Source: Coemansia sp. RSA 487
Taxonomy: Eukaryota; Kickxellomycota; Kickxellomycetes; Kickxellales; Kickxellaceae
DNA: 64,000 bases
Reading direction: 5' to 3'
Assembly: GCA_027577595.1 (NCBI GenBank)
Contig: JANBRJ010000079.1
Coordinates: 18,141 to 82,140 of the forward strand
Part shown: piece by piece, positions 1 to 64,000 of the stretch
How the letters are laid out: every line of letters begins with the position of its first letter
How positions within the stretch are numbered: the stretch's first letter is position 1
The notes under the pieces: generated by a model
The model's database searches: none
What the model saw: the letters and a program-made list of their open reading frames with translations, nothing else
What the model was told of the DNA's origin: nothing
Program-made: the position numbers and the translations under genes

Positions 1-1
1 A

Positions 2-1282
2 ATTCTTAAAGAATACAGCACCTGGAACCATAAAATGGTCGCTGTTCTTGGGAATAAATCATTTGCTGAATATACACTTGAAGCACAGGTGGCACGAACA
101 ACTGAAAGTGCATTCAAATTTTTGAATGACTTGAAATCAAAACTTCAGTGCAAGGCCAATGAAGAGCTCGACAAATTGGTCAAACTGAAGTACCAAGACG
201 TAGAAAGCTCACAAAATGGATTTAGCGGCTTCTTTGCTTGGGATAGACAGTACTACATTAATCGTGCTATTTACAAAAAGGTCGGAATTGACCGGTCTAT
301 TATCAAAGAATATTTCCCATTGGATCACGTTTTAGCAGAACTATTACATATGTACGAAAATATCCTAGGATTGAAAATAGTCAAGGTTGTGGATGCTGAT
401 ACTTGGAGCCCTGATGTAGAAAAGTACAAGGTGTATGATGCTTTAAATGAGGATATATTAGGCTACTTCTATATTGATCTGCTAAATCGTGAAGGAAAAT
501 ATACAAATGCAGCGATGATGCCAATATGTGAAGGGTTTGAACAACGTAATGGCATGCAAGTACATCCTATATGTGCACTTTCTACTTCTTTCACTCCAAG
601 CCATACAAAGAGCCAAGCACTGCTACAGCTGAATGAGGTAAGAACGCTTGTACAGGAGCTTGGACATGTATTCCACTTTATTTGTACAAGAACTAAATGG
701 TCCATGCTTGGTTCAGTGAATGTGAAACCCGATGCTATCAATATTCCATCGCAATTGATGGAGTGTTGGCTAACACAGCCTGAAACAATGCACAAACTAT
801 CTTCACATCATCAGACTGGCTTGCCATTGCCCCACAAGCTTCTTAAGGATGTATACACTATCCAGAACGAATTCCAAGCACTGCGTTATATGGAACAGAT
901 CTTTCATTCGCTCTTTGATTTAACAATCAATAGCTCAACAGAAGGTAAACCTAACATTGAGGGAATCTATAAACAGCTCTGCAAGGAAGTAGGATTTTTG
1001 GATGAAGGCAAAGTCGACATATGTCCACCAGCAACATTTGACCATTATGATGGCAGATACTGTTCCAAGTATTATGGATATCTCTGGGCAAGAGTCATTG
1101 CTGCTGATATATTCGTGTCGCGTTTCCTAAAGGATGGGATCGTCAATATCCAGGCTGGGATAGAATACCGCAAGGCGGTTCTGGAACCTGGAGCTAGCCA
1201 TGATGCTATGGCCATCACGGAAAAGTTCCTTGGCAGAAAGCCCAGTTCTGAAGCATTCTTTCAACTTAACAGGCTAGCTTAG
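2..1282 (+). CDS. M3-family metallopeptidase homologue (thimet oligopeptidase/saccharolysin-like), 5' partial, zinc motif altered
   Basis: The frame is open to the left edge of the window, so this is the C-terminal ~426 residues of a protein whose family is usually ~680-700 residues. M3 peptidases (Prd1, thimet oligopeptidase) cleave short peptides in cytosol or mitochondria with zinc held by HExxH plus a downstream Glu. Family landmarks are present: YFYIDLLNREGKY (145-157, counted from the ATG at 35), PSQLMECW with the third-ligand Glu at 243, and the substrate-loop region HYDGRYCSKYYGYLW, which keeps the conserved His and tyrosines. The zinc helix reads QELGH (207-211): the first His is Gln, codon CAG at 653-655. 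The loop GYDA is also RYCS. Family membership is firm. I infer loss of or altered peptidase activity. The stop lies 149 bp from the convergent esterase gene. Confidence 0.9.
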   Translation: MLKEYSTWNHKMVAVLGNKSFAEYTLEAQVARTTESAFKFLNDLKSKLQCKANEELDKLVKLKYQDVESSQNGFSGFFAWDRQYYINRAIYKKVGIDRSIIKEYFPLDHVLAELLHMYENILGLKIVKVVDADTWSPDVEKYKVYDALNEDILGYFYIDLLNREGKYTNAAMMPICEGFEQRNGMQVHPICALSTSFTPSHTKSQALLQLNEVRTLVQELGHVFHFICTRTKWSMLGSVNVKPDAINIPSQLMECWLTQPETMHKLSSHHQTGLPLPHKLLKDVYTIQNEFQALRYMEQIFHSLFDLTINSSTEGKPNIEGIYKQLCKEVGFLDEGKVDICPPATFDHYDGRYCSKYYGYLWARVIAADIFVSRFLKDGIVNIQAGIEYRKAVLEPGASHDAMAITEKFLGRKPSSEAFFQLNRLA

Positions 1283-1431
1283 CATCTTTCTTTATAGTAT
1301 TCGTAAATATATATTCTAGCACAAATGTTGTAAGTTGAACTTGGATTTCCCCAGATCGATGGCATTTACAAATATGCATAAAGCAACATCATTAAATTCC
1401 CGAGTACATACCACACCATGCAATAGGATAT

Positions 1432-2685
1432 TCAACCAAGGGACTGGATGAACGAGCCGATATTGCCCCAGAACACATCCATACCACGCATATGGGGAGT
1501 TACAACATGGAAAACATGCACGCCATCTGGAAACACCTGGAGCTTTACAGGCCCATCATATTTGGTATCTTTTCCACGGCGCTGCACGCTTGCGGTGGCT
1601 CTGGCAGCAAACTCGCAAATATCAGAGTACATTGTTTCCAATCTGCTTGCCTGTATAAGCGTTGGAGGCAGCTCTGAGAGATCTGCGTTGATTGGAGCTA
1701 TGAAGGGGTCGTTTGCAAGCTCTTTCATATAGGATGCAGTGCCTTTTGATTCTATAATGGCGAAGTCGCGAGGACCCAATAGTTTATAGATAGACGATTC
1801 TGGATCATCAAGACGCTCAGGCTCCAAATAGTCAATGTCTGAGTTAGTGCGCCATGTGTCACGAGTGTATGAAATATCGACACGCGGAGACAAGAGAATC
1901 AGGGCGGCAATAGGTTCATTGTGTGGTCGAACTAGCTGCCACAGCGCAAGCGCCAGGTTTCCGCCAGCGCTGTCACCGGCAACAACAATGTTGCGTGCTT
2001 CATATCCCAAGCCCTGGCGCAGGTAGGTGTATGCACAGAATGCATCATAGAGCTGCACTGGATACTTGAACTGAGGCGCCAATCTGTACTCGACTGAGTA
2101 GATGGGCAATTTAGTTGAGGATGAAAGGTGCATGTGTAGGTCACGATACGCCTCCAAGCTACCGACGACATAGGCCCCGCCATGGAAATACAATATGGCT
2201 TTTCCTGTGTGATTACTTTGTGGAATGTCAATACTGGTATGTGCAATGCGCTCAGCCCTAATGGTAGTTCCAGATGCGACAGCTTCTGCAGACATGCGCA
2301 AAAGTTGGCTTTCCCAACGTCCAGCATTCTGGGCAATGCTGCAACTAACAGGAACAGCTGGAATCTGGATGCATGATACAGTGCTCGGATACCGATCCCC
2401 GAACGCTGCCTTCTCCACAGAGCGAACAATGACCCCCCAGTACCTGGAGCTTGCCCTGTGGACAATCCCAGAGCTGTTAGCTTGGCTGATGTACCAGAAT
2501 ACATCGCGTCCAAGGTTAGTACGGAAATCCCAACTGGAAACTCGCGGCCCATAGAGTATATACCGAGCAGAGGACTTTGTAGCTATGCATATGAAGTTGA
2601 CAGTCGCAAGCACTAGCATGCAAAAAGTAGCTAGACGGGAGGATGGCAGTGGTTCACAGGCGGAGGACATTTTCATATGTATCAT
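1432..2685 (-). CDS. Alpha/beta-hydrolase, hormone-sensitive-lipase family (esterase/steryl acetylhydrolase-like)
   Basis: A 417-residue protein with an uncleaved-looking hydrophobic N-terminal segment (about 19-36), suggesting an ER-membrane anchor as in arylacetamide deacetylase and yeast Say1. The catalytic domain carries the oxyanion motif HGGAYVVG (168-175), the nucleophile elbow GDSAGGN (Ser239), an acid near 350-355 (SRLETMYSD, Glu350 at the usual Asp/Glu position) and the catalytic His in PDGVHVFH (His390 or His393). All parts needed for activity are present. The substrate cannot be told from sequence; lipid ester or acetylated sterol hydrolysis is the family guess. The ORF starts at ATG 2685. 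Met6 in the same run is an equally possible start. It converges on the M3 homologue. Confidence 0.85.
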   Translation of the reverse strand: MIHMKMSSACEPLPSSRLATFCMLVLATVNFICIATKSSARYILYGPRVSSWDFRTNLGRDVFWYISQANSSGIVHRASSRYWGVIVRSVEKAAFGDRYPSTVSCIQIPAVPVSCSIAQNAGRWESQLLRMSAEAVASGTTIRAERIAHTSIDIPQSNHTGKAILYFHGGAYVVGSLEAYRDLHMHLSSSTKLPIYSVEYRLAPQFKYPVQLYDAFCAYTYLRQGLGYEARNIVVAGDSAGGNLALALWQLVRPHNEPIAALILLSPRVDISYTRDTWRTNSDIDYLEPERLDDPESSIYKLLGPRDFAIIESKGTASYMKELANDPFIAPINADLSELPPTLIQASRLETMYSDICEFAARATASVQRRGKDTKYDGPVKLQVFPDGVHVFHVVTPHMRGMDVFWGNIGSFIQSLG

Positions 2686-3117
2686 ATAATGTTGGCAGTG
2701 AATAGGAATACATAAAGTATCAAAATAATTTTAAAAGAAAGCTTGGAGTTTGTGCTGGAAATATGGCGACTGTCGTTGGATGAGGTTAAGACTGGCCAAG
2801 GAACGGAGACACCTATGAGCCGAGCCACCAAATGGAAGGCAATGAATGAAGCATAGTGCCGCAGAAGCTTCTCTCCTTTCTTGGAGGGTTCGAACAATGG
2901 ATAGCAGAACTGTAATTTCCATTTGGTTTCGTATTATGCGCTTTTAGCGGAACATGTGTGGTGCAGAGATAAAAAATGTCTGGCTGCATGGTCATACATT
3001 GCCCCTAGATCAAGCCATGCCTTTTCTTGCGTTGGTTATATTCATTTGGAGACAAAAGTACTGCCAAGATTCTGTCCAACTTTAAAGAGTGTACTATTAT
3101 AATAGCTAAGCTGTCTT
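2686..3117. other. Intergenic, esterase 5' flank and 3' flank of prefoldin-like gene
   Basis: 432 bp between two minus-strand genes. It should hold the esterase promoter. Short open frames here lack family features and coding-like composition. I see no repeat or RNA gene. Confidence 0.5.
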
Positions 3118-3321
3118 TTATCCACGAACGCGCCGCCCGCTTTTAAGACGCTCGAGCTCGCCACTCTTCTCTCTCATCGCATCTGCCTTACTGCTTAAAA
3201 AGTAGATGGGCGTGCTTGTCTTTTTCTGGTAGACCCTTGCACCTGGGCTAAGCGACTCGAGTTCAGCCACAGTCACCGCCAGCTCATCTATGCGCTGCTG
3301 TAGATTGCTGGCTGCATCCAT
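3118..3321 (-). CDS. Small prefoldin-like coiled-coil protein (ASDURF-like), 67 aa
   Basis: A 67-residue protein starting MDAASNLQQRIDEL and ending in a basic tail. It has two heptad-rich helices (about 5-25 and 45-60) joined by a hairpin containing RVYQKKTSTPIYFLSSK. This hairpin matches the beta-prefoldin pattern VYxxxxNxxIFFLxxR, and the closest recognisable relative is human ASDURF, the small prefoldin-like subunit of the PAQosome (R2TP/prefoldin-like) complex encoded upstream of ASNSD1. Here it is a stand-alone gene. A longer in-frame extension upstream (to 3381) is hydrophobic and unlike the family, so the ATG at 3321 is preferred. A TATAAAAG lies 130 bp upstream. The homology call rests on length, hairpin and heptads. 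Confidence 0.65.
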   Translation of the reverse strand: MDAASNLQQRIDELAVTVAELESLSPGARVYQKKTSTPIYFLSSKADAMREKSGELERLKSGRRVRG

Positions 3322-3956
3322 TATTCGTAATACTATCGCAAAGCACAGAGAAAAAAGCAAACAGCAAACAAAGACAGACAAGTGCCAAAACAGAGTTTAT
3401 AAAAGATTGCAAAACCGCAGCAGAAGCATGATGGCTCACGAAAATCTGGGCTTTTATACTTTTGTGGAAACTACACGTGATTGGGGCCCACAGACAGGCC
3501 ACGCGACACACATGTGCAAAACCAAGGGAATCTGTGGGCAGGTAAGGCGGGAAAAGGGGGACAAAAGAAAGCTTACATTGGGCTTTTCCTAAACAGTGGT
3601 GAATGGCTGGGGGAGGCCTCAAAAGCTTTCAGCGAATCACAGCTCGCTGTTTTTCGCTTTTGCCTTTGAAAATTTTTTGTTATTTTTTTCTTTACTGGAA
3701 TTGGTCGTGGAATTTTTTTGTTTTTTTTTTTGACAAGCAGCCCGCGTTTTCTCCACTCTTTTTGCACCACGTTTGGCTTTTAAAAGCGTTTTACTTTTCT
3801 TTTGCCATCTTTTTTCTGTTTCATCCAAGGTCTAGCCCTTTTCCCTCTGTTTCTCCCTTGTTTCTTCCTTGTCTTTTCGTTGTTTCTACTCATACCGAAT
3901 CACACACTCTTTACACGCTTTTTCCACGCGTAAATCTACCAGTAATTAGCATAATC
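3322..3956. promoter_or_regulatory. Divergent intergenic promoter region
   Basis: 635 bp separating the divergent prefoldin-like and zinc-ribbon genes. It contains a TATAAAAG element reading leftwards (3451-3458) and, nearer the plus-strand gene, a long T/pyrimidine-rich stretch (about 3660-3930), typical of fungal core promoters. An open frame runs through it in phase with the plus gene, but its translation is Phe/pyrimidine-driven and not protein-like. Confidence 0.5.
3451..3458 (-). promoter_or_regulatory. TATA box of prefoldin-like gene
   Basis: TATAAAAG on the minus strand, about 130 bp before the ATG at 3321. Confidence 0.45.
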
Positions 3957-5948
3957 ATGGCGGCAGCGACCATGGCAGCATCAATCTCTACTTCACCATC
4001 TCAGGCGACAAAGCATGCGGCAACTTCGTTCAGCAAGGCTGGTGGCTCTGAAAGAACAAAATGCCCCAAATGTACGCACAAGATTGATGCATACGCAGTT
4101 GACACCAATTGCGCCTTTCGCATGTGCGCGAATCTAGACTGCACGTGGCCCTTTGATTGCGACAATATGGCCCAATGTTTTGAACATGACGCTGCGGTTC
4201 CGTCGATGAGGAAGCGCGCAAAGAAGCGGAAAGCGCTGGCGTCGAAGGAGGAGCAGCGGCGAGCAAAGCGCCGACAGTCTATGCTCGATAAGGCGCCGAA
4301 TACGCCGTCTTCCCGAACTCTCAGCATGTCTGCGATTGGCGCGGATGTTGCTTCTCAGTTGCATTTGTCGGCTGCTATGCCTCCGGCATTAACCGCGATT
4401 TCGTCGACAACCCCGATTACCACCGACCCGTTGACATCGTCCCTTCCGTTCCTTACCACCCCAATCACCAGCAGCAGCTTCGCCGAAAACGATAGCATCA
4501 GCCAGCTGGACGACTGGCTAGCTGACTTGTGCAACTCGGCCAATGTTAATGGGCCTTCATCGGCGGTAGGAATGCAGTCAGCAGTATCGACAGCCGATTA
4601 TTCGTCTGTGCTTGGCAGCACTATCAGTGCCTCAGGTAGTAACATGTTATTGTCCCAAGGTAAATATCAGCAAGATACCCAGAGTAGTCCTGCTATATGT
4701 TCTAAGAGTAATGCTGAGACTCCCAGCGGCGCCAGAGCAGCCATTCCATGTGCTCATGGCCCCTGTGACAGCTCATACAACGAGCCACTGTCTACGGACT
4801 GGCTCGAGTCTCTTTTGAGCTCGTCGTCAGAATCATCCCCCCCCTCTCTGCCAATGGCTGCACCGATTAATGCAGCCAGCACTGGCACTGGCGGTGGCCT
4901 GTTGACGACAGCTCCTAAATCGTTGCTTGCACAGCAGCAGCAACCAGGCCAAATCTCTGGAACCAGCAACCATTGCGGCACTGAAAGTGCATCTTTTATA
5001 CAGCAGTTTTCTATTGATGGAGCGCTTGGCCGCGATTGCACTTTTCTGCCATCGGCCGCGTCCAACAACATTTCTTGTGGTGGTGGTTCTTTGTTTGACT
5101 CTGGTAACACCAATGTAGTTGCAGATATCTTTTCTGTTTTCGGCACATCGCCCACGCCGCAGCCGCTGGCTTCTACCCCGGTGGCAGCTTCGTCGGCTAA
5201 TGCGCATTCCTCGCCCTCGGCCACGCTTGTCGATGACGCCGTCATCCCACGCACGAGCCGGCACCCAAGCCCTACGACGAGCAACAGCGAGAGCGGCGCT
5301 GATGACATTGATGCCCATAGGCCTATATCGCCCAACGAACTGGCACTACTTATAGGCAGCAACAGCAGCGGCAATAGCGTTCCTGATGGCGACAAAGGGC
5401 AGCCAGTGTCATCATCGGCTGGTATCCTCGATCCATTCTCTGCGCTTCTTTCACCTCCGTCCTCGGCTCATCTTGGTCTGTCCAGTGGAGTGGGAAAACA
5501 CAATGCCAACGGAAACAGCAATGCCCTTGGCGGTGGTGGAGCGCTTGATCATTGTTACTGGCCGTCCTCAGTATCCAACGCGTTAGCAGCTCCCTCTCCT
5601 ACAGTAATGGAAAGGGGTGATTCCAGGGACAGCACTTCATCTGCACTGTCGTCTATTGTTCCTGCCAGCAGATCGGCGTCGTGCTCGGATGCTATGCCGT
5701 TTGATATAAACGATCTGTTTGGCACAGCCGCTGTGACCACAGCTTCTGCAAGTGCTAATGACAGCAGGAATGCCGCTGTATCGTCGGAGAATGATGTACC
5801 ATTGGCATTGACATCAAAATCGCTACCACCCTCAACTGAATCAACGACTGACAACTCCAGCAAGCCAATCGACAGCATGGCAGCATTGGATACTGCAAGT
5901 ATTATTGACAATATCCTTGGAAAGTCATCGTGTACCTCCTCCTCCTAG
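3957..5948 (+). CDS. Zinc-ribbon, Ser/Thr-rich nuclear protein (USPL1-type N-terminal zinc finger)
   Basis: A 663-residue protein from the ATG at 3957 (MAAATMAAS); an in-frame upstream extension to 3603 is promoter-like sequence. Residues about 35-65 form a C4 zinc ribbon: CPKC, then FRMCANLDCTWPFD (C-x4-C followed by W-P-F). This resembles the small zinc finger at the N terminus of the SUMO peptidase USPL1. No peptidase domain follows. Next is a strongly basic stretch (about 80-105, RKRAKKRKALASKEEQRRAK) that looks like a nuclear localisation or DNA-binding region. The remaining ~550 residues are low-complexity Ser/Thr/Ala/Gly with short acidic-hydrophobic patches (QLDDWLADL, TDWLESLLSS, FDINDLFG) like activation motifs. 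A transcriptional regulator is a reasonable inference, not proven. Confidence 0.6.
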   Translation: MAAATMAASISTSPSQATKHAATSFSKAGGSERTKCPKCTHKIDAYAVDTNCAFRMCANLDCTWPFDCDNMAQCFEHDAAVPSMRKRAKKRKALASKEEQRRAKRRQSMLDKAPNTPSSRTLSMSAIGADVASQLHLSAAMPPALTAISSTTPITTDPLTSSLPFLTTPITSSSFAENDSISQLDDWLADLCNSANVNGPSSAVGMQSAVSTADYSSVLGSTISASGSNMLLSQGKYQQDTQSSPAICSKSNAETPSGARAAIPCAHGPCDSSYNEPLSTDWLESLLSSSSESSPPSLPMAAPINAASTGTGGGLLTTAPKSLLAQQQQPGQISGTSNHCGTESASFIQQFSIDGALGRDCTFLPSAASNNISCGGGSLFDSGNTNVVADIFSVFGTSPTPQPLASTPVAASSANAHSSPSATLVDDAVIPRTSRHPSPTTSNSESGADDIDAHRPISPNELALLIGSNSSGNSVPDGDKGQPVSSSAGILDPFSALLSPPSSAHLGLSSGVGKHNANGNSNALGGGGALDHCYWPSSVSNALAAPSPTVMERGDSRDSTSSALSSIVPASRSASCSDAMPFDINDLFGTAAVTTASASANDSRNAAVSSENDVPLALTSKSLPPSTESTTDNSSKPIDSMAALDTASIIDNILGKSSCTSSS

Positions 5949-6499
5949 GCGATCTGACTGTAGCGAAATCGTTGCTTGTTGGTGGAGAGAGGGAAGGCTT
6001 ATTCCCCACTCCCACATGTACTTGTACAAAACCTCACCACTGTCCTGAAAACAAACACATCATATACACATTTGATGTATAACCAAAAAAAAAAACAAAC
6101 CATTCGAGGTTGTTTTTTCATCTCCGCAATTTCTTTTGTCTATATCGCTTATTTATTTTTCTTGTAACATTAAAAAAAACCTTTAAACATATCTCTTCTT
6201 AACCATACTGAGAAAGTGTGGTGATCTGGAGCGATACTTCCGTGATTCCTGATCCAAAGGAATCCGATACACGAAGACATAAAAATCGTACCTGCCAAAC
6301 AGCCAAACCATTTTCTCAGTTTTCTTTTTTTTATCAAATCAATACATCACAAAAGCTCATCACGATCGACCATAATAGCATATCAAGCCATGTTGAGTGG
6401 GCTTTATCGAAATAGCCAGTTTGGCGTTGCTGAACGCAGCTTCATTATTTTCAAGCCTTTTATTTTATTTTAAACATATTACTCTGAAAGTAGAATAAC
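5949..6499. other. Intergenic, 3' flank of zinc-ribbon gene and MSS4 promoter
   Basis: 551 bp, A/T-rich with A and T runs near 6080-6180. No gene-like frame, repeat or RNA recognised. Confidence 0.5.
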
Positions 6500-6970
6500 A
6501 TGGCAGAAGCAGCATCCAGAAATGCAGTCAATGCTCAATATAGCAGCAGCGGGGCGACAAATCCCCTAGCCATCGGGTGTCCACGAACTGGGTGCAAGTG
6601 CACGATAATCCGGGTAGGAGCAGCCACACTAGTCCACCGCAGCAGCATAGCACAGCCATCGAAGGAGGACACAGCCACGACGAGCAGCCACGGGATGCCT
6701 GGAATCGGTGCACCGGAAGCTGAACTCGGCAATCTTTGCAATATTCCTGACCAGATTACAGCCCTTATCGGGTCGTCTGATGGGTGGTACTGGATGCTCA
6801 CGGATATGATGGACTTTGAGAACGTCGGGTTCTCACATTCGGTCGGGAACGTCAAGTACTTGTCGTGCGCTGACTGCGATCTTGCACCCCTTGGGTACCA
6901 CGATACTGCGCTTGCAAAGGCGGGGACCAAGGAGTTCCTCATAGCTGCCGATCGCGTAGCGTATCGCTAA
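6500..6970 (+). CDS. MSS4/DSS4 Rab guanine-nucleotide release factor
   Basis: A 156-residue protein of the Mss4/RABIF (Dss4) family, which binds nucleotide-free exocytic Rab GTPases (Sec4/Rab8) and acts as a release factor or chaperone. It has the paired zinc knuckles, CPRTGC (Cys27, Cys32) and CADC (Cys123, Cys126), and the family core MDFENVGFSHSVGN followed by KYLSCADCDLAPLGYHD and the C-terminal RVAYR. A ~35-residue hydrophilic insert (45-80) separates the first knuckle from the core. Length is slightly above the human protein (123 aa) and near yeast Dss4 (143 aa). It converges on aspartyl-tRNA synthetase with 165 bp between stops. Confidence 0.92.
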   Translation: MAEAASRNAVNAQYSSSGATNPLAIGCPRTGCKCTIIRVGAATLVHRSSIAQPSKEDTATTSSHGMPGIGAPEAELGNLCNIPDQITALIGSSDGWYWMLTDMMDFENVGFSHSVGNVKYLSCADCDLAPLGYHDTALAKAGTKEFLIAADRVAYR

Positions 6971-7135
6971 GTAGTGACACATGTTCTGTTTTATTGCTTC
7001 AAGCACAAACAAAGATGATATTAGTGCCGTTAAACTAGACGAGCTATTAGTAAACCTGGAGTCCTTATTGGAAAATGGTTTAGAAAAGAAGCAAAGCATC
7101 GCGAACACTATTCTGCCAAATAGATTTTCTCTGGC

Positions 7136-9031
7136 TCATGGCTCAACGCGCTTGGGATCGCGAGGGAACAGCGAGACGTTGCGGATGTTGCCAATGCCCA
7201 GATAGAACATGACGACACGCTCCAAGCCAACACCGCCACCGGCATGCGGCGGACATCCGTACTCGAAGCCCTTGATGTAGTCGGCTAGCGATTCCGGCTC
7301 AATGTTAAGGGCCTTGATGCGCTCGGTCAGCAGCGCGGGGTCGTGAATACGCTGGGCACCCGACATGATTTCCTCGCCACGGAGGAAAAAGTCGTACGAG
7401 TTGGAGTAGTTAGGGTTGGTGGGGTCCGGCATCGTGTAGAACGGGCGGATACCCAAGGGGAATTTGTCCAGCATGTAGAAATCGGTGTTGTACTCCTTCT
7501 TGACCAACTTGCCGAGCTCTCTCTCCTGAGGAGTCGTCAGGTCCGCCAAGTCCTCGATCTCCACGCCGTGCTTGCGCAGAAGCGCGATCGCATCCTTGTA
7601 CTCAAGACGCAGCGGCTTCTCGTCGAACTTGATCGGCTCTGACGGGTACTGCTGGCGAATGACCTCCAGCTCGTGTGCCCACCTGGACTCCAGGTTCTTG
7701 AAGATGTACACAAACATGTCGCCAATCATGTACATGACCTCGTGGTAGTGCTCGCGGAACGAGCACTCCAGGTCAAGCCCCACGTACTCAGTAAGATGCC
7801 TGTACGTGTTCGAGTCCTCAGCACGGAACACGGGTGCCACCTCATAGACACGTCCAAAGTCGGCAGCAATGCATGCTTGTTTGTACAGCTGGGGTGATTG
7901 CGCCAGGTATGCATGGCGTTTAAAGTACGTGACCTGGAAAACGTTGGAGCCGCCCTCGCTTGCGGTGCCAATGATCTTGGGCGAATGGATCTCGGTGAAC
8001 TTTTGGTTTGACAGGTACTCGCGGAAGAGATGGCCCACGGCAGCCTGAATCTTGAAGATGGCGTTGTTGGTGATTGTGCGCAGATCAATCACTCTGTTGT
8101 CCAGTCGCGTGTCAAGGTGCACCTTGTTTAGTGTAGGGTCCTTCTCGTAGTCCTGCTTGGAACGTGACGCATCTTCGATCGAGAAAGGTAGCTGTTTGAC
8201 CACCTCAGAAGTCACAAACAAGGTATTGACTGTCAGCTCCACATCGCCGACGGTGCAGCTCTTGACCGGCTCTCTGGGCACAGTTACTTCCGCAGTAATC
8301 GAAACGATCGACTCGTTGGGGATGCTACAGTTATTGCCAAAAGAAATCATTTTGGCAGATAGAGTGTGTACTGGTGGTGATCAGTCATAGCCAAAAGAAA
8401 CAGCTTAAAAGCGAAAAGTCGCACGAGGTTGAGTGGTATAGCTATATGAAGTATGGCTTTAATATGGCTGCTGAATCATTAGCACCACCACAGTGTGCCT
8501 AAAGATTCATAAGAAAAACTAATGTGTAATATCTCTCGATTGCACTTACCTGTTGGCAAATTTGACCATCTTCTTGCTGATGATGTCCTCCCTGTTCGCA
8601 TCAACCAGACCCTGCACCGTTGCTGTGCCTTCACGAAGGACCAGGAAACACATCTTGTTTCCAGTTGGGCGCGAATTCTGCACACGAGCCTGGATATTGA
8701 CTATCTGGCCTGCCATCGCTGTCGACAGGTTCTTGATCTCGGTCCACTCGGTGTTGGTCTGCTTCTGCGACATGTTAATCTCAGCCTTGCCATACTTGTC
8801 AGCCGCACAATCGCCCTCTGCTGCTTCCCGTGCTGCACGCTCGATGGCTTCGCGCTCCAAGCGCTCCTTCTTCTTCTGCTCCTTTTCACGTTCCTTCTCG
8901 AGCTTCTTGAGAGCCTTCTTGGAAAGCGGGTTACCGTCGGGCCCCAATACTACTTCTTGGAGCTGGTTTGTCACCTCGTCGACTGACGCTGGAGCGTTTT
9001 GCTGCTGCTGCTGGTGTTCTTGTTCAGACAT
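7136..9031 (-). CDS. DPS1: Cytosolic aspartyl-tRNA synthetase, two exons
   Basis: Charges tRNA-Asp in the cytosol. Exon 1 is 8550-9031 and exon 2 is 7136-8324. The intron (8325-8549, 225 bp) has donor GTAAGT and acceptor TGTAG, and splicing restores FANSIPNESIVS, which aligns with yeast Dps1. The product is 556 residues. Order: a Gln-rich start, a Lys/Glu-rich amphipathic helix (about 30-70) typical of eukaryotic AspRS for tRNA binding, the OB-fold anticodon domain (about 95-200), then the class II core with DTRLDNRVIDLRT, motif 2 (PVFRAEDSNTYRHLTEY) and motif 3 (GGGVGLERVVMFYLG). The upstream in-frame GTG at 9037 is not the start; the ATG at 9031 is. It is divergent from the UNC-45 gene. Confidence 0.96.
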
Positions 9032-9505
9032 TATCACTGGTGCTCTACTAGAGGCTGATCTTATACTGTTTATCGTTGCGAAATATCTTATATGCTACAA
9101 GCAGATATCGCTCAAGTGCAAATAAATAAGGCTAATCAGTTGAATTAAACGGAAGAGAAAATATTGACAACACGGATTTCCCACTGATATTTATACTATT
9201 ACCTTTTCAAAATTAATGACACAACAAGAGAAAGAAGAGGAACATCAGAGAATATCTAGTCAGTGAAGTCGTTTTTTTCTTCCTTTTTAGCTTTTGCGCA
9301 TTAAAGGTGTTTGATTAAATTGTTCAAGTGCGCCGATCAATGTCCTGTGTTTCAAGAAGCTCGTTACTGCTTGCTGTTTCATCAAAAACACATCATCGAA
9401 AGCACAAAGCGGAGACAGGTAACGTGTTCTTTTTCCTTAAACTTTCTCAGGGTTATTGCATACACCTTGTCTCATTTCAACAGCTTACTTTATTTAATAC
9501 AACAA
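9032..9505. promoter_or_regulatory. Divergent promoter between aspartyl-tRNA synthetase and UNC-45-like gene
   Basis: 474 bp. An open frame leads into the UNC-45 gene from 9311, but its sequence is not family-like and it starts with a non-ATG codon. A possible donor CAG/GTAACG at 9417 could mark a 5'-UTR intron. I could not find a convincing matching acceptor. Confidence 0.45.
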
Positions 9506-12500
9506 ATGACAAAGATGCAGCCAATGGACCAAAGCATTGAGAGCATCACGAAGAAGCTCCAGGCAGACAGCAGCGAAGCGCCCATGCTTCTCCTTCAGCG
9601 AGCACAACTCTACGCAGACAAGGGTGACGAAGCCAACGCAAAGGCTGATATAGCAAGCGCAGCTTCCTTGGTCAAAGAGCCACAGCATAGGACGGACCAG
9701 GCGGTCGCTGCAGTCGAGCGTGCATTTCGCGATATAGCAATCCGGCCAACAACGCGGTCTGGGAAGCTGGGAGATCCTCTCCTTGCCAAGTACTCTGCGC
9801 TTTCTGTCAAGGATCTGGTTGAAACAGTCGTGGGAATGGCTAATGGAAGCGCGCCAGATCAGGACGCCATTGCCGCAGCAGGCGCCCTTGCCAGCAAGGC
9901 TGATGCTTCAGGGAAATTAGCACTTGATAGCACTCAGATATGCATTCTTATTGACGCCTTCCACACTGCCGCCACTACACCAGGCACTTTGGATGAAAGC
10001 GCATTTGCAAAGAACATTGCACAATGTATCAAGTCTGTCGCGCTCAGCATGGCTGCTGATCCCGACAGCAAAGATAAAGCAAGCGACACTGACATACTCG
10101 AACAGATCAAAATTTGCACTCTCAGAGAAGCGGCCAAGAGCATACAAACTGCCTGGAAAACCCATGATTCTGATGGTAGTTTTAAGCAACTGGCATGTCG
10201 TTATGGCGCGTCAATGTACATGGCTGTTGCGTACGCAATGTCGACGTATTTGGATCCCCAGAATGCCGATCTTGTGGCTTCGACTAAGGACATTTACAAT
10301 TTCTACATCCAGCAGGTGTGGATGGTGGGCACACTACAGGTGACCGCTGCTGATGAAATTGGCGAGGTAAGCCAGGGTATCCTGCGTCTGCTGACTGCAA
10401 ACAGACCGCTCTTTGTCTACTTGTTTGTAACAGCATCCGACTCTAGTGGCAAGGGGTCGAGCACCAAAAAGACATCAAAAACGCCGGTCAGCCGTCTGCT
10501 GCACATTCTTGGGACTGCTGATGAATCGTCTTCGGCCTCCAAAGGCAAGAGCCGGTCGCTTGCTCTGTTAATCGCCAGCCAACTGGTTGCTGCTGCTAAA
10601 GATCCTGCAAACTCTGTCATGTTTCCAGAACACGATCCCTCCGAGTCGCGCTCACGAGCCCAGGCGCGCTTGGCTCCAACCGCGGCAATTGCTCGGTTAC
10701 GCTCAGAGATTGTCCGAATTGTTGATGAATGGATACAGTCCACAATCCAGTCGGAGCGTTCGTGTGGCCTTTTTTCTGCTGCTTCGTTGTACGAGGGCGG
10801 GGTCGGATCAGATTTGCTTGCCGACCTTTGGCTGAAGAGCGGGTGGGCCGAGGATCTCTGGGATCAAGGCGAGTTTGACAAGCCCGAGACACAGCTGTCG
10901 CTTCTCAGGTTTGCGGACTCTAGTAGCACGGATGTTTCGGCAGGAAAGCAAATGAAGAACTTGGGTAACGGTCTTGTTCAGGAGCTTGCGAAAAGAAAGG
11001 TATCTTCAAAGAGAGGCGGTGCGGGTATTGACGCAGAATTGGCTGCTTCTGCATCGGTCGTTCTTGCAAAGTGGTCAGGCGTTTCTGCACCAGCTTCGCA
11101 ACCCGACAGCAAAAAGAACGATGTAGATTCCAGTATAGACCAGAATGGCGATAGTTCTGTGCTGGCAGACGTTGATCCGATCGATCTTGCAAATATTCAT
11201 ATAGAGCGTATATCCGATGCTTTAGGCAAGAGCGATTTAAACAAAAACGCTTCTACTGACGTGTTGAACAGCAACAGCAGCGTCGAAAAGGCAACCGAGG
11301 CATTGGGATTCATGTGTCTCAAGCCAAAGGTGAAAGAGCACGTCGCGCACAACGAGGACTTTCTAAAGACGTTGTTTGCGCTTGGGCAGAAGACAGCTAG
11401 CGTATCGCTAAGGTTTAGTATAATAATGCTTATTCGGAACTTGACCATGTACAAGCCCGTTCTAAGCGAAGAGCAGAAGCGCATGCAGCAGTTACAGCGC
11501 CTTGGCAAGAAAGCTCAAAGCAGCGCTGGCCCAAATGCAGGCAGCGACAGCCCCAACTCCGGACAAACTGTTGGTGGCGATATCAAGCAGGAGGAGGAGG
11601 AAGGCGAAGATGCCAAGCTGGACGCCGCAGAGTTTGTATCAAAACGGTCGCTTGCTGCTTGCAAGTGCGGCGGTGTATCTGTGCTTGTGTCATCTGTACA
11701 TCCAAAGCTACGGCCATCGGACAGCGTCAAGGATGCTGTTGCCGAAATAATGGTCTCGCTGGCAACAACACAGGCTCTGCGTGGGCTTATTGTACAGCAG
11801 GGCGGTATCCGCGCGCTTCTTGGGATTCTTACTGACAGTGTGCCCAAGGCCACTGCAAAAGAATCGCAAGCAAACGATGGCTATATCCCAAAGGCGTTGC
11901 TTCAAAAGCGTGACAAGGACATTGCCTTTTCGCTTGCAAAAATCGCAATATCGGTGCCTCCAAACCTTGCATTCCAAGACCCGCGCGAGATAGTCCAGCT
12001 TTTGTTGTCTTTGCTTCTCGAAGACAGCGAAACACATGCGCTGTTGATGAAATTCGAGTCGCTGCTTGCGCTGACGAATCTAGCAAGCATGGAGCCAGGT
12101 TCATCGTATGATGTACGGGATTACATTGCGATAAGTCTCAATGGCATTTCATCGATCGAGATTCTTATGCTGAGTGACCACCCTCTTGTGCGCCGAGCAG
12201 CCACAGAGCTGCTATGTAACCTGGTGTATAGTCCAAAAGTATTTGATCGATACGTGAACAACGCCGATAAGTATGTTCCTCCCGAGTCGCCAGCTGATGA
12301 CGAATTGGCTTCTGGCGAACTCTTACCATCGGGAATCGTCGAACTGCCGAGTGATGACGAGGACGATGCCAAGGAAAGCCAGCCAGTGGACAATGATGAC
12401 ACGTACCGATCGCACAGATTGCACCTCCTTGTTGCGCTAGCCGATGTCGACGACACTGCGACGCGGAGTGCTGCCGCAGGCGCCTTGGCGATTCTCTCAA

Positions 12501-12805
12501 ATCACCCGCAATGCTGCCGCTACTTGTTCCTAGCTCATCCGCGCGCATGCGATGTGCTCGTGCGGCTGGCAAACGACACTGATGGCACGGGAGACAATGG
12601 CGAGGGGCAATCGCATGTTGCCTTTAAACACCGTGTTGCTGTTATTTGGGCGAATGCAGCAAACTGCGGCGATGCAAGGGTGCTGTCAAGGCTTCAGCGT
12701 GACAAAGGCGTTCTCGATACATTGAAAGACATGGCAAGCGATCGCCAAATGCCCTTCTTTGCGGCTGCTGCTGACGCGATCCAAAAGATCAATGCCAAAG
12801 AGTAA
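9506..12805 (+). CDS. UNC-45/Cro1/She4-type myosin chaperone (UCS domain)
   Basis: A 1099-residue alpha-helical ARM-repeat protein starting MTKMQPMDQSIES. UCS proteins (She4, Rng3, UNC-45) fold and stabilise the myosin motor domain for actin-based transport and cytokinesis. The N terminus holds only one recognisable TPR-like helix pair (LLLQRAQLYADKGDEANA, about 30-47). The central domain contains KATEALGFMCLKPKVKEHV (from about 590), then SLRFSIIMLIRNLTMYKPVLSEEQ, a hallmark of UNC-45/She4. A Lys/Glu acidic linker (about 690-705) follows. The C-terminal UCS ARM array runs to the end, including RRAATELLCNLVYSPKVF and HRVAVIWANAANCGD. It resembles fungal She4/Rng3 more than animal UNC-45, which has three full TPRs. 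Confidence 0.88.
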   Translation: MTKMQPMDQSIESITKKLQADSSEAPMLLLQRAQLYADKGDEANAKADIASAASLVKEPQHRTDQAVAAVERAFRDIAIRPTTRSGKLGDPLLAKYSALSVKDLVETVVGMANGSAPDQDAIAAAGALASKADASGKLALDSTQICILIDAFHTAATTPGTLDESAFAKNIAQCIKSVALSMAADPDSKDKASDTDILEQIKICTLREAAKSIQTAWKTHDSDGSFKQLACRYGASMYMAVAYAMSTYLDPQNADLVASTKDIYNFYIQQVWMVGTLQVTAADEIGEVSQGILRLLTANRPLFVYLFVTASDSSGKGSSTKKTSKTPVSRLLHILGTADESSSASKGKSRSLALLIASQLVAAAKDPANSVMFPEHDPSESRSRAQARLAPTAAIARLRSEIVRIVDEWIQSTIQSERSCGLFSAASLYEGGVGSDLLADLWLKSGWAEDLWDQGEFDKPETQLSLLRFADSSSTDVSAGKQMKNLGNGLVQELAKRKVSSKRGGAGIDAELAASASVVLAKWSGVSAPASQPDSKKNDVDSSIDQNGDSSVLADVDPIDLANIHIERISDALGKSDLNKNASTDVLNSNSSVEKATEALGFMCLKPKVKEHVAHNEDFLKTLFALGQKTASVSLRFSIIMLIRNLTMYKPVLSEEQKRMQQLQRLGKKAQSSAGPNAGSDSPNSGQTVGGDIKQEEEEGEDAKLDAAEFVSKRSLAACKCGGVSVLVSSVHPKLRPSDSVKDAVAEIMVSLATTQALRGLIVQQGGIRALLGILTDSVPKATAKESQANDGYIPKALLQKRDKDIAFSLAKIAISVPPNLAFQDPREIVQLLLSLLLEDSETHALLMKFESLLALTNLASMEPGSSYDVRDYIAISLNGISSIEILMLSDHPLVRRAATELLCNLVYSPKVFDRYVNNADKYVPPESPADDELASGELLPSGIVELPSDDEDDAKESQPVDNDDTYRSHRLHLLVALADVDDTATRSAAAGALAILSNHPQCCRYLFLAHPRACDVLVRLANDTDGTGDNGEGQSHVAFKHRVAVIWANAANCGDARVLSRLQRDKGVLDTLKDMASDRQMPFFAAAADAIQKINAKE

Positions 12806-13788
12806 AGACATTTTCTTTCTGCTCTTCCCCCTTCCCCCAAACTTTTCAATGCTGTTGGGTGCTTGGTCTAATCTTTCCTATCGTTTGTAATCGTGATAGT
12901 GTCAGACGGCTCTGGTTGGTTGAAATGCACCGTGTCTTTTCGCTTTACCATCTTTTCCAGGCTTTGCATTTGATCGATAAAGCCTGATGAGCCGCGATAT
13001 TGGGGGAAAACAGGGAATCACCGAAGACATAATCGGTCCTCAAAAGGGGAACATGGATGTTGTGATTTAATGAATCTGTGCAGTTATCCAGGGAAAAGTT
13101 CACCCTCTTCCTCCCCCAACAATGCTTATTGAGATGATGACATTAGGAGATTGGCTCATTTTGGCCGTAAATACTGCGATGGTGTTTCGAAACCCGCCAT
13201 AGTCGCTTCCAAATACGCAATTATTTACACGGTTCTGGCCTCACAATAACAATAATAGGCTCTCTTTGGCGATATTATGTGCTTACGAAATCAACACAGT
13301 CCTAAAATCAAAGCAGCATAGCCTTCTGCGGATAGCTGGTGATTGTGGCCTTTGGGGAAGAAGTAGTGGTAAAGAGAAAGAGAAATCGGTGTGGCAGATT
13401 CCCTTTTTGCCATTCTGCTAATTATAGTACGCCTAGTGTTGATGGATTTTGCTTGGAAAAGGGCTGTCGTTGTCCAACATCAAGGGTGTGCTATATATAT
13501 GGCAAACATTTCCATTCCAGATCTCCTTTTTCCGTTTTTTATAATTATTAATTTGCGTGTCCTCACGGCTTTCCATTCCATTGTATCCTTTGTCTTGCCT
13601 TTACCGGGTATCCTTTTCCCAATTCCAACTATACATAAGACAAAGCTCACTTGCAAAGAAGCCTTGTTAAACATTTTTGAATTTTTATCATTTATCTATA
13701 ACTACTATACTTTTTATACTTGTTAGCAAGTTTGCCAACAACCCACAAGCGTATTAACTGTTTCTGTACATTTCACAATACCACACAA
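12806..13788. other. Intergenic, promoter of hexokinase-like gene 1
   Basis: 983 bp. No credible gene. A TATATATAT run (13492-13500) followed by a long T/C-rich tract up to the ATG at 13789 looks like the core promoter and 5' UTR of the next gene. Confidence 0.5.
13492..13500 (+). promoter_or_regulatory. TATA-like element upstream of hexokinase-like gene 1
   Basis: TATATATAT, about 290 bp before the ATG, with a pyrimidine-rich leader after it. The distance is longer than at the other genes here, so the role is tentative. Confidence 0.3.
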
Positions 13789-15285
13789 ATGCCTGGTTAT
13801 CTTCCAAAGCCACCGATGTCGGACAGCCAGCAGAAGCTACTTGAGCAAGTGGTAGATGCATTCTCGGTGTCTGACAAGCAGCTATCGACCGTACTCTATC
13901 AGATGCACAGCGAACTTGCAAAAAATGATACATGGTTCCAGAGCGAGTCCCAAGCGACCGATGCGACACTTATTAAGCGTCACAATAGCCCACACGGCAC
14001 AGCACTTGGAATGGCAATCGATGCTTCTGGAAAGCGCATCCGTATCAGCAGCACCAGCTTTGGGAACTCTAATGGTGACAAGCAAATATCAGAGAGCTCG
14101 GCAATCCAAGTGTTTATTCCTCCAGCAAATGTCAAAAACTCTGTATCCGACTTTTTTGAGTTTGTTGCCTTCTGCATCAGCGAGTTTATTAATGCACATG
14201 GGCTTGTGGACAATGACAAAACTGGTTCTGGGGCTATGCTACTTCCGCTGGGCGTATCCATTGGTCTTCCAATCAGCACACAGAATTACCAGCCGTCAGC
14301 CCAGGGTGCGTGTTCGCCGCACACGCCACTTAGTTGCACAGTTGCCGAAGTGTCCAAGGAGGACTCGCTGGATCTTGGCGATAGAGATGTAGCTCGCCAC
14401 CTGCATGACACTGTGCTGCGTAATCATCTCCCGATACGCATTGCCTCGATTACCAATAACGTGGTCAGCTCGCTGATAGCTGCGCAGTTCAACAACAGCA
14501 CCACCCGTGTAGCTGCCAGCTTCAACCACGGCATCAATGCCGCATACCTTAAGCGCTGTCCAGACAACCAGACAAAGGGAATGGCCGATACCGATCAGAG
14601 CCAGCGCGCAGATGACGGATATGTTGCGGTCAACACAGAGATCGGGCGGTTTGGCTCTGCGCCGGCATCGCTTGCAGTGCTGCCAATGACAATGTGGGAC
14701 AACCGCATCGATCGCGAGTCCCGGAACCCGGGCACCCGCAGATTCGAGAAACTTGTGGCCGACCAGTATCTAGGCGAGATTGTACGCAACCTCATCACAG
14801 ATTTTATGGATGAACATCTACTGTTCACTGCCAACTGCGATGTGTCCAAGGTTAACGAAAGCTACTCGTTCCACACTGCGTATATGGCACCCATAATGGA
14901 GGATATGTCAGCCGACCTTGCGTCTGTAGGCGATCTGTTTGCCGCAGAATTTGGAATTGCAACAGAACTGGCCGATAGACAGATCATCCGCGCTCTATGT
15001 GACTGTGTAGCAGCCAGAGCATCCAAGCTCTCGGGCGCAGCGCTGGCTGCACTGACTATAAAAAGCAGCCGCTCAACAGCATCAAACCAGTGCTCGGTAG
15101 CGCTATACGGTGCTTTATTCGATGTCAACCACAAGATATACAACGAGACTGTTGCAACAATGCAGAAACTCATTGCCATTGTTTCTTCTCATGATGACAA
15201 GAGGAAAGCTATCGAAACGACTGTGTCTTTCCAACCACGGTTTATTGATCTCTCTGGTGCCGCTATCAATGCTGCATCTGCATGA
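13789..15285 (+). CDS. Hexokinase-like protein 1, catalytic Asp and ATP loop missing
   Basis: A 498-residue protein from the ATG at 13789 (MPGYLPKPP). It has hexokinase-fold length and order: PLGVSIGLPISTQN where hexokinases have the FSFPxxQ region, TNNVVSSLIAAQF (222-234) for NDTVGTLIA, NHGINAAYLKR for GTGTNAxYxE, VNTEIGRFG for NTEWGxFG, then PMTMWDNRIDRESRNPGTRRFEKLV and YLGEIVRNL, which match the strongly conserved DxxxDxxSxNPGxQxFEKM and YLGE motifs. The catalytic Asp is Asn224, the first phosphate loop (DLGGTNFR) is replaced by DASGKRIRI, and the glycine pair of the second is gone. I infer a non-catalytic regulator or structural paralogue. It lies 286 bp before hexokinase-like gene 2, same strand. 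Confidence 0.8.
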   Translation: MPGYLPKPPMSDSQQKLLEQVVDAFSVSDKQLSTVLYQMHSELAKNDTWFQSESQATDATLIKRHNSPHGTALGMAIDASGKRIRISSTSFGNSNGDKQISESSAIQVFIPPANVKNSVSDFFEFVAFCISEFINAHGLVDNDKTGSGAMLLPLGVSIGLPISTQNYQPSAQGACSPHTPLSCTVAEVSKEDSLDLGDRDVARHLHDTVLRNHLPIRIASITNNVVSSLIAAQFNNSTTRVAASFNHGINAAYLKRCPDNQTKGMADTDQSQRADDGYVAVNTEIGRFGSAPASLAVLPMTMWDNRIDRESRNPGTRRFEKLVADQYLGEIVRNLITDFMDEHLLFTANCDVSKVNESYSFHTAYMAPIMEDMSADLASVGDLFAAEFGIATELADRQIIRALCDCVAARASKLSGAALAALTIKSSRSTASNQCSVALYGALFDVNHKIYNETVATMQKLIAIVSSHDDKRKAIETTVSFQPRFIDLSGAAINAASA

Positions 15286-15441
15286 AAAGAGACAGCCACA
15301 GGATAACTTTCTTTTTTCGTATTTTTCAGTGAATACATTTGTGAATATGTTTTTTTTGGGAAATGCAATTTGGTATATTATAGACTGTGACGTCATCGTC
15401 GATGTTGCTAATGAATATTGCAGGTGGGTCTAGGGTTTTGA

Positions 15442-15449
15442 TATAAAAG
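15442..15449 (+). promoter_or_regulatory. TATA box of hexokinase-like gene 2
   Basis: TATAAAAG 130 bp before the ATG at 15572, followed by a T/C-rich leader. Confidence 0.5.
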
Positions 15450-15571
15450 ACCAGAGCGCATGGATGATATATCCAAAATATCCTTTTTTTCGTTCAAACG
15501 CCCTCCTTTCTTTCTTTTCATTATTGCACTTTTATATTTACTATCGTGAAGTACACATCAACCTCAAACTA

Positions 15572-16987
15572 ATGACCTCGGAATATATAATTGAAGGCGC
15601 GACCCCAGAGCAAAACAAGCTTTTGGAGGACATTGCATTCAGGTTTGATGTCAAAGAAGACCACCTATTCGAGATAGCAGATGACGTATACAAATCCCTT
15701 GCAGATGGGCTTAGGAGCGAAAAGGACGCAAAGGGGGTGCCGTGTCTGGTATCTTACATAAAGTCCGAGATAACTCAGGATATTCGTGAAGCCGAAAAGA
15801 GCGAAATGGTAGTTCTTGGAATGACCATCAACACGACTGCCAGCCGAATCAAGATCGCAAGCGTCCAGTTTGTCCAAGGTGCGCCCGATGCCATCAACAA
15901 GCAGATCTTTTATCTTCCCGACGAGGAATCCATTACGCCAACAAAGCTGCTTGAAGACGCGTCCACCCACGTTGCGCAGTTTATCAACACGCACAATCTT
16001 GTGCCTGAGCCTGGGCAACCCCCGCTATCGATGGGCGTGACTATTGATTTGCCTCTGGAGGAGACCAGCAAAAGCGGAGGACACGTTATCAGCAATTCGT
16101 TGGCGTGCCACAAGGTTCTCAGCAATCTGGACTTGGCCCACGCGCTCAACTCGGTTATGCTCAAAAGGCATCTTCCCGTCAAAGTCACCTCGGCAACGAA
16201 CTGCGTCATAAGCACCATGGTTGCCGCGCAACACCACTTCCATTCCACGTGCATTGCGCTTATCCTAAACCACGGCATCAATGCCTCGTACTACGAAAAG
16301 GCAGCCAAAATTCCCAAGATCAGCGGATCCGAGCTAGGCAACAGCGACGCGCGAGTGGCAATTAACACTGAGTTGGCTCGATTTGGTGAGCACTCCAGTG
16401 TGCTAAACCCCACCATGTGGGACCACCGCATTGACCGCGAATCGCCAAACACCGGCTACTATACCTTTGAGAAGCTCGTGGCTGACAAGTATTTGGGCGA
16501 GATTGTGCGCAATTTGATTACAGACTTTATGGACAGCCGGCTGATATTCTCGAACCATGCAGATGTCAGCATGTTTAGTACACCGTACTCGTTCTTCACG
16601 TCGTATATGACCATAATGGAAGACTCCTCCGATGATCTGAGCGAGGTCGGTGACTTGCTTCGTGCCGGGTTCAACATTGATGCGTCGCTTGTCGACCGCA
16701 AGATTGTTAGCTCTCTTTGCAAGATTGTGGCCATGAGAGCTGCCAAACTCGTGGGCGGCGCTGCGGTTGGGCTGGCCAAAAAGGCTACCGAGGCGATGGA
16801 TACGCCCGAACCAACTGTGATTTCTATCAGCGGCAAGCTGACCGAGATGAACCAACCGTATTTGGAGTGTACCATGAAGACTGCCAGGAAGCTCGCTTCA
16901 AAGACTGGTCTTGAGGAGCCTATTTTCAACATACTCGGCGAGGATGGCTACACGGTCGGCGCAGCGCTCTCTTCGCTAAGCAAGTAA
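15572..16987 (+). CDS. Hexokinase-like protein 2, catalytic Asp replaced by Cys
   Basis: A 471-residue paralogue of hexokinase-like 1, starting MTSEYIIEGATPEQ; the in-frame region upstream of 15572 is promoter sequence. It keeps the large-domain landmarks: NHGINASYYEK, INTELARFG, NPTMWDHRIDRESPNTGYYTFEKL, ADKYLGEIVRNLITDFMD. The NDTVGT-equivalent is NCVISTMVA with Cys211 at the catalytic Asp position, differing from the Asn in copies 1 and 3. The phosphate loop is NTTASRIKI instead of DLGGTNFRV. It is clearly an older duplicate, as similarity to copy 1 is concentrated in the C-terminal half. It converges on the Mdv1-like gene, stops 103 bp apart. Sugar phosphorylation is unlikely; the function is unknown. 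Confidence 0.78.
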   Translation: MTSEYIIEGATPEQNKLLEDIAFRFDVKEDHLFEIADDVYKSLADGLRSEKDAKGVPCLVSYIKSEITQDIREAEKSEMVVLGMTINTTASRIKIASVQFVQGAPDAINKQIFYLPDEESITPTKLLEDASTHVAQFINTHNLVPEPGQPPLSMGVTIDLPLEETSKSGGHVISNSLACHKVLSNLDLAHALNSVMLKRHLPVKVTSATNCVISTMVAAQHHFHSTCIALILNHGINASYYEKAAKIPKISGSELGNSDARVAINTELARFGEHSSVLNPTMWDHRIDRESPNTGYYTFEKLVADKYLGEIVRNLITDFMDSRLIFSNHADVSMFSTPYSFFTSYMTIMEDSSDDLSEVGDLLRAGFNIDASLVDRKIVSSLCKIVAMRAAKLVGGAAVGLAKKATEAMDTPEPTVISISGKLTEMNQPYLECTMKTARKLASKTGLEEPIFNILGEDGYTVGAALSSLSK

Positions 16988-17090
16988 TTATTTACTCTGA
17001 AATTGCAAAGTCATATTGAGGATACGAGTTTTCTACAAATTATTTTTTCTCTTTTTTTCTTATCTAGTCCAAAAAAATTATCAGAGTTTG

Positions 17091-19313
17091 CTATATACTC
17101 CAAAGCTTTACGACACCCTCATCGTCACCACAAAGCAGGGACTCGTTATCTGGTAGATCGATTCGTGAGATCCCTGAATATCCTGCCATGTTGCCACAGT
17201 TGCTGTCTCTGGGGTTCAAGTAGCCGTGGTCCGAAGCATAACTGCTTTGCTGCATTGAACTGGCTATATAGTGATGCAAAAGATTGTCCCTCGCTGCGGC
17301 CCAGAACTCCATGGAATAGGACTTGCTCGAGCGGTTATTCATAGACGGGCTCAACTTGACGCTTGAAACCAACCCGCTATCAAATGACAGCGACTGTAGG
17401 ACGCGGCCAGTCCGCAGCTCCCAGATAAGCACAGTTCCGTCAAGAGACCCTGTAATCACAGAGCGATCGTCAAAGTGAAGAGACGTAATCGGCTCGGAAT
17501 GGCCATGCATTTGGCGATGCGCCTGTGCGGTTCGCAAGTCCCAGAGACGCAAAAAGCCGTCTGCTGTTCCGGTCGCCAGCGCAAAGTCGTAAAACTGCAG
17601 CGCTCCGACAAACCCGCCATCCCCAAGCTCCGTGCCACGCCTGTAGGATCCAGATCCACTAGTATCAGCAGACGCTTGCAGCTGCATTTCGAATGGAAGT
17701 AATGGGCGCGATGCGCCAGGGGAAAATGAGCTTTTTGCTGTTGTTGACATAGCCCATGGCGAATTCCGCCGTTGCGAGGAAGACAGCGAGGCTGCCATAT
17801 TCGCTGCTGAAGCCTTCGAAGACTGCGTATCTTTGATTGCCCATGTAATATCAATTGTCTGGCGCAAGGCGCCGGTGGTCAGATCCCACTCACGCACAGT
17901 CTTGTCAGCGCTGCCTGAGATCATTGTACCACCTGTCGCTGCCTGGAAGCAAGTGACTGCGTCGGTATGGCCAACAAATGTATTTTCGCAACACAGCTCC
18001 ACAGGCGATATGTGTCTGCATATGGTTGGGGTGACTGCCGGTGTTGTGGATTGCAGAGACATGATCGCGTCTGGCGAATCTGGTCTACTTTCATCGTCAT
18101 ATTCATCATCTTTTCCGATCTTCGAAGAAGCAGAAATGTATTCCCTTTGCATGACTTTTGTCGAAGGACGCGGTCGAACCGATTCAAGCATCGACAAGTC
18201 CCACATGCGTATCCTGCTGTCGTTGGATGCGGTAAGAAGGAACCTTTCATAGAACTGCACGCCCCGAATAACATCATTATGGCTGCTGATTACATGCTTA
18301 CACTCTGTGGTCTCCATATCCCAGACACGTACCTGGGTGTCAAGCGATCCTGAGGCAAGGATGCCCATTACCAGATCACAGTCGATGGCAGTGATGCCCG
18401 CATAATGGCCCTTGTAAACAGAAAGCAGCTTTCGCAGGCGTGGAGTGTCGCTTTGTGCATAGTATACACCATCATCTGCTGCGCCATCGCCTTCGTCGCT
18501 GACATCCTCGATCGTAGCCTTTGGTATAGTGGCAGCATTGGCCAGTTTACCTTTACGCAAGGAAAGTTCAGAGCGTGTCTGCGATTGCGACCGGGATCTG
18601 GTGTTTGTCGTTGCAGACCTGCTGCGCATGCGCTTGTCCTTTTGCAGTTCTAGCGATAGGCGCTCCTCTATAACTCGACGCTCCTCAACAGCTTGCATAA
18701 TACGACTGTCCATATCCTCCAGTTTCTGTACCAACACGTTCCTTGCGTGCTCAAGACGCTTTAAATACTCGCCGTACTCGTTCGTGCGCTCGTTCAAGAC
18801 CCGCGATCGTAGCTCTTGCGGAGTATCTTCAACCAAGGAATCGAACTTTTCAGACGACAGCAACATGGGTGTGACATCAGAACTATCAGGCGCAGGGCGC
18901 TGTGTTTCTGGTAATAACTCTGGGTCTGAAATCGACTCACTCCTACGTCCATATCCGCGACTTTCCCTGTGTTGCTCTTTTTCCATAAACGCCCTGAATC
19001 CGGAAATCAGAGGTATTGCGTTTTCGGAAGGCGGGGGAGCATCAGCCAACAGAGCATTGGTCGAAAGGCGAATGGGACGTTTGGACGGGCCAGTTCGAGA
19101 GCCGTTGAAACCGCTTGTCAAAAGCCTTGATGCGCGCGAATCCAGACCTTTGCTCCCGCGTATCAAACGACTGACTAGCGACTGGGAACCAGGGCGAAAC
19201 AGTATCTTGTTTATCAACCGTGTAACAAGGTTTTGCGAAGAGTGCTGGTCGTATGATGCATACTCGTCCTCATTGTCGCTGCTGGCTTCACTAACACTGC
19301 CTCGGCGACCCAT
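17091..19313 (-). CDS. Mdv1/Caf4-like WD40 mitochondrial fission adaptor
   Basis: A 740-residue protein starting MGRRGSVSE at the ATG 19313; a GTG seven codons upstream is not used. Mdv1/Caf4 bridge Fis1 on the outer mitochondrial membrane to the dynamin Dnm1. The family architecture is visible: a disordered/helical N-terminal half, a coiled coil (about 175-235, including EYLKRLEHARNVLVQKLEDM and VEERRVIEERLSLELQK), a basic Ser/Arg linker, then a C-terminal WD40 propeller from about residue 295 to the end. Clear blades include SLDTQVRVWD, NDSRIRMWD, SADKTVREWD, TADGFLRLWD, LDGTVLIWE and the final DDEGVVKLWS. Long insertions lie between blades 2-3 and 3-4. Length is close to yeast Mdv1 (714). 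Confidence 0.85.
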   Translation of the reverse strand: MGRRGSVSEASSDNEDEYASYDQHSSQNLVTRLINKILFRPGSQSLVSRLIRGSKGLDSRASRLLTSGFNGSRTGPSKRPIRLSTNALLADAPPPSENAIPLISGFRAFMEKEQHRESRGYGRRSESISDPELLPETQRPAPDSSDVTPMLLSSEKFDSLVEDTPQELRSRVLNERTNEYGEYLKRLEHARNVLVQKLEDMDSRIMQAVEERRVIEERLSLELQKDKRMRSRSATTNTRSRSQSQTRSELSLRKGKLANAATIPKATIEDVSDEGDGAADDGVYYAQSDTPRLRKLLSVYKGHYAGITAIDCDLVMGILASGSLDTQVRVWDMETTECKHVISSHNDVIRGVQFYERFLLTASNDSRIRMWDLSMLESVRPRPSTKVMQREYISASSKIGKDDEYDDESRPDSPDAIMSLQSTTPAVTPTICRHISPVELCCENTFVGHTDAVTCFQAATGGTMISGSADKTVREWDLTTGALRQTIDITWAIKDTQSSKASAANMAASLSSSQRRNSPWAMSTTAKSSFSPGASRPLLPFEMQLQASADTSGSGSYRRGTELGDGGFVGALQFYDFALATGTADGFLRLWDLRTAQAHRQMHGHSEPITSLHFDDRSVITGSLDGTVLIWELRTGRVLQSLSFDSGLVSSVKLSPSMNNRSSKSYSMEFWAAARDNLLHHYIASSMQQSSYASDHGYLNPRDSNCGNMAGYSGISRIDLPDNESLLCGDDEGVVKLWSI

Positions 19314-20970
19314 TTTCCGCCCGACCTTTGTCACCTCAATGTGTGGTGTGTATCCACTTTCTTTATGGATTTAGATTCTTTTATGTTGCTCTTGGAAATG
19401 ATTTTAAAAATAATTGCGAAAAGGCGGTCTGTAGATTCTGTGGACTTTTCGATAAAAAAAAGGCAAGCGAGAGGGAAAAGAAGAGGCAGGAGACGTCACG
19501 AAATTGATATCCTTTTCTTTGCTTGGCAATTTGAAAAAAAAAATCAAGTGATTTGGCTCCACACTGAAAAAAAAGTGTCAGAATGTTTGATCTGCTAACC
19601 GAACATACGAACCGACTCCTGCTATATCCAGATTAGCTGTCAGGATTAATAAGCCAAAAGTCAAACTAAACCATTTTGAAAGATACAACTGCAATCTAGT
19701 AGGCAGTTGACAATTGTTGTACATTTGCCAAAGTATCGAGACAAGAAGTAGAAATACATTTACAAAAATTCACATTATGAAAGAATGTTGATAATGACAA
19801 CGTTTATTTTTCATTTCCCCGAGTATTTTTCTATCGATTCTAAATGCTTATCTAGTATTCGGTGACTACTTGTCGACCGGATGATCGGGGGAATACGGAA
19901 TCTCACGTAAGAAAACACAAGAACAATATCGATTATTTATACACGTAAAATCCAAGGAACTGAAAAATGTGACCACTGTCATCAGACAAGCGAAAGGCAA
20001 ACGAGCGCCACCACTGCTTCCACCTTTTTTTACAATGCTAAAATTTGTCATTGACTTGTGGAGTGTGCAATGAAAAATGGGGATGCATGGAATACTTGGA
20101 GGAGGAGGATACGGACCCGGGTATATTGGCCAAGATAGTAATTTCAATCGCAATATATTGCCTCAATTATTGTATTTTTAGCTTGCGTAAAGAAAGTAAA
20201 TTGGAAAAAGACGCATCTATCTGCCACTACAGCTACCACCACCGTAAAAAAAAAAAAGCGAAATCCCTTCCTGTTTATACGACATCTGCAGTAAATTATG
20301 TTCACATGCATGATTTCAATATCTCCTACACTCAGCCAACCAATTATCGTTTGCAAGAATACTAGCTACTTGTTTGACTAAGCGTAGCTCAGCATGAAAG
20401 TGTCGGCACTGTCATTAGCATAGCAATCCATTGCTCTAACCTAAAGGAAAAATAGTGGTGTCACCGCTTAATGAGAATTGTAATTATATGGCGTTCCCTC
20501 ATTTTTACTCTTTATTCGGATAGTTTTGTAAATTATCAATTTGAATTATAGATTCTGCTTTTCAAGCTATCACATTTTTGCAATTTATTATTTTCGACCC
20601 TGCTCTTTTTCTTGCTCCTCATCTTTATATAGCCCTGTCTTGATGACAACTAAACGTGTTGGATATCTAGGATTTGAGCTTGTTACGGTTCTGGTGTTTA
20701 CATAGAGTTGATGTCCTTTTCCTATTATTTATCGCGACACAAAAAAGACGTGCAATCTATCTCACTAGTAGAATATAACAGCTTATAGCGATATTGAAAG
20801 CATTATATTTACTCTTTCTCCTTCTCGCCCTTTGCTAACTAACAGCATTTTTGCCGCTATAGTTGTAAAGGAAGAGAAAACCAGACAGGAAAGTTAATCA
20901 CAAATCGGATCACACATCCGCAATATATATCTAGCAGAGAAGTCCGTTCACTTCGTTTCATTTTGGCGCA
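19314..20970. other. Long intergenic region, shared 5' flank of Mdv1-like and receptor genes
   Basis: 1.66 kb between divergent genes, A/T-rich with several A/T homopolymers. Only short, composition-driven open frames are present. The 45 bp before the receptor ATG contain TATATAT (about 20924-20931). I see no RNA gene or mobile element. Confidence 0.5.
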
Positions 20971-22551
20971 ATGGTTGACGGTTCAAAGAATTCGACTGCA
21001 AACATTGCGCTGTTTATAATTCAGATAGTCTCTGCTGTTTCTGGGTTTGTCATATCGGCCAGCTGCTTGTTTCTTCGCAAGTGGCATCCACCAATGGCAT
21101 ATACCGCTGCGTTCCATATTAGCTTTTGGATAGGTGTGCAGGCAATAATCACACACACTGGATCCGCAATATCGGTACGACTTCCAGATGTAGGCCAAGA
21201 TATGCAAAATAGCAAGCCGCTGGTGCGCTTTCTCATATGGGCACAGTTTGCGATGCCTCTGTGGTTTGTTTTTTTGAACGTCGCTATTGCCACAGACTTG
21301 ATGTTTTCTCAGCTTTTTCGCCTCAACATCACCAAACTTCAGTTTATGCACCGCTGGTATTTGCCTGTGGCCACACTCATGGCTTTCACATTGGCCCTGC
21401 CTCTTTTGATTTACCACTCAGAGTACCAGCCCGCTGCAAACGTTTTTTCAGTCCAGTTTCCCAGTGCCCTTTCCGTCACCCTTTACTACATTCTAGCGTT
21501 CGATGTATGGATTGCCATTGGAATCGTCTATTGCTTTGTTGTCGTCACCTTGGTTGTCTCCATTATCGTTGTCAAATTGCGCAAGAAAAGAGCCGCCTGG
21601 AACGAGCACAACTTGGCACAGTTAGAGGGCAGCAGCTTTGCACCACGGTCGATTCAGCTCCCTAAAAATATTTACTTGCCCAATAAGCCGCAAGATCATC
21701 TGGATTCCGACAGTGTTGCTGGTGATATAGAGAAGCAAGCGACAGTCTCGCAAACGCCCTCGCCACCAACAGGTCGCTGTAACCCGCAGCTGGGAACGCA
21801 GAGCAGCAGCAATACCTGCAGAGTCGATGATAGTGCCACTGGTAGTAACGAGAGTGGATGCACCCCTAGAGCCACCCAATCGGAAGAAACAAAAGTTATG
21901 CCCCACATACACGGATCCAATATTTCGAACAGAAAAAGTGTGCTATTTATTACATCCCAAGGCAGCAACCCTTGTAGTAGCAGCAATAGTGAGGTAAAGC
22001 CACTAGTAAGGAAAGAGTCTGCTATTCAATCAAAAAGCGCAGGTAAACGAAAAGACCTGCACATAAGCGGCGCAACAGCTATAGGAGACCATCCGGATCA
22101 TGAACAAAAAGAAGTGCAAAGTCCAAAATCGCGGCAACTCTCAGCATCAACAACATTGCGTGAAATAAGTACAGGCTTTACGGCATGTCGTCGGCGTACG
22201 ATCCTTCGGCTAGCTAACCTGCCACCGCCGTTCGCTTTGCGTAGTAACCATCGGTCGGTTCTTGTTTGCCAGTCGGGCACATCGTCGCCGTTTCGCATCC
22301 CAACTCTTGCATTGGTCCGTCTGCTGCTCTACCCGCTTATCCCCATCTTTTCGTTCACTCTCATGGTTATCGTCAGATGGGTTTGGTTTAGATCAAACAT
22401 GCCCTCGCGCTGGGAGGTTTTGAATGTCGTTTCGGGATTTCTCAGAGCGCTTGAAGGGTTCCTCTGTCTTATCGTCTTTCTGCTCAACCCTGCCCTTAAC
22501 CGCTCATTTCGTGAGATTCGGAAACGGAACACGCCGTTGTTTAGCCAGTAA
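20971..22551 (+). CDS. Seven-transmembrane receptor (fungal GPCR, cAMP-receptor/Git3-like)
   Basis: A 526-residue membrane protein. Hydrophobic segments fall at about 12-34, 45-66, 88-110, 126-147, 163-193, 448-470 and 484-505, giving seven helices. Helices 5 and 6 are separated by a ~250-residue Ser/Thr/basic cytoplasmic loop. After helix 5 comes a basic VKLRKKR stop-transfer, and the tail after helix 7 is short (NPALNRSFREIRKR). A long third intracellular loop of this kind is typical of Git3/Gpr1 and cAMP-receptor-like nutrient sensors in fungi. The helix 7 end (FLLNPALNRSFREI) fits the usual NPxxxxxFRE pattern. The ligand cannot be read from sequence. It converges on APC4, stops 109 bp apart. 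Confidence 0.75.
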   Translation: MVDGSKNSTANIALFIIQIVSAVSGFVISASCLFLRKWHPPMAYTAAFHISFWIGVQAIITHTGSAISVRLPDVGQDMQNSKPLVRFLIWAQFAMPLWFVFLNVAIATDLMFSQLFRLNITKLQFMHRWYLPVATLMAFTLALPLLIYHSEYQPAANVFSVQFPSALSVTLYYILAFDVWIAIGIVYCFVVVTLVVSIIVVKLRKKRAAWNEHNLAQLEGSSFAPRSIQLPKNIYLPNKPQDHLDSDSVAGDIEKQATVSQTPSPPTGRCNPQLGTQSSSNTCRVDDSATGSNESGCTPRATQSEETKVMPHIHGSNISNRKSVLFITSQGSNPCSSSNSEVKPLVRKESAIQSKSAGKRKDLHISGATAIGDHPDHEQKEVQSPKSRQLSASTTLREISTGFTACRRRTILRLANLPPPFALRSNHRSVLVCQSGTSSPFRIPTLALVRLLLYPLIPIFSFTLMVIVRWVWFRSNMPSRWEVLNVVSGFLRALEGFLCLIVFLLNPALNRSFREIRKRNTPLFSQ

Positions 22552-22659
22552 GTCTGTGGACGCTTGGTCTGGTTCAATGTTTCTTTCGTTTTGTATTTTT
22601 AAGACTAAATGTATTTGCAATATGCCAAACTATATCGTCAGCTAAAAAAACACATTTTT

Positions 22660-25455
22660 TCATTCATCATCCTCGTCTTCGGAGTTGTCCATATCGTATG
22701 GCCACCAGAACTTTCCTCGCCGCTCGACAACAGCAATGCTTCGTCTTCCCTGTCTTCCATTGGTGCTTAGACTTACAGGATATCTTGCTTCTTCGTCCAG
22801 TTTGAGAAGCTTTGCGAATTCGAGTGGAACGGGTGTAACATCCTCAGGTTTTTGACCCTTATTATCATCCAAATCGCACTTCGAAACTGGGTGGTACGTG
22901 ATTCTGCTATTACCCTGCCTGTAACTGATTGTGCCCAGGTATGACGAGTCGCAACCATCGATTGTAAATGTGATGCCCAGCAAGTCGTCGTCAAAGAATG
23001 AAATATCAGTCACTTGTACCGGCCGTGTTTCCTCCAACGATTGGGCTGCTGGTTTCAAGGAAAGGAGTTCCATCTCCGATCGGTCATTCTTAGCACAGCA
23101 TGTTTTTACTGCCAATTTTATCAAAGCAACCTTTGTCTCTTCTCTGGATAGCAGCCTCGACACAGCTAGAACTTCGAGCACATGGCTTCTTGTGGACACG
23201 GCTGCCAAATACAATGTGCCTGCATCGTTGCTCTGGTCATGCATCGAGTTATTTGTCGCACTTGCAATACAGTGCATGTCGCTTATTCTTCCAACCGATT
23301 TGACGTAATCGTTATCGCCACCAGCTCCATCTACGTACATGGCTCTTGAAAAATAGACAAAATCAGACTGAATGTTCCATTGAAGGCCATTTCCAAGAAC
23401 AGCTGATGGCCATGCTAGTGCTTGAGAAATAAATCCCTTGGCGGCTGTCAGCGCTTCGCGGCATGTTGGTGGAGGAATTTCTCCACAGCTCATCTTTTCT
23501 TCATTCATGTTGTGAGTGGAATCTGTGCAGCGCCTAGTTGCCTCGTCTAGCAGATCAGCTGAATGGAAAGGAAACTCAAACACACCCTCGCGTTCCTCGA
23601 ATCCTTTTGACCCTTGCTTGCGATCCAACTCGCCAAGCTTAAACTTTTGTATGGATTCTGTGTGCGACTTTTCTGATAGGATATCGAAATAAACCTGCAC
23701 AACTTTGCTATCCGCTTTGTTTCGGTCGTCCTTCAAGCTTAGGATATTCTGCGTTTTTATCTGCTCATCTAGCGCGTCGTCGGCAGATCTTCTACGGAAA
23801 GCGCTGCGAACGAATCGAAGCAAAAGCTTGTAGTCGATCTCTGGACGGATTGGACGCAGCCCATCGTCCATTGTGTCGTCATTCCCTGCTTTGCGGATTC
23901 CCTCGTTCTGCCAATTCAGATCATCCACTGCCAGAAGTGCCCAGTCCACAAACACTTGGTTCTCACGCTGCTCTTCCTGGAGCCTGCCTGCATACTCCTC
24001 AAAGCGTCCATACATCCAACCGAGGAGCACAATCGCACGCAGAATAAGGCTTCTTGCTTCTGCTATTTCGCTCAGAGGCGCCGAGCAGCCCTCACCGTTG
24101 CCGCCGAAGCTGTACCCTGACAAGGAGAGTTGAGAAAAGTCAGCAGTCACTATTTGCAAAAAGCGGCTCACAGCAAGAATTGCTCTCTCGATGGCTGGCG
24201 ATACGTACTGGTAAATAAGACGAGCAATGGCCACCGCTCCTTGGCGTCCGGAATTCTCCCAGCTTTTGAGCTTTGTAGATTTGAGCTTGGCCAGCAGAAA
24301 CTGCGAAGTCGGTTCGCTAGCCCTACCAGTTACTGCTAGCCTACAGAGCTCTGCCTCGGGGCTTGTAACTTCGTCCACACCATGGTCCTGAAGAATGCCC
24401 TCAAACATCTGCAAAAGCCTGGCTCTCGAAGTAACCTCGCCACGAGCCGTTGCCTCGTTGATTACCAAGTCGATCGTATTTTCAATATACAGAAATAGGC
24501 CTGAAATCCTAGCAGACAGATACACCAGCGAGCGCAACAGTGGCGTGGCCGCCGAGAGCATCGATGTGTCTAGCGTACATAGCGCTGCATTTGGACAGTC
24601 GCTGTGTTGCTTGTCTTGTTTGCGGGTCAAGTATATACAAAGAGTTGAGAGATCACAGCTGATTTGTGCGTTTGTGACCACGAAATCAGTAAAGGGGCTA
24701 TTGGAATCCTTTTCAAAATATGGAAGCTTTGAAACAGGCAGTGTGAAGATGCCACCAAGCGTTACCCAAACAGCCCCACGCGTAGTTGTGATAATTATTG
24801 CTGTCAGGTTGTCTGGTTCCGAGTTTATGTTGCTTGGGGTGGCCTTTGACTTATCCAGCGGACTAAGTGCCGGAAGGTTGAACTCGAGAGGCAAGGGCTT
24901 GACCGCCATCGAGCTTTCGTCGGTTAAAATACCCGTTAATGTTTCGCTATCGCCGTCGCAACTAACCCACACCATCGATGCAACAAGCTCATCGTCGGCG
25001 AGTTCTATATTTGATTCGTGCACTATATCGCCATGCGCTGCGTCGCGCTGTACCAAGTTGCCATCTGAATACAAAACAGCTATACTCTGCCCGCTTGGAT
25101 TCCATGCAATGGCTCGTATCACAGCCTGGGTCTCTTTCCCAGAGTCGCTAGCGGTCTTTTCAGATACGCTTGTAGCTGTGAATGCTTTGGAAGCCGTTGT
25201 CTGGTTACTGTCCTGTAATGTTCGTCGCCATATTGTTTCGCCACCACTAAGCCTGACAAGACGCAGTGCACGTCCCTCAGGAACAGCAAGTATATCAAGC
25301 GTAGGGCACCATCGTGGAGGCAAGTAATTTGCTGCGCGCGGTTGCCTTAGCGATGGCCCAGATCGCAACTGAAGCGCATGTCTTCCCGAAAGCGACTGAA
25401 ACCCATTCGTCTGGTACGGAAACCCCGACAGAGATATTATAGATACGCTATCCAT
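22660..25455 (-). CDS. APC4: Anaphase-promoting complex subunit 4 (APC4)
   Basis: A 931-residue protein starting MDSVSIISLSGFPY at the ATG 25455 (a TTG-initiated extension is ignored). APC4 is a scaffold of the APC/C platform, the ubiquitin ligase that drives mitotic exit. The N-terminal domain has the APC4-WD40 opening, WCPTLDILAVPEGRALRLVRL then IWRRTL and VIRAIAWNPSGQSIAVLYSDGNL. The central helical APC4-long domain follows at about 320-540, including SQFLLAKLKSTKLKSWE, YQYVSPAIERAILAVSRFLQI and LILRAIVLLGWMYGRFEEY. The C-terminal part is more divergent and ends in an acidic tail (DNSEDEDDE). Human APC4 is 808 residues. It is a single-copy housekeeping gene. Confidence 0.85.
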   Translation of the reverse strand: MDSVSIISLSGFPYQTNGFQSLSGRHALQLRSGPSLRQPRAANYLPPRWCPTLDILAVPEGRALRLVRLSGGETIWRRTLQDSNQTTASKAFTATSVSEKTASDSGKETQAVIRAIAWNPSGQSIAVLYSDGNLVQRDAAHGDIVHESNIELADDELVASMVWVSCDGDSETLTGILTDESSMAVKPLPLEFNLPALSPLDKSKATPSNINSEPDNLTAIIITTTRGAVWVTLGGIFTLPVSKLPYFEKDSNSPFTDFVVTNAQISCDLSTLCIYLTRKQDKQHSDCPNAALCTLDTSMLSAATPLLRSLVYLSARISGLFLYIENTIDLVINEATARGEVTSRARLLQMFEGILQDHGVDEVTSPEAELCRLAVTGRASEPTSQFLLAKLKSTKLKSWENSGRQGAVAIARLIYQYVSPAIERAILAVSRFLQIVTADFSQLSLSGYSFGGNGEGCSAPLSEIAEARSLILRAIVLLGWMYGRFEEYAGRLQEEQRENQVFVDWALLAVDDLNWQNEGIRKAGNDDTMDDGLRPIRPEIDYKLLLRFVRSAFRRRSADDALDEQIKTQNILSLKDDRNKADSKVVQVYFDILSEKSHTESIQKFKLGELDRKQGSKGFEEREGVFEFPFHSADLLDEATRRCTDSTHNMNEEKMSCGEIPPPTCREALTAAKGFISQALAWPSAVLGNGLQWNIQSDFVYFSRAMYVDGAGGDNDYVKSVGRISDMHCIASATNNSMHDQSNDAGTLYLAAVSTRSHVLEVLAVSRLLSREETKVALIKLAVKTCCAKNDRSEMELLSLKPAAQSLEETRPVQVTDISFFDDDLLGITFTIDGCDSSYLGTISYRQGNSRITYHPVSKCDLDDNKGQKPEDVTPVPLEFAKLLKLDEEARYPVSLSTNGRQGRRSIAVVERRGKFWWPYDMDNSEDEDDE

Positions 25456-25683
25456 GCTTGCAACAGGAGCTTTCAACGAAATAAATAGTCTAATGGCCAA
25501 AACAAAAGCTAGAAACAGGGATTTCGCGCGATTTACTTTTCTGCAAACACTTGATTACATCCACTCAACAAACACTTGATTGCTTGTGGGTAATCCATTT
25601 TCTCACATTGAGACACAATTTTACTACCCAAGAAGCTTAATGAGTATATATGAAAAGAAAAGAAAAAGCAATAGTGCTAGTGA

Positions 25684-25983
25684 TTATTTATAAACCTTGA
25701 GAGTAAGACAATAATCACCATCAATCCATATTTCATCTCCCGTCTCGAGAGGAATATCCCGGAGCTGCTTATATTTTGGGAAAGTTTCTTTTTTGCTATC
25801 CTTGCTCTTCGTTTTCTTGTACTTTATAGTAAATTTATACTTGTTGTTGGTTGCTATTTCATCGTTCAGTATAACTCGCGATTTGATGCTATCACGCGTA
25901 TCGCCAGGGCTGACATAGTAATCTTTGATTTGTTTGGGGGCTTTGGTTGTGCTTGATGTGGTGATCTTATACCGTAAACCCAT
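25684..25983 (-). CDS. Small Lys-rich protein of unknown function, possibly ubiquitin-like fold
   Basis: A 99-residue open frame from ATG 25983 (MGLRYKITTSSTTK) to a stop at 25684. An in-frame extension to 26064 is unlikely to be coding. Composition is Lys/Thr/Asp-rich with alternating hydrophobics and a C-terminal beta-like segment (LETGDEIWIDGDYCLTLKVYK minus the last residues is the most ordered part). A small beta-grasp or TATA-less short protein is possible. I do not recognise a family. It lies 228 bp upstream of the APC4 start on the same strand, so a separate short transcript is likely. It could be spurious. Confidence 0.35.
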   Translation of the reverse strand: MGLRYKITTSSTTKAPKQIKDYYVSPGDTRDSIKSRVILNDEIATNNKYKFTIKYKKTKSKDSKKETFPKYKQLRDIPLETGDEIWIDGDYCLTLKVYK

Positions 25984-26439
25984 TGTTGCTATTTCAATTA
26001 AAACGTCTTGGTGTTGTGGATTGATACAAGCCGAATAGGTAAAAACGATAATCGAATAAATCAATAAAGGATATGGATGCAGAATGTCTGTTTTTTATAT
26101 ATCCGAAGCGCAAAAAGAAGATAGCTGTACAGTTAGTTGCAATCACAGCAATATTTCATGTCACAAGAAGCTTGCTCTTTCATTGCAAAAACATAACCGT
26201 TTTCCTGTTGAATGGCGGGTTTTCATTAAAAGACTTTAATTTAAATGTCCACCTTTTGTGGAAGCTTAACTGCACTGAATGTCTTTTTCTAAAAAAGAAA
26301 TATAACAGATCCGTTGTGAACAGCTAAAAAGGAAGCATTTACTTAATTATTCCGCCTCGTCAAAGTCAAAGAGCACACCTATCATTGTTAATAATTTATA
26401 GGGATAAAATTTCTTGTGATAATTGGATTTATGTGTATA
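25984..26439. other. Intergenic between small unknown protein and Sen15
   Basis: 456 bp, A/T-rich. An 84-codon plus-strand frame (26073-26327) has no family features and I do not call it. Confidence 0.45.
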
Positions 26440-27051
26440 TTATGCGTCTGCTTGGGCGATATCTAGTGTAGGAGCTAACGAAATATTATCACCTTCTTCA
26501 TCTGAGGATTTGGACAAGGAAATGGTGGACGGAAGGCCTAAAGCTATTGTATAGTAAACGATAGTAGAATCTGTATCGACGATAGCTAAATGGGTTTGTT
26601 CAATTCCAAGACCTGTGGCTTCCTCTGAAATACGTCCAAGCATCTCAACGCTAATGTTCTCGTCAGCGTAAACGGGCACAAACATATGGTCGCTCTTGCT
26701 TGTTACAGTGGGTAAATCGACAGAGCTTAAAACAGTTGCATCCACATTTGGCAGCATCTGGCCTACATATTAAAATAGAAAGGAGTTGGCTTTGTCTTTA
26801 TTTTTCATTTTTGTTAATTTTTACTGTATAGTAACAACATTGGTTTTATTTACCATATTTGATATCCATGAATGTCTGGAATAGCGCTCGGCTGCGTCGT
26901 GGGTGCTGTTTGCATATATCCGAGATTTCGTGAAACTACAATATAAAAGTGGTACCTGGCATATTTCGTTGAATTAAATAGCTTTTATAAAATTAAATTT
27001 AAAAGTACACAGAGGAATAAGAGAAAGACTTACCTTTGGATGATGATCCAT
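26440..27051 (-). CDS. SEN15: tRNA-splicing endonuclease subunit Sen15, three exons
   Basis: A 140-residue protein assembled from exon 1 (27034-27051, only 18 nt: MDHHPK), exon 2 (26854-26935) and exon 3 (26440-26762). Introns of 98 bp (26936-27033) and 91 bp (26763-26853) have donors GTAAGT and GTAAAT and acceptors TGTAG. The lengths sum to 423 nt, in frame throughout. Sen15 is a structural subunit of the Sen2/Sen34/Sen54/Sen15 endonuclease that excises tRNA introns. The family core is in exon 3: MFVPVYADENISVEMLGRI and LAIVDTDSTIVYYTIALGL, with the DSTxxYY motif of the endonuclease-like fold, preceded in exon 2 by a helical segment. An acidic Ser-rich tail ends it. It is divergent from Enp2, 275 bp apart. 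Confidence 0.82.
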
Positions 27052-27326
27052 GGTGGCAAAGTATAATATGGAGCTAAATAGGACCGTTGATTCAACACAG
27101 AACGTGCTCAGACATTTTGTGCACTATAAGTTTGCAACCTGATTAAGGGTATGTATGTGATCAGCTTCTAATATTGAACTGCGGATCAGATTACCGTTTT
27201 TTTTTTATGAAGTAAAAAAAAAGTGCTCTAATGGAAAGCACCATCTTTTTTTTTCGATCCCTTTTGCTGCATTTCTCGTTTATTTATCTCATACTTTTGG
27301 CGACTCTTGGATATTGATAAAAAAAG

Positions 27327-29186
27327 ATGGTGCTAACAGCAACAAACACAAATAATGTCAAGGTGTACACCGTGTCGGGGAGCACTTTATCACGAAAGCT
27401 CCCGGACTGGCTAGCCAAGCGCAAACGTCGCGAGCTACAAAAGGACGTGGAATGGACGACACGCCTCGAACTGATCCAGGACTTTGGGTTCCCCGAGGCA
27501 GCGCTCCGGATAAAAACTACACCTGACGGACAATACTGCATGGCCACGGGAGTGTACAAGCCACAAATACGGGTGTACGATTTCAGCAATGTATCGATGA
27601 AATTCGAGCGACACACTAATGCAGAGAACGTGAATTTCCTTGTACTCTCGGATGACTGGACAAAGAGCGTGCATCTGCAGAACGACCGGACCGTAGAGTT
27701 CCACAACGAAGGGCAAATGCACTTCCGACTGCGTGTGCCGCGATTCGGACGTGGATTGGCGTACCACAGCCCATCGTGCGATGTGCTTGTGTGTGGTGCA
27801 TCATCCGAAGTATATAGGATCAATATAGAACAAGGAAGGTTTATGGCGCCGATGCACACGCATAGCACGAAGGGTGTCAATGTTGCCGAGGTTAATCCGG
27901 CACACCTTCTGTATGGGTTCGGTACCGAAGATGGAGCGGTGGAGTTCTGGGATCCGAGGGCTCGCAATCGAATCGGGGTGCTTGAGCCGTACGTGTCTGG
28001 CGCGATGCCCCAGAGCGGTAGCGGAGGGTTCGAGATCAGCGCGCTGAGCTTCCGCAACGACGGACTAGGCGTGGCTGTGGGGACGTCATCAGGGCATGCG
28101 CTCCTCTACGATCTGCGCCAGGCGCGACCGTGGCAAATCAAGGACCAGCAGTACGGGCTGCCGATCAAGAGCCTTGCGTGGGTGGAACCCGTGGTTGGTG
28201 GGACATTCGACAACGATATGGCGGGCGAGGCCAAAGTAATGAGCGCCGATTCGCGTGTCATCAAGCTGTGGTCTGCGCAGTCAGGCAAGCCATTCACATC
28301 GATCGAGCCTGAGCACGCGATAAACGACGTGTGCATGGTGTCTGGAAGCGGGCTGTTGTTTGCTGCCGGAGAGAGCTCTGAAATAATGAGCTACTTTGTG
28401 CCGCAGCTGGGTCCGGCGCCCAAGTGGGTGCATTTCCTGGAGAACCTGACCGAGGAGATGGAGCAGGCGCCGCAGCAGTCCATCTACGACGACTACAAGT
28501 TTGTGGCGCGCAAGGAGCTCGAGTCCCTTGGTCTCGCGCACCTCATCGGATCGCCTGTGCTGAAGCCCTATATGCACGGCTTCTTTGTGGACCTGAGACT
28601 GTACGAGCGCGCAAAGGCCATTGCCAACCCGTTTGCCTACGAGGAGCACAGACTGCGCCGCGTGCAAGAGAAGCTGGCCAAGGCGCGCGAAAGCAGGATC
28701 CGCGCAACCACCAAGCTGCCCAAAGTCAACAGGGCGCTTGCGCAGCGGCTGTTGCAAATGCAGCGCATAGACAAGGCGCAGCAAAAGCAAAAGAAGGCCA
28801 TCGAGACAGCGAATGCTGCAGAGAGCGAAGGCGAGGAGGAAGAGGAAGAAGTGAAGCAGCTAGGTGGAGGGAGGCAGCGGAAGAAGGCAGCGGCAGCAGC
28901 AGCTATGGCCACGGCTGTGCTCGAGGACTCGCGCTTCAAAGATGTCTTTACAAACCCCGAGTTCGAGGTTGACGAGGAAGCCGACGAGTTCAAGCAGCTG
29001 CACGCCATGCCCACCCAGCGCCGTGCCCAAAAACAAGAACAGAAACAGCAACAGAAGCCAAGGAGGCGAGGCGCCGATGACTCTAGCGACGATGACGAAG
29101 TGGATATCCGCAACCACAGCGGTACAACTGCTGCTCTGGAGAACGACAGCGATGGCATAGAGTCTGACGGCGAGTTCTTTGCGTAG
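27327..29186 (+). CDS. ENP2: Enp2/NOL10 ribosome-biogenesis WD40 protein
   Basis: A 619-residue nucleolar protein of the Enp2/NOL10 family, part of the small-subunit processome with Bfr2 and Lcp5. The N-terminal ~370 residues are a WD40 propeller with the family signature start VKVYTVSGSTLSRKLPDWL and RKRRELQKDVEW, then TTPDGQYCMATGVYKPQIRVYD, FGRGLAYHSPSCDVLVCG, GTEDGAVEFWDPRARNRIG. The NUC153-type C-terminal region follows (FTNPEFEVDEEADEFKQLHAM), flanked by basic/Glu coiled segments and an acidic Ser/Asp tail, which are typical of nucleolar assembly factors. Length is near yeast Enp2 (707) and human NOL10 (688). Its stop is 128 bp from the ABC pseudogene. Confidence 0.94.
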   Translation: MVLTATNTNNVKVYTVSGSTLSRKLPDWLAKRKRRELQKDVEWTTRLELIQDFGFPEAALRIKTTPDGQYCMATGVYKPQIRVYDFSNVSMKFERHTNAENVNFLVLSDDWTKSVHLQNDRTVEFHNEGQMHFRLRVPRFGRGLAYHSPSCDVLVCGASSEVYRINIEQGRFMAPMHTHSTKGVNVAEVNPAHLLYGFGTEDGAVEFWDPRARNRIGVLEPYVSGAMPQSGSGGFEISALSFRNDGLGVAVGTSSGHALLYDLRQARPWQIKDQQYGLPIKSLAWVEPVVGGTFDNDMAGEAKVMSADSRVIKLWSAQSGKPFTSIEPEHAINDVCMVSGSGLLFAAGESSEIMSYFVPQLGPAPKWVHFLENLTEEMEQAPQQSIYDDYKFVARKELESLGLAHLIGSPVLKPYMHGFFVDLRLYERAKAIANPFAYEEHRLRRVQEKLAKARESRIRATTKLPKVNRALAQRLLQMQRIDKAQQKQKKAIETANAAESEGEEEEEEVKQLGGGRQRKKAAAAAAMATAVLEDSRFKDVFTNPEFEVDEEADEFKQLHAMPTQRRAQKQEQKQQQKPRRRGADDSSDDDEVDIRNHSGTTAALENDSDGIESDGEFFA

Positions 29187-29314
29187 TATACATCCGAGGC
29201 TACGAATCCCCTGTTTGCAAGGGCTGAGTAGAGTGTCCAGGGACACTGAGTCGGATTATAAAACCTACTTTTGCTTGCTGTATAGTCCAATCTTAAAGCT
29301 ATGGCAGTTCGTTC

Positions 29315-30075
29315 TCAACTATATTCATAAAAACAGCCGAAATAAGAGGATACATTATCTTCAAAGCCGTTGGCCTTGGCAAGCTTAGCAAAGAGACCGC
29401 CCTTTTCGATCAGATCCTTTGGCGGGCCAAACTCTGCAATTGTGCCCTTACCCATGCCGACGATGTGGTCGCTGCCCACGATCTTCTCCAGACGATGCGC
29501 AATCGTCAGGGCCGTGCAGTCCTTGAACTCGCTGCGGAACAGCTTCTGCATGCCCTGATCCGTTTCCAGATCAACATCCGCTGTGGCCCCATCGAGGACA
29601 ATGATCTTGCGTTTGCGCATAAGCAGCCGGCAAAGGCTGAACAGCTGCTGCTGGCCGTTGCTGAACCGGTTGTGGTGACCAACATCCTTGTCAAGTCCAC
29701 GCTTCGCTTTTTCGTTTATCGCTTTCAGCAGCTTGGACTTGCTGACGAAAAGGAAAAGGGATAAGCGTCCCATCCAGCCCGACCTTCCCACATTCGATCC
29801 CACTCGGCTATCTCCTTCTTGACCTGCTCTTGGTATTGATCGTTATAGTCATCACCAGCGCTCTTGTCACGCTTGGGCACGACAAACTCGGTAATGTTGC
29901 ACTTTACCAGCGCAGCCCACATATCCTTAATCGAATACCCCAGCAACGGGTCCAGATTTCCTTTTAACGAGCCGCTGAACAGCGTCGATTCTTGCGGGCT
30001 AGTGTCTAATTGCGGACGCAAATCACATGTGTTTATCAAAGATATGTCGCAGCCATCAATAAGAATAGACCCTTC
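29315..30075 (-). pseudogene. ABCC-type transporter, second nucleotide-binding domain relic
   Basis: Fragment of the C-terminal ATPase domain of a full-length ABCC (MRP/Ycf1-like) transporter. Starting from 30075 it encodes EGSILIDGCDISLI, LFSGSLKGNLDPLLGYS and IKDMWAAL, then changes frame between about 29725 and 29800. It continues with the signature motif as SNGQQQLFSLCRLL, Walker B IIVLDGATADVD, and LTIAHRLEKI to the usual C terminus. Walker A and all membrane domains upstream are absent; sequence before 30075 is unrelated. The catalytic Glu after Walker B is Gly (LDGATA). Truncation, frameshift and lost catalytic residue together mark a dead copy. Confidence 0.82.
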
Positions 30076-30116
30076 GCTGCAGAGCACGCAGTCTTTTTTA
30101 TTCATTGTTGAATGAG

Positions 30117-30609
30117 TTGTGAATAACCAAAGAGACCAGTGGCAGATCTGATCATGATTCTGAGAACAGCAAACTGGTTTTGGTTCTGCGATACCCGCTT
30201 CACTTGATTTTGTTTTTCTGATTGCGCGTGACATCATTGTGCTTTCCTTCCAAATATCGTAGATGGCTCCAAAAATCAGTGCCGAACGTTCAAACAAAAA
30301 AGTTGTCTTTGTTTCAGTGCTTGGCTTATTTTGTTGTGTTTCTAGAGAATTTCGTGAACTGTACATTTACTTATTTATTCAATAGCAAGCGCTCAAGCAA
30401 AAGGAAGTCCACATAGAGCTCGACAACGCCACTCTTCTGCACTTGATTATATGAGCCAAGCCAACCAGCACAATAAAACAAATCTATTTATTGGAGAAAA
30501 GAGACCTTCCAATCAATTCGTTTTTGCTGCTTGAATCGAACATATCTTTTGGACACGTGTTGGTTAAAGAGAGATAGAGGGGTGAGCTTGTTTTTTTGCT
30601 TGATTGCAA
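30117..30609. other. Intergenic, HECT-ligase promoter
   Basis: 493 bp between the ABC relic and the HECT gene. No recognisable gene remains. The missing upstream part of the ABC gene is not found here. Confidence 0.45.
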
Positions 30610-33600
30610 ATGGTAGTGTCGCATTTCTTTTCGCCGCTGCGAACATTAAAGAAAAAGACGCGCAAGACGTCAGAATCGTCAGAGTCGTCGTCAGTGGGAG
30701 ACGCAGGGAGCGACGACGACAGCAACAAGGACTCTGGAAATAGACACAAGGATGAAAATAAAAATCCAAAGGATGAAGAGAAGACGCTTGTGGCGGGGCT
30801 GTGCTTCTGCTGCAATCAGAAAGTGATGTACCCGGCGAGCGTGTCGTGCTTCAAGTGCACGGTATGCGACACAATCAACAACTTGCGTGCTGTGGAGCGA
30901 ATAGAGAAGGTTGTTGCCAGCGACGGAAGCGTAACCAGTCGGGTACGTACGCCGCCGCCGCCACTGACACTCGATCGGCTGCGTGCTGGTATCCAAGCGT
31001 ACAAGCGACACCCGGAGAAGCAGGGGCTCCTGGAGGCGATGCTGCGCGAGTCGTTTGGCAACTGGGACGTGCTGAATGTGTCATTCCCAATGACAGCGCA
31101 GACTGGAGACGGACCGGCAGTAGCAATTGATGATGTGCATACAGCGTACAAGCTGATCCTAGCGCTACCGGCGCCGTTTATCCGCGCAATGATGGGTGGC
31201 GTGGAGCAGATCCTGCGCCGACCCGGACGCCCGCTGCGCCAGAAGAGCGACGTCCGGTATCTGCTCATAATCATCGAGAACCCGCTGTTGATGCAGCAGA
31301 GCTTTACGCATGAGGCGTCATACCACCACAGAATCGTCAAGAGCATCGTCGGCACGCTGGCAAACCTGCCGCCGCACGTGCACTACGCGCTGGTTCTGTG
31401 GTCGTCGCAGCATGGTCGCTCGGCGCTGCGCCGCAAGATCGCCCTGGTCAACCAGTTCATCTCGTACCGAGTGCAAAAGTACGACCGCGCCAGACGCCGC
31501 AACCAGGCGAACAGCGCACAAAGAGCTGCCAATAACCAGCTGACTGCATACTCGTCCCAGTCGAACCAGACGGAGCTGCCGGCGTTCCAGCGCACGCGAA
31601 GTGTCACCAATGCGCCCCCACTGCCACCTCACCCGCCGCATGCGCAGGAAATGGGGGCTGCTGGCCTAGTTTTAGCCGCCGATCGGGCCACCAAGCATGC
31701 AAGGATGCGCTCTAACACCGATTCGCGGGTGTCGCTGAGCTCGCGCGAACGAAGCTCCATCCTCACTGAGCACAGCGTGTCTGGGACACAGCGGCGGCCG
31801 CCACCAGCGCCTTCGCGTGCGGCAGGCGCTCATTCCTCCCTGTCGGATGAGTGCAGAGCGGGGCTAGGCATTGCCAACGTTGCGGCACGCCCCGAGGACG
31901 TACATACCCTGTCGACGCAGGACTCGCACCGCCTACACGCCGACATTCTGCGCCATAACCACAGGCATCACCGGCCGCACAACCCCCATGCTCCGGGACA
32001 CACTGCTGCCACACGCGTTGCCACAGCACCTGGGCAGCTGCATGTGCGCACTGCCGTCCAGCACAGCTACAACAGGCCTTCAAGCAGCGTCAGCGACGAC
32101 GATGACGACCACTACGAGGCTGCTTCCAGACGGGCGCCGCCGCTACATATACATGCTGTTGCGCCGTTTAAATCGTCGCCTACACTGAAAGCAACGGCAA
32201 CCCAGCTTCCTCTCCGCCATAGCGACGAAGCAGAGACAAATATGACCGCCTTTGTACCAATTGCTAGTCCTGAAATCGACCCTAGCCACAATGCGCATAT
32301 GCCGCCACCCGTTCCGTCTGCCGGTGGCCACACTGGAAAGAACCACGACGATGCGGTGCGGCCGCCACGCGACTCGGTGCTTGGCGTCCTTGACGGTACT
32401 GCGGAGCCGCGCAGCCCATTTTTGAGCCGTAAAGCAGGGTGCGGATCACTGACTCGCACGCGATCGTCGTCAGAGGCACCGGTGCGGCGGCGAAACAACA
32501 ACGCTTCTGCAGCCACAGCAGCCTCGCCATCCATGATTCATAATATAGCGACGGCACCCGAGCCACCGTCATCACACGCTGTGGGCGACTGGGGCGCCGG
32601 TATCGACCTGGACGACTATTACGTCGGTGCCGACGGCGTATTCTATCCGAAAACCTCGGCGCTGGTAATGTACCAGAATGACTGGCGGCTTGTAGCCGCA
32701 GCCAAAGTCATGGCGCTCCTCCATGCAGCCAACCTTTTGCTTCCCAACAGAGCGCGCCTGTCTGTTGATGCGTTCTACAACAAGGCAATCGAGTCCATGG
32801 ACTTGGTGGCCGACTACGATGCGTGGCAGGCGCGCACACCCGGCGCATTCTCGTTCTGCCAATACCCTTTCTTGCTGAGCCTTGCTGCCAAGGTGCAAAT
32901 CATGCAAGTCGATGCTGCGCGCCAAATGGACTCCAAGCTCAAGGAAGCTGTGATCTCGGCGCTGTTCCAATCGTACCGGTCGCGGATGGCCAGCAACCCT
33001 GCGAATCAGCCGCATCTCAAGCTCCTTGTCCGCCGCCACTGCCTTGTGGAGGACTCGTTGCATCAGCTGGCCACGCATGAGCAGGATCTGAAGAAGCGGC
33101 TGAAGATCGAGTTTGTTGGCGAAGAAGGAATCGATGCTGGAGGCCTGACCAAAGAATGGTTTATGCTACTGGTGCGCGAGCTGCTGAACCCAATGTACGG
33201 CATGTTTACCCGCGAGTCTTACAACGATGATAGTACCGGCAGTTTGAATAGTAATGATTATGACGATGATTCTGCCACTGCGGCATCGTGGTCTGCTGCT
33301 TATTGGTTCAACCCGGCGTCCCTGGAGGCCTCAAACCAGTACTTTCTTGTTGGCGTCGTTGTTGGTTTGGCCCTATATAACTCGAATATCCTTGATCTCC
33401 AGCTACCGTTGGCTGTCTTTAAGAAACTGCTGCGCACATCGTTCTACCAAACACAACATTCGCTTTCTGCTGCTGCTGCTGCCGCTGCTTCTTTCTCGGC
33501 TTCCTCGGTGTCGCCTGTTATGTCTGCTGCTCGATCTGCTAATGCCGTGGCAAAGGGCGGTTCTTCTGCTACTGGCAATGGTGCAACCGCCGATGGTTTG

Positions 33601-34542
33601 GTAAATAGCGGTGCACACAAGCCGCGGTACGTGGTGTCAGCAAGTGGTACCACTAGCAAAGGAGGACTACCAGGAGTGAATGCATCAGCAACAACTACAG
33701 TAGCGACAGTGACATCGGGTGGATCTGGAAATGGCGGCGGAAGTACTGCTGATGGCCGTTCGCCCATCTACGGCCTTTTATCGCCGTCCGCACAACTCCG
33801 GTACCAAATCAACGAGATGCTCTCTGACGTGTCACAGTTCCGGCCACACCTAGCGCGTGGACTGCGTCAACTTCTTCTGTACCGCAACAACGACGTTGAG
33901 GACGTCTTTTGCCTGACATTCGAGGCCTCGTACGATGCGTTTGGACAAGTGATAACGGTTCCTCTGGTTCCCAATGGGGCCAATATTGCAGTTACTAGTC
34001 AAAATAGAGTAGAGTACGTGATGCGGTACCTTCAGTGGGTGCTTAACGACTCGGTGTCCCGGCAGTTTGAGCCATTTCGACGCGGCTTCTACTATGTATG
34101 TGGCGGCAACGCGCTCTCATTGTTCAAACCCGAGGAAATAGAGCTGATGGTGCATGGGTCTGGAAGTGATTGGAATCCGGAGGATCTCAGGGCAATTACC
34201 GAGCATATCAACTTTAGCAATTCTGAAGGGTCTTTACCAGATCACAGCCAGTTACTGAAGGATCAGCTTGTTTGCTGGTTTTGGGAAATTTTGACAGAGT
34301 TCGCCCCAGAGGACCGCCGTATGTTTCTTTCTTTTGTCACTGGTGCAGACCGTATGCCCACCATTGCCAGTTCACCGCGCCTGAAAATGAAGCTGGCTCT
34401 GCTTGGCGACGATTTTAACCGCCTCCCGGTTGCTCGCACGTGCTTTAATCAGCTCGGCATATGGTTGTATAGGAGTAAAGAGGAGCTGAAAGCAAAGCTG
34501 ATGCTTGCAATAAGAGAAAGCGAGGGATTTGGCTTGGAATAA
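30610..34542 (+). CDS. HECT E3 ubiquitin ligase, Hul4/UBE3A-like
   Basis: A 1310-residue ligase starting MVVSHFFSPL at the ATG 30610 (a TTG two codons earlier is not the start). An N-terminal C4-type finger (about 62-90: CFCCNQKV then CFKCTVCDT) precedes a conserved helical block (about 120-290) and a ~350-residue disordered Ser/Pro/His-rich region. The HECT domain runs from about 830 to the end (KIEFVGEEGIDAGGLTKEWF, QYFLVGVVVGLALYNSNILDL, VCGGNALSLFKPEEIELMVHGS, WFWEILTEF) with the catalytic Cys1278 in ARTCFNQLGIWLY (codon 34441-34443) and the terminal GFGLE. An Ala/Ser/Gly-rich ~100-residue insert (33460-33765) and a smaller Asp/Ser insert (33225-33300) interrupt the N-lobe, probably as surface loops. 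Substrates are unknown. Confidence 0.93.
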   Translation: MVVSHFFSPLRTLKKKTRKTSESSESSSVGDAGSDDDSNKDSGNRHKDENKNPKDEEKTLVAGLCFCCNQKVMYPASVSCFKCTVCDTINNLRAVERIEKVVASDGSVTSRVRTPPPPLTLDRLRAGIQAYKRHPEKQGLLEAMLRESFGNWDVLNVSFPMTAQTGDGPAVAIDDVHTAYKLILALPAPFIRAMMGGVEQILRRPGRPLRQKSDVRYLLIIIENPLLMQQSFTHEASYHHRIVKSIVGTLANLPPHVHYALVLWSSQHGRSALRRKIALVNQFISYRVQKYDRARRRNQANSAQRAANNQLTAYSSQSNQTELPAFQRTRSVTNAPPLPPHPPHAQEMGAAGLVLAADRATKHARMRSNTDSRVSLSSRERSSILTEHSVSGTQRRPPPAPSRAAGAHSSLSDECRAGLGIANVAARPEDVHTLSTQDSHRLHADILRHNHRHHRPHNPHAPGHTAATRVATAPGQLHVRTAVQHSYNRPSSSVSDDDDDHYEAASRRAPPLHIHAVAPFKSSPTLKATATQLPLRHSDEAETNMTAFVPIASPEIDPSHNAHMPPPVPSAGGHTGKNHDDAVRPPRDSVLGVLDGTAEPRSPFLSRKAGCGSLTRTRSSSEAPVRRRNNNASAATAASPSMIHNIATAPEPPSSHAVGDWGAGIDLDDYYVGADGVFYPKTSALVMYQNDWRLVAAAKVMALLHAANLLLPNRARLSVDAFYNKAIESMDLVADYDAWQARTPGAFSFCQYPFLLSLAAKVQIMQVDAARQMDSKLKEAVISALFQSYRSRMASNPANQPHLKLLVRRHCLVEDSLHQLATHEQDLKKRLKIEFVGEEGIDAGGLTKEWFMLLVRELLNPMYGMFTRESYNDDSTGSLNSNDYDDDSATAASWSAAYWFNPASLEASNQYFLVGVVVGLALYNSNILDLQLPLAVFKKLLRTSFYQTQHSLSAAAAAAASFSASSVSPVMSAARSANAVAKGGSSATGNGATADGLVNSGAHKPRYVVSASGTTSKGGLPGVNASATTTVATVTSGGSGNGGGSTADGRSPIYGLLSPSAQLRYQINEMLSDVSQFRPHLARGLRQLLLYRNNDVEDVFCLTFEASYDAFGQVITVPLVPNGANIAVTSQNRVEYVMRYLQWVLNDSVSRQFEPFRRGFYYVCGGNALSLFKPEEIELMVHGSGSDWNPEDLRAITEHINFSNSEGSLPDHSQLLKDQLVCWFWEILTEFAPEDRRMFLSFVTGADRMPTIASSPRLKMKLALLGDDFNRLPVARTCFNQLGIWLYRSKEELKAKLMLAIRESEGFGLE

Positions 34543-35799
34543 AATAGCTCTTACAGCTTATACATTTTTTCTTATTATAACCATTTAGTGTTAGTTTAAA
34601 CTTGTTTTTAGTAATATATTATACATTTGCAAACAAAGGAAAGAAACTATCCTAGTTTTCTCAAGCATTGAATGAATTAATGTTGGGAGTGCCGCTAGTA
34701 CAAATGTATCAGCTATTTCATTGAATTAAAACATTTTTGGTTTTTCTTTTATGAAGAAAGTAGGCAGCTCAACTATGCTGATGCATCTTATTTACATAGC
34801 TCTTTTGCCAAACCAAGATATCTGTTATCGTATCTTTCACTTGGCTCCATATTGGTCATTGATGCAACATGGAACGCAGCAATGCTACTTGCTGGAAATA
34901 CTCGCATAGATGTATTTTTCTTGTAAAGTTTTAATTTTCTTTGTAAGCTCGGCAATTTCAGCTTTTTCTTCTGAGGTTTTAAATAGCCACCACCATGATG
35001 GAAAAATTAAACTTTCCTTTTGTATTACAGGTAGTATGGATTTTTCTTTCGATAAAGGATAGATGATGTAAGGATTAGTAAGAAAAAAGATATAAAGGCA
35101 GGCAATTGCTGTTTATATAGCAAAAGCGTTGACATTCAACAATATATGTATATTACGGCAATCCAACAAACAGGTTCATGTTGGAAAGATATAAAAATAT
35201 TACTGAAATTGCGGTGGTGGAATACTGATATAATAATATTATAAACCCTGATATGGACGATAAATGAAGGTATATGGAAAGTACAATATAGTAAAATTGA
35301 AAACGGACAATTTCATTAATATTACTATTAATATATATGCTGGAGATGTATATCAACAGCGAACCTATCATATTAACATGGATATATACTTGTTTAGTGC
35401 TTTTTCCGCAAGAAAGAGAGGAAATCATTATAATTATGGCCTAAATTAAGCTTTGGCTGGGGATATTATAAATTTAGTATACAAAGTGTTTAAAATAGAT
35501 TGAGTTTGATTGTTGTGATTGCAGTCATTAGTATTTTGGCTATAGAGTAACAGTTGTTGTGTCAACTGGCCTTACTGGAGCTATAGAAGCGAAGCACCAC
35601 TTTTACAGCGATTTTTGCTACAACTGCACGTCTTTTTTACCTCGGTACGTGTACCATCAAAAAGCCTATTCTTTCCCGACCATCTAATGTGCTCAATTCA
35701 GCTGCAAGAAGTATGCCAACCAGCAATTTGCGATTTCAAAGCATAGACAGTTTTAACAAGCCATCAAATCAAGAAATATCAAAAGATAACTAGATACGA
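34543..35799. other. AT-rich intergenic region
   Basis: 1.26 kb of low-GC sequence with many ATA/TAT runs (especially 35100-35500). Short open frames here are AT-composition artefacts. It may include a decayed gene, but nothing is recognisable. Confidence 0.45.
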
Positions 35800-37212
35800 T
35801 TAATAGATATACTTCCAGTACTCGCTTTCCTTCATGGACTTTGCAGCTTCTGAAATCATTACGAATGAGAGTTCGTAACCACCTTTTCCAGGACGTGCAG
35901 GCATTATAACTAACCCATTTTCGCACATAAGAAATGCCGGACGCACCAGAACAGGCGATCCACTGCCAAAATCTGTCTCATAGTACCCGAACCGCGCATG
36001 GTTTGTTGAAGAAAATGAATTGCTTGCTGTTGTTATTTGCATGGCTATATTAATATATCCGCAGGGGCTTTGATTAAACAAGTGCCCCATCTGGTTGCAA
36101 TAGCGTTCGTCTATCCCATCCACAGCTCTTCGGATGTCGCAAGCAACTGTAGCAAGGATCTTTGGGCTGTGGTCTTGCAACAAAAGATCAAGCGGACTGG
36201 CAACAGCTTTCATCAGCACTGCGTTACCTACGTACTTGGCATTAGCAAGTCGCTTTATGCGCGGCCTTATATCGGCAACGATGTTTGAAAGAAACACAGT
36301 TTCACTATTTAATCGCCCGATCTTATGCAATGCCTGAGCAAATAGAACAAAGGCCAGTGCTGAAATCACATCGTTTGCTGATAAATGTGAAATGTCAGAC
36401 TCAGCAAACGGCTGTACTGACTGAGTAAGGCGCTCAAGTGCCGAGCTGGATAAGTGGAAGTGGTAAATGTGGATGTCTGAGAATGACAGCAGGTATCTAA
36501 ATATTCTTCCACGCAGTTCGGGCGAAAACCAGGCCACCCACCTAGAAAAGGCTGTATTCTTGGTAAACATTTGGCACGCCTCTGGCTCCAGCACATCAGT
36601 GCCACTATCTTTGTTAGTTTCAAGGATGGAACGATCGTGTTGAAAGACTTGCGTTGGAATATTGATCTCCAGCATTCTTTGTTGTTCTTGGGCCGCTAGA
36701 ATGTGCTTGGATATATCTGCCCAACGCTTCATAAAGGTGCAATATGCTGTGCCATCAAAGATCGTATGAGATATGCTGGCAAATATGCACATTCCGCTAT
36801 CATCTTTCATACGCAGAACATGAAATTCGGCAAGCCTCATACAATGCCCAATGATACCAGGCGGCGCAGGGGTCTTGCAAGCTGATGAATAGTCAACTGG
36901 CAACAGGCGGACATCGAAATCAGCGTCCTTGAGTGTTTGGAAATGGACGTTACATGAGGAGTCGGTATATACTGGCAGGTTCAAATGGTTTTTGTCTATA
37001 ACGACAAAGCTACGCGAGTCGTTCCCAGTCTTTATACGACCTGCAAGAATTGGGAACTCTTCCAGAGTCCTATACAGAGCAGTCTCGAGAACATCGGATG
37101 GCACAGCTTTCTCGTACCAAAAGTAAAAGGGAATTATTAGAATTGATGGAATATCGTCGTATCCATCCAAATAAACCGTATGCGATTTTACTGAAGCAAG
37201 GAGCCTGTCCAT
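35800..37212 (-). CDS. BAHD-like acyltransferase 1 (transferase family, tandem array)
   Basis: A 470-residue member of the HxxxD acyltransferase superfamily (Pfam Transferase; includes plant BAHD enzymes and fungal trichothecene 3-O-acetyltransferases), which transfer acyl groups from acyl-CoA to alcohols or amines. The catalytic HTIFD motif is at 149-153 (ISHTIFDGTAY) and the structural DFGWG motif appears as DFGSG at 414-418. Both are in the expected places for two-domain BAHD proteins, and length is typical. A TATAAA lies 90 bp upstream (37301-37306). It is the last member of a four-gene same-strand array (35.8-43.1 kb). The substrate is unknown; a secondary-metabolite role is possible, but no synthase gene is nearby. 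Confidence 0.8.
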   Translation of the reverse strand: MDRLLASVKSHTVYLDGYDDIPSILIIPFYFWYEKAVPSDVLETALYRTLEEFPILAGRIKTGNDSRSFVVIDKNHLNLPVYTDSSCNVHFQTLKDADFDVRLLPVDYSSACKTPAPPGIIGHCMRLAEFHVLRMKDDSGMCIFASISHTIFDGTAYCTFMKRWADISKHILAAQEQQRMLEINIPTQVFQHDRSILETNKDSGTDVLEPEACQMFTKNTAFSRWVAWFSPELRGRIFRYLLSFSDIHIYHFHLSSSALERLTQSVQPFAESDISHLSANDVISALAFVLFAQALHKIGRLNSETVFLSNIVADIRPRIKRLANAKYVGNAVLMKAVASPLDLLLQDHSPKILATVACDIRRAVDGIDERYCNQMGHLFNQSPCGYINIAMQITTASNSFSSTNHARFGYYETDFGSGSPVLVRPAFLMCENGLVIMPARPGKGGYELSFVMISEAAKSMKESEYWKYIY

Positions 37213-37300
37213 GATAGAATAAAAATGCTTGAGAATGGGAGAGCACTGAGAGCGAAAAAAAAAAACAGATGTGCGAAGGGTCCAGACAAATAGGCCAGCA

Positions 37301-37306
37301 TTTATA
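37301..37306 (-). promoter_or_regulatory. TATA box of BAHD-like gene 1
   Basis: TATAAA on the minus strand, about 90 bp before the ATG at 37212. Confidence 0.4.
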
Positions 37307-37565
37307 TCTCGTGGACAATAGTGGCGTTCCGCATATGCTAAAATTCAAGCAATAGTGGTTGATTTCTTATAGATCAATTGTAGTTTTTGAATAGCCTTTC
37401 TTGGTTCTACTGATTCCCAAAATCCGTGGCAGCCATAGTTATCTCCGCAAACAATTGCATATAAAATATAAAGCTTTAAACCCAACAGCACAACACGATG
37501 TATGCCAAATGCCAATAAGTATCAAGCTATTATTTTTCAGTGTTGTTAGTTCAGTATATTTGCAC

Positions 37566-37607
37566 GGATTAGGTGAAAGTTTGCAAGGATTAGGTGAAAG
37601 TTTGCAA
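37566..37607 (+). repeat. 21-bp tandem direct repeat, two copies
   Basis: Two adjacent copies of the 21-mer GGATTAGGTGAAAGTTTGCA+A, followed by a partial third (GGATT). It is a minor local duplication. Confidence 0.8.
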
Positions 37608-38142
37608 GGATTGTCACTAAATGATGAGATATTATCAGGATCTGACGCATGCTAAAATCTGGTAATCCGCTGAGTGCACCAGACATTTTAGAGGCTGTGG
37701 TGTGAAACTATCAAAAAGCTACAAGGCCGATTCGACAATGTGCTCAAAAGAGTCAAAGGAAAACACCTTACTAGTATGCAAAATATGATACTCAAAAGTA
37801 GTATGAAGAGCACCATTAACCAAAAATATGGAGTGGGAATGACACAGGAGCTAGAAAATATAAGCAGGCCGCATCCGAGCAACGAATCAAAGAGTCCAGG
37901 CTTAGGAAACTCGGAAAGTCTTTCAAGGAGGAATGTTGCAAACAGAGATATAACTAGAAAGAGCTCCAAATTAGGTTGAGCCCATTTAGGGCAAAAAAAA
38001 CCAAAAAGCATAAACAGAAGAATGAATATAACGTGATGTCACAAGCTGGGTTAACTATATAACTGCTTTCGTATTTAGTATTTCCTTAAAGCTCTTTATA
38101 AGAAAAATGCTGCTTAATTTTGATAACGTCTAAATAAAGTGG

Positions 38143-39555
38143 TTAATAAATATAATTCCAGTATTCACTTTCCTTCATAGACTTTTCCACTTCCGGAACA
38201 GTCGTGAACGCAAGCTCGTAACCACCTTTTCCAGGGTATGCAGGCATAATCACAAAATCATTTTCAAAGACAAGAAACGCTGGACGCACAAGACTAGGCG
38301 ATCCACTTCCAAAATCTATATCATAGTACTTGAATCGCGTATGGTTTGTCGAAGCAAACGAGTTCCTCATGTTTGTTATCTGCAAAACCATGTCGATATA
38401 GCTGCAGGGAAATTTGTTGAATATATGACCCGCCTGGTTGCAATAGCGCTCATCTATTCCATCTACTAGCCTTCGAATGCTGCAAGCAACTGTAGCCAGG
38501 ACCTGTGGGCTGCAGTCCTTCATTATGAGATCAAGCGAGCTAGTAGCCCCGTTTACTAGGAGCACGTTTCCCACGTAATTGGCATTGGCAAGCCGCTTTA
38601 CACGAGGTCGTACGTCAATCATAACGTTTGCAACAAAAATGGTCTCACCATTCAGTCGCCCAGTATTAAAGAACGCCTGTGCAAAAAGAACGGCTGCCAG
38701 TGCTGTGATTACGTCGTTTGATGACAGCCGGGAAATTCCTGGCTCGATGAACGGCTTAACTAACTGGAAAAGACGATTAAATGCTGAGCTGGATAGGTGG
38801 TGGTAGTAGTTTCGAGTGTTTGTAGATGCCAGCAAGTATCTGAATATTCTTCCACGTAGTTCGGGGGAAACCCACGCAATCCACCTAGCAATAGTTGTGC
38901 CTTTGTTAATCACCTCACAGAATTCGGGGTTTAACGCATCGCTGCCATTGTGCATATTGGTCTCCAGAATAGAGCGATCATGCTGAAAATTTTGTGCTGG
39001 AATTTCAATATCTCGTATACCTTGTTGATTCTGAACCTCCAGTACGTACTTGGATATCTCTGCCCAGCGTTTTATAAAGCTATAGTATCCTTTACCGTCA
39101 AATATCATATGGGCGATGCTGGCAAATATGCACATGCCACTATTACCTTTCATACGAAGAACGTGGAACTCGGCCAGCTTCATGCAATGGCCGATGATGC
39201 CATGTGGTGCAGGTGTTTTGCATGCCGATGAATAGTCAACTGGAAGCAACTTTATATCAAAGTCGGCGTCCTTGAGTGTTCGGAAATGGACATTGCACAA
39301 GGAATCGGTATACACTGGCAGGTTCAAATGGTTTTTATCTATAACAACAAAGTTTCGCGAGTCGTTTCCAGTCTTTATATGACCTGCAAGGATCGGAAAC
39401 TCTTCCAGAGTCTTATAGAATGAAGCCTCAAGAACATTTGGCAGTATTGTTTTTTCATACCAAAAGTAGAACGGAATGCTTGATGTGGACGAAATATCAT
39501 CATACGCATCCAGATTAATTATCTGCGGTTCTAATGAAGTGATAAAACTGTCCAT
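38143..39555 (-). CDS. BAHD-like acyltransferase 2
   Basis: 470 residues from ATG 39555 (MDSFITSLEPQ). An in-frame ATG at 39594 would add 13 residues, but all paralogues begin at the MDSF/MDRL position. The catalytic motif is HMIFD (AHMIFDGKGYY) and the DFGSG motif is present. The middle carries the same conserved blocks as copy 1 (NFVVIDKNHLNLPVYTDS, KDADFDIKLLPVDYSSA, LAEFHVLRMK). It is most similar to copy 3, including a 222-bp segment with only three differences. The Met in HMIFD replaces the Thr/Ala of the other copies and should not block catalysis. Confidence 0.8.
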   Translation of the reverse strand: MDSFITSLEPQIINLDAYDDISSTSSIPFYFWYEKTILPNVLEASFYKTLEEFPILAGHIKTGNDSRNFVVIDKNHLNLPVYTDSLCNVHFRTLKDADFDIKLLPVDYSSACKTPAPHGIIGHCMKLAEFHVLRMKGNSGMCIFASIAHMIFDGKGYYSFIKRWAEISKYVLEVQNQQGIRDIEIPAQNFQHDRSILETNMHNGSDALNPEFCEVINKGTTIARWIAWVSPELRGRIFRYLLASTNTRNYYHHLSSSAFNRLFQLVKPFIEPGISRLSSNDVITALAAVLFAQAFFNTGRLNGETIFVANVMIDVRPRVKRLANANYVGNVLLVNGATSSLDLIMKDCSPQVLATVACSIRRLVDGIDERYCNQAGHIFNKFPCSYIDMVLQITNMRNSFASTNHTRFKYYDIDFGSGSPSLVRPAFLVFENDFVIMPAYPGKGGYELAFTTVPEVEKSMKESEYWNYIY

Positions 39556-39798
39556 AATAGAGTATAAACGTTTGAGATTAATGGGGAGTTGCATAAAAAG
39601 ATTGGCGTGTGCGTTCGGAACAATCGCTTATTCTAATATTTTCACCCTCAAAAACAATAATGGCACTACTGCATTGTAGCAACACGTGAGAGACTAATTG
39701 GTTTGCAGTATTTGTTCAGCTCTGAATTGCGTATTGAAAAGTGTTTTGGAAGTGCCTAGAAAAGGAAAATAAAAGCTGGCAATGACCAATGTGGATGA

Positions 39799-41211
39799 CT
39801 AGTAGATATACTTCCAGTACTCGCTTTTCATCATGAACACTGCCACTTCAGGAACCGTGGTGAATGCAAGTTCGTATCCACCTATATCAGGATGCGCAGG
39901 CATTATAGCAAAATCGTTTTCAGCGGTAAGAAATGCCGGACGCACAAGAGCAGGCGTCCCGCTACCAAAATCCGTTTCATAGCAGCCGAATCGCGTATGA
40001 TTTGTACACATGAACTCGTTACTCGCTTTTGTCAATTGTATAGCCAAGTCAACACAGCCGCTGGGGTTTTTGTTGAGCAGGGAGCCCATCTGATTGCAAT
40101 AACGCTCATCTATTCCATCCACGATCCTTCGGATGCTGCATGCAACTGTAGCCAGGACCTGTGGGCTGCAGCCCTTCATTATGAGATCAAGCGAGTTGGT
40201 AGTTCCATTTATCAGCACTGCGTTTCCCATATAGTTAGCATTGGTAAGTCGCTTTACGCGTGGTCTCATATCAATCATGATGTTTGTAAGAAAAACGGTC
40301 TCCCCATTTAGGCGTCCAGCTTTGTGCAACGCCTGGCTGAAAAGAACAGTGGCCAATGCTGTAATCACGTCGTTTGCCGATAGGTGGGAAACACCTGGTT
40401 CGGCAAGTGGCTGGACAAGCTGAACAAGATATTCACACGCCAAGTTGGATAGCCGGACGTAGTAGTTTTGGATATTTGGAGATGACAGCAAGTATTTAAA
40501 TATTCTTCCACGCAATTCGGGCGAGAACCACGCAACCCATCTAGCAATGGCTGTACTTGTATTTAATATGTCACGGATCTCTGGCTCAATCGCATCGCTA
40601 CCATTGTGCTTGCTGGTTTCAAGAATAGAGCGATCATGCTGAAATGATTGCACTGGAATCTCAATATCTCGTATATCTTGTTGATCCTGAGCCGCAAATA
40701 TGCACTTGGATATCTCTGCCCAGCGTTTTATAAAGCTATCGTACCCTGTGCCATCAAAGATTGTGTGAGCTATACTCGCAAAAATACACATTCCGCTATC
40801 GTCCTTCATACGAAGAACGTGGAACTCGGCCAGCTTCATACAACGGCCGATGATGCCATGTGGTGCAGGTGTTTTGCATGCCGATGAATAGTCAACTGGA
40901 AGCAACTTTATATCAAAATCGGCGTCCTTGAGTGTTTGGAAATGGACATTGCACAAGGAATCGGTATACACTGGCAGGTTCAAATGGTTTTTATCTATAA
41001 CAACAAAGTTTCGCGAGTCGTTTCCAGTCTTTATATGACCTGTAAGGATCGGAAACTCTTCCAGAGCCCTATAAAATGAAGCCTCAAGAACATCGAATGG
41101 AACTGTCCGTTCGTACCAAAAATAAAGAGGAATACTTGATGTGGACGAAATATCGTCAAACGCATCCAGATTAATCGTTTGTGGTTTCAATGAAGCGATA
41201 AAACTGTCCAT
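39799..41211 (-). CDS. BAHD-like acyltransferase 3
   Basis: 470 residues from ATG 41211 (MDSFIASLKPQTINL). The catalytic motif is HTIFD (AHTIFDGTGYDS) and the structural motif DFGSG (ETDFGSGTPALVRP) is intact. It is the closest paralogue of copy 2, separated from it by 243 bp. The conserved C terminus ESEYWKYIY/KSEYWKYIY shared across the array ends with an aromatic residue at the same spot in every copy. No signal peptide or membrane helix is seen, so a cytosolic enzyme is expected. Confidence 0.8.
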   Translation of the reverse strand: MDSFIASLKPQTINLDAFDDISSTSSIPLYFWYERTVPFDVLEASFYRALEEFPILTGHIKTGNDSRNFVVIDKNHLNLPVYTDSLCNVHFQTLKDADFDIKLLPVDYSSACKTPAPHGIIGRCMKLAEFHVLRMKDDSGMCIFASIAHTIFDGTGYDSFIKRWAEISKCIFAAQDQQDIRDIEIPVQSFQHDRSILETSKHNGSDAIEPEIRDILNTSTAIARWVAWFSPELRGRIFKYLLSSPNIQNYYVRLSNLACEYLVQLVQPLAEPGVSHLSANDVITALATVLFSQALHKAGRLNGETVFLTNIMIDMRPRVKRLTNANYMGNAVLINGTTNSLDLIMKGCSPQVLATVACSIRRIVDGIDERYCNQMGSLLNKNPSGCVDLAIQLTKASNEFMCTNHTRFGCYETDFGSGTPALVRPAFLTAENDFAIMPAHPDIGGYELAFTTVPEVAVFMMKSEYWKYIY

Positions 41212-41678
41212 GATAGAGTATAAATGTCTGGAATGGAGAAGGAGTTCAGATAAAAGAAGCTGAATTATACCTGCTGATATTTATTTGCTTCAAAGAGTCT
41301 CCGAGGAAAGCAAGATAACAACCATTGGCAATAGACATCCAACAACGCATGTATGCTGCATGCAGCTGCAGATGACAACACGTTTTTGGATACCATGCTT
41401 TTGTATAGTCTAACCATTGGCCACTGAAAGATACCTATCTGAGGACCACACTTGTTTTAATTCCAACAATTCATTTTCCTATATCGAGGTTTAGCGATTA
41501 TATTTCCTCATTTCTTTATTGTAATAAAACAAGTGTATCAGTTACATTGCTAATACATGTGAAACAGTTTTGTTATTAAAAATACGAATATGTTGCTGAA
41601 TTGTTTTTACCCAAAAAAAGACGAGATTTGAAAATGCATAAAGAGGAAATATAGAAAGGTTGGCAATGGCTAAGGTAA
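41212..41678. other. Intergenic between BAHD-like genes 3 and 4
   Basis: 467 bp. The promoter of gene 3 is expected here. Nothing else is recognised. Confidence 0.45.
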
Positions 41679-43088
41679 CTAATAAATACATTTCCAGTAT
41701 TCGCTTTCCATCATCCCCTTTGCCACTTTTGGGCTCATGGTAATTGCAAGCTCGTAACTACCCAACCTAGGACGTCCAGGCATTATAACAACAAAGTTTT
41801 CGGAAGTAAGAAAAGCCGGACGCACAAGAACAGGCAAACCGCTACCAAAATCAGTTTCGTAGTAGCCGAAGCGCGTATGGTTAGTCAACATATACGTGTT
41901 GGGTTTTCTTGCCAACCGACCCACCAGGCTTATGTAGCCGCTGGGATCGCTGTTGACAAAATTCCACATTTGGCTGCAATAGTGTTTGTCCATTCCGTCA
42001 ACGGCCCTTCGGGTATTGCAAGCAACTGCAACCAAGCTGTGAGGGCTGTAGCCTTTCAGCAAGAGATCAAGCGGACTAGTAGCTAGCTTAAGCACTATTG
42101 CGTTTCCAGCATAATTTGCATTGGTGAGTCGCTCTACGCGTGGCCTGATATCGACAGCGATAGTTGCCAAAATTTCAGTCTCGCCACTTAGACTTCCTGC
42201 CTTATGGAAAGCCTGCGCAAAAAGAACAGTGACCAAGGCTGTCAGGACATCGTTTGCTGAAATGTGCGAAATGTCTGGCTCGACTAATGGTTGGATTAAC
42301 CGAAAGAGATGCTCGATTGCCGAACCAGACAGGTGGTAATAGTAGTTGTGAATGTTTAAAGATGCTAAGGCAAGTTTAAGCAATCTTCCACGTAGCTCGG
42401 GCGATATCCACGCGACAAACCTAGAGACGATTGTACTTTTGTACAATTTACGGAATACAGGGTCTATCGCATCGCATTCGCTATGCTCGTCGGTTTCGAG
42501 GATAGAACGATCAAACTGAAAACCCTGAGTTGAAATATCGACGCCATGCATGTCTTGCTTTTCGTGAGCCGTCAGGATGTATCTAGATATCTCTGTCCAG
42601 CGCTTCATAAAGGCACAGTATGATGTTCCATCAAAGATCGCATGGCTGATATTCGCATAAATGCACATGCCGCTGTCATCCTTCATACGAATGATATGAA
42701 ACTCGGCCAGTTTCATACTGTGTCCCGCAACTCCAGGTGGAACACGATTCATGCGCTCCAGAGGATAGTTAACTGGCAGCAGGCTCACATCAAAATTAGC
42801 ATCTTTGAGCGTTTGGAAATGTACGTTGCATGGAGAGTCGGTGTAATCTGGCATATTCAGGCTGCTCTTATCTATCACAACAACATTGCGCGAGTCGCTC
42901 TTAGTTTTCATGCGGTCCGCGAGGATTGGAAACTCCTCTAGAGCTTTGTAAAACGATACTTTGAGAATATTCGACAGTACTGTTTTTTCATACCAGTAGT
43001 AGAATGGAATGGTCAGAACAGATGTAGGATTGTCGATTCCATCCAGATATATTGTCTGAGATTGCACTGAAGCAATAAAGTTGTCCAT
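41679..43088 (-). CDS. BAHD-like acyltransferase 4
   Basis: 469 residues from ATG 43088 (MDNFIASVQSQTIYL). A 66-codon extension upstream in frame has no counterpart in the paralogues and is rejected. HAIFD (ISHAIFDGTSYC) and DFGSG (ETDFGSGLPVLVRP) are intact. This is the most divergent of the four: it has PGVAGHSMKLAEFHIIRM in place of PHGIIGHCMKL and a different linker. It is therefore the likely oldest member, at the upstream end of the array. It is divergent from the TOPORS-like gene. Confidence 0.8.
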   Translation of the reverse strand: MDNFIASVQSQTIYLDGIDNPTSVLTIPFYYWYEKTVLSNILKVSFYKALEEFPILADRMKTKSDSRNVVVIDKSSLNMPDYTDSPCNVHFQTLKDANFDVSLLPVNYPLERMNRVPPGVAGHSMKLAEFHIIRMKDDSGMCIYANISHAIFDGTSYCAFMKRWTEISRYILTAHEKQDMHGVDISTQGFQFDRSILETDEHSECDAIDPVFRKLYKSTIVSRFVAWISPELRGRLLKLALASLNIHNYYYHLSGSAIEHLFRLIQPLVEPDISHISANDVLTALVTVLFAQAFHKAGSLSGETEILATIAVDIRPRVERLTNANYAGNAIVLKLATSPLDLLLKGYSPHSLVAVACNTRRAVDGMDKHYCSQMWNFVNSDPSGYISLVGRLARKPNTYMLTNHTRFGYYETDFGSGLPVLVRPAFLTSENFVVIMPGRPRLGSYELAITMSPKVAKGMMESEYWKCIY

Positions 43089-43850
43089 GATAAAAATATA
43101 AATGCTAGAAAGGAGAAATGGTGTGGTTGCAACATTTTGTCCCAAACGGTTTTCTGGTGTTGTTTGTTGTGAGAATCTACGTTGTGGTAAGATGGTGGAA
43201 TGCGAAGATCCATGCCAAATAGCGCATGCAACATGCATACATTTGCATATGACTACACACTTTTGTTCGTTTTGCAATAAAACCATTTGAGATCATGCTC
43301 TCCTAGAAGGGCATCTAGGAAAGCGTTTGTTGTGGTTTTGTCATTTTATCTTTGTAAATATAGAAACAGCTTTCCTAACAGCAATTAAGAAAAAAGTGAA
43401 CGATGAGTTTGCCTGCATTGAAGCACACATGCCAGCTACCACAGTATTTTCGTATTGAATTTCGAGGACTGAGAAAAGATATCAAGGAAGATCAAGCCAA
43501 TATTTCAAATGACTGCACAACACGAAATCCGCTTGAAACTGCTGTACCAAAATTTTGGCCCAATTATTGCTTGCAGCTTTGTGCATACTAATCTCCAAAG
43601 TGCTCATCATTATTGCTATGGTCTGTTCCTTAAAAAAAAAGTCAAACCAAGCAAACGCTAGCAGAATCATAGCAATTAATTAAATTAAAAGCTGTAAATG
43701 GTCCATCCGCCAGAGCCATTTTCTGGACCTTTCCCAAAACCACAAGTGTATAAATAATTGGTATATTAAGTTAGTATGTCGTTGCCAAAAAAAATACACC
43801 AAGATCAGGTATACCTTGTATGTTGTTTTTTATTTCATTAGTCTTTAATT
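43089..43850. promoter_or_regulatory. Divergent intergenic between BAHD-like gene 4 and RING gene
   Basis: 762 bp. Small frames (for example near 43403-43591) are not protein-like. I see no clear TATA or repeat. Confidence 0.45.
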
Positions 43851-44636
43851 ATGTCTACTGACCAGTCGCAATGTAGCTCGGATACAGATGAACACGCTAT
43901 TAATGGCTGCTCTAGTGATACGACAGAGTACGCGTGCCCTATATGCCTGCAACCAGTGAGCTACAAATGCTACACCAGTCCTTGCTACCATCAGTTTTGC
44001 TTTCCTTGCTTGCTCCAATGGACAGAGCAACGACCGAGTTGTCCACTGTGTAATACAGCTATTACCAGTATTGTCCAGCAAAACCATCAAGACAACAGAA
44101 TCATTAGGACGCCAATATGCAATCCTTTAGAAGAAGAAAGAGACGGATCATGCTCCAGGAATCAAAATCGGCAGCGACGGCAGCGAATGCGCTATGCTAC
44201 TTTTGGTAGAGACCAAACACCTTTAGATTTTGACGAAAATCTGGGCCTGCGTAAGCGTGCAGCAGTGTACAGACATGGGTTAGCACGCGTAGATGATGAG
44301 GAACGACAACTGCGACAACGGACATCACGATCAGTAGCCCTCTTGCGCTCAGCGATTGCCTCCCAGCGATGCCGTCAGTGGATCCATCGAGATCTCCAAG
44401 TGATTCTTAACACTGATGATGTAGAACTAGTGGAAATGCTGGTCATCTCACTGGTGGAGCAATCGAAAGGAGGAATAATGACAATTGACGCAACAAATGA
44501 TCTCCACTGGTCATCAGTGCGTACCTTACTTGGTAATAAACTGCCACAATTTCTTGATGAGCTTTGCGCTTTTGCGGATTCGTCTCTCGATATGCACAGC
44601 TACGACAGATACACCGCTTATAATACACGTATGTAG
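43851..44636 (+). CDS. TOPORS-like RING-finger E3 ligase
   Basis: A 261-residue protein. Residues 29-67 form a C3HC4 RING (Cys29, Cys32, Cys45, His47, Cys50, Cys53, Cys64, Cys67) followed by an Arg/Gln-rich linker. A conserved C-terminal helical block contains RKRAAVYRHGLARV, CRQWIHRDLQVIL and LPQFLDELCAFADSSLDMHSYD. That RING plus VYR block plus WI-R-L helices matches TOPORS, a dual ubiquitin/SUMO E3 in animals with homologues in fungi. The protein stops soon after the homologous helix pair and lacks TOPORS' long SR-rich tail. Nuclear ubiquitin or SUMO ligase activity is the likely role. Confidence 0.75.
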   Translation: MSTDQSQCSSDTDEHAINGCSSDTTEYACPICLQPVSYKCYTSPCYHQFCFPCLLQWTEQRPSCPLCNTAITSIVQQNHQDNRIIRTPICNPLEEERDGSCSRNQNRQRRQRMRYATFGRDQTPLDFDENLGLRKRAAVYRHGLARVDDEERQLRQRTSRSVALLRSAIASQRCRQWIHRDLQVILNTDDVELVEMLVISLVEQSKGGIMTIDATNDLHWSSVRTLLGNKLPQFLDELCAFADSSLDMHSYDRYTAYNTRM

Positions 44637-45746
44637 ACTGATCATGTTCAACCCAGATGTGATCATAAATTTGTTTTATTGGCAAACCAGTAATATAAAA
44701 ATGTCAACTTCATTCAATTTGCTGGCACGTCGTTATCCAAAGAAACAATGCGCCTTGTGGAGGAGATACTCTGAAAAGCTCGGTAGCGTCGTGCCACAGC
44801 ATTCGCAGCTCAGTGCGTAGCTTTTCGTTCCCTTGAAGCCCTTGACCGTCTTTTGATGAGAACTAAATGTCCAAACTGCGGTAGATTCTTTTGCAGGATT
44901 CATCTTATAACAAGCTAGATTATAGCACAAGCAGTGATAACGATTTTACAGAGTTTAAAAGGACAGCAAAAACAAAGAATATATTGCTTCAGGTGCCTTG
45001 GCTATAAACGTTTGGTAGCTTTGGTTGCTTATATAGGGGGTGGCTCGCCCGTTGCCATTTTGTTATACTCCTATTGAAAAGCCAGCATGCGTTATCATTG
45101 CTATTAATAATACACGAGAAATTTGAGTCGATTAGTTCGCGAACCCCAACAAAAGTGGCATTTCTCAAAAAAATTGGCTAACTTATTTTGCAATTGCCAT
45201 GCTTCTTTTATTGAAACCCCATGTGTATGATTTATGATGAGCATCAGTGATGAAATTGACGAACGAGAGGTGATGGCTACCTATTCCGAAACGAGTACAT
45301 ACTTTTCGCTCATCATATTTCAACTGCATGAGACTGGCTTCAGTAATTTTTGACCATTGGAAAATAATTTTTGTTTGCTAAATGATTTTTCTTTTCTTAT
45401 TGCAATTTCTGTTTCTTCAAGTGACTCTCCACACTAACGCATGCCACATGAACGGTTCGTTCATCTGCTCTTTGCACTCTTTTTAGCCATGGCCAGATGA
45501 CGCTATCCGTTTCCACTTTATTTCAATGTACAATGTCAGCCCAGCTAAGCTTTATAAATGATGATACCACACCAAAGTAGAAAATAAAATAAAAAGGCGT
45601 TCACTTGGATAGCTTCTTTTCGTGCAGCTCAATCCACAAGTCAGAGTTTCTACACGCTTTTCTTTTCTTGTTATTCTTCAGTACTTTTATTGCATGTACA
45701 TCATATACAAACAATAAACGACACGCATAGTTTAGGCTGGCAAACA
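44637..45746. other. Intergenic
   Basis: 1.1 kb. A minus-strand 56-codon frame (44736-44903) ends in a Cys/His cluster (CECCG...HKAHC) that could be a chance zinc knuckle. A plus-strand CPNCG string at about 44868-44885 sits in the same place and also looks accidental. No confident gene. Confidence 0.4.
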
Positions 45747-46268
45747 ATGTGCAATAACAATGCTGCAAAATGGTTGCTGTTATTGTCCGCTTGTGCAAGC
45801 TATCTGATGACGCTGGTCGAAGCAGCCTCCTACATCACGCTGGACTGTGGTTTGGTTGGCGACAGTGAATGTGAGCGAATGCAGAGCTTGATGCAGGGCA
45901 ACGGTACGACCGTCGATGCCAAAAGCATGCATACTTCAAAAGGTTTGGACTCTGGCACAATAATCGCAATCGTTATTGGGACTCTAGTAGCCTGCACGTT
46001 GGTTGTAGTAGGCGTGGTTATATGGATGAGGAAAAGAAAGCAGCGGCGAAATGCCGAGCACCAAAACCAAGAAGTTGTTATTGTCAATGCCACAGCAGCC
46101 AGCGAGGAATGGGAAGCATCGACAATTAACTCTCCGACGTCGATTTTATTAGACAAGGCTTCAGGCTCTTACCCACAAGAAGAAGAGGTCTTATTCCGCT
46201 TGGAGGTTCTCGACGACTGCCTTACGCCCCCAGCCAATCCACAATATTCATCGCACAAAGCTCAGTGA
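45747..46268 (+). CDS. Small type I membrane protein (signal peptide, one TM helix)
   Basis: 173 residues from ATG 45747 (MCNNNAAKWLLLLSACASYL); a TTG start further upstream is not used. A signal peptide (about 1-27) precedes a short lumenal/extracellular domain of ~45 residues with two Cys, then a single TM (about 69-93, TIIAIVIGTLVACTLVVVGV) followed by a basic KRKQRR stop-transfer and a ~75-residue cytoplasmic tail. No family is recognised. Its layout (short ectodomain, TM, basic juxtamembrane, acidic tail) resembles the membrane-anchored trypsin-like proteins of this window without their protease-like domain, so it may be a reduced relative. This is conjecture. Confidence 0.55.
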   Translation: MCNNNAAKWLLLLSACASYLMTLVEAASYITLDCGLVGDSECERMQSLMQGNGTTVDAKSMHTSKGLDSGTIIAIVIGTLVACTLVVVGVVIWMRKRKQRRNAEHQNQEVVIVNATAASEEWEASTINSPTSILLDKASGSYPQEEEVLFRLEVLDDCLTPPANPQYSSHKAQ

Positions 46269-47080
46269 TTCAGATTTTTCATTTACGCCTCTCCCTTTTT
46301 TCCATTCCATCTATACCTTAACCTTTTGATACTGTTTTTAGAAAATGTTTTTTTAAAAGAATTCGTTTGCGATGATAGCAAACCTCTTTTTTTCCTTTTT
46401 GCAATTGCTGGATCAACTGATATTTTACCTTCTTCTAAAGCCATCTATGTACCGGATAATCCTTGGGCTCGGTTTGCTCTTTATTTTCTTTCTATATGCG
46501 AAACTGACCATAAACCCTTTTTTACTGTCGAAACTCTCTTGGCATCTAATGATCCAAGAAAAACGGAAAACCGGCACTCGTGAGATTTCTTTTATCGTGC
46601 TACATGACAAATAAATAGATATAAAGTCGGAGGAATGACTGCTTTATTTTCATTGTAAAACGGATTTGCTTTCTAAATATATATTTTCCAGCTGTCAAAA
46701 ACTACTAGGAGTTTTTTTTTTACTCACATCGGCTTTATATCATTCCAATTCTTTTAATATATTCTTCTTTGTACATATGCTGCTATAAAGCCTGTACATT
46801 GGTGCGCCTTTTCTTTACACGGACTATAAGGAAGTCTCGAGTATTTCCTTTTATCTTTTCACTAGCTTCTTTTTAGTTCAATGCGATAAACCTGTTTCCT
46901 TGCCATCTTTTTCTCATTACTTAAAGTTCAGAAGCATTTACGTACTAGTCCAATTTTCTTTCTTCCTTACTATATATTTTGCAAGTCTGCGTTAGCACTT
47001 TTTCTTTCTCTTTTATTTTTCACGAAGCCTAATTTATTTATTGACGACCTCTGATATTCTACTTCCCGCCCTGTATATAG
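46269..47080. other. Intergenic, promoter of trypsin-like pseudoprotease 1
   Basis: 812 bp, T/C-rich towards the ATG at 47081, with TATATA (about 46972-46977). A hydrophobic open frame (46372-46614) is probably an artefact of T-rich composition. Confidence 0.45.
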
Positions 47081-48769
47081 ATGAAATTGCTGGGTATTAA
47101 ACGTCTTTTGGCGGCCGTCACTGCTTTTCAGGCAGCCGTGCTTGCAAAAGATAATACCACAAGCACCAAAGACAACACAGTAACAAAGCGCGATGTCACT
47201 GTCAACGATGTCCTAGACTTTAAGAGCGCACTGCTTCTAATTGATGGAAAAGAAACATCGTGCGAGTCTGCGCTGATAGACAGTGGCGCTGGATTTGTAG
47301 CAGCCAGCTGTCTGAAATTCACAGGTAGCAAGGTCGATATGACGAGAGCCTACGAGCTGGTTATCAAGATGGGCAGAGGCAGCTCACCCACTGTAACCAA
47401 AACAATATCCAGCATTGACGTGCATCCTGAGTATGACTCGGGCACACTTGTCAACAACCTGGCTGTTGTGCAGTTTGGAGATGGGTCGAATATTGAGTGG
47501 CACAACTACATTGGCATTGATCCAAGCGAGTGGAATAATCTATACTTTATTCGCCGATCACTTCAAAACGTTCCCTCACGGACGTGGAGCGATGTCATTG
47601 CTTATTCATCGACGGACACGCCAGACAAGTGTCTGAATGCTTCGACATCCTACGCGGCCAATCCTAAGGACTTTTTGTGCAACTATGCAGCATCTCTTTC
47701 TATCTTTAACCAGGAATGCAAGATTCCCTACGGTACAGTATTTGCGGCGATACAGCCAAGCGACGTGGCTGTTGTTGCTCTCCATTCTCACTCAGCTGTT
47801 TACGGTAACAGCATGTGCTCTCAAGACACAAAGCTGCACTACTATACCTTGCTTCGAAACTATTTGGCCTGGGCTGCAACAACACTTAATCGTGCTATTG
47901 GTGGCTTTGTTCTGGATGCAAGCTACGACTTTTCTCCGGATAGCTCGTATTCCATGAAGAGCGCTTCCAAAAGCAATATCGATGGCGTGGATTTGTTCTA
48001 TGGGGATCAGTATGCCCAAGACCCTATTGACTCTTCTCTTTCTGCAGACATTTACAGAACACCAGCTTCTCAAACTGGCCCGACAAACAGTGGAGGCACG
48101 CCAACACCAACTGATTCAGCAGGCAATGGTAGCAAATCCAGTAGTCCAACCAACGCAGATGGCTCTTCTCATACTAACGACGCTTCGGAAACTGGCAGCT
48201 CTTCCAAGAATAAAAGTTCTTCCAAGAGCGGCAGCGATCATTCGAAGACTGGCAGTGATGCTGCTACTGACAGCAACACGGAGATCGGTGACCTGTCTAA
48301 TGACTCGGAGAACGGCGATACAGAAACCGACTCATTATCGGAAAGCAACAGCGATAGCAGCGACTCTAGCGGTGGATCTGGTGGTGTTTCACCAATTGCC
48401 ATCGTTATCCCAGTTATCATCGTTATTCTTATCATCGGTGGTGCAGGTATTGTTTGGTATGTGCGCAGAAGAAGAAAGAAGAACGAGGAACGGATGAATG
48501 CTCTTAATAATGCCAACAACGAAGATGACGACGACGATATCACACCTATGCACCATCCCAACGAAAGCACTTCGAGCATTATGAACTACTACCAGAGCCA
48601 AGACCCATACAACCCGCACCAGCAGGCTCATCCACAACAGCCGCCGCCAATACCACCGATGCCACCGATGCCACCCCAGCAACATACCATGTCCCAGTAC
48701 ACAACAAACAGCCACATGTTCAACCAACCATATACTGCACGTAGTACTCAGTACGATGGTAACCTTTAA
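47081..48769 (+). CDS. Membrane-anchored trypsin-like pseudoprotease 1
   Basis: 562 residues. Signal peptide (1-22), a possible Kex2 site (KR at 36-37), then a chymotrypsin-fold domain (about 45-280), a Ser/Thr/Gly/Asp-rich stalk (330-434), a TM helix (about 438-461) and a Pro-rich cytoplasmic tail with PPPIPPMPPMPPQQ. Trypsin landmarks align, but the triad is gone: AAHC is AASC (Ser76), NDIA is NNLA (Asn126), and no GDSGGP exists (the region reads CKIPYGTVFAAIQPSDVAV). It is a paralogue of the gene at 59567-61321. I infer a non-catalytic, cell-surface binding or sensor role; the Pro-rich tail could bind SH3/WW proteins. Confidence 0.75.
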   Translation: MKLLGIKRLLAAVTAFQAAVLAKDNTTSTKDNTVTKRDVTVNDVLDFKSALLLIDGKETSCESALIDSGAGFVAASCLKFTGSKVDMTRAYELVIKMGRGSSPTVTKTISSIDVHPEYDSGTLVNNLAVVQFGDGSNIEWHNYIGIDPSEWNNLYFIRRSLQNVPSRTWSDVIAYSSTDTPDKCLNASTSYAANPKDFLCNYAASLSIFNQECKIPYGTVFAAIQPSDVAVVALHSHSAVYGNSMCSQDTKLHYYTLLRNYLAWAATTLNRAIGGFVLDASYDFSPDSSYSMKSASKSNIDGVDLFYGDQYAQDPIDSSLSADIYRTPASQTGPTNSGGTPTPTDSAGNGSKSSSPTNADGSSHTNDASETGSSSKNKSSSKSGSDHSKTGSDAATDSNTEIGDLSNDSENGDTETDSLSESNSDSSDSSGGSGGVSPIAIVIPVIIVILIIGGAGIVWYVRRRRKKNEERMNALNNANNEDDDDDITPMHHPNESTSSIMNYYQSQDPYNPHQQAHPQQPPPIPPMPPMPPQQHTMSQYTTNSHMFNQPYTARSTQYDGNL

Positions 48770-49015
48770 AGTGTATATATTCTGCGTTAATAAACTAGTC
48801 TAGAATTTTATGGATCTTCGCACAATAGCCTCTATATGAAAGATAAAGTCTAGAATTGATAGATTGAAAGGGGGGAACCTTGAGAAATTGCTCCAAAGTT
48901 TGTATTTAATTTAGCCTTTTGGTGCCCGACGGTACGTTCTTTTTATTCTTCATATATTATTTTAAACATTGATCCTATTTCATTACTCTTTCGATATTTA
49001 TATTGCGCTTGAAAC

Positions 49016-50485
49016 ATGGTGTCAGCAAACAGCTGCAGGCATTCCGTACTAGGCGATATACAGCAAAAGCTACTTGGCCAGGTAACATCGACTTTTCTAG
49101 TATCCGATGAGCAGCTTGAAAGAATGGTGCATCAGATGGTTGAGGATCTAAGGGCAGAGGAGCCGAAAAGTAATGGCAGTGAGTACACTACTGCGACGCC
49201 AATTTCCGCTGGCCATCGTATGACCCACGGCACAGCGCTTGGGATGGCAATCGATGCCTCAGGCAAACGCATCCGTATCAGCAGCACCAGCTTTGCCAAT
49301 TTTGATGGTGATAAGCAAATATCGGAAAGCTCAGCAACCCTGGTATTTATTCCACCAGCAAGAGCAAGGGAATCAACAACCAGTTTTTTTGAGTTTGTCG
49401 CATTCTGCATCCGTGAATTTATCCATATACATGGGCTTGTGGATAATAGCAATGTTGGCTCTGGAGATATGCTACCTCCGCTAGGCGTATCCATTGGTCT
49501 TCCAATCAGTACACAGAACTACCAGTCGTTAATCCAGGGACCACTTAGTTGCACAGTTGCCGAAGTGTCCAAGGAGGACTCGCTGGATCTTGGCGATAGA
49601 GATGTAGCTCGCCACCTGCATGACACTGTGCTGCGTAATCATCTCCCGATACGCATTGCCTCGATTACCAACAACGTGGTCAGCTCGCTGATAGCTGCGC
49701 AGTTCAACAACAGCACCACCCGTGTAGCTGCCAGCTTCAACCACGGCATCAATGCCGCATACCTTAAGCGCTGTCCAGACAGCCAGACAAAGCGAATGGC
49801 CGATACCGATCAGAGCCAGCGCGCAGATGACGGATATGTTGCAGTCAACACAGAGATCGGGCGGTTTGGCTCTGCGCCGGCATCGCTTGCAGTGCTGCCA
49901 ATGACAATGTGGGACAACCGCATCGATCGCGAGTCCCGGAACCCGGGCACCCGCAGATTCGAGAAACTTGTGGCCGACCAGTATCTAGGCGAGATTGTAC
50001 GCAACCTCATCACAGATTTTATGGATGAACATCTACTGTTCGCTGCCAACTGCGACGTGTCCAAGATTAACGAAAGCTACTCGTTCCACACTGCGTATAT
50101 GGCACCTATAATGGAGGACATATCAGCTGATCTTGCATCTGTAGGCGATCTGTTTGCCACAGAGTTTGGAATTGCAACAGAACTGGCTGATAGACAGATC
50201 ATCCGCGCTCTGTGTGACTGTGTAGCAGCCAGGGCATCCAAGCTCTCGGGCGCAGCGCTGGCTGCACTAGTTTCTAGGACCAAGCCAGCCAGCTCATGTA
50301 CTGTGGCACTCAGTGGCGTGCTTCTCAACTCCAAGCTGATATATAGAACCACGATGGATACAATGTACAAGCAGCTGAGAAATGCCCGAGATACAAAAGT
50401 ACATATACAGCCGAGACATTCGGATCTTTTGGGAGCAGCGCTGAATGCAGTAAGACTATCTCCCGAATTCCAGCGGAGAAAATAG
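49016..50485 (+). CDS. Hexokinase-like protein 3, near-duplicate of copy 1 in the central region
   Basis: 489 residues, starting MVSANSCRHSVLGDI. From about residue 175 to 340 it is almost identical to hexokinase-like 1 (DVARHLHDTVLRNHLPIRI, FNHGINAAYLKRCPD, NTEIGRFGS, DRESRNPGTRRFEKLV), while the first ~100 and last ~60 residues diverge more. The catalytic Asp is Asn220 and the phosphate loop is DASGKRIRI, the same losses as in copy 1. Both copies keep an intact reading frame. That argues for a selected non-enzymatic function, not for decay. It converges on the Myb-repeat gene, stops 269 bp apart. Confidence 0.8.
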   Translation: MVSANSCRHSVLGDIQQKLLGQVTSTFLVSDEQLERMVHQMVEDLRAEEPKSNGSEYTTATPISAGHRMTHGTALGMAIDASGKRIRISSTSFANFDGDKQISESSATLVFIPPARARESTTSFFEFVAFCIREFIHIHGLVDNSNVGSGDMLPPLGVSIGLPISTQNYQSLIQGPLSCTVAEVSKEDSLDLGDRDVARHLHDTVLRNHLPIRIASITNNVVSSLIAAQFNNSTTRVAASFNHGINAAYLKRCPDSQTKRMADTDQSQRADDGYVAVNTEIGRFGSAPASLAVLPMTMWDNRIDRESRNPGTRRFEKLVADQYLGEIVRNLITDFMDEHLLFAANCDVSKINESYSFHTAYMAPIMEDISADLASVGDLFATEFGIATELADRQIIRALCDCVAARASKLSGAALAALVSRTKPASSCTVALSGVLLNSKLIYRTTMDTMYKQLRNARDTKVHIQPRHSDLLGAALNAVRLSPEFQRRK

Positions 50486-50754
50486 CACACTATACAATCA
50501 CAATATGTAGTAAAGATGCTGATTTGTTGTTATGTACCTTCGTCGGTTGGTGTTTGCAAACAAAACTGGTGCTATATCCGTACCCATTAGACGGCCATTC
50601 TATTGCTTTTACAGTGAGCAGTCTGCATCAAGTCTTTTTACAGGTTTTATTTAAATAAATGAACCTCAATTGTTAGATTTTAGGGAGGATATACATAAGG
50701 TGAGCCAGAATTACGACGTATCATGAAGGAACAGCATTAAAAAACTAATGTGGA

Positions 50755-51909
50755 TTATGTAGGGATTTTCACACAATAGCTTTCTTGCCCTGCTGTATCC
50801 CTTTTCGTGCGCGAGAGTCTATAAAATTTTAAGTAGCACTGGCGTTTTGTGCGTGTTTCCATGGCATTTGCAATGACATTCCAATCGTAATCGCCAGCAT
50901 TGCCTTGCTGACTATGTGTGGCTGCCACCAGCCGATCCACTTCGTCAGGTTTCCAATTAAGTTTACCATATTTTAACTTTAGCATATCGTCGTAGATCCT
51001 CTGGCATTGATAAATTGTTTCTCCGACCACCTCACTAATTGTTTTCCAGTCAGCCTTTTCGACACCACCATGGCTGCTGACCATCCGCCGTAGCTTTTCT
51101 CTGACCATCGGTAGACGCGTTGACTGTTCCAGGCGAATTTCAAACCGTTTGAGATTTTTTAACTTTAGATGCACTTGGACTATCGATTTGTGCGGAAACA
51201 TCGCATGAGCAATGTGTAGGCGAGGTTTGCTGCGATCGGGTGGTGATTCCATCAATGCCTTTAGCTGCGTAACCTCCTCTGGCGTCCACTTTCCGGTACG
51301 GCTGTTTGTTGTTCCGTTCTGTGCAATCGCCGGATCGGTATCATCTTGTTGTAAAGCCGCGCACTTGTCCGCGATACGTAGATCATTCCACTTATTCATG
51401 CACTGTGTCTTTGTTCTCCCATTGCTCACGTGTTCGACAACTTTATCCCAACCACCGCAATACTGACTGGTTCCTCTGGCTTCGCGTAATCGAGCAACCT
51501 CGTCAGCAGTCCACTTGCGTTTAGTGGACATTGCATTTCTTGAACTGGCAAAAACTGTTTTGGCCATAATCTTTGAATCCATCAAATCGACTTCATTGTC
51601 CATGAGATAATCTTTGCGCACGAGGTAGTACTTGTTCATACATGCTTGAGGCAGATGCCTAAAGCGTTTGCTAACTTTTTTCCAGTCAGGGTTGAAGTTA
51701 TTTGAGAGAAACTTGGTGTACACATAATCGACCAGCCTTCTGGTCTCGGCATCAGTCCACCGATGTCTCTTCTTTGCCGTCGGTGCTTTCGAGCTACAGT
51801 GCTTGGTTTGCGCCCACTGCTGTTTAGGCCATTGCAATAGCTTTGCGTGTGAAAAACCATTTGTGAATCGTCGCGCGTGCATTTGTACGTGTTGCAGCGT
51901 GGCGAACAT
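50755..51909 (-). CDS. Five-repeat Myb/SANT protein
   Basis: 384 residues from ATG 51909 (MFATLQHVQMHARRF); the frame extends further upstream but with non-conserved sequence. Five tandem Myb/SANT-like repeats are visible from Trp-spaced cores: RHRWTDAETRRLVDYV, KRKWTADEVARLREA, TGKWTPEEVTQLKAL, an unusual fourth starting MVREKLRRMVSSHGG, and LNWKPDEVDRLVAATH. Each ends in a WxxV/I...QC-type third helix (KVSKRFRHLPQACMNKY, KVVEHVSNGRTKTQCMNKW, VIANAMETRTKRQCYLKF). Repeats of this kind occur in SNAPC4-like and Bas1-like DNA-binding factors and in expanded Myb families of early-diverging fungi. The start is uncertain. No other domain is seen. Confidence 0.7.
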   Translation of the reverse strand: MFATLQHVQMHARRFTNGFSHAKLLQWPKQQWAQTKHCSSKAPTAKKRHRWTDAETRRLVDYVYTKFLSNNFNPDWKKVSKRFRHLPQACMNKYYLVRKDYLMDNEVDLMDSKIMAKTVFASSRNAMSTKRKWTADEVARLREARGTSQYCGGWDKVVEHVSNGRTKTQCMNKWNDLRIADKCAALQQDDTDPAIAQNGTTNSRTGKWTPEEVTQLKALMESPPDRSKPRLHIAHAMFPHKSIVQVHLKLKNLKRFEIRLEQSTRLPMVREKLRRMVSSHGGVEKADWKTISEVVGETIYQCQRIYDDMLKLKYGKLNWKPDEVDRLVAATHSQQGNAGDYDWNVIANAMETRTKRQCYLKFYRLSRTKRDTAGQESYCVKIPT

Positions 51910-52297
51910 CAATTGTAAATTTGATTGCTTTTGGGAAAAAGAGTACAGAAAAGTTAACGAAAGTTTTGCATAGGGAAGGAAAAATACTGCTAATCTCATG
52001 TGATGGCTGTGATTATACAAATATCCCTTAAAAAGACTATCTACATCATCCATCTCACACAAGAAGATCAATGGTGTTTTTCTTTCCCTATTCAAAATTT
52101 TATAAACATTTTCCACATATTTGATCCAATACCACATTGAAGGATCCTGTTCAAGAGTGGAAAAGTAACTTTTTGTTAAGCTGGATGTGTATAGTAGGTA
52201 AATGACAGATGGGTGTTTATATTTTAAAGTGGATTGAGTGAAAAGGGAGAGTGAGCGAGATTCTCTAAGAATGCTAGCTCCACAACTATGCAACGCT
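51910..52297. other. Intergenic between ZIP and Myb genes
   Basis: 388 bp, on the minus strand continuous with the open frame upstream of the Myb gene. I assign it as 5' flank because its translation is Phe/Leu/Ser-rich with no family features. Confidence 0.4.
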
Positions 52298-53503
52298 TTA
52301 GTCATGATCTTTGGAAACCAGTGGCGGCAAGATGATACCAAGGAGAAGCACAGCAATATCCAAGAGCCCCAGCTTAGCCATCGCGCTGTTCCCAGTGACC
52401 TTCGCCTTTAGCATTTTAGCCTGGTGCACGGCTTCAGTCAATGTATGTGCCATAGCAACGTACATGAACGTGCCAGCAGAGAACAACATGATGATACCGG
52501 TCCATGGCTGGACACCAGCATGATGATCGGGCTGCTTAGTTTTCTCTGACGGGCTAGCCAAAAGGAAGATCGAAAAGGTCGCAAGAGCAGCAAGCGGTGC
52601 AGACGCGGCAAACATGGTAAGCCAGACGCTGAGCTTATAATGCGCATACCCTTGCTGCTTCAGCGTAGTGATCAGGCCAAAGGCAGCCGGAGCCTTATGC
52701 AGCAGCAATGCAAAGAAGACAATGAGCTCAATAGACGATGAGCCGTTTGCGTCGGAAGATTCGCCCGATGCCATAGAGGCTGAGGCGGCTACAGCGGCGC
52801 CAAGCGCAAGCCCGTCTGCGCACGAGTGCACAAGGATGCCAAGCAGCGTTGATGGCAAATTCCATGGCGACAGGGCACGTCCGAGCTGTGAGAGGATGCG
52901 ACGCCATTGGGGTCCGCGTTTAAGGGCCCCCGATCTGTTGGGGTCACTGTTATCGTACCGAGACGACTCATTCCCACTGTTCGCATGGCCTATATTAAGC
53001 GTGGTCATCGAGTCGCTTGTGTTCTGGGATGTGTTGGCGTCATTCAACGTGTAGTCCGATCTGGCTCCTCTTCTGGGCGAATCTCCGGCACCATTGCTTT
53101 GGTCGGTCATCGGGATATCCTCGAGACACGCGCCGCTGTCGTTCCCCACATCAGTGCTCCCGTGGGAACTTTCGCCATGATTATGCGGGGATGAAAACAA
53201 ATTATCAATGAGGAACATTAGGCAGAACCCAGCCACAAGCGACCAACCAATGGTTGTGTTCACAGAGTCGGTCAGTTCATCGGTGGAGCTTGGGTTTTTG
53301 GACATCAGGGCCTTTATCATAGTCTCGACGCCCTCGGGCAGAATCACAGCCAGCGCAGCTCCGATGAGGAGCCCTGCGCCAAAGAGAGCCAGAAGGTTGA
53401 ACTTTGCGTTGTCCATTTTGACATACAGTGGGACGCAGCCGGCGGCCCAGGACCCGGCAAACATGGCCAGGCCCTCGAGGATCAAACGAAAGACTGCTTG
53501 CAT
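52298..53503 (-). CDS. ZIP-family zinc/metal transporter, ZIP9/Atx2-like
   Basis: 401 residues, eight predicted membrane helices: about 4-22, 35-60, 85-103, then after a ~110-residue His/Ser/Asp-rich cytoplasmic loop (HNHGESSHGS) the core helices. The metal-binding helices carry the ZIP hallmark LLGILVHSCADGLALGAA (His and Asp) and ALLLHKAPAAFGLITTLKQQ (His, the HKxPE/HKAPA motif). They are followed by two C-terminal helices ending LLLGIILPPLV. The HKAPA form with VHSCADG is typical of SLC39A9/ZIP9 and yeast Atx2, Golgi/secretory-pathway transporters that move Zn or Mn to the cytosol. A Golgi location is inferred from that relation. Confidence 0.9.
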   Translation of the reverse strand: MQAVFRLILEGLAMFAGSWAAGCVPLYVKMDNAKFNLLALFGAGLLIGAALAVILPEGVETMIKALMSKNPSSTDELTDSVNTTIGWSLVAGFCLMFLIDNLFSSPHNHGESSHGSTDVGNDSGACLEDIPMTDQSNGAGDSPRRGARSDYTLNDANTSQNTSDSMTTLNIGHANSGNESSRYDNSDPNRSGALKRGPQWRRILSQLGRALSPWNLPSTLLGILVHSCADGLALGAAVAASASMASGESSDANGSSSIELIVFFALLLHKAPAAFGLITTLKQQGYAHYKLSVWLTMFAASAPLAALATFSIFLLASPSEKTKQPDHHAGVQPWTGIIMLFSAGTFMYVAMAHTLTEAVHQAKMLKAKVTGNSAMAKLGLLDIAVLLLGIILPPLVSKDHD

Positions 53504-53896
53504 ATGTAGCTTCTAATAAAAGTAGTGTAATAAATGGAGTGGTTGCGGGAAAAAGAAAAGAGAGGTGGGGGGTTTTTTTTTCGAGCGCTCAGTGGTGAAA
53601 GATTGTATTTATTAAAACGCACTGAGACATTGAAAATAGAGGGTAGACGTCATAAAGCTAGCTCTGAATTGGGTGGAGCTTATTTTCTTTGCAAAAGAAG
53701 AGCCTGACACATTACAAGTAGTAAAAAAAAAAAAGATGTTTGGTATCGATGAAACAGAGACGTTCGTAAAGCATCACACGAGATTCAAGCTCTCCATCTT
53801 TAAAGTCTACTGCGCTTTCTTCTCTTTGTTCAAGCAAAGAGTCCCTGAACTTTATACAAACCAAAGCCGCACGAATTGGATAGAAAGGAAATGGCA
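53504..53896. other. Intergenic
   Basis: 393 bp between minus-strand Rho and ZIP genes. Upstream flank of the ZIP gene. Nothing recognised beyond A/G runs. Confidence 0.45.
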
Positions 53897-54538
53897 TTAA
53901 AGAATAGAGCAGCAGCCTGGGCCGCCAGTATCTGTGGGCTTGTTACTGTCAGAGCCAAATCGGTCGGGGAGAGCCAGCTCAATGGCCCTGAGAAACACAT
54001 CGCTCACATGCTGGTTCCTCCGCGCCGAGCACTCGATGTAAGGCACACGAAGCTTGGCGGCCACCATCCGACCCTCTCTGTCAGAAACGGGGCCACGCTG
54101 GTACACCCTGTCCATGTGCTCCAGGACGTCTTGGTCTATGCGCAAATCGATTTTCAAAGCAACCAGCAGAACCTTGGCACTCGACGCATGCTCGGACACC
54201 TCGGGGAGCCACTTTTCAAAGGTGTTTTCCAGCGACTCGATGGTTTCGACCGAAAAGCATATAAGCACGATGTCTGTGTCCGGGTACGACATGAGGCGGA
54301 GGCGGTCGTAGTCTTCCTGGCCGGCAGTATCCCACAGCTGTAGCTCGATCTTGTGGCCCTGGTACTCGATATCCTTGATGCACAGGTCGAATATCGTTGG
54401 CACATACATGTTTTCGGGAAACTGGCCACTGTTGAACGTCTTGAGCAGACATGTCTTGCCGCACGCGCCGTCTCCTACTACTACTATTTTGAGTCCAGCG
54501 CGGCCGTGCTGTTGCTGTTGCTGCTGTGCCTCTGCCAT
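53897..54538 (-). CDS. Rho-family small GTPase 1 of tandem trio
   Basis: 213 residues with a short Gln-rich N-terminal extension. P-loop GDGACGKT (22-29), effector region YVPTIFDL, switch II DTAGQEDYDRLR, guanine motif LKID (Rho-type TKxD variant), and SAR in the CSARRN base motif. It ends in CCSIL, a CAAX box with Leu at the end, predicting geranylgeranylation at the penultimate-motif Cys with a second Cys as possible palmitate site. An ~14-residue segment before the fourth motif (KLRVPYIEC) and a Rho insert helix (IDQDVLEHMDRVYQRGP) are present. It acts at membranes on actin or wall signalling. The YVPTIFDL effector region differs slightly from Rho1 YVPTVFEN. Confidence 0.9.
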   Translation of the reverse strand: MAEAQQQQQQHGRAGLKIVVVGDGACGKTCLLKTFNSGQFPENMYVPTIFDLCIKDIEYQGHKIELQLWDTAGQEDYDRLRLMSYPDTDIVLICFSVETIESLENTFEKWLPEVSEHASSAKVLLVALKIDLRIDQDVLEHMDRVYQRGPVSDREGRMVAAKLRVPYIECSARRNQHVSDVFLRAIELALPDRFGSDSNKPTDTGGPGCCSIL

Positions 54539-54896
54539 GATTAGGGTGTATCAAGATATAATATAATAACAAGTATAAAAAGTAGCGTATTCCTGATTTT
54601 TGATTGTTTGGAGGAGGAAGAGCAGTTGTTTTCTTGTCAACGAGCTGGACCTGTTATGTGTGTGGGCAAATCCTTGCTTTTGCCTAGCCAAAAAGGAAAA
54701 AAAAAACCTGTAATTTTGCTACAGCGGTTGGACCCTTTTGCTGCCCTTGTTTTTTTTTTGCTCAGGGAAAACAGCAAAAGCATCGCTTGTTTGGTTCATA
54801 CAAAATAGAAGGTTATATAACATGATAATAGGATGGTTGAGAGTATCTACTGAGGAATATAGCATTATGCCTAGTGTGAGAGGATGGGGGGGAGGA
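54539..54896. other. Intergenic between Rho genes 1 and 2
   Basis: 358 bp. No gene. An A-run (54696-54708) and a T-run (54748-54758) are the only notable sequences. Confidence 0.45.
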
Positions 54897-55520
54897 TTAC
54901 AGGATAGAACAGCAGCCAGAGGACGACTGCTGCACATTGGATGGCTGGATGGCCCACCTTGCGGCAATCTCAAAGACTTCGCGGACATTGAAGTTCTGCT
55001 TGGACGAGCACTCGATGTAGCTGACAGCATGGATCTTGCGTGCAACCTCCACGCCCTCTGCATGAGTGACAGGGCTCTGGCCATATCTGCCCAGCTCAGC
55101 CACAGTCCCCTGGTCGGTGCGCAAATCCAGCTTCAGCGCCACCAGCAGAATCGTGGCTCTTGGCGCGTTCTCCATAGCCTCGGGGAACCATTTCTCGTAC
55201 ACGTTGGTAAGCGAGTCGGGAGAATCCACGGCATAGCATATGATGATGACGTTTGCGTCTGGGTAGCACAGGAACCGCAGTCGGTCGAGCTCCTCTTGTC
55301 CCGCAGTATCCCACAGCTGTAGCTCGATGCGCCGGTCGTCCACAAGCATGTCGGCCACCCATGTGTCAAAGATAGTTGGAATGTATTGGTCGTCGGGTGG
55401 AAAGTCGCCGTCGCGGAAGACGTGGAGCAGGCATGTCTTGCCGCACGCGCCGTCGCCTATCACCACCACTTTGCGCTTGGATACGGGCTTTGCTCGTTCG
55501 GCGGGACTGCTGGTGACCAT
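54897..55520 (-). CDS. Rho-family small GTPase 2 of tandem trio
   Basis: 207 residues. P-loop GDGACGKT, effector YIPTIFDTW, switch II DTAGQEELDRLR (Glu-Leu instead of Asp-Tyr), LKLD guanine motif, a Rho insert (TDQGTVAELGRYGQSP), ECSSK base motif and a C-terminal CCSIL geranylgeranylation box. It sits 358 bp upstream of copy 1 on the same strand. The altered switch II and effector residues relative to copy 1 suggest different partners, which is inference. A TATAAAAG (55631-55638) lies 111 bp upstream. Confidence 0.9.
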   Translation of the reverse strand: MVTSSPAERAKPVSKRKVVVIGDGACGKTCLLHVFRDGDFPPDDQYIPTIFDTWVADMLVDDRRIELQLWDTAGQEELDRLRFLCYPDANVIIICYAVDSPDSLTNVYEKWFPEAMENAPRATILLVALKLDLRTDQGTVAELGRYGQSPVTHAEGVEVARKIHAVSYIECSSKQNFNVREVFEIAARWAIQPSNVQQSSSGCCSIL

Positions 55521-55962
55521 CTGCTTTGTTTATTAGTGAAAATAGTAAATAATAAAGAAGAGAGGGAGAAATAGTGAAGGAGAGCACAATTAGGCCCAAA
55601 CCCGTGTTGGATGGGGGTGGGTGCTGATTTCTTTTATACCCGACAAAACGGGTTTTATTATTTTTTTTGCTTGCGGTGGCTGGGCTTGAAAAAACCCAAC
55701 TAACTGCTGGCAAAGTCACTTTCTTCCCCCCTCCCTCCCATGGAGACTTTGTAGCACGACAGACCCATCCCAATAAAAGCGAAGCCCGAAGGCAAACCAG
55801 ATTCTCCCCCTCTACTCCTACCAGAAAGCCGATGCAGCTAGCTTTATAGGCAGTGGACAGACTGCGGCAGCAAAAAAAAACACCAAGAACAAAAACAGAG
55901 ATATGTATTTCAAAAGCAAAGGTGGAAGAAAATGGGAATGGGAGGGGGCCGAGAGTGTTGTC
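55521..55962. promoter_or_regulatory. Promoter region of Rho gene 2
   Basis: 442 bp, contains TATAAAAG reading leftwards at 55631-55638, then pyrimidine/A-rich sequence. Confidence 0.45.
55631..55638 (-). promoter_or_regulatory. TATA box of Rho gene 2
   Basis: TATAAAAG, 111 bp before the ATG at 55520. Confidence 0.45.
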
Positions 55963-56568
55963 TTAGAGGATGACGCAGCACGTATCGTCGTTGTAGTTGT
56001 AATTCTTTGCAGGCTTGAGCGTCGACTTTACGGCAGCAGTGAAGATCTCCTTCACGCCTCTGTTCTCCTTTGCCGAACACTCCAAGTACATGTGCGCGCC
56101 GATAGTGCGAGCAACCTGCAACGCCTGGTCGCGCGTTGTGGGTGCCTGGCCGTCCCGCTCCAGCTGGTGCACAATGTCCGGGTTGTGGCGCAAATCCTCC
56201 TTCAATCCGACCAGAAGCGTCGGCACCTTGCCTGCATATTCCATGACTTCGCGTATCCACTTCTCTTGCACGTTCTCCAGCGAGTCGGGCGAGTCCACCG
56301 AAAAGCATATAATCACCACGTTGGCGCCGTTGTAGCACGGGTACCGCACGTTGTCGTAGTCCTCTTGGCCCGCCGTATCCCACAGCGCCAGCTCCACTAA
56401 CCGTCCGTCGATGTGCACCTCCGATACCCATTCCTCAAAGATCGTCGGGATGTACTGGTCGTCTGGCGGGAACTCGCCCTCGCGGTACACATGAAGAAGA
56501 CACGTTTTGCCGCATCCTCCGTCGCCTATGATTACTGCCTTGCGCTTTATCGGCGCCTGCTGTGCCAT
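55963..56568 (-). CDS. Rho-family small GTPase 3 of tandem trio
   Basis: 201 residues. P-loop GDGGCGKT (Gly in place of Ala), effector YIPTIFEEW, switch II DTAGQEDYDNVRY, LKED guanine motif (Glu instead of Ile/Leu), ECSAKE base motif, Rho insert (HNPDIVHQLERDGQAP), C-terminal CCVIL. The P-loop Gly and the changed effector helix separate it from copies 1 and 2. It is the most upstream gene of the trio and divergent from VAP (850 bp). A member of the Rho family is certain; assignment to Rho1, Rho3 or another subfamily is not. Confidence 0.9.
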   Translation of the reverse strand: MAQQAPIKRKAVIIGDGGCGKTCLLHVYREGEFPPDDQYIPTIFEEWVSEVHIDGRLVELALWDTAGQEDYDNVRYPCYNGANVVIICFSVDSPDSLENVQEKWIREVMEYAGKVPTLLVGLKEDLRHNPDIVHQLERDGQAPTTRDQALQVARTIGAHMYLECSAKENRGVKEIFTAAVKSTLKPAKNYNYNDDTCCVIL

Positions 56569-57418
56569 TTTGTTTGGTGTCCTAGTGTTACAAGTTTAAA
56601 GTACGCGAGTGTGTTTTCTAGATAGAGGAGAGAGGCTTTCCTTTTCTTCTGGAAGGGTGGAAGGGCGGAAGAGCAAGCTACAAAGAATCCAAAGGAAAGA
56701 AAATAGCGTTTAGTCTTTTGCACGGGTTTTCTCTTCCGTCTAATAATAGTACCGGGAGCGGGATAGACAAGCACAAGGATGGTGTGCGTTTTTGTTCGGC
56801 AAGAGCGGCGCAGCAAGTACCTTTGAATTTACACAGTCGTTGACAGGGCGAGCACAGCTCCAACCTATTAATAATAAAAACAAAAAAAAGTATGAGAAAA
56901 TATAATATAGACCAGAGTGCGGATTCAAAAAAGAAGAGTGTGTAAGATTGGGCATTTTCAGCTCTTTCCCAAAAAAAAACAGTCAATGTACATGAACCTT
57001 TCATTATCTGCTTTTGTGAGGAGGAGGAGGAGGAGGGGCTTGGCTTCGTCCTGTCGGCTCAGGGCTCTCTCACTCCCATTGCGCCTTCCTAGCTCCGCCT
57101 ATCGGCTGTAATGGAACCGAACCATAGCAACCAGCTCCTCCTTTCGTGGGCCTTCTTCGCCAGGCATTTCAAGAGCGTCTAACGCCTCAGACCAATCAGA
57201 CAGGGAGTTCTTTCACTCTAGTGCATCCAAAACACCTGACCTGATGTTCTTTGCACCCTTTTTTCTGTGCGCCTCCTCATCGTTTGCAGAAAAAAGCCCT
57301 ACCCTTTTTTCACAACGCCTTCTCTTCTCTTTTGTTCTTTTTGTTCTTCCAATTCATTTGCGACATAAATTAATACCACTATATCCTTTTTCTCTGGCAT
57401 TTGCTATTTATTTTCGGC
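56569..57418. promoter_or_regulatory. Divergent intergenic between Rho gene 3 and VAP
   Basis: 850 bp. A GAG microsatellite (57018-57036) and a T/C-rich leader before the VAP ATG at 57419 are visible. No gene or RNA. Confidence 0.45.
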
Positions 57419-58489
57419 ATGGCATTAGTATACGAACCCGGAGACGCTCTTGTTTTTCAAAGTAAGTTGTGCTCCATCTTGCAAGCTACAATTTCCACCA
57501 CTCCCCTTCATTTGGTTCTTAAAATTGATTGAACGCTAATTGCAACTTATTCCTCGCTATGCTTGCATTGTCTATCAAAAGTAGAGCCCTTCCAGACGCT
57601 GAGGCAGGATGCGCTGCGACTAACAAACAAGAACAATGCGCCAGTGGCCTTTAAAATAAAGACAACAGCGCCAAAACTATACTGCGTGCGTCCAAACGCC
57701 GGACGCATCGAGCCTGGCAACGGCATCGACGTACAGGTTGTTTTGCAGCCGATGGCAGAGGATCCGCCGGCCGGGAAAGGATGCCGCGACAAGTTCTTGA
57801 TCCAAAGCATCCAGATTTCGCCCGAAATGGAGTCGATGCCGATGACCGAGCTTTGGGCCATGGTTGAGCGCGAGGCAAAGTCCTCTATCAGCGAAAAGAA
57901 GCTCCGTGTCCGCCATCTTCCGCCTGTTGCCGATTATTCGGACGCTGCAGCAAAGTCTCCGCCTACCGAAGCAAATAAGTCTGCCTCTGCCCCTGATGCG
58001 TTGTCAAAGAAACCTCAGCAACGCACCCCGCCAGCTGCTCGCAACCCCCCTGGCCCGTCGCCTCTGGCAAAATCGGTGGAATCGCAGGGTGAGGAAGAGT
58101 CGGCCAGCGCAAAGAGCATCTCGCCTCAGCCGCAACAAAATCAACAGAAGACGCCCGCTTCCTCGAACCGTCTGTTCCCGGATTCTTCGGCAGCGCAATC
58201 GCCCGAGGACACTACCACGTTCTCCAATGCTCTTTTGCCCCACGAAACCGAAACAAAAGCTAGCGGTTTTGGCGATCTGGACAAGGCAAACGCTGCGATC
58301 AAGGACCTCAAGCAACAGCTGAGCGACTGCAAGACGCAGCTGGAGAAGGCCCGTGGCGTCAATTCGCTGACATCGTCGGGATCGCAAAAGCCAGTGGCAC
58401 AGGCTTCATCGTCCACTGATGGACTTTCTATCCAATCCGTTGCTATTATCGCTCTTGTGGCATTCCTATTTGGATACTTCTTCTTCTGA
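57419..58489 (+). CDS. VAP/Scs2-like ER membrane tether, two exons
   Basis: 316 residues: exon 1 57419-57461, intron 57462-57581 (donor GTAAGT, acceptor AAAAG, weak), exon 2 57582-58489. Splicing gives VYEPGDALVFQIEPFQTL, matching the MSP-domain start. VAPs bind FFAT peptides at ER contact sites. The MSP domain (about 5-125) shows NNAPVAFKIKTTAPKLYCVRPNAG, a VAP/Scs2 hallmark, and PGNGIDVQVVLQPM. A ~130-residue Pro/Ser/Gln-rich linker follows, then a short coiled coil (about 240-270, DKANAAIKDLKQQLSDCKTQ) and a C-terminal tail anchor (SVAIIALVAFLFGYFFF). Typical VAP architecture and a single copy here. Confidence 0.9.
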
Positions 58490-58582
58490 CAAGTCCATGT
58501 CTCCCTGTTTCTTTTCATTTCCTCCTATAAGTTTTCTTTTTTTTATGAGCGATATGGTATCTATTTCTTTGTTCCATGACAG

Positions 58583-59146
58583 CTAGAGCAAGTGATGGAT
58601 GAGAAGAAGAACTAAACCACCAGCTACTGCTGCCATGCCTCTTGGAGCGTACGTCCATTTGGCGCCAGATGCGGCTGATGTAAATATACCATCATTGCAC
58701 GACATTCCTGGTCCCATGACCATTTCCCTGGACCACTTGGAGTCGACACACACCCTGAATACAGTGTCCTCGCAGTAGTGCTGGTCATTTGTGCACTTTT
58801 TGCGCAGATTGACCTCTGTGGAATTTACTTCGCGCATAGTGCTGGCAAACACGCCGTTGGTGCACGTCATGTTCTTGACAATAGCCATGGTCTCAGACCA
58901 TTCGCTGTCAATGCACACTTGGAACTTTGTGCTTGTGCACTTGTGGTCTCCATCGGTGCACTCGGAGGAAGAGGAAGAAGGGGAAGGTTTCGAGTGAGAG
59001 GAAGGCGATATCTGTGTAACATGGATGCTTGAATCAGAGTCGCCGTGGCCATGGCCATGGTCATGGTCATGGTCGTGTCCTGAGACCAAATGCACAGTGA
59101 ATAGTAATGCAGTAAATGTTAAAAGAATGTTTGATATTGAAACCAT
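58583..59146 (-). CDS. GPI-type secreted protein with His-rich motif and two CBM19-like Cys repeats
   Basis: 187 residues. Signal peptide (1-23), a His/Asp/Gly metal-binding-like run HDHDHDHGHGHG (24-35), a Ser-rich spacer, then two repeats with identical Cys spacing C-x6-C-x7-C-x16-C (63-95 and 118-150), each with a W and an FxVC-type strand (FQVCIDSEW; FRVCVDSKW). A C-terminal hydrophobic stretch (170-187) suggests a GPI anchor. The Cys pattern resembles CBM19-type chitin-binding modules. Cell-wall chitin binding is a reasonable inference but not proven. It converges on VAP, 93 bp apart. Confidence 0.65.
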   Translation of the reverse strand: MVSISNILLTFTALLFTVHLVSGHDHDHDHGHGHGDSDSSIHVTQISPSSHSKPSPSSSSSECTDGDHKCTSTKFQVCIDSEWSETMAIVKNMTCTNGVFASTMREVNSTEVNLRKKCTNDQHYCEDTVFRVCVDSKWSREMVMGPGMSCNDGIFTSAASGAKWTYAPRGMAAVAGGLVLLLIHHLL

Positions 59147-59566
59147 TTGGTGTTGACTTGGAATAATAATAATTTGTCTAGTTGTTGATGAAAGGGAAGG
59201 GGAAAGCGTACATGGTAGAAACGGCTTCTGCTTTTATGCCTTGAACTTTTTTTTCTTGACTTGTGTGCTCTTTTGTCTTTGTAAACGAGTTTTGCTTGTG
59301 ATCAATCACTCGTTGATAAATGTAAAGCCTTTTTCCAGTTTGCCTTTATATCAATCGCTATTTCAAACCGCATGTATCGAGATGTGCATTTATCAAGCGG
59401 AATCCTCAGTCTAAATCGGAATAACTACCAATATCCAGAATGGATTTTTGGTAGAGAATGCTAAAATGTGATGTGTATCAGTAAAAGCTAAATGACATTA
59501 AAAATAAGAACGGAAGAGGAGGAGAAATAGAAACAGATTTTAGAGGGATAAAGGTAGGATAGGATA
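59147..59566. other. Intergenic
   Basis: 420 bp. It holds the upstream flank of the CBM19-like gene and the 3' flank of the pseudoprotease. CATAAAAG (about 59231-59238, minus strand) is a possible weak TATA for the former. Confidence 0.4.
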
Positions 59567-61321
59567 TTACGGATGAATTTTATCTTCAAAGTTTGTGGCA
59601 ATGCCCTCAAACTGGTGGTCATCGTAAGATGGTGGGGTGCTTTGTCTAAGATGGCTTTGCCTATGATCTGTCTCTGGCGACGAGTTGACAGCGATTTCGT
59701 CGATAATGCGGATGCGGTCGATGTTGGCGGCCTCGCTCTTTGGATCCCAGCTGAACTTGTTACGGTATCTCCGGTACCACCGGTACAAGAAGAAGAGGCC
59801 AACGAGGATCAAGATGGTTGCGATGGGAACCACTGTGGCTACAATGATGGTTGCGGTACGACCAAGCCCATTGTACCCGCTACCTCCCTTATCTGATGCA
59901 TCGGGGTTGTCGAGCACTGGCTCGCCTACCACACCACTCCCAGCTTCTATGCCGCTGGACGAGTCGCCATAGTCAAAGCTGCCATTTCCGCCGTCGATTA
60001 CAGAGAACCCAGGTGAATCGCCGTTACCGTCTTCCTTGTTGTTCGAGTCACCTGAGTCGGAGCTGCCGTCGCCGGTATCTGTTGCGCTTGCATTGTCCGA
60101 GCTGTTTCCAGTGCTACTCGGTTTGGTGCTGGAACTACTGGAGCCTCCATTACTGCTAGAGCCACTGTTGTTGCTGCCTGTGTCCGTGGACCCAGCGTTG
60201 CCACCAGTGGAAGAGCCTCCGCCAGTGCTGCCGCCTCCAGTGTTGCCGCCTCCAGTGCTGCCGCCTCCAGTGCTTCCACCGTTAGAGCCACCGGTGCTTG
60301 GGGTGGACTGTGATGGCACGGCGGGTGTGGGCGGAGCAGCATTCGTGTTGCTTGCACTACTGGACCCAGTATACGTCTTCTGCGTAGGGTACTGGTCGCC
60401 AGACACAAGTGTCGTGCCCGAAACAGCACCAGCACCACTATTGGATAGCGAGAAGCTGGTGGATCCAGAGTAACTGAACGACGAATCAGCTGCATAGGTG
60501 CTGATAGATGCGCCAAGCATCTTCTGACCCCACGCAACGTACGGCTGGAGCAGCGTGTAGTAGTGGAACTGGTTGCCCGATGAGCCGCACAAGCTGTTTC
60601 CGCCGTAGACGACAGAGTAGCTGTACAGTGCACCAATGGCAATATCGCTGGGCTGGAAGATTGCCCAAGCCGCGCCATAAGGCGTGTTGCATTTGTTGTT
60701 GGCCACCGACGTCGCTGAAGTGCTGAGACAGCGCATTGAAGCCGTGTTGGAGCTATACAGGGCGCTGGCAGCAGTGCACCCAGCTTCATCAGAAGCGCTG
60801 GCGCCGCTTGTTTCGATGATGGCCGGTGTGTTCCACGTGGCCTTGCTGATGCTTGACAGCGTGCGACTCGTGTAATAGACGTTGTCCCAGTCCGCCGGGT
60901 CTTCTCCAATATACTGTTTCCACGAGACCGATGAACCAGTGTTGAACATCAGAAACGCAATGTTGTTAGCAAATGTCGATGGATTGTACTGCGAGTGCAC
61001 ATCCACAGAGTCGACAGAGTAAATCTTGGACGTCCCGCTATTGGGGTCGTTGATGGCTACGCGGTAGTCGATACTATTATCTGCGTTGCCGTCGGATTTG
61101 AACTTCAAGCAACTAGCCGCAACGAATGCAGATATCGAATTGACAAGCGCCATCTCACACGATGTTTGTGTACTGGAAATCACCAGCTGCGCGCTCCGGA
61201 AGTCGTTGAGAAGCTGAGATGCAGTGACATCACGTCGTGTTATGTTGCCTGCGGGTATTGTTAGACCCTTCGCCAAATGCACCAACACACATAGGAGCAG
61301 TGCAAATATTGACTTTAGCAT
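59567..61321 (-). CDS. Membrane-anchored trypsin-like pseudoprotease 2
   Basis: 584 residues and paralogous to the 47081-48769 gene. Signal peptide (1-19), RR processing site (29-30), trypsin-fold domain (about 38-290) with AASC for AAHC (Ser70), NNIA for NDIA (Asn120), and no GDSGGP (CNTPYGAAWAIFQPSDIAI in the matching place). A long Gly/Ser/Asn-rich stalk (310-480) with GGGSTGG-type repeats leads to a TM helix (about 490-515, TIIVATVVPIATILILVGLF) and a basic juxtamembrane segment YRWYRRYRNK. Conserved paired cysteines remain. The triad is lost in both paralogues, so proteolysis is unlikely. Confidence 0.75.
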   Translation of the reverse strand: MLKSIFALLLCVLVHLAKGLTIPAGNITRRDVTASQLLNDFRSAQLVISSTQTSCEMALVNSISAFVAASCLKFKSDGNADNSIDYRVAINDPNSGTSKIYSVDSVDVHSQYNPSTFANNIAFLMFNTGSSVSWKQYIGEDPADWDNVYYTSRTLSSISKATWNTPAIIETSGASASDEAGCTAASALYSSNTASMRCLSTSATSVANNKCNTPYGAAWAIFQPSDIAIGALYSYSVVYGGNSLCGSSGNQFHYYTLLQPYVAWGQKMLGASISTYAADSSFSYSGSTSFSLSNSGAGAVSGTTLVSGDQYPTQKTYTGSSSASNTNAAPPTPAVPSQSTPSTGGSNGGSTGGGSTGGGNTGGGSTGGGSSTGGNAGSTDTGSNNSGSSSNGGSSSSSTKPSSTGNSSDNASATDTGDGSSDSGDSNNKEDGNGDSPGFSVIDGGNGSFDYGDSSSGIEAGSGVVGEPVLDNPDASDKGGSGYNGLGRTATIIVATVVPIATILILVGLFFLYRWYRRYRNKFSWDPKSEAANIDRIRIIDEIAVNSSPETDHRQSHLRQSTPPSYDDHQFEGIATNFEDKIHP

Positions 61322-63460
61322 ATTTAATGTTTTTTGTTTTTTGTTTTTTGTTTTTTGTTCGTGTGTTTCAAAAGTCCAACAGCTTCTATCCCTTTCCTAA
61401 TGCAACAATATATTGTAGAATTAGAATGGAAGAGGGGAAGGGAAATACGTGGAAAATGTGTATCGTTATTAGAGTTTCACAAATGTCGTTATAAATGAAA
61501 TAGAAAATAATCGGATGTGGAAGAAGAAGAAAAAGAATAGGGAATATGCCAAGGCGTATAATTTGATAGGAAGGAGTTTGAAAATAAATAGTTGCTTAAA
61601 GTTAACAACGAAAGTAAGAGGGAAAATAAAGATAGTGAAACTACAGAAGAGAAAAAAGAGGAGACCCTGAGATGTATGGAAGGAAAACTAAGAGGATGCA
61701 ATACAACGCCTAATTTTTTTTGCTTCTCCGTTGTCAGCGATTCTCAACAAAAATAGCGAAAGGATTGAAGGATTTTCGAAAACGATATTCTGAAGGTACA
61801 TACAAACAAGAGGATTAGAAAGAGATAGAGCTAAATAGGCGAATTATAGTGACGGAGAAAAGGAGGATTCTGTCAAACGAGGCCAATCCCAGAATGCATT
61901 GTAGCTGCTTGCTCGTATAGCTTTGAACCGTGGGAGGGGGTGGGCGAGGGGAACGCACACGAATTTAGTTGCAGTTGTTTACGCTTCTTGAGCGCAGCAT
62001 ACTTCTCTTTACAAAGAAGTCGGCCAAGCCTTGCTTGTGTTTCTGTTGCAGCAAAAAAACAATTTATTGGCATTTGCAAATGCGAACTCGAACCTGTTTT
62101 GTGCCAGTCCTTTGTGGTATTTTTACTCTATGATCATCGGGCACATCCCTTCTTTTTGTTTGCAACCAAAAAGAGTGGGAACCTGTATATTTGCATTTGG
62201 TACTTTGTCGTAAACAAATTTATCGCGTCATTGGTTGTCAGCCATGTAAATCCTCTGCTCTTTGTGCGCCTTTCCCTTTTTGCAACTCAGCGTTAAAAAT
62301 GCGGTTTGTGCCGTTTGTAGAAAGAAGTTCAACGGTTTTTGTCAAGGCTTGGCGTTTGAGCACAAAACGATTGTAAACTGATAGAAAAAAGTAGACTGTT
62401 TGGCCTCTCCCTACAAAGGCCGTTAAAATGAAATACGGGTTAGGTGAATTCCGAGCCGATCTTCAGCTATGCTTGAGACTTTCTTTTGATGTCCATCTTG
62501 TCTCTTTCAAACTAGTTTGCTCTGAGGGATGGGACGGATATTAGTGTCACAAAAACCGATAGATATCTTCAGCAGACGCTTCTTTTTGGTTGATCTACAT
62601 CTGTTGCTTCAGAATTGGGCCACTCTCCTTCGGTTGAATGCGGAAGAGAGCTTCCAAACCAAAACTGGAAGAAGATTACGAGAAAATTTCCCAAAACTGC
62701 TTTTTTTTCCATCGTAGAGAGACACTGTAAAAATTATGCGTATAAGCTTTTTCTCGTTAAAAAATACTGCAAATGTATACTCAAGTGCGAAATTAATGCA
62801 TTTATGCACTCTTACACTCAGCAAATCGTCACAGTTCGGATTGGTCTGACCACGATTTTTAAAAAAAATGCAGTGCTCGGTGTACAGAGAAAAACCATCC
62901 ATCCCCAGAATAAATAATTTGCGTTAATGCAGTTATCACCTTTTCGTTTTCTCTGTTAAAAACACATGATATGTATGGGCCATGTATCCGAAATCCGAAT
63001 GCAAGCGCTGACTGCAGCACTTTTTGTGTACTCAAACAAACTATCAGACAATCAGTTTTAGCTTTCTCTGGCGGTAATATGATTTGCTTTTGCCGTATTG
63101 GATCATACATATGTTAATTGATTGAATTTAATTGTGCTATGCCCAATCTGGGCATAAAACATGGTCTAGCGGTCTGGGAAATATATCACTATCATGCCAA
63201 AGCCATCCAGGAGAATGTTTCACGTATCGGCAATGTGATTTTTGTCTGCTAAAAAGCATCTTTCATGAGTCGTGTTGTTCATGCGTTTAGCTGGTCATTT
63301 AAATTTATCTCTAGCTTACACAATGTTACAGCTTGTGCAGAGTTCATCTTCAACAAAAGTTGCTTATAATACCGTGGTTTCTAATGGCACTAAATACATG
63401 GTCATAATAATATTGGACTTTTAGGCTGTGAAATGCAGAAAACACATAAAACTACCAAAG
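61322..63460. other. Long intergenic region
   Basis: 2.1 kb without a recognisable gene: purine-rich near 61430-61870, then A/T-mixed sequence. It begins with a (T6G)4 repeat. Short frames in it have no family features. Confidence 0.45.
61330..61357 (+). repeat. (T6G)4 microsatellite
   Basis: Four tandem TTTTTTG units immediately before the start of pseudoprotease 2, so CAAAAAA repeats in its 5' leader. Confidence 0.8.
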
Positions 63461-64000
63461 CTATTTTCCAAGGCGCTCTCTTGCCTTTTGTGCAAAATCT
63501 TCTAGCACCATAAGAAGCGACTCTGATAATTCTTCCCATTTTGCAGCGCGCTCCTCAAATGGGTCACTGTGAACTACAGCTTCAAACTTCTTAGTTTTAG
63601 TGTTGAGTTGCATATCTTCGTTTTTGAGTGCACCACCAAGGTTACCAGAGTATTTATCAATTAGCACATCGCGAAGCTCTTTAACCAAATTAAATAGCAG
63701 GTCGACGTTCTCCAACCCAAAATTAAACTCCAAGGCAATATTCCGGAAGGCTTTGTAAGTGTCGAGATCAGCCCTTTTCGCGTCAGCTATCTCCTTGAGA
63801 GTCCCTTGGTGCCATCTGTCGAGCTTTTTGGGCTCTCCACTATCACCAGTCTTGTTAGCGCGTGTGCTGCTGCTCCACCCGAATGTTCCAATCCAGCAGA
63901 GAATATATAGCATTGACTCCCAGTCGTCCAGCGCCGTGGGCTTCAGTTCGGACTTGTCGAGGTTGCTGATGCTCATAAACTGAAGCGTGCCTGTGCGCTC
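63461..64000 (-). CDS. FunK1-type fungal protein kinase, C-terminal part, 5' end outside window
   Basis: The frame is open to the right edge, giving 179 residues of C-terminal sequence. The first visible residues, ERTGTLQFMSISNL, match the activation-segment end RTGTxxFMS seen in FunK1 kinases, and ALDDWESMLYILCWIGTFG matches the DDxES-F-Y-L block. The remainder is the helical C-lobe to the end (ENVDLLFNLVKELRDVL, SESLLMVLEDFAQKARERL). The catalytic VAIK, HRD and DFG parts lie outside the window, so activity cannot be judged. FunK1 kinases are a fungal-specific, often expanded family; substrates are unknown. Confidence 0.7.
   Translation of the reverse strand, partial: ERTGTLQFMSISNLDKSELKPTALDDWESMLYILCWIGTFGWSSSTRANKTGDSGEPKKLDRWHQGTLKEIADAKRADLDTYKAFRNIALEFNFGLENVDLLFNLVKELRDVLIDKYSGNLGGALKNEDMQLNTKTKKFEAVVHSDPFEERAAKWEELSESLLMVLEDFAQKARERLGK

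Follow-up and report, generated by a model that had tools for sequence, protein, structure and literature searches.

Two genes in the window, i.e. the whole stretch of 64,000 nucleotides analysed here (C79:18141-82140 of the 17.8 Mb assembly of Coemansia sp. RSA 487), encode membrane-anchored proteins with a trypsin-like fold in which every catalytic position is replaced, and these look like members of an overlooked receptor family rather than enzymes, with dozens of members in the Kickxellaceae, a family of soil fungi. The reading that we favour, at a probability of roughly one in two, is that they are inactive-trypsin receptors, of which the classes with a PY motif (PPxY or LPxY) in the cytosolic tail are sorted via Rsp5 and those with other tails act with other partners.

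Gene 1 and gene 2 are separated by 10.8 kb and share 39% identity across 286 aa. The initial annotation had described them as two paralogues, each with a signal peptide, a KR or RR site, a chymotrypsin-like domain, a Ser/Gly stalk, a transmembrane (TM) helix and a tail, and all of these elements were found in both genes. The signal peptides and TM segments listed below were called from hydropathy and reading by eye; coordinates are those of the window.

47081..48769, + strand: gene 1 (P0001, 562 aa), membrane-anchored S1 pseudoprotease, whole ORF, open and intronless
47081..47146, + strand: gene 1 signal peptide, about residues 1-22, by eye from sequence
47186..47191, + strand: gene 1 KR dibasic (kexin-type) site, residues 36-37
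47222..47884, + strand: gene 1 S1-fold pseudoprotease domain, about residues 48-268, from alignment, profiles and model
47306..47308, + strand: gene 1 H57 position, Ser76, from alignment
47456..47458, + strand: gene 1 D102 position, Asn126, from alignment
47726..47731, + strand: gene 1 D194-S195 positions, Pro216-Tyr217, from alignment
48038..48394, + strand: gene 1 Ser/Gly/Asp-rich stalk, read from sequence
48395..48463, + strand: gene 1 TM segment, residues 439-461, hydropathy 3.09
48464..48766, + strand: gene 1 cytosolic tail with RRRRKK, an acidic run and a Pro-rich, Tyr-containing end, without PY motif
48641..48676, + strand: gene 1 Pro-rich run PPPIPPMPPMPP, residues 521-532
59567..61321, - strand: gene 2 (P0002, 584 aa), membrane-anchored S1 pseudoprotease, whole ORF, open and intronless
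61265..61321, - strand: gene 2 signal peptide, about residues 1-19, by eye from sequence
61232..61237, - strand: gene 2 RR dibasic site, residues 29-30
60524..61210, - strand: gene 2 S1-fold pseudoprotease domain, about residues 38-266, from alignment, profile and model
61112..61114, - strand: gene 2 H57 position, Ser70, from alignment
60962..60964, - strand: gene 2 D102 position, Asn120, from alignment
60677..60682, - strand: gene 2 D194-S195 positions, Pro214-Tyr215, from alignment
59849..60376, - strand: gene 2 long Ser/Gly-rich stalk, read from sequence
59783..59848, - strand: gene 2 TM segment, residues 492-513, hydropathy 2.83
59732..59749, - strand: gene 2 tail motif WDPKSE, with WDPK/WDPKN-E in the gene-2-type tails compared
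59624..59635, - strand: gene 2 PY motif PPSY, residues 563-566, predicted class I WW ligand

Both TM segments are followed by basic residues on their C-terminal side. The kexin-type P-domain has a single match in the genome.

Among the neighbours in the window, four adjacent PF02458 (Transferase family) ORFs lie upstream of gene 1 on the minus strand (35803-43286), and a RING-finger ORF (43851-44633) stands between them and gene 1. Three hexokinase-family ORFs on the plus strand fall at 13720-16984 and 49016-50482, one of them adjoining gene 1 downstream, while a 1312-aa ORF about 12.5 kb upstream of gene 1 (30604-34539, + strand) matched HECT and no other Pfam entry at E<=0.001.

The trypsin-like (S1) fold of both proteins was established from sequence profiles and AlphaFold models with pLDDT of 88 and 89, and the structure prediction that the initial annotation had proposed as a check returned S1 folds of the ordinary kind, in which other residues occupy the triad positions. 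Single-sequence searches gave weak results: the best PDB match of gene 1 had E 0.045, the PDB matches of gene 2 fell mostly on its Gly-Ser linker-like stalk, and PF00089 was not matched by either gene in a single-sequence Pfam search. Chance resemblance to trypsin is nevertheless ruled out by the family profile together with the two models. Gene 1 also matched TMEM154, Plasmodium_Vir and other Pfam entries below their cut-offs, in the stalk, TM segment and tail; these matches were discarded, and an NCBIfam YajC match lying at the TM segment was treated likewise.

Alignment with trypsins of the same genome revealed that H57, D102, D194 and S195 are all replaced in each of the 31 intact in-genome paralogues (33 ORFs less the pieces of two broken copies, L028 and a 225-aa piece on C111), extending to the wider family what the initial annotation had reported of the triad in the two genes. 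Position 57 is occupied by S, N, D, P or A, position 102 by N or P, position 194 by P in 31/31 and position 195 by Y, F or L. A search for relatives with an intact triad, which the initial annotation had recommended, yielded no catalytic letter at any of the four positions in 127 homologues (with gaps in 7 rows at 57 and in 2 at each of the others), a Coemansia-dominated set in which at least one row is identical to an in-genome paralogue (P0052 = L006) and two further rows, P0110 and P0116, are probably from the source strain group. The homologues that have a letter carry N102 in 125/125 and P194 in 124/125, the remaining one having Ser. An active protease was therefore rejected on the paralogues and the homologues alike. 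In active S1A enzymes, D194 pairs with the new N-terminus following activation.

The dead site is itself well kept. Across 158 family rows, the best conserved columns include N102 (151/156) and P194 (155/156) as well as S214 (152/157), H/Y215 (155/157) and Y/F195 (153/156), and position 57 lies outside the top 45. The conservation of S214 is plain retention from trypsin, and that around the cleft may be structural rather than functional. Six cysteines, in gene 1 columns 61 (146/147), 77 (151/151), 184 (155/155), 200 (155/155), 213 (154/156) and 246 (156/156), stand in the alignment at the positions of the trypsin disulfides 42-58, 168-182 and 191-220.

Matches of tblastn on the genome (36 in number) resolved into about 33 loci, a lower bound, distributed over C42 (12), C36 (8), C62 (5), C111 (3), C79 (2, those of the window) and C14, C23 and C121 (1 each). 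Internal stop codons interrupt two of them, L028 and C111:18595-19311, and 31 have intact ORFs; L015 has a tail of 8 aa and L030 and L032 have no TM segment within frame, so introns or truncation are possible in these three. Named homologues come from Coemansia, Kickxella, Martensiomyces, Dipsacomyces and Linderina, five genera that are all Kickxellaceae, and since the searches reach relatives with shared short words and scored the candidates sharing most of them, restriction to Kickxellaceae cannot be claimed. Genes of type 1 and type 2, terms that denote rows from the homologue searches with gene 1 and gene 2 rather than tree-based orthologues, have consecutive locus tags in RSA 988, RSA 1365, the LPJ76 record and C. 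erecta IWW50.

The pseudoproteases form one side of a branch supported at 100/100 that separates them from other S1 genes in both trees built, one with 15 and the second with 19 of these. Pairwise dN/dS was 0.14-0.33 in 15 of 16 selected paralogue pairs and dS was saturated in the remaining pair, ratios that are rough because several dS values exceed 1; gene-wide positive selection was not seen in these pairs. The conserved dead site and the purifying selection indicate that these are not decaying proteases, and taken together with the 100/100 branch they point to an old, functional, non-catalytic lineage. Within this lineage, a scan of 10 selected paralogue pairs detected mosaics. In L020 and L021, seven successive 30-residue blocks of the ectodomain are 100% identical in protein and DNA, with 17-79% protein identity beyond, and L013 and L027 have ectodomains that are 24-63% identical together with an identical 90-residue stalk stretch, the identity continuing by eye through the TM segment, which suggests gene conversion or module exchange.

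A PF00089 search of the genome gave 39 matches, a figure that includes some family members and second pieces of single genes, and among the matches listed 20 other distinct trypsin-like genes were examined, with L050/L051 counted as one gene and the triads of L042, L048 and L049 read by eye. H57, D102 and S195 are kept in 16 of the 20, altered in three and cut off in one. L055 (C165:14263-14982, - strand) has H57Y and S195W with D102 and D194 kept, and a TM segment and tail are present; it probably represents an independent loss, because it stands on the trypsin side of the tree. L067 (C130:25366-26070, + strand) keeps a RIVGG start and reads PASC, DNIA and GDG where trypsins have their usual motifs, with a hydrophobic C-terminus without tail, and its long branch among the trypsins makes its placement unsure. 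The 345-aa ORF of L047 (C37:137818-138456, - strand) reads GDAG at the active serine (S195A) with H57 and D102 kept. L055 and L067 were discarded as ancestral intermediates since the tree groups both with the trypsins, as it does the L047 ORF. On C14:46278-49260, L066, a trypsin with triad letters, lies head to head with the pseudoprotease L015 at a distance of about 1.1 kb.

The tails had been characterised by the initial annotation as Pro-rich or basic, a description that misses a regular PY motif, PPSY in the case of gene 2. Among the tails of 28 of the 33 in-genome rows, PPxY occurs in 19 and PPxY or LPxY in 22, against means of 0.8 (maximum 5) and 1.4 (maximum 7), respectively, in 2000 rounds of shuffling. 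The density of PPxY is 19 per 2122 tail residues, whereas the luminal parts give 1 per 12327 residues, the trypsin ORF set gives none in 6581 and the window ORFs of >=300 aa give 1 in 13067, namely the motif of gene 2 itself. Counts of [PL]PxY in the same four sets are 22 in tails, 2 in luminal parts, 2 in trypsin ORFs and 5 in window ORFs, LPxY alone being commoner by chance, as the 5 [PL]PxY against 1 PPxY of the window ORFs attest.

Grouping of complete tails by search list and best BLAST match, which is not a tree, placed the PY motif in 23/24 gene-2-type tails (the exception is a record marked partial) and in 0/21 gene-1-type tails, gene 1 included. For the other 69 complete tails, assigned by nearest in-genome paralogue, the motif is found in 8/8 of the L003 group, 14/19 of L023 and 3/32 of L006, and in the smaller groups L005 (2/4), L004 (2/2), L008 (2/2), L007 (1/1) and L001 (1/1). 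The WDPK motif is likewise kept in gene-2-type tails. Because the motif follows group lines, PY and non-PY classes can be distinguished, gene 1 being non-PY. Motifs of the form PPXY or LPXY are recognised by Rsp5 WW domains, and in yeast several membrane proteins bearing them are Rsp5 adaptors, according to the available part of PMC2810449; the feature of TM adaptors, a cytosolic PPxY/LPxY beside a TM segment, is present in gene 2 and absent from gene 1. On its minus strand, contig C51 shows matches to C2, to three WW domains and to HECT, arranged in that order, which is the Rsp5/Nedd4 layout. It is on the recognition of these motifs by Rsp5 and on this layout that the PY-class members are proposed as Rsp5-sorted receptors.

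The proposed mechanism is as follows. Members would be type I single-pass proteins of the plasma membrane or endosome, in which the inactive trypsin domain, kept off the membrane by the Ser/Gly-rich stalk, could act as the module that binds a protein or peptide outside the cell or in a lumen. Contact would probably be made at the former substrate cleft, rebuilt with N102, P194, Tyr/Phe195 and the [YH]-S-[HY]-[ST] stretch at about 213-216, and the cytosolic tail would connect binding with the cell interior. Gene 2 and most in-genome paralogues belong to the PY classes, in which PPxY/LPxY may recruit an Rsp5/Nedd4-type ligase by its WW domains; receptor and ligand would then be ubiquitinated and enter endocytic sorting. 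The tails of the non-PY classes (gene 1 and the L006 type), which are basic, Pro- or Tyr-rich, would bind other partners, and the Pro-rich run of gene 1 could meet a Pro-reading domain. The receptor-type use of a protease fold that the initial annotation had envisaged is thus supported by the sequence test, and the receptor function itself is what we infer from the architecture and the PY motif.

The arrangement of parts also recalls wall sensors like Wsc1/Mid2, and it is possible, if rather unlikely, that the dead trypsin head touches the wall and the tail signals mechanical stress, with the Ser-rich stalk as a spring between them. A disulfide-bonded head, a long Ser-rich stalk, a single TM segment and a short tail do match that layout (Wsc1, as outlined in the available part of PMC7915640), and the WSC domain was not matched in this genome by a search that also matched no control genome. 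A head that merely touches the wall would hardly need about 33 loci and a conserved former active site, however, and the PY motif points toward sorting. We consider it less probable again that the family supplies decoys or scaffolds for the fungus's own secreted proteases, its dead domains binding the inhibitors, substrates or partners of active trypsins. The stock of PF00089 matches, the triad letters in most of the trypsin-like genes examined and the trypsin beside L015 would fit such a role, and inactive S1 effectors are known in the GIPs (excerpted text of PMC3091767); on the other hand, the cleft is rebuilt (P194, Tyr/Phe195, His/Tyr215), so that canonical inhibitors would be expected to fit poorly, and nothing connects the tails with such a role. 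That the genes are decaying, functionless duplicates of trypsin genes could draw on the stop codons inside two of the loci and is highly improbable in view of the 31 intact ORFs, the purifying selection, the identical replacements across genera and the conserved, group-specific tails.

As putative inactive-trypsin receptors, the proteins may be compared with several known systems. With peptidase S1A they have the fold, the six cysteines, N101 and S214 in common, and they differ in the replacement of H57, D102, D194 and S195 and in the addition of a C-terminal TM segment and tail. Type II transmembrane serine proteases have an N-terminal TM segment and an active enzyme; the membrane-anchored S1 domain is common to both, whereas the Coemansia family has its TM segment at the C-terminus and the triad is absent.

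Inactive S1 proteins are shared with the insect serine protease homologues, of which the honey bee has 13, three possibly membrane-associated (PMC1761132, in the part available), whereas the Coemansia family is a fungal clade with a stalk, a C-terminal TM segment and often PY tails. The GIPs of Phytophthora, a filamentous microbe, are likewise trypsin-like proteins without catalytic activity, although they are effectors that a plant pathogen secretes into the apoplast (same part of PMC3091767) and the Coemansia family is membrane-anchored; Kickxellales are described as mostly saprotrophic in the excerpted text of PMC10386755. The yeast Rsp5 adaptors Bsd2, Tre1/2, Ear1 and Ssh4 are likewise membrane proteins using PPXY/LPXY, and Ear1/Ssh4 have SPRY domains (PMC2810449, as above), while the present family has a trypsin-fold ectodomain and predicted Rsp5 binding, with gene 1 lacking the motif; SPRY was matched by neither gene 1 nor gene 2 up to E 5. 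Wsc1/Mid2 share the head, the Ser/Thr-rich stalk, the single TM segment and the tail (PMC7915640, as above) and differ in the WSC domain, for which neither gene gave a match up to E 5, and in the number of loci. Many PnmB-like S1 genes are reported in Zoopagomycota, with 21 hits in Linderina, and the available part of that paper does not discuss inactive membrane-anchored ones (PMC8683493). Pseudoproteases and stalked single-TM sensors are each already known. The literature searched, mostly non-subscription, yielded no trypsin family that has many genes, a C-terminal anchor, PY tails and a dead site throughout, in line with the initial annotation's statement that this use of the fold had not, as far as was known, been described as a standard fungal surface family.

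Some members of the family are labelled in databases as 'Serine protease 56' (P0048), 'serine-type endopeptidase activity protein' (P0057) or 'Peptidase S1 domain-containing', although none of the four positions was seen to carry a catalytic residue, and protease counts in such fungi may be inflated as a result. A census of early-diverging fungi, which does not name Coemansia in its text, dropped proteins with altered catalytic residues (PMC8778642), and a procedure of that kind would hide dead-trypsin proteins. The PY motif makes part of the proposed mechanism testable in yeast. If the reading is true, an enzyme fold has been turned wholesale into a receptor-like fungal family whose dead site is conserved and which occupies about 33 loci of a 17.8 Mb genome. 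We further put forward, as a tentative and somewhat doubtful extension, that the Kickxellaceae possess a receptor repertoire with the dead trypsin as recognition unit, in which paralogues in tandem clusters swap ectodomain and stalk/tail modules, as in the mosaic pairs L020/L021 and L013/L027, such exchange pairing different recognition heads with different PY or non-PY tails. Were this the case, the repertoire would serve uptake or the recognition of self, prey or competitors.
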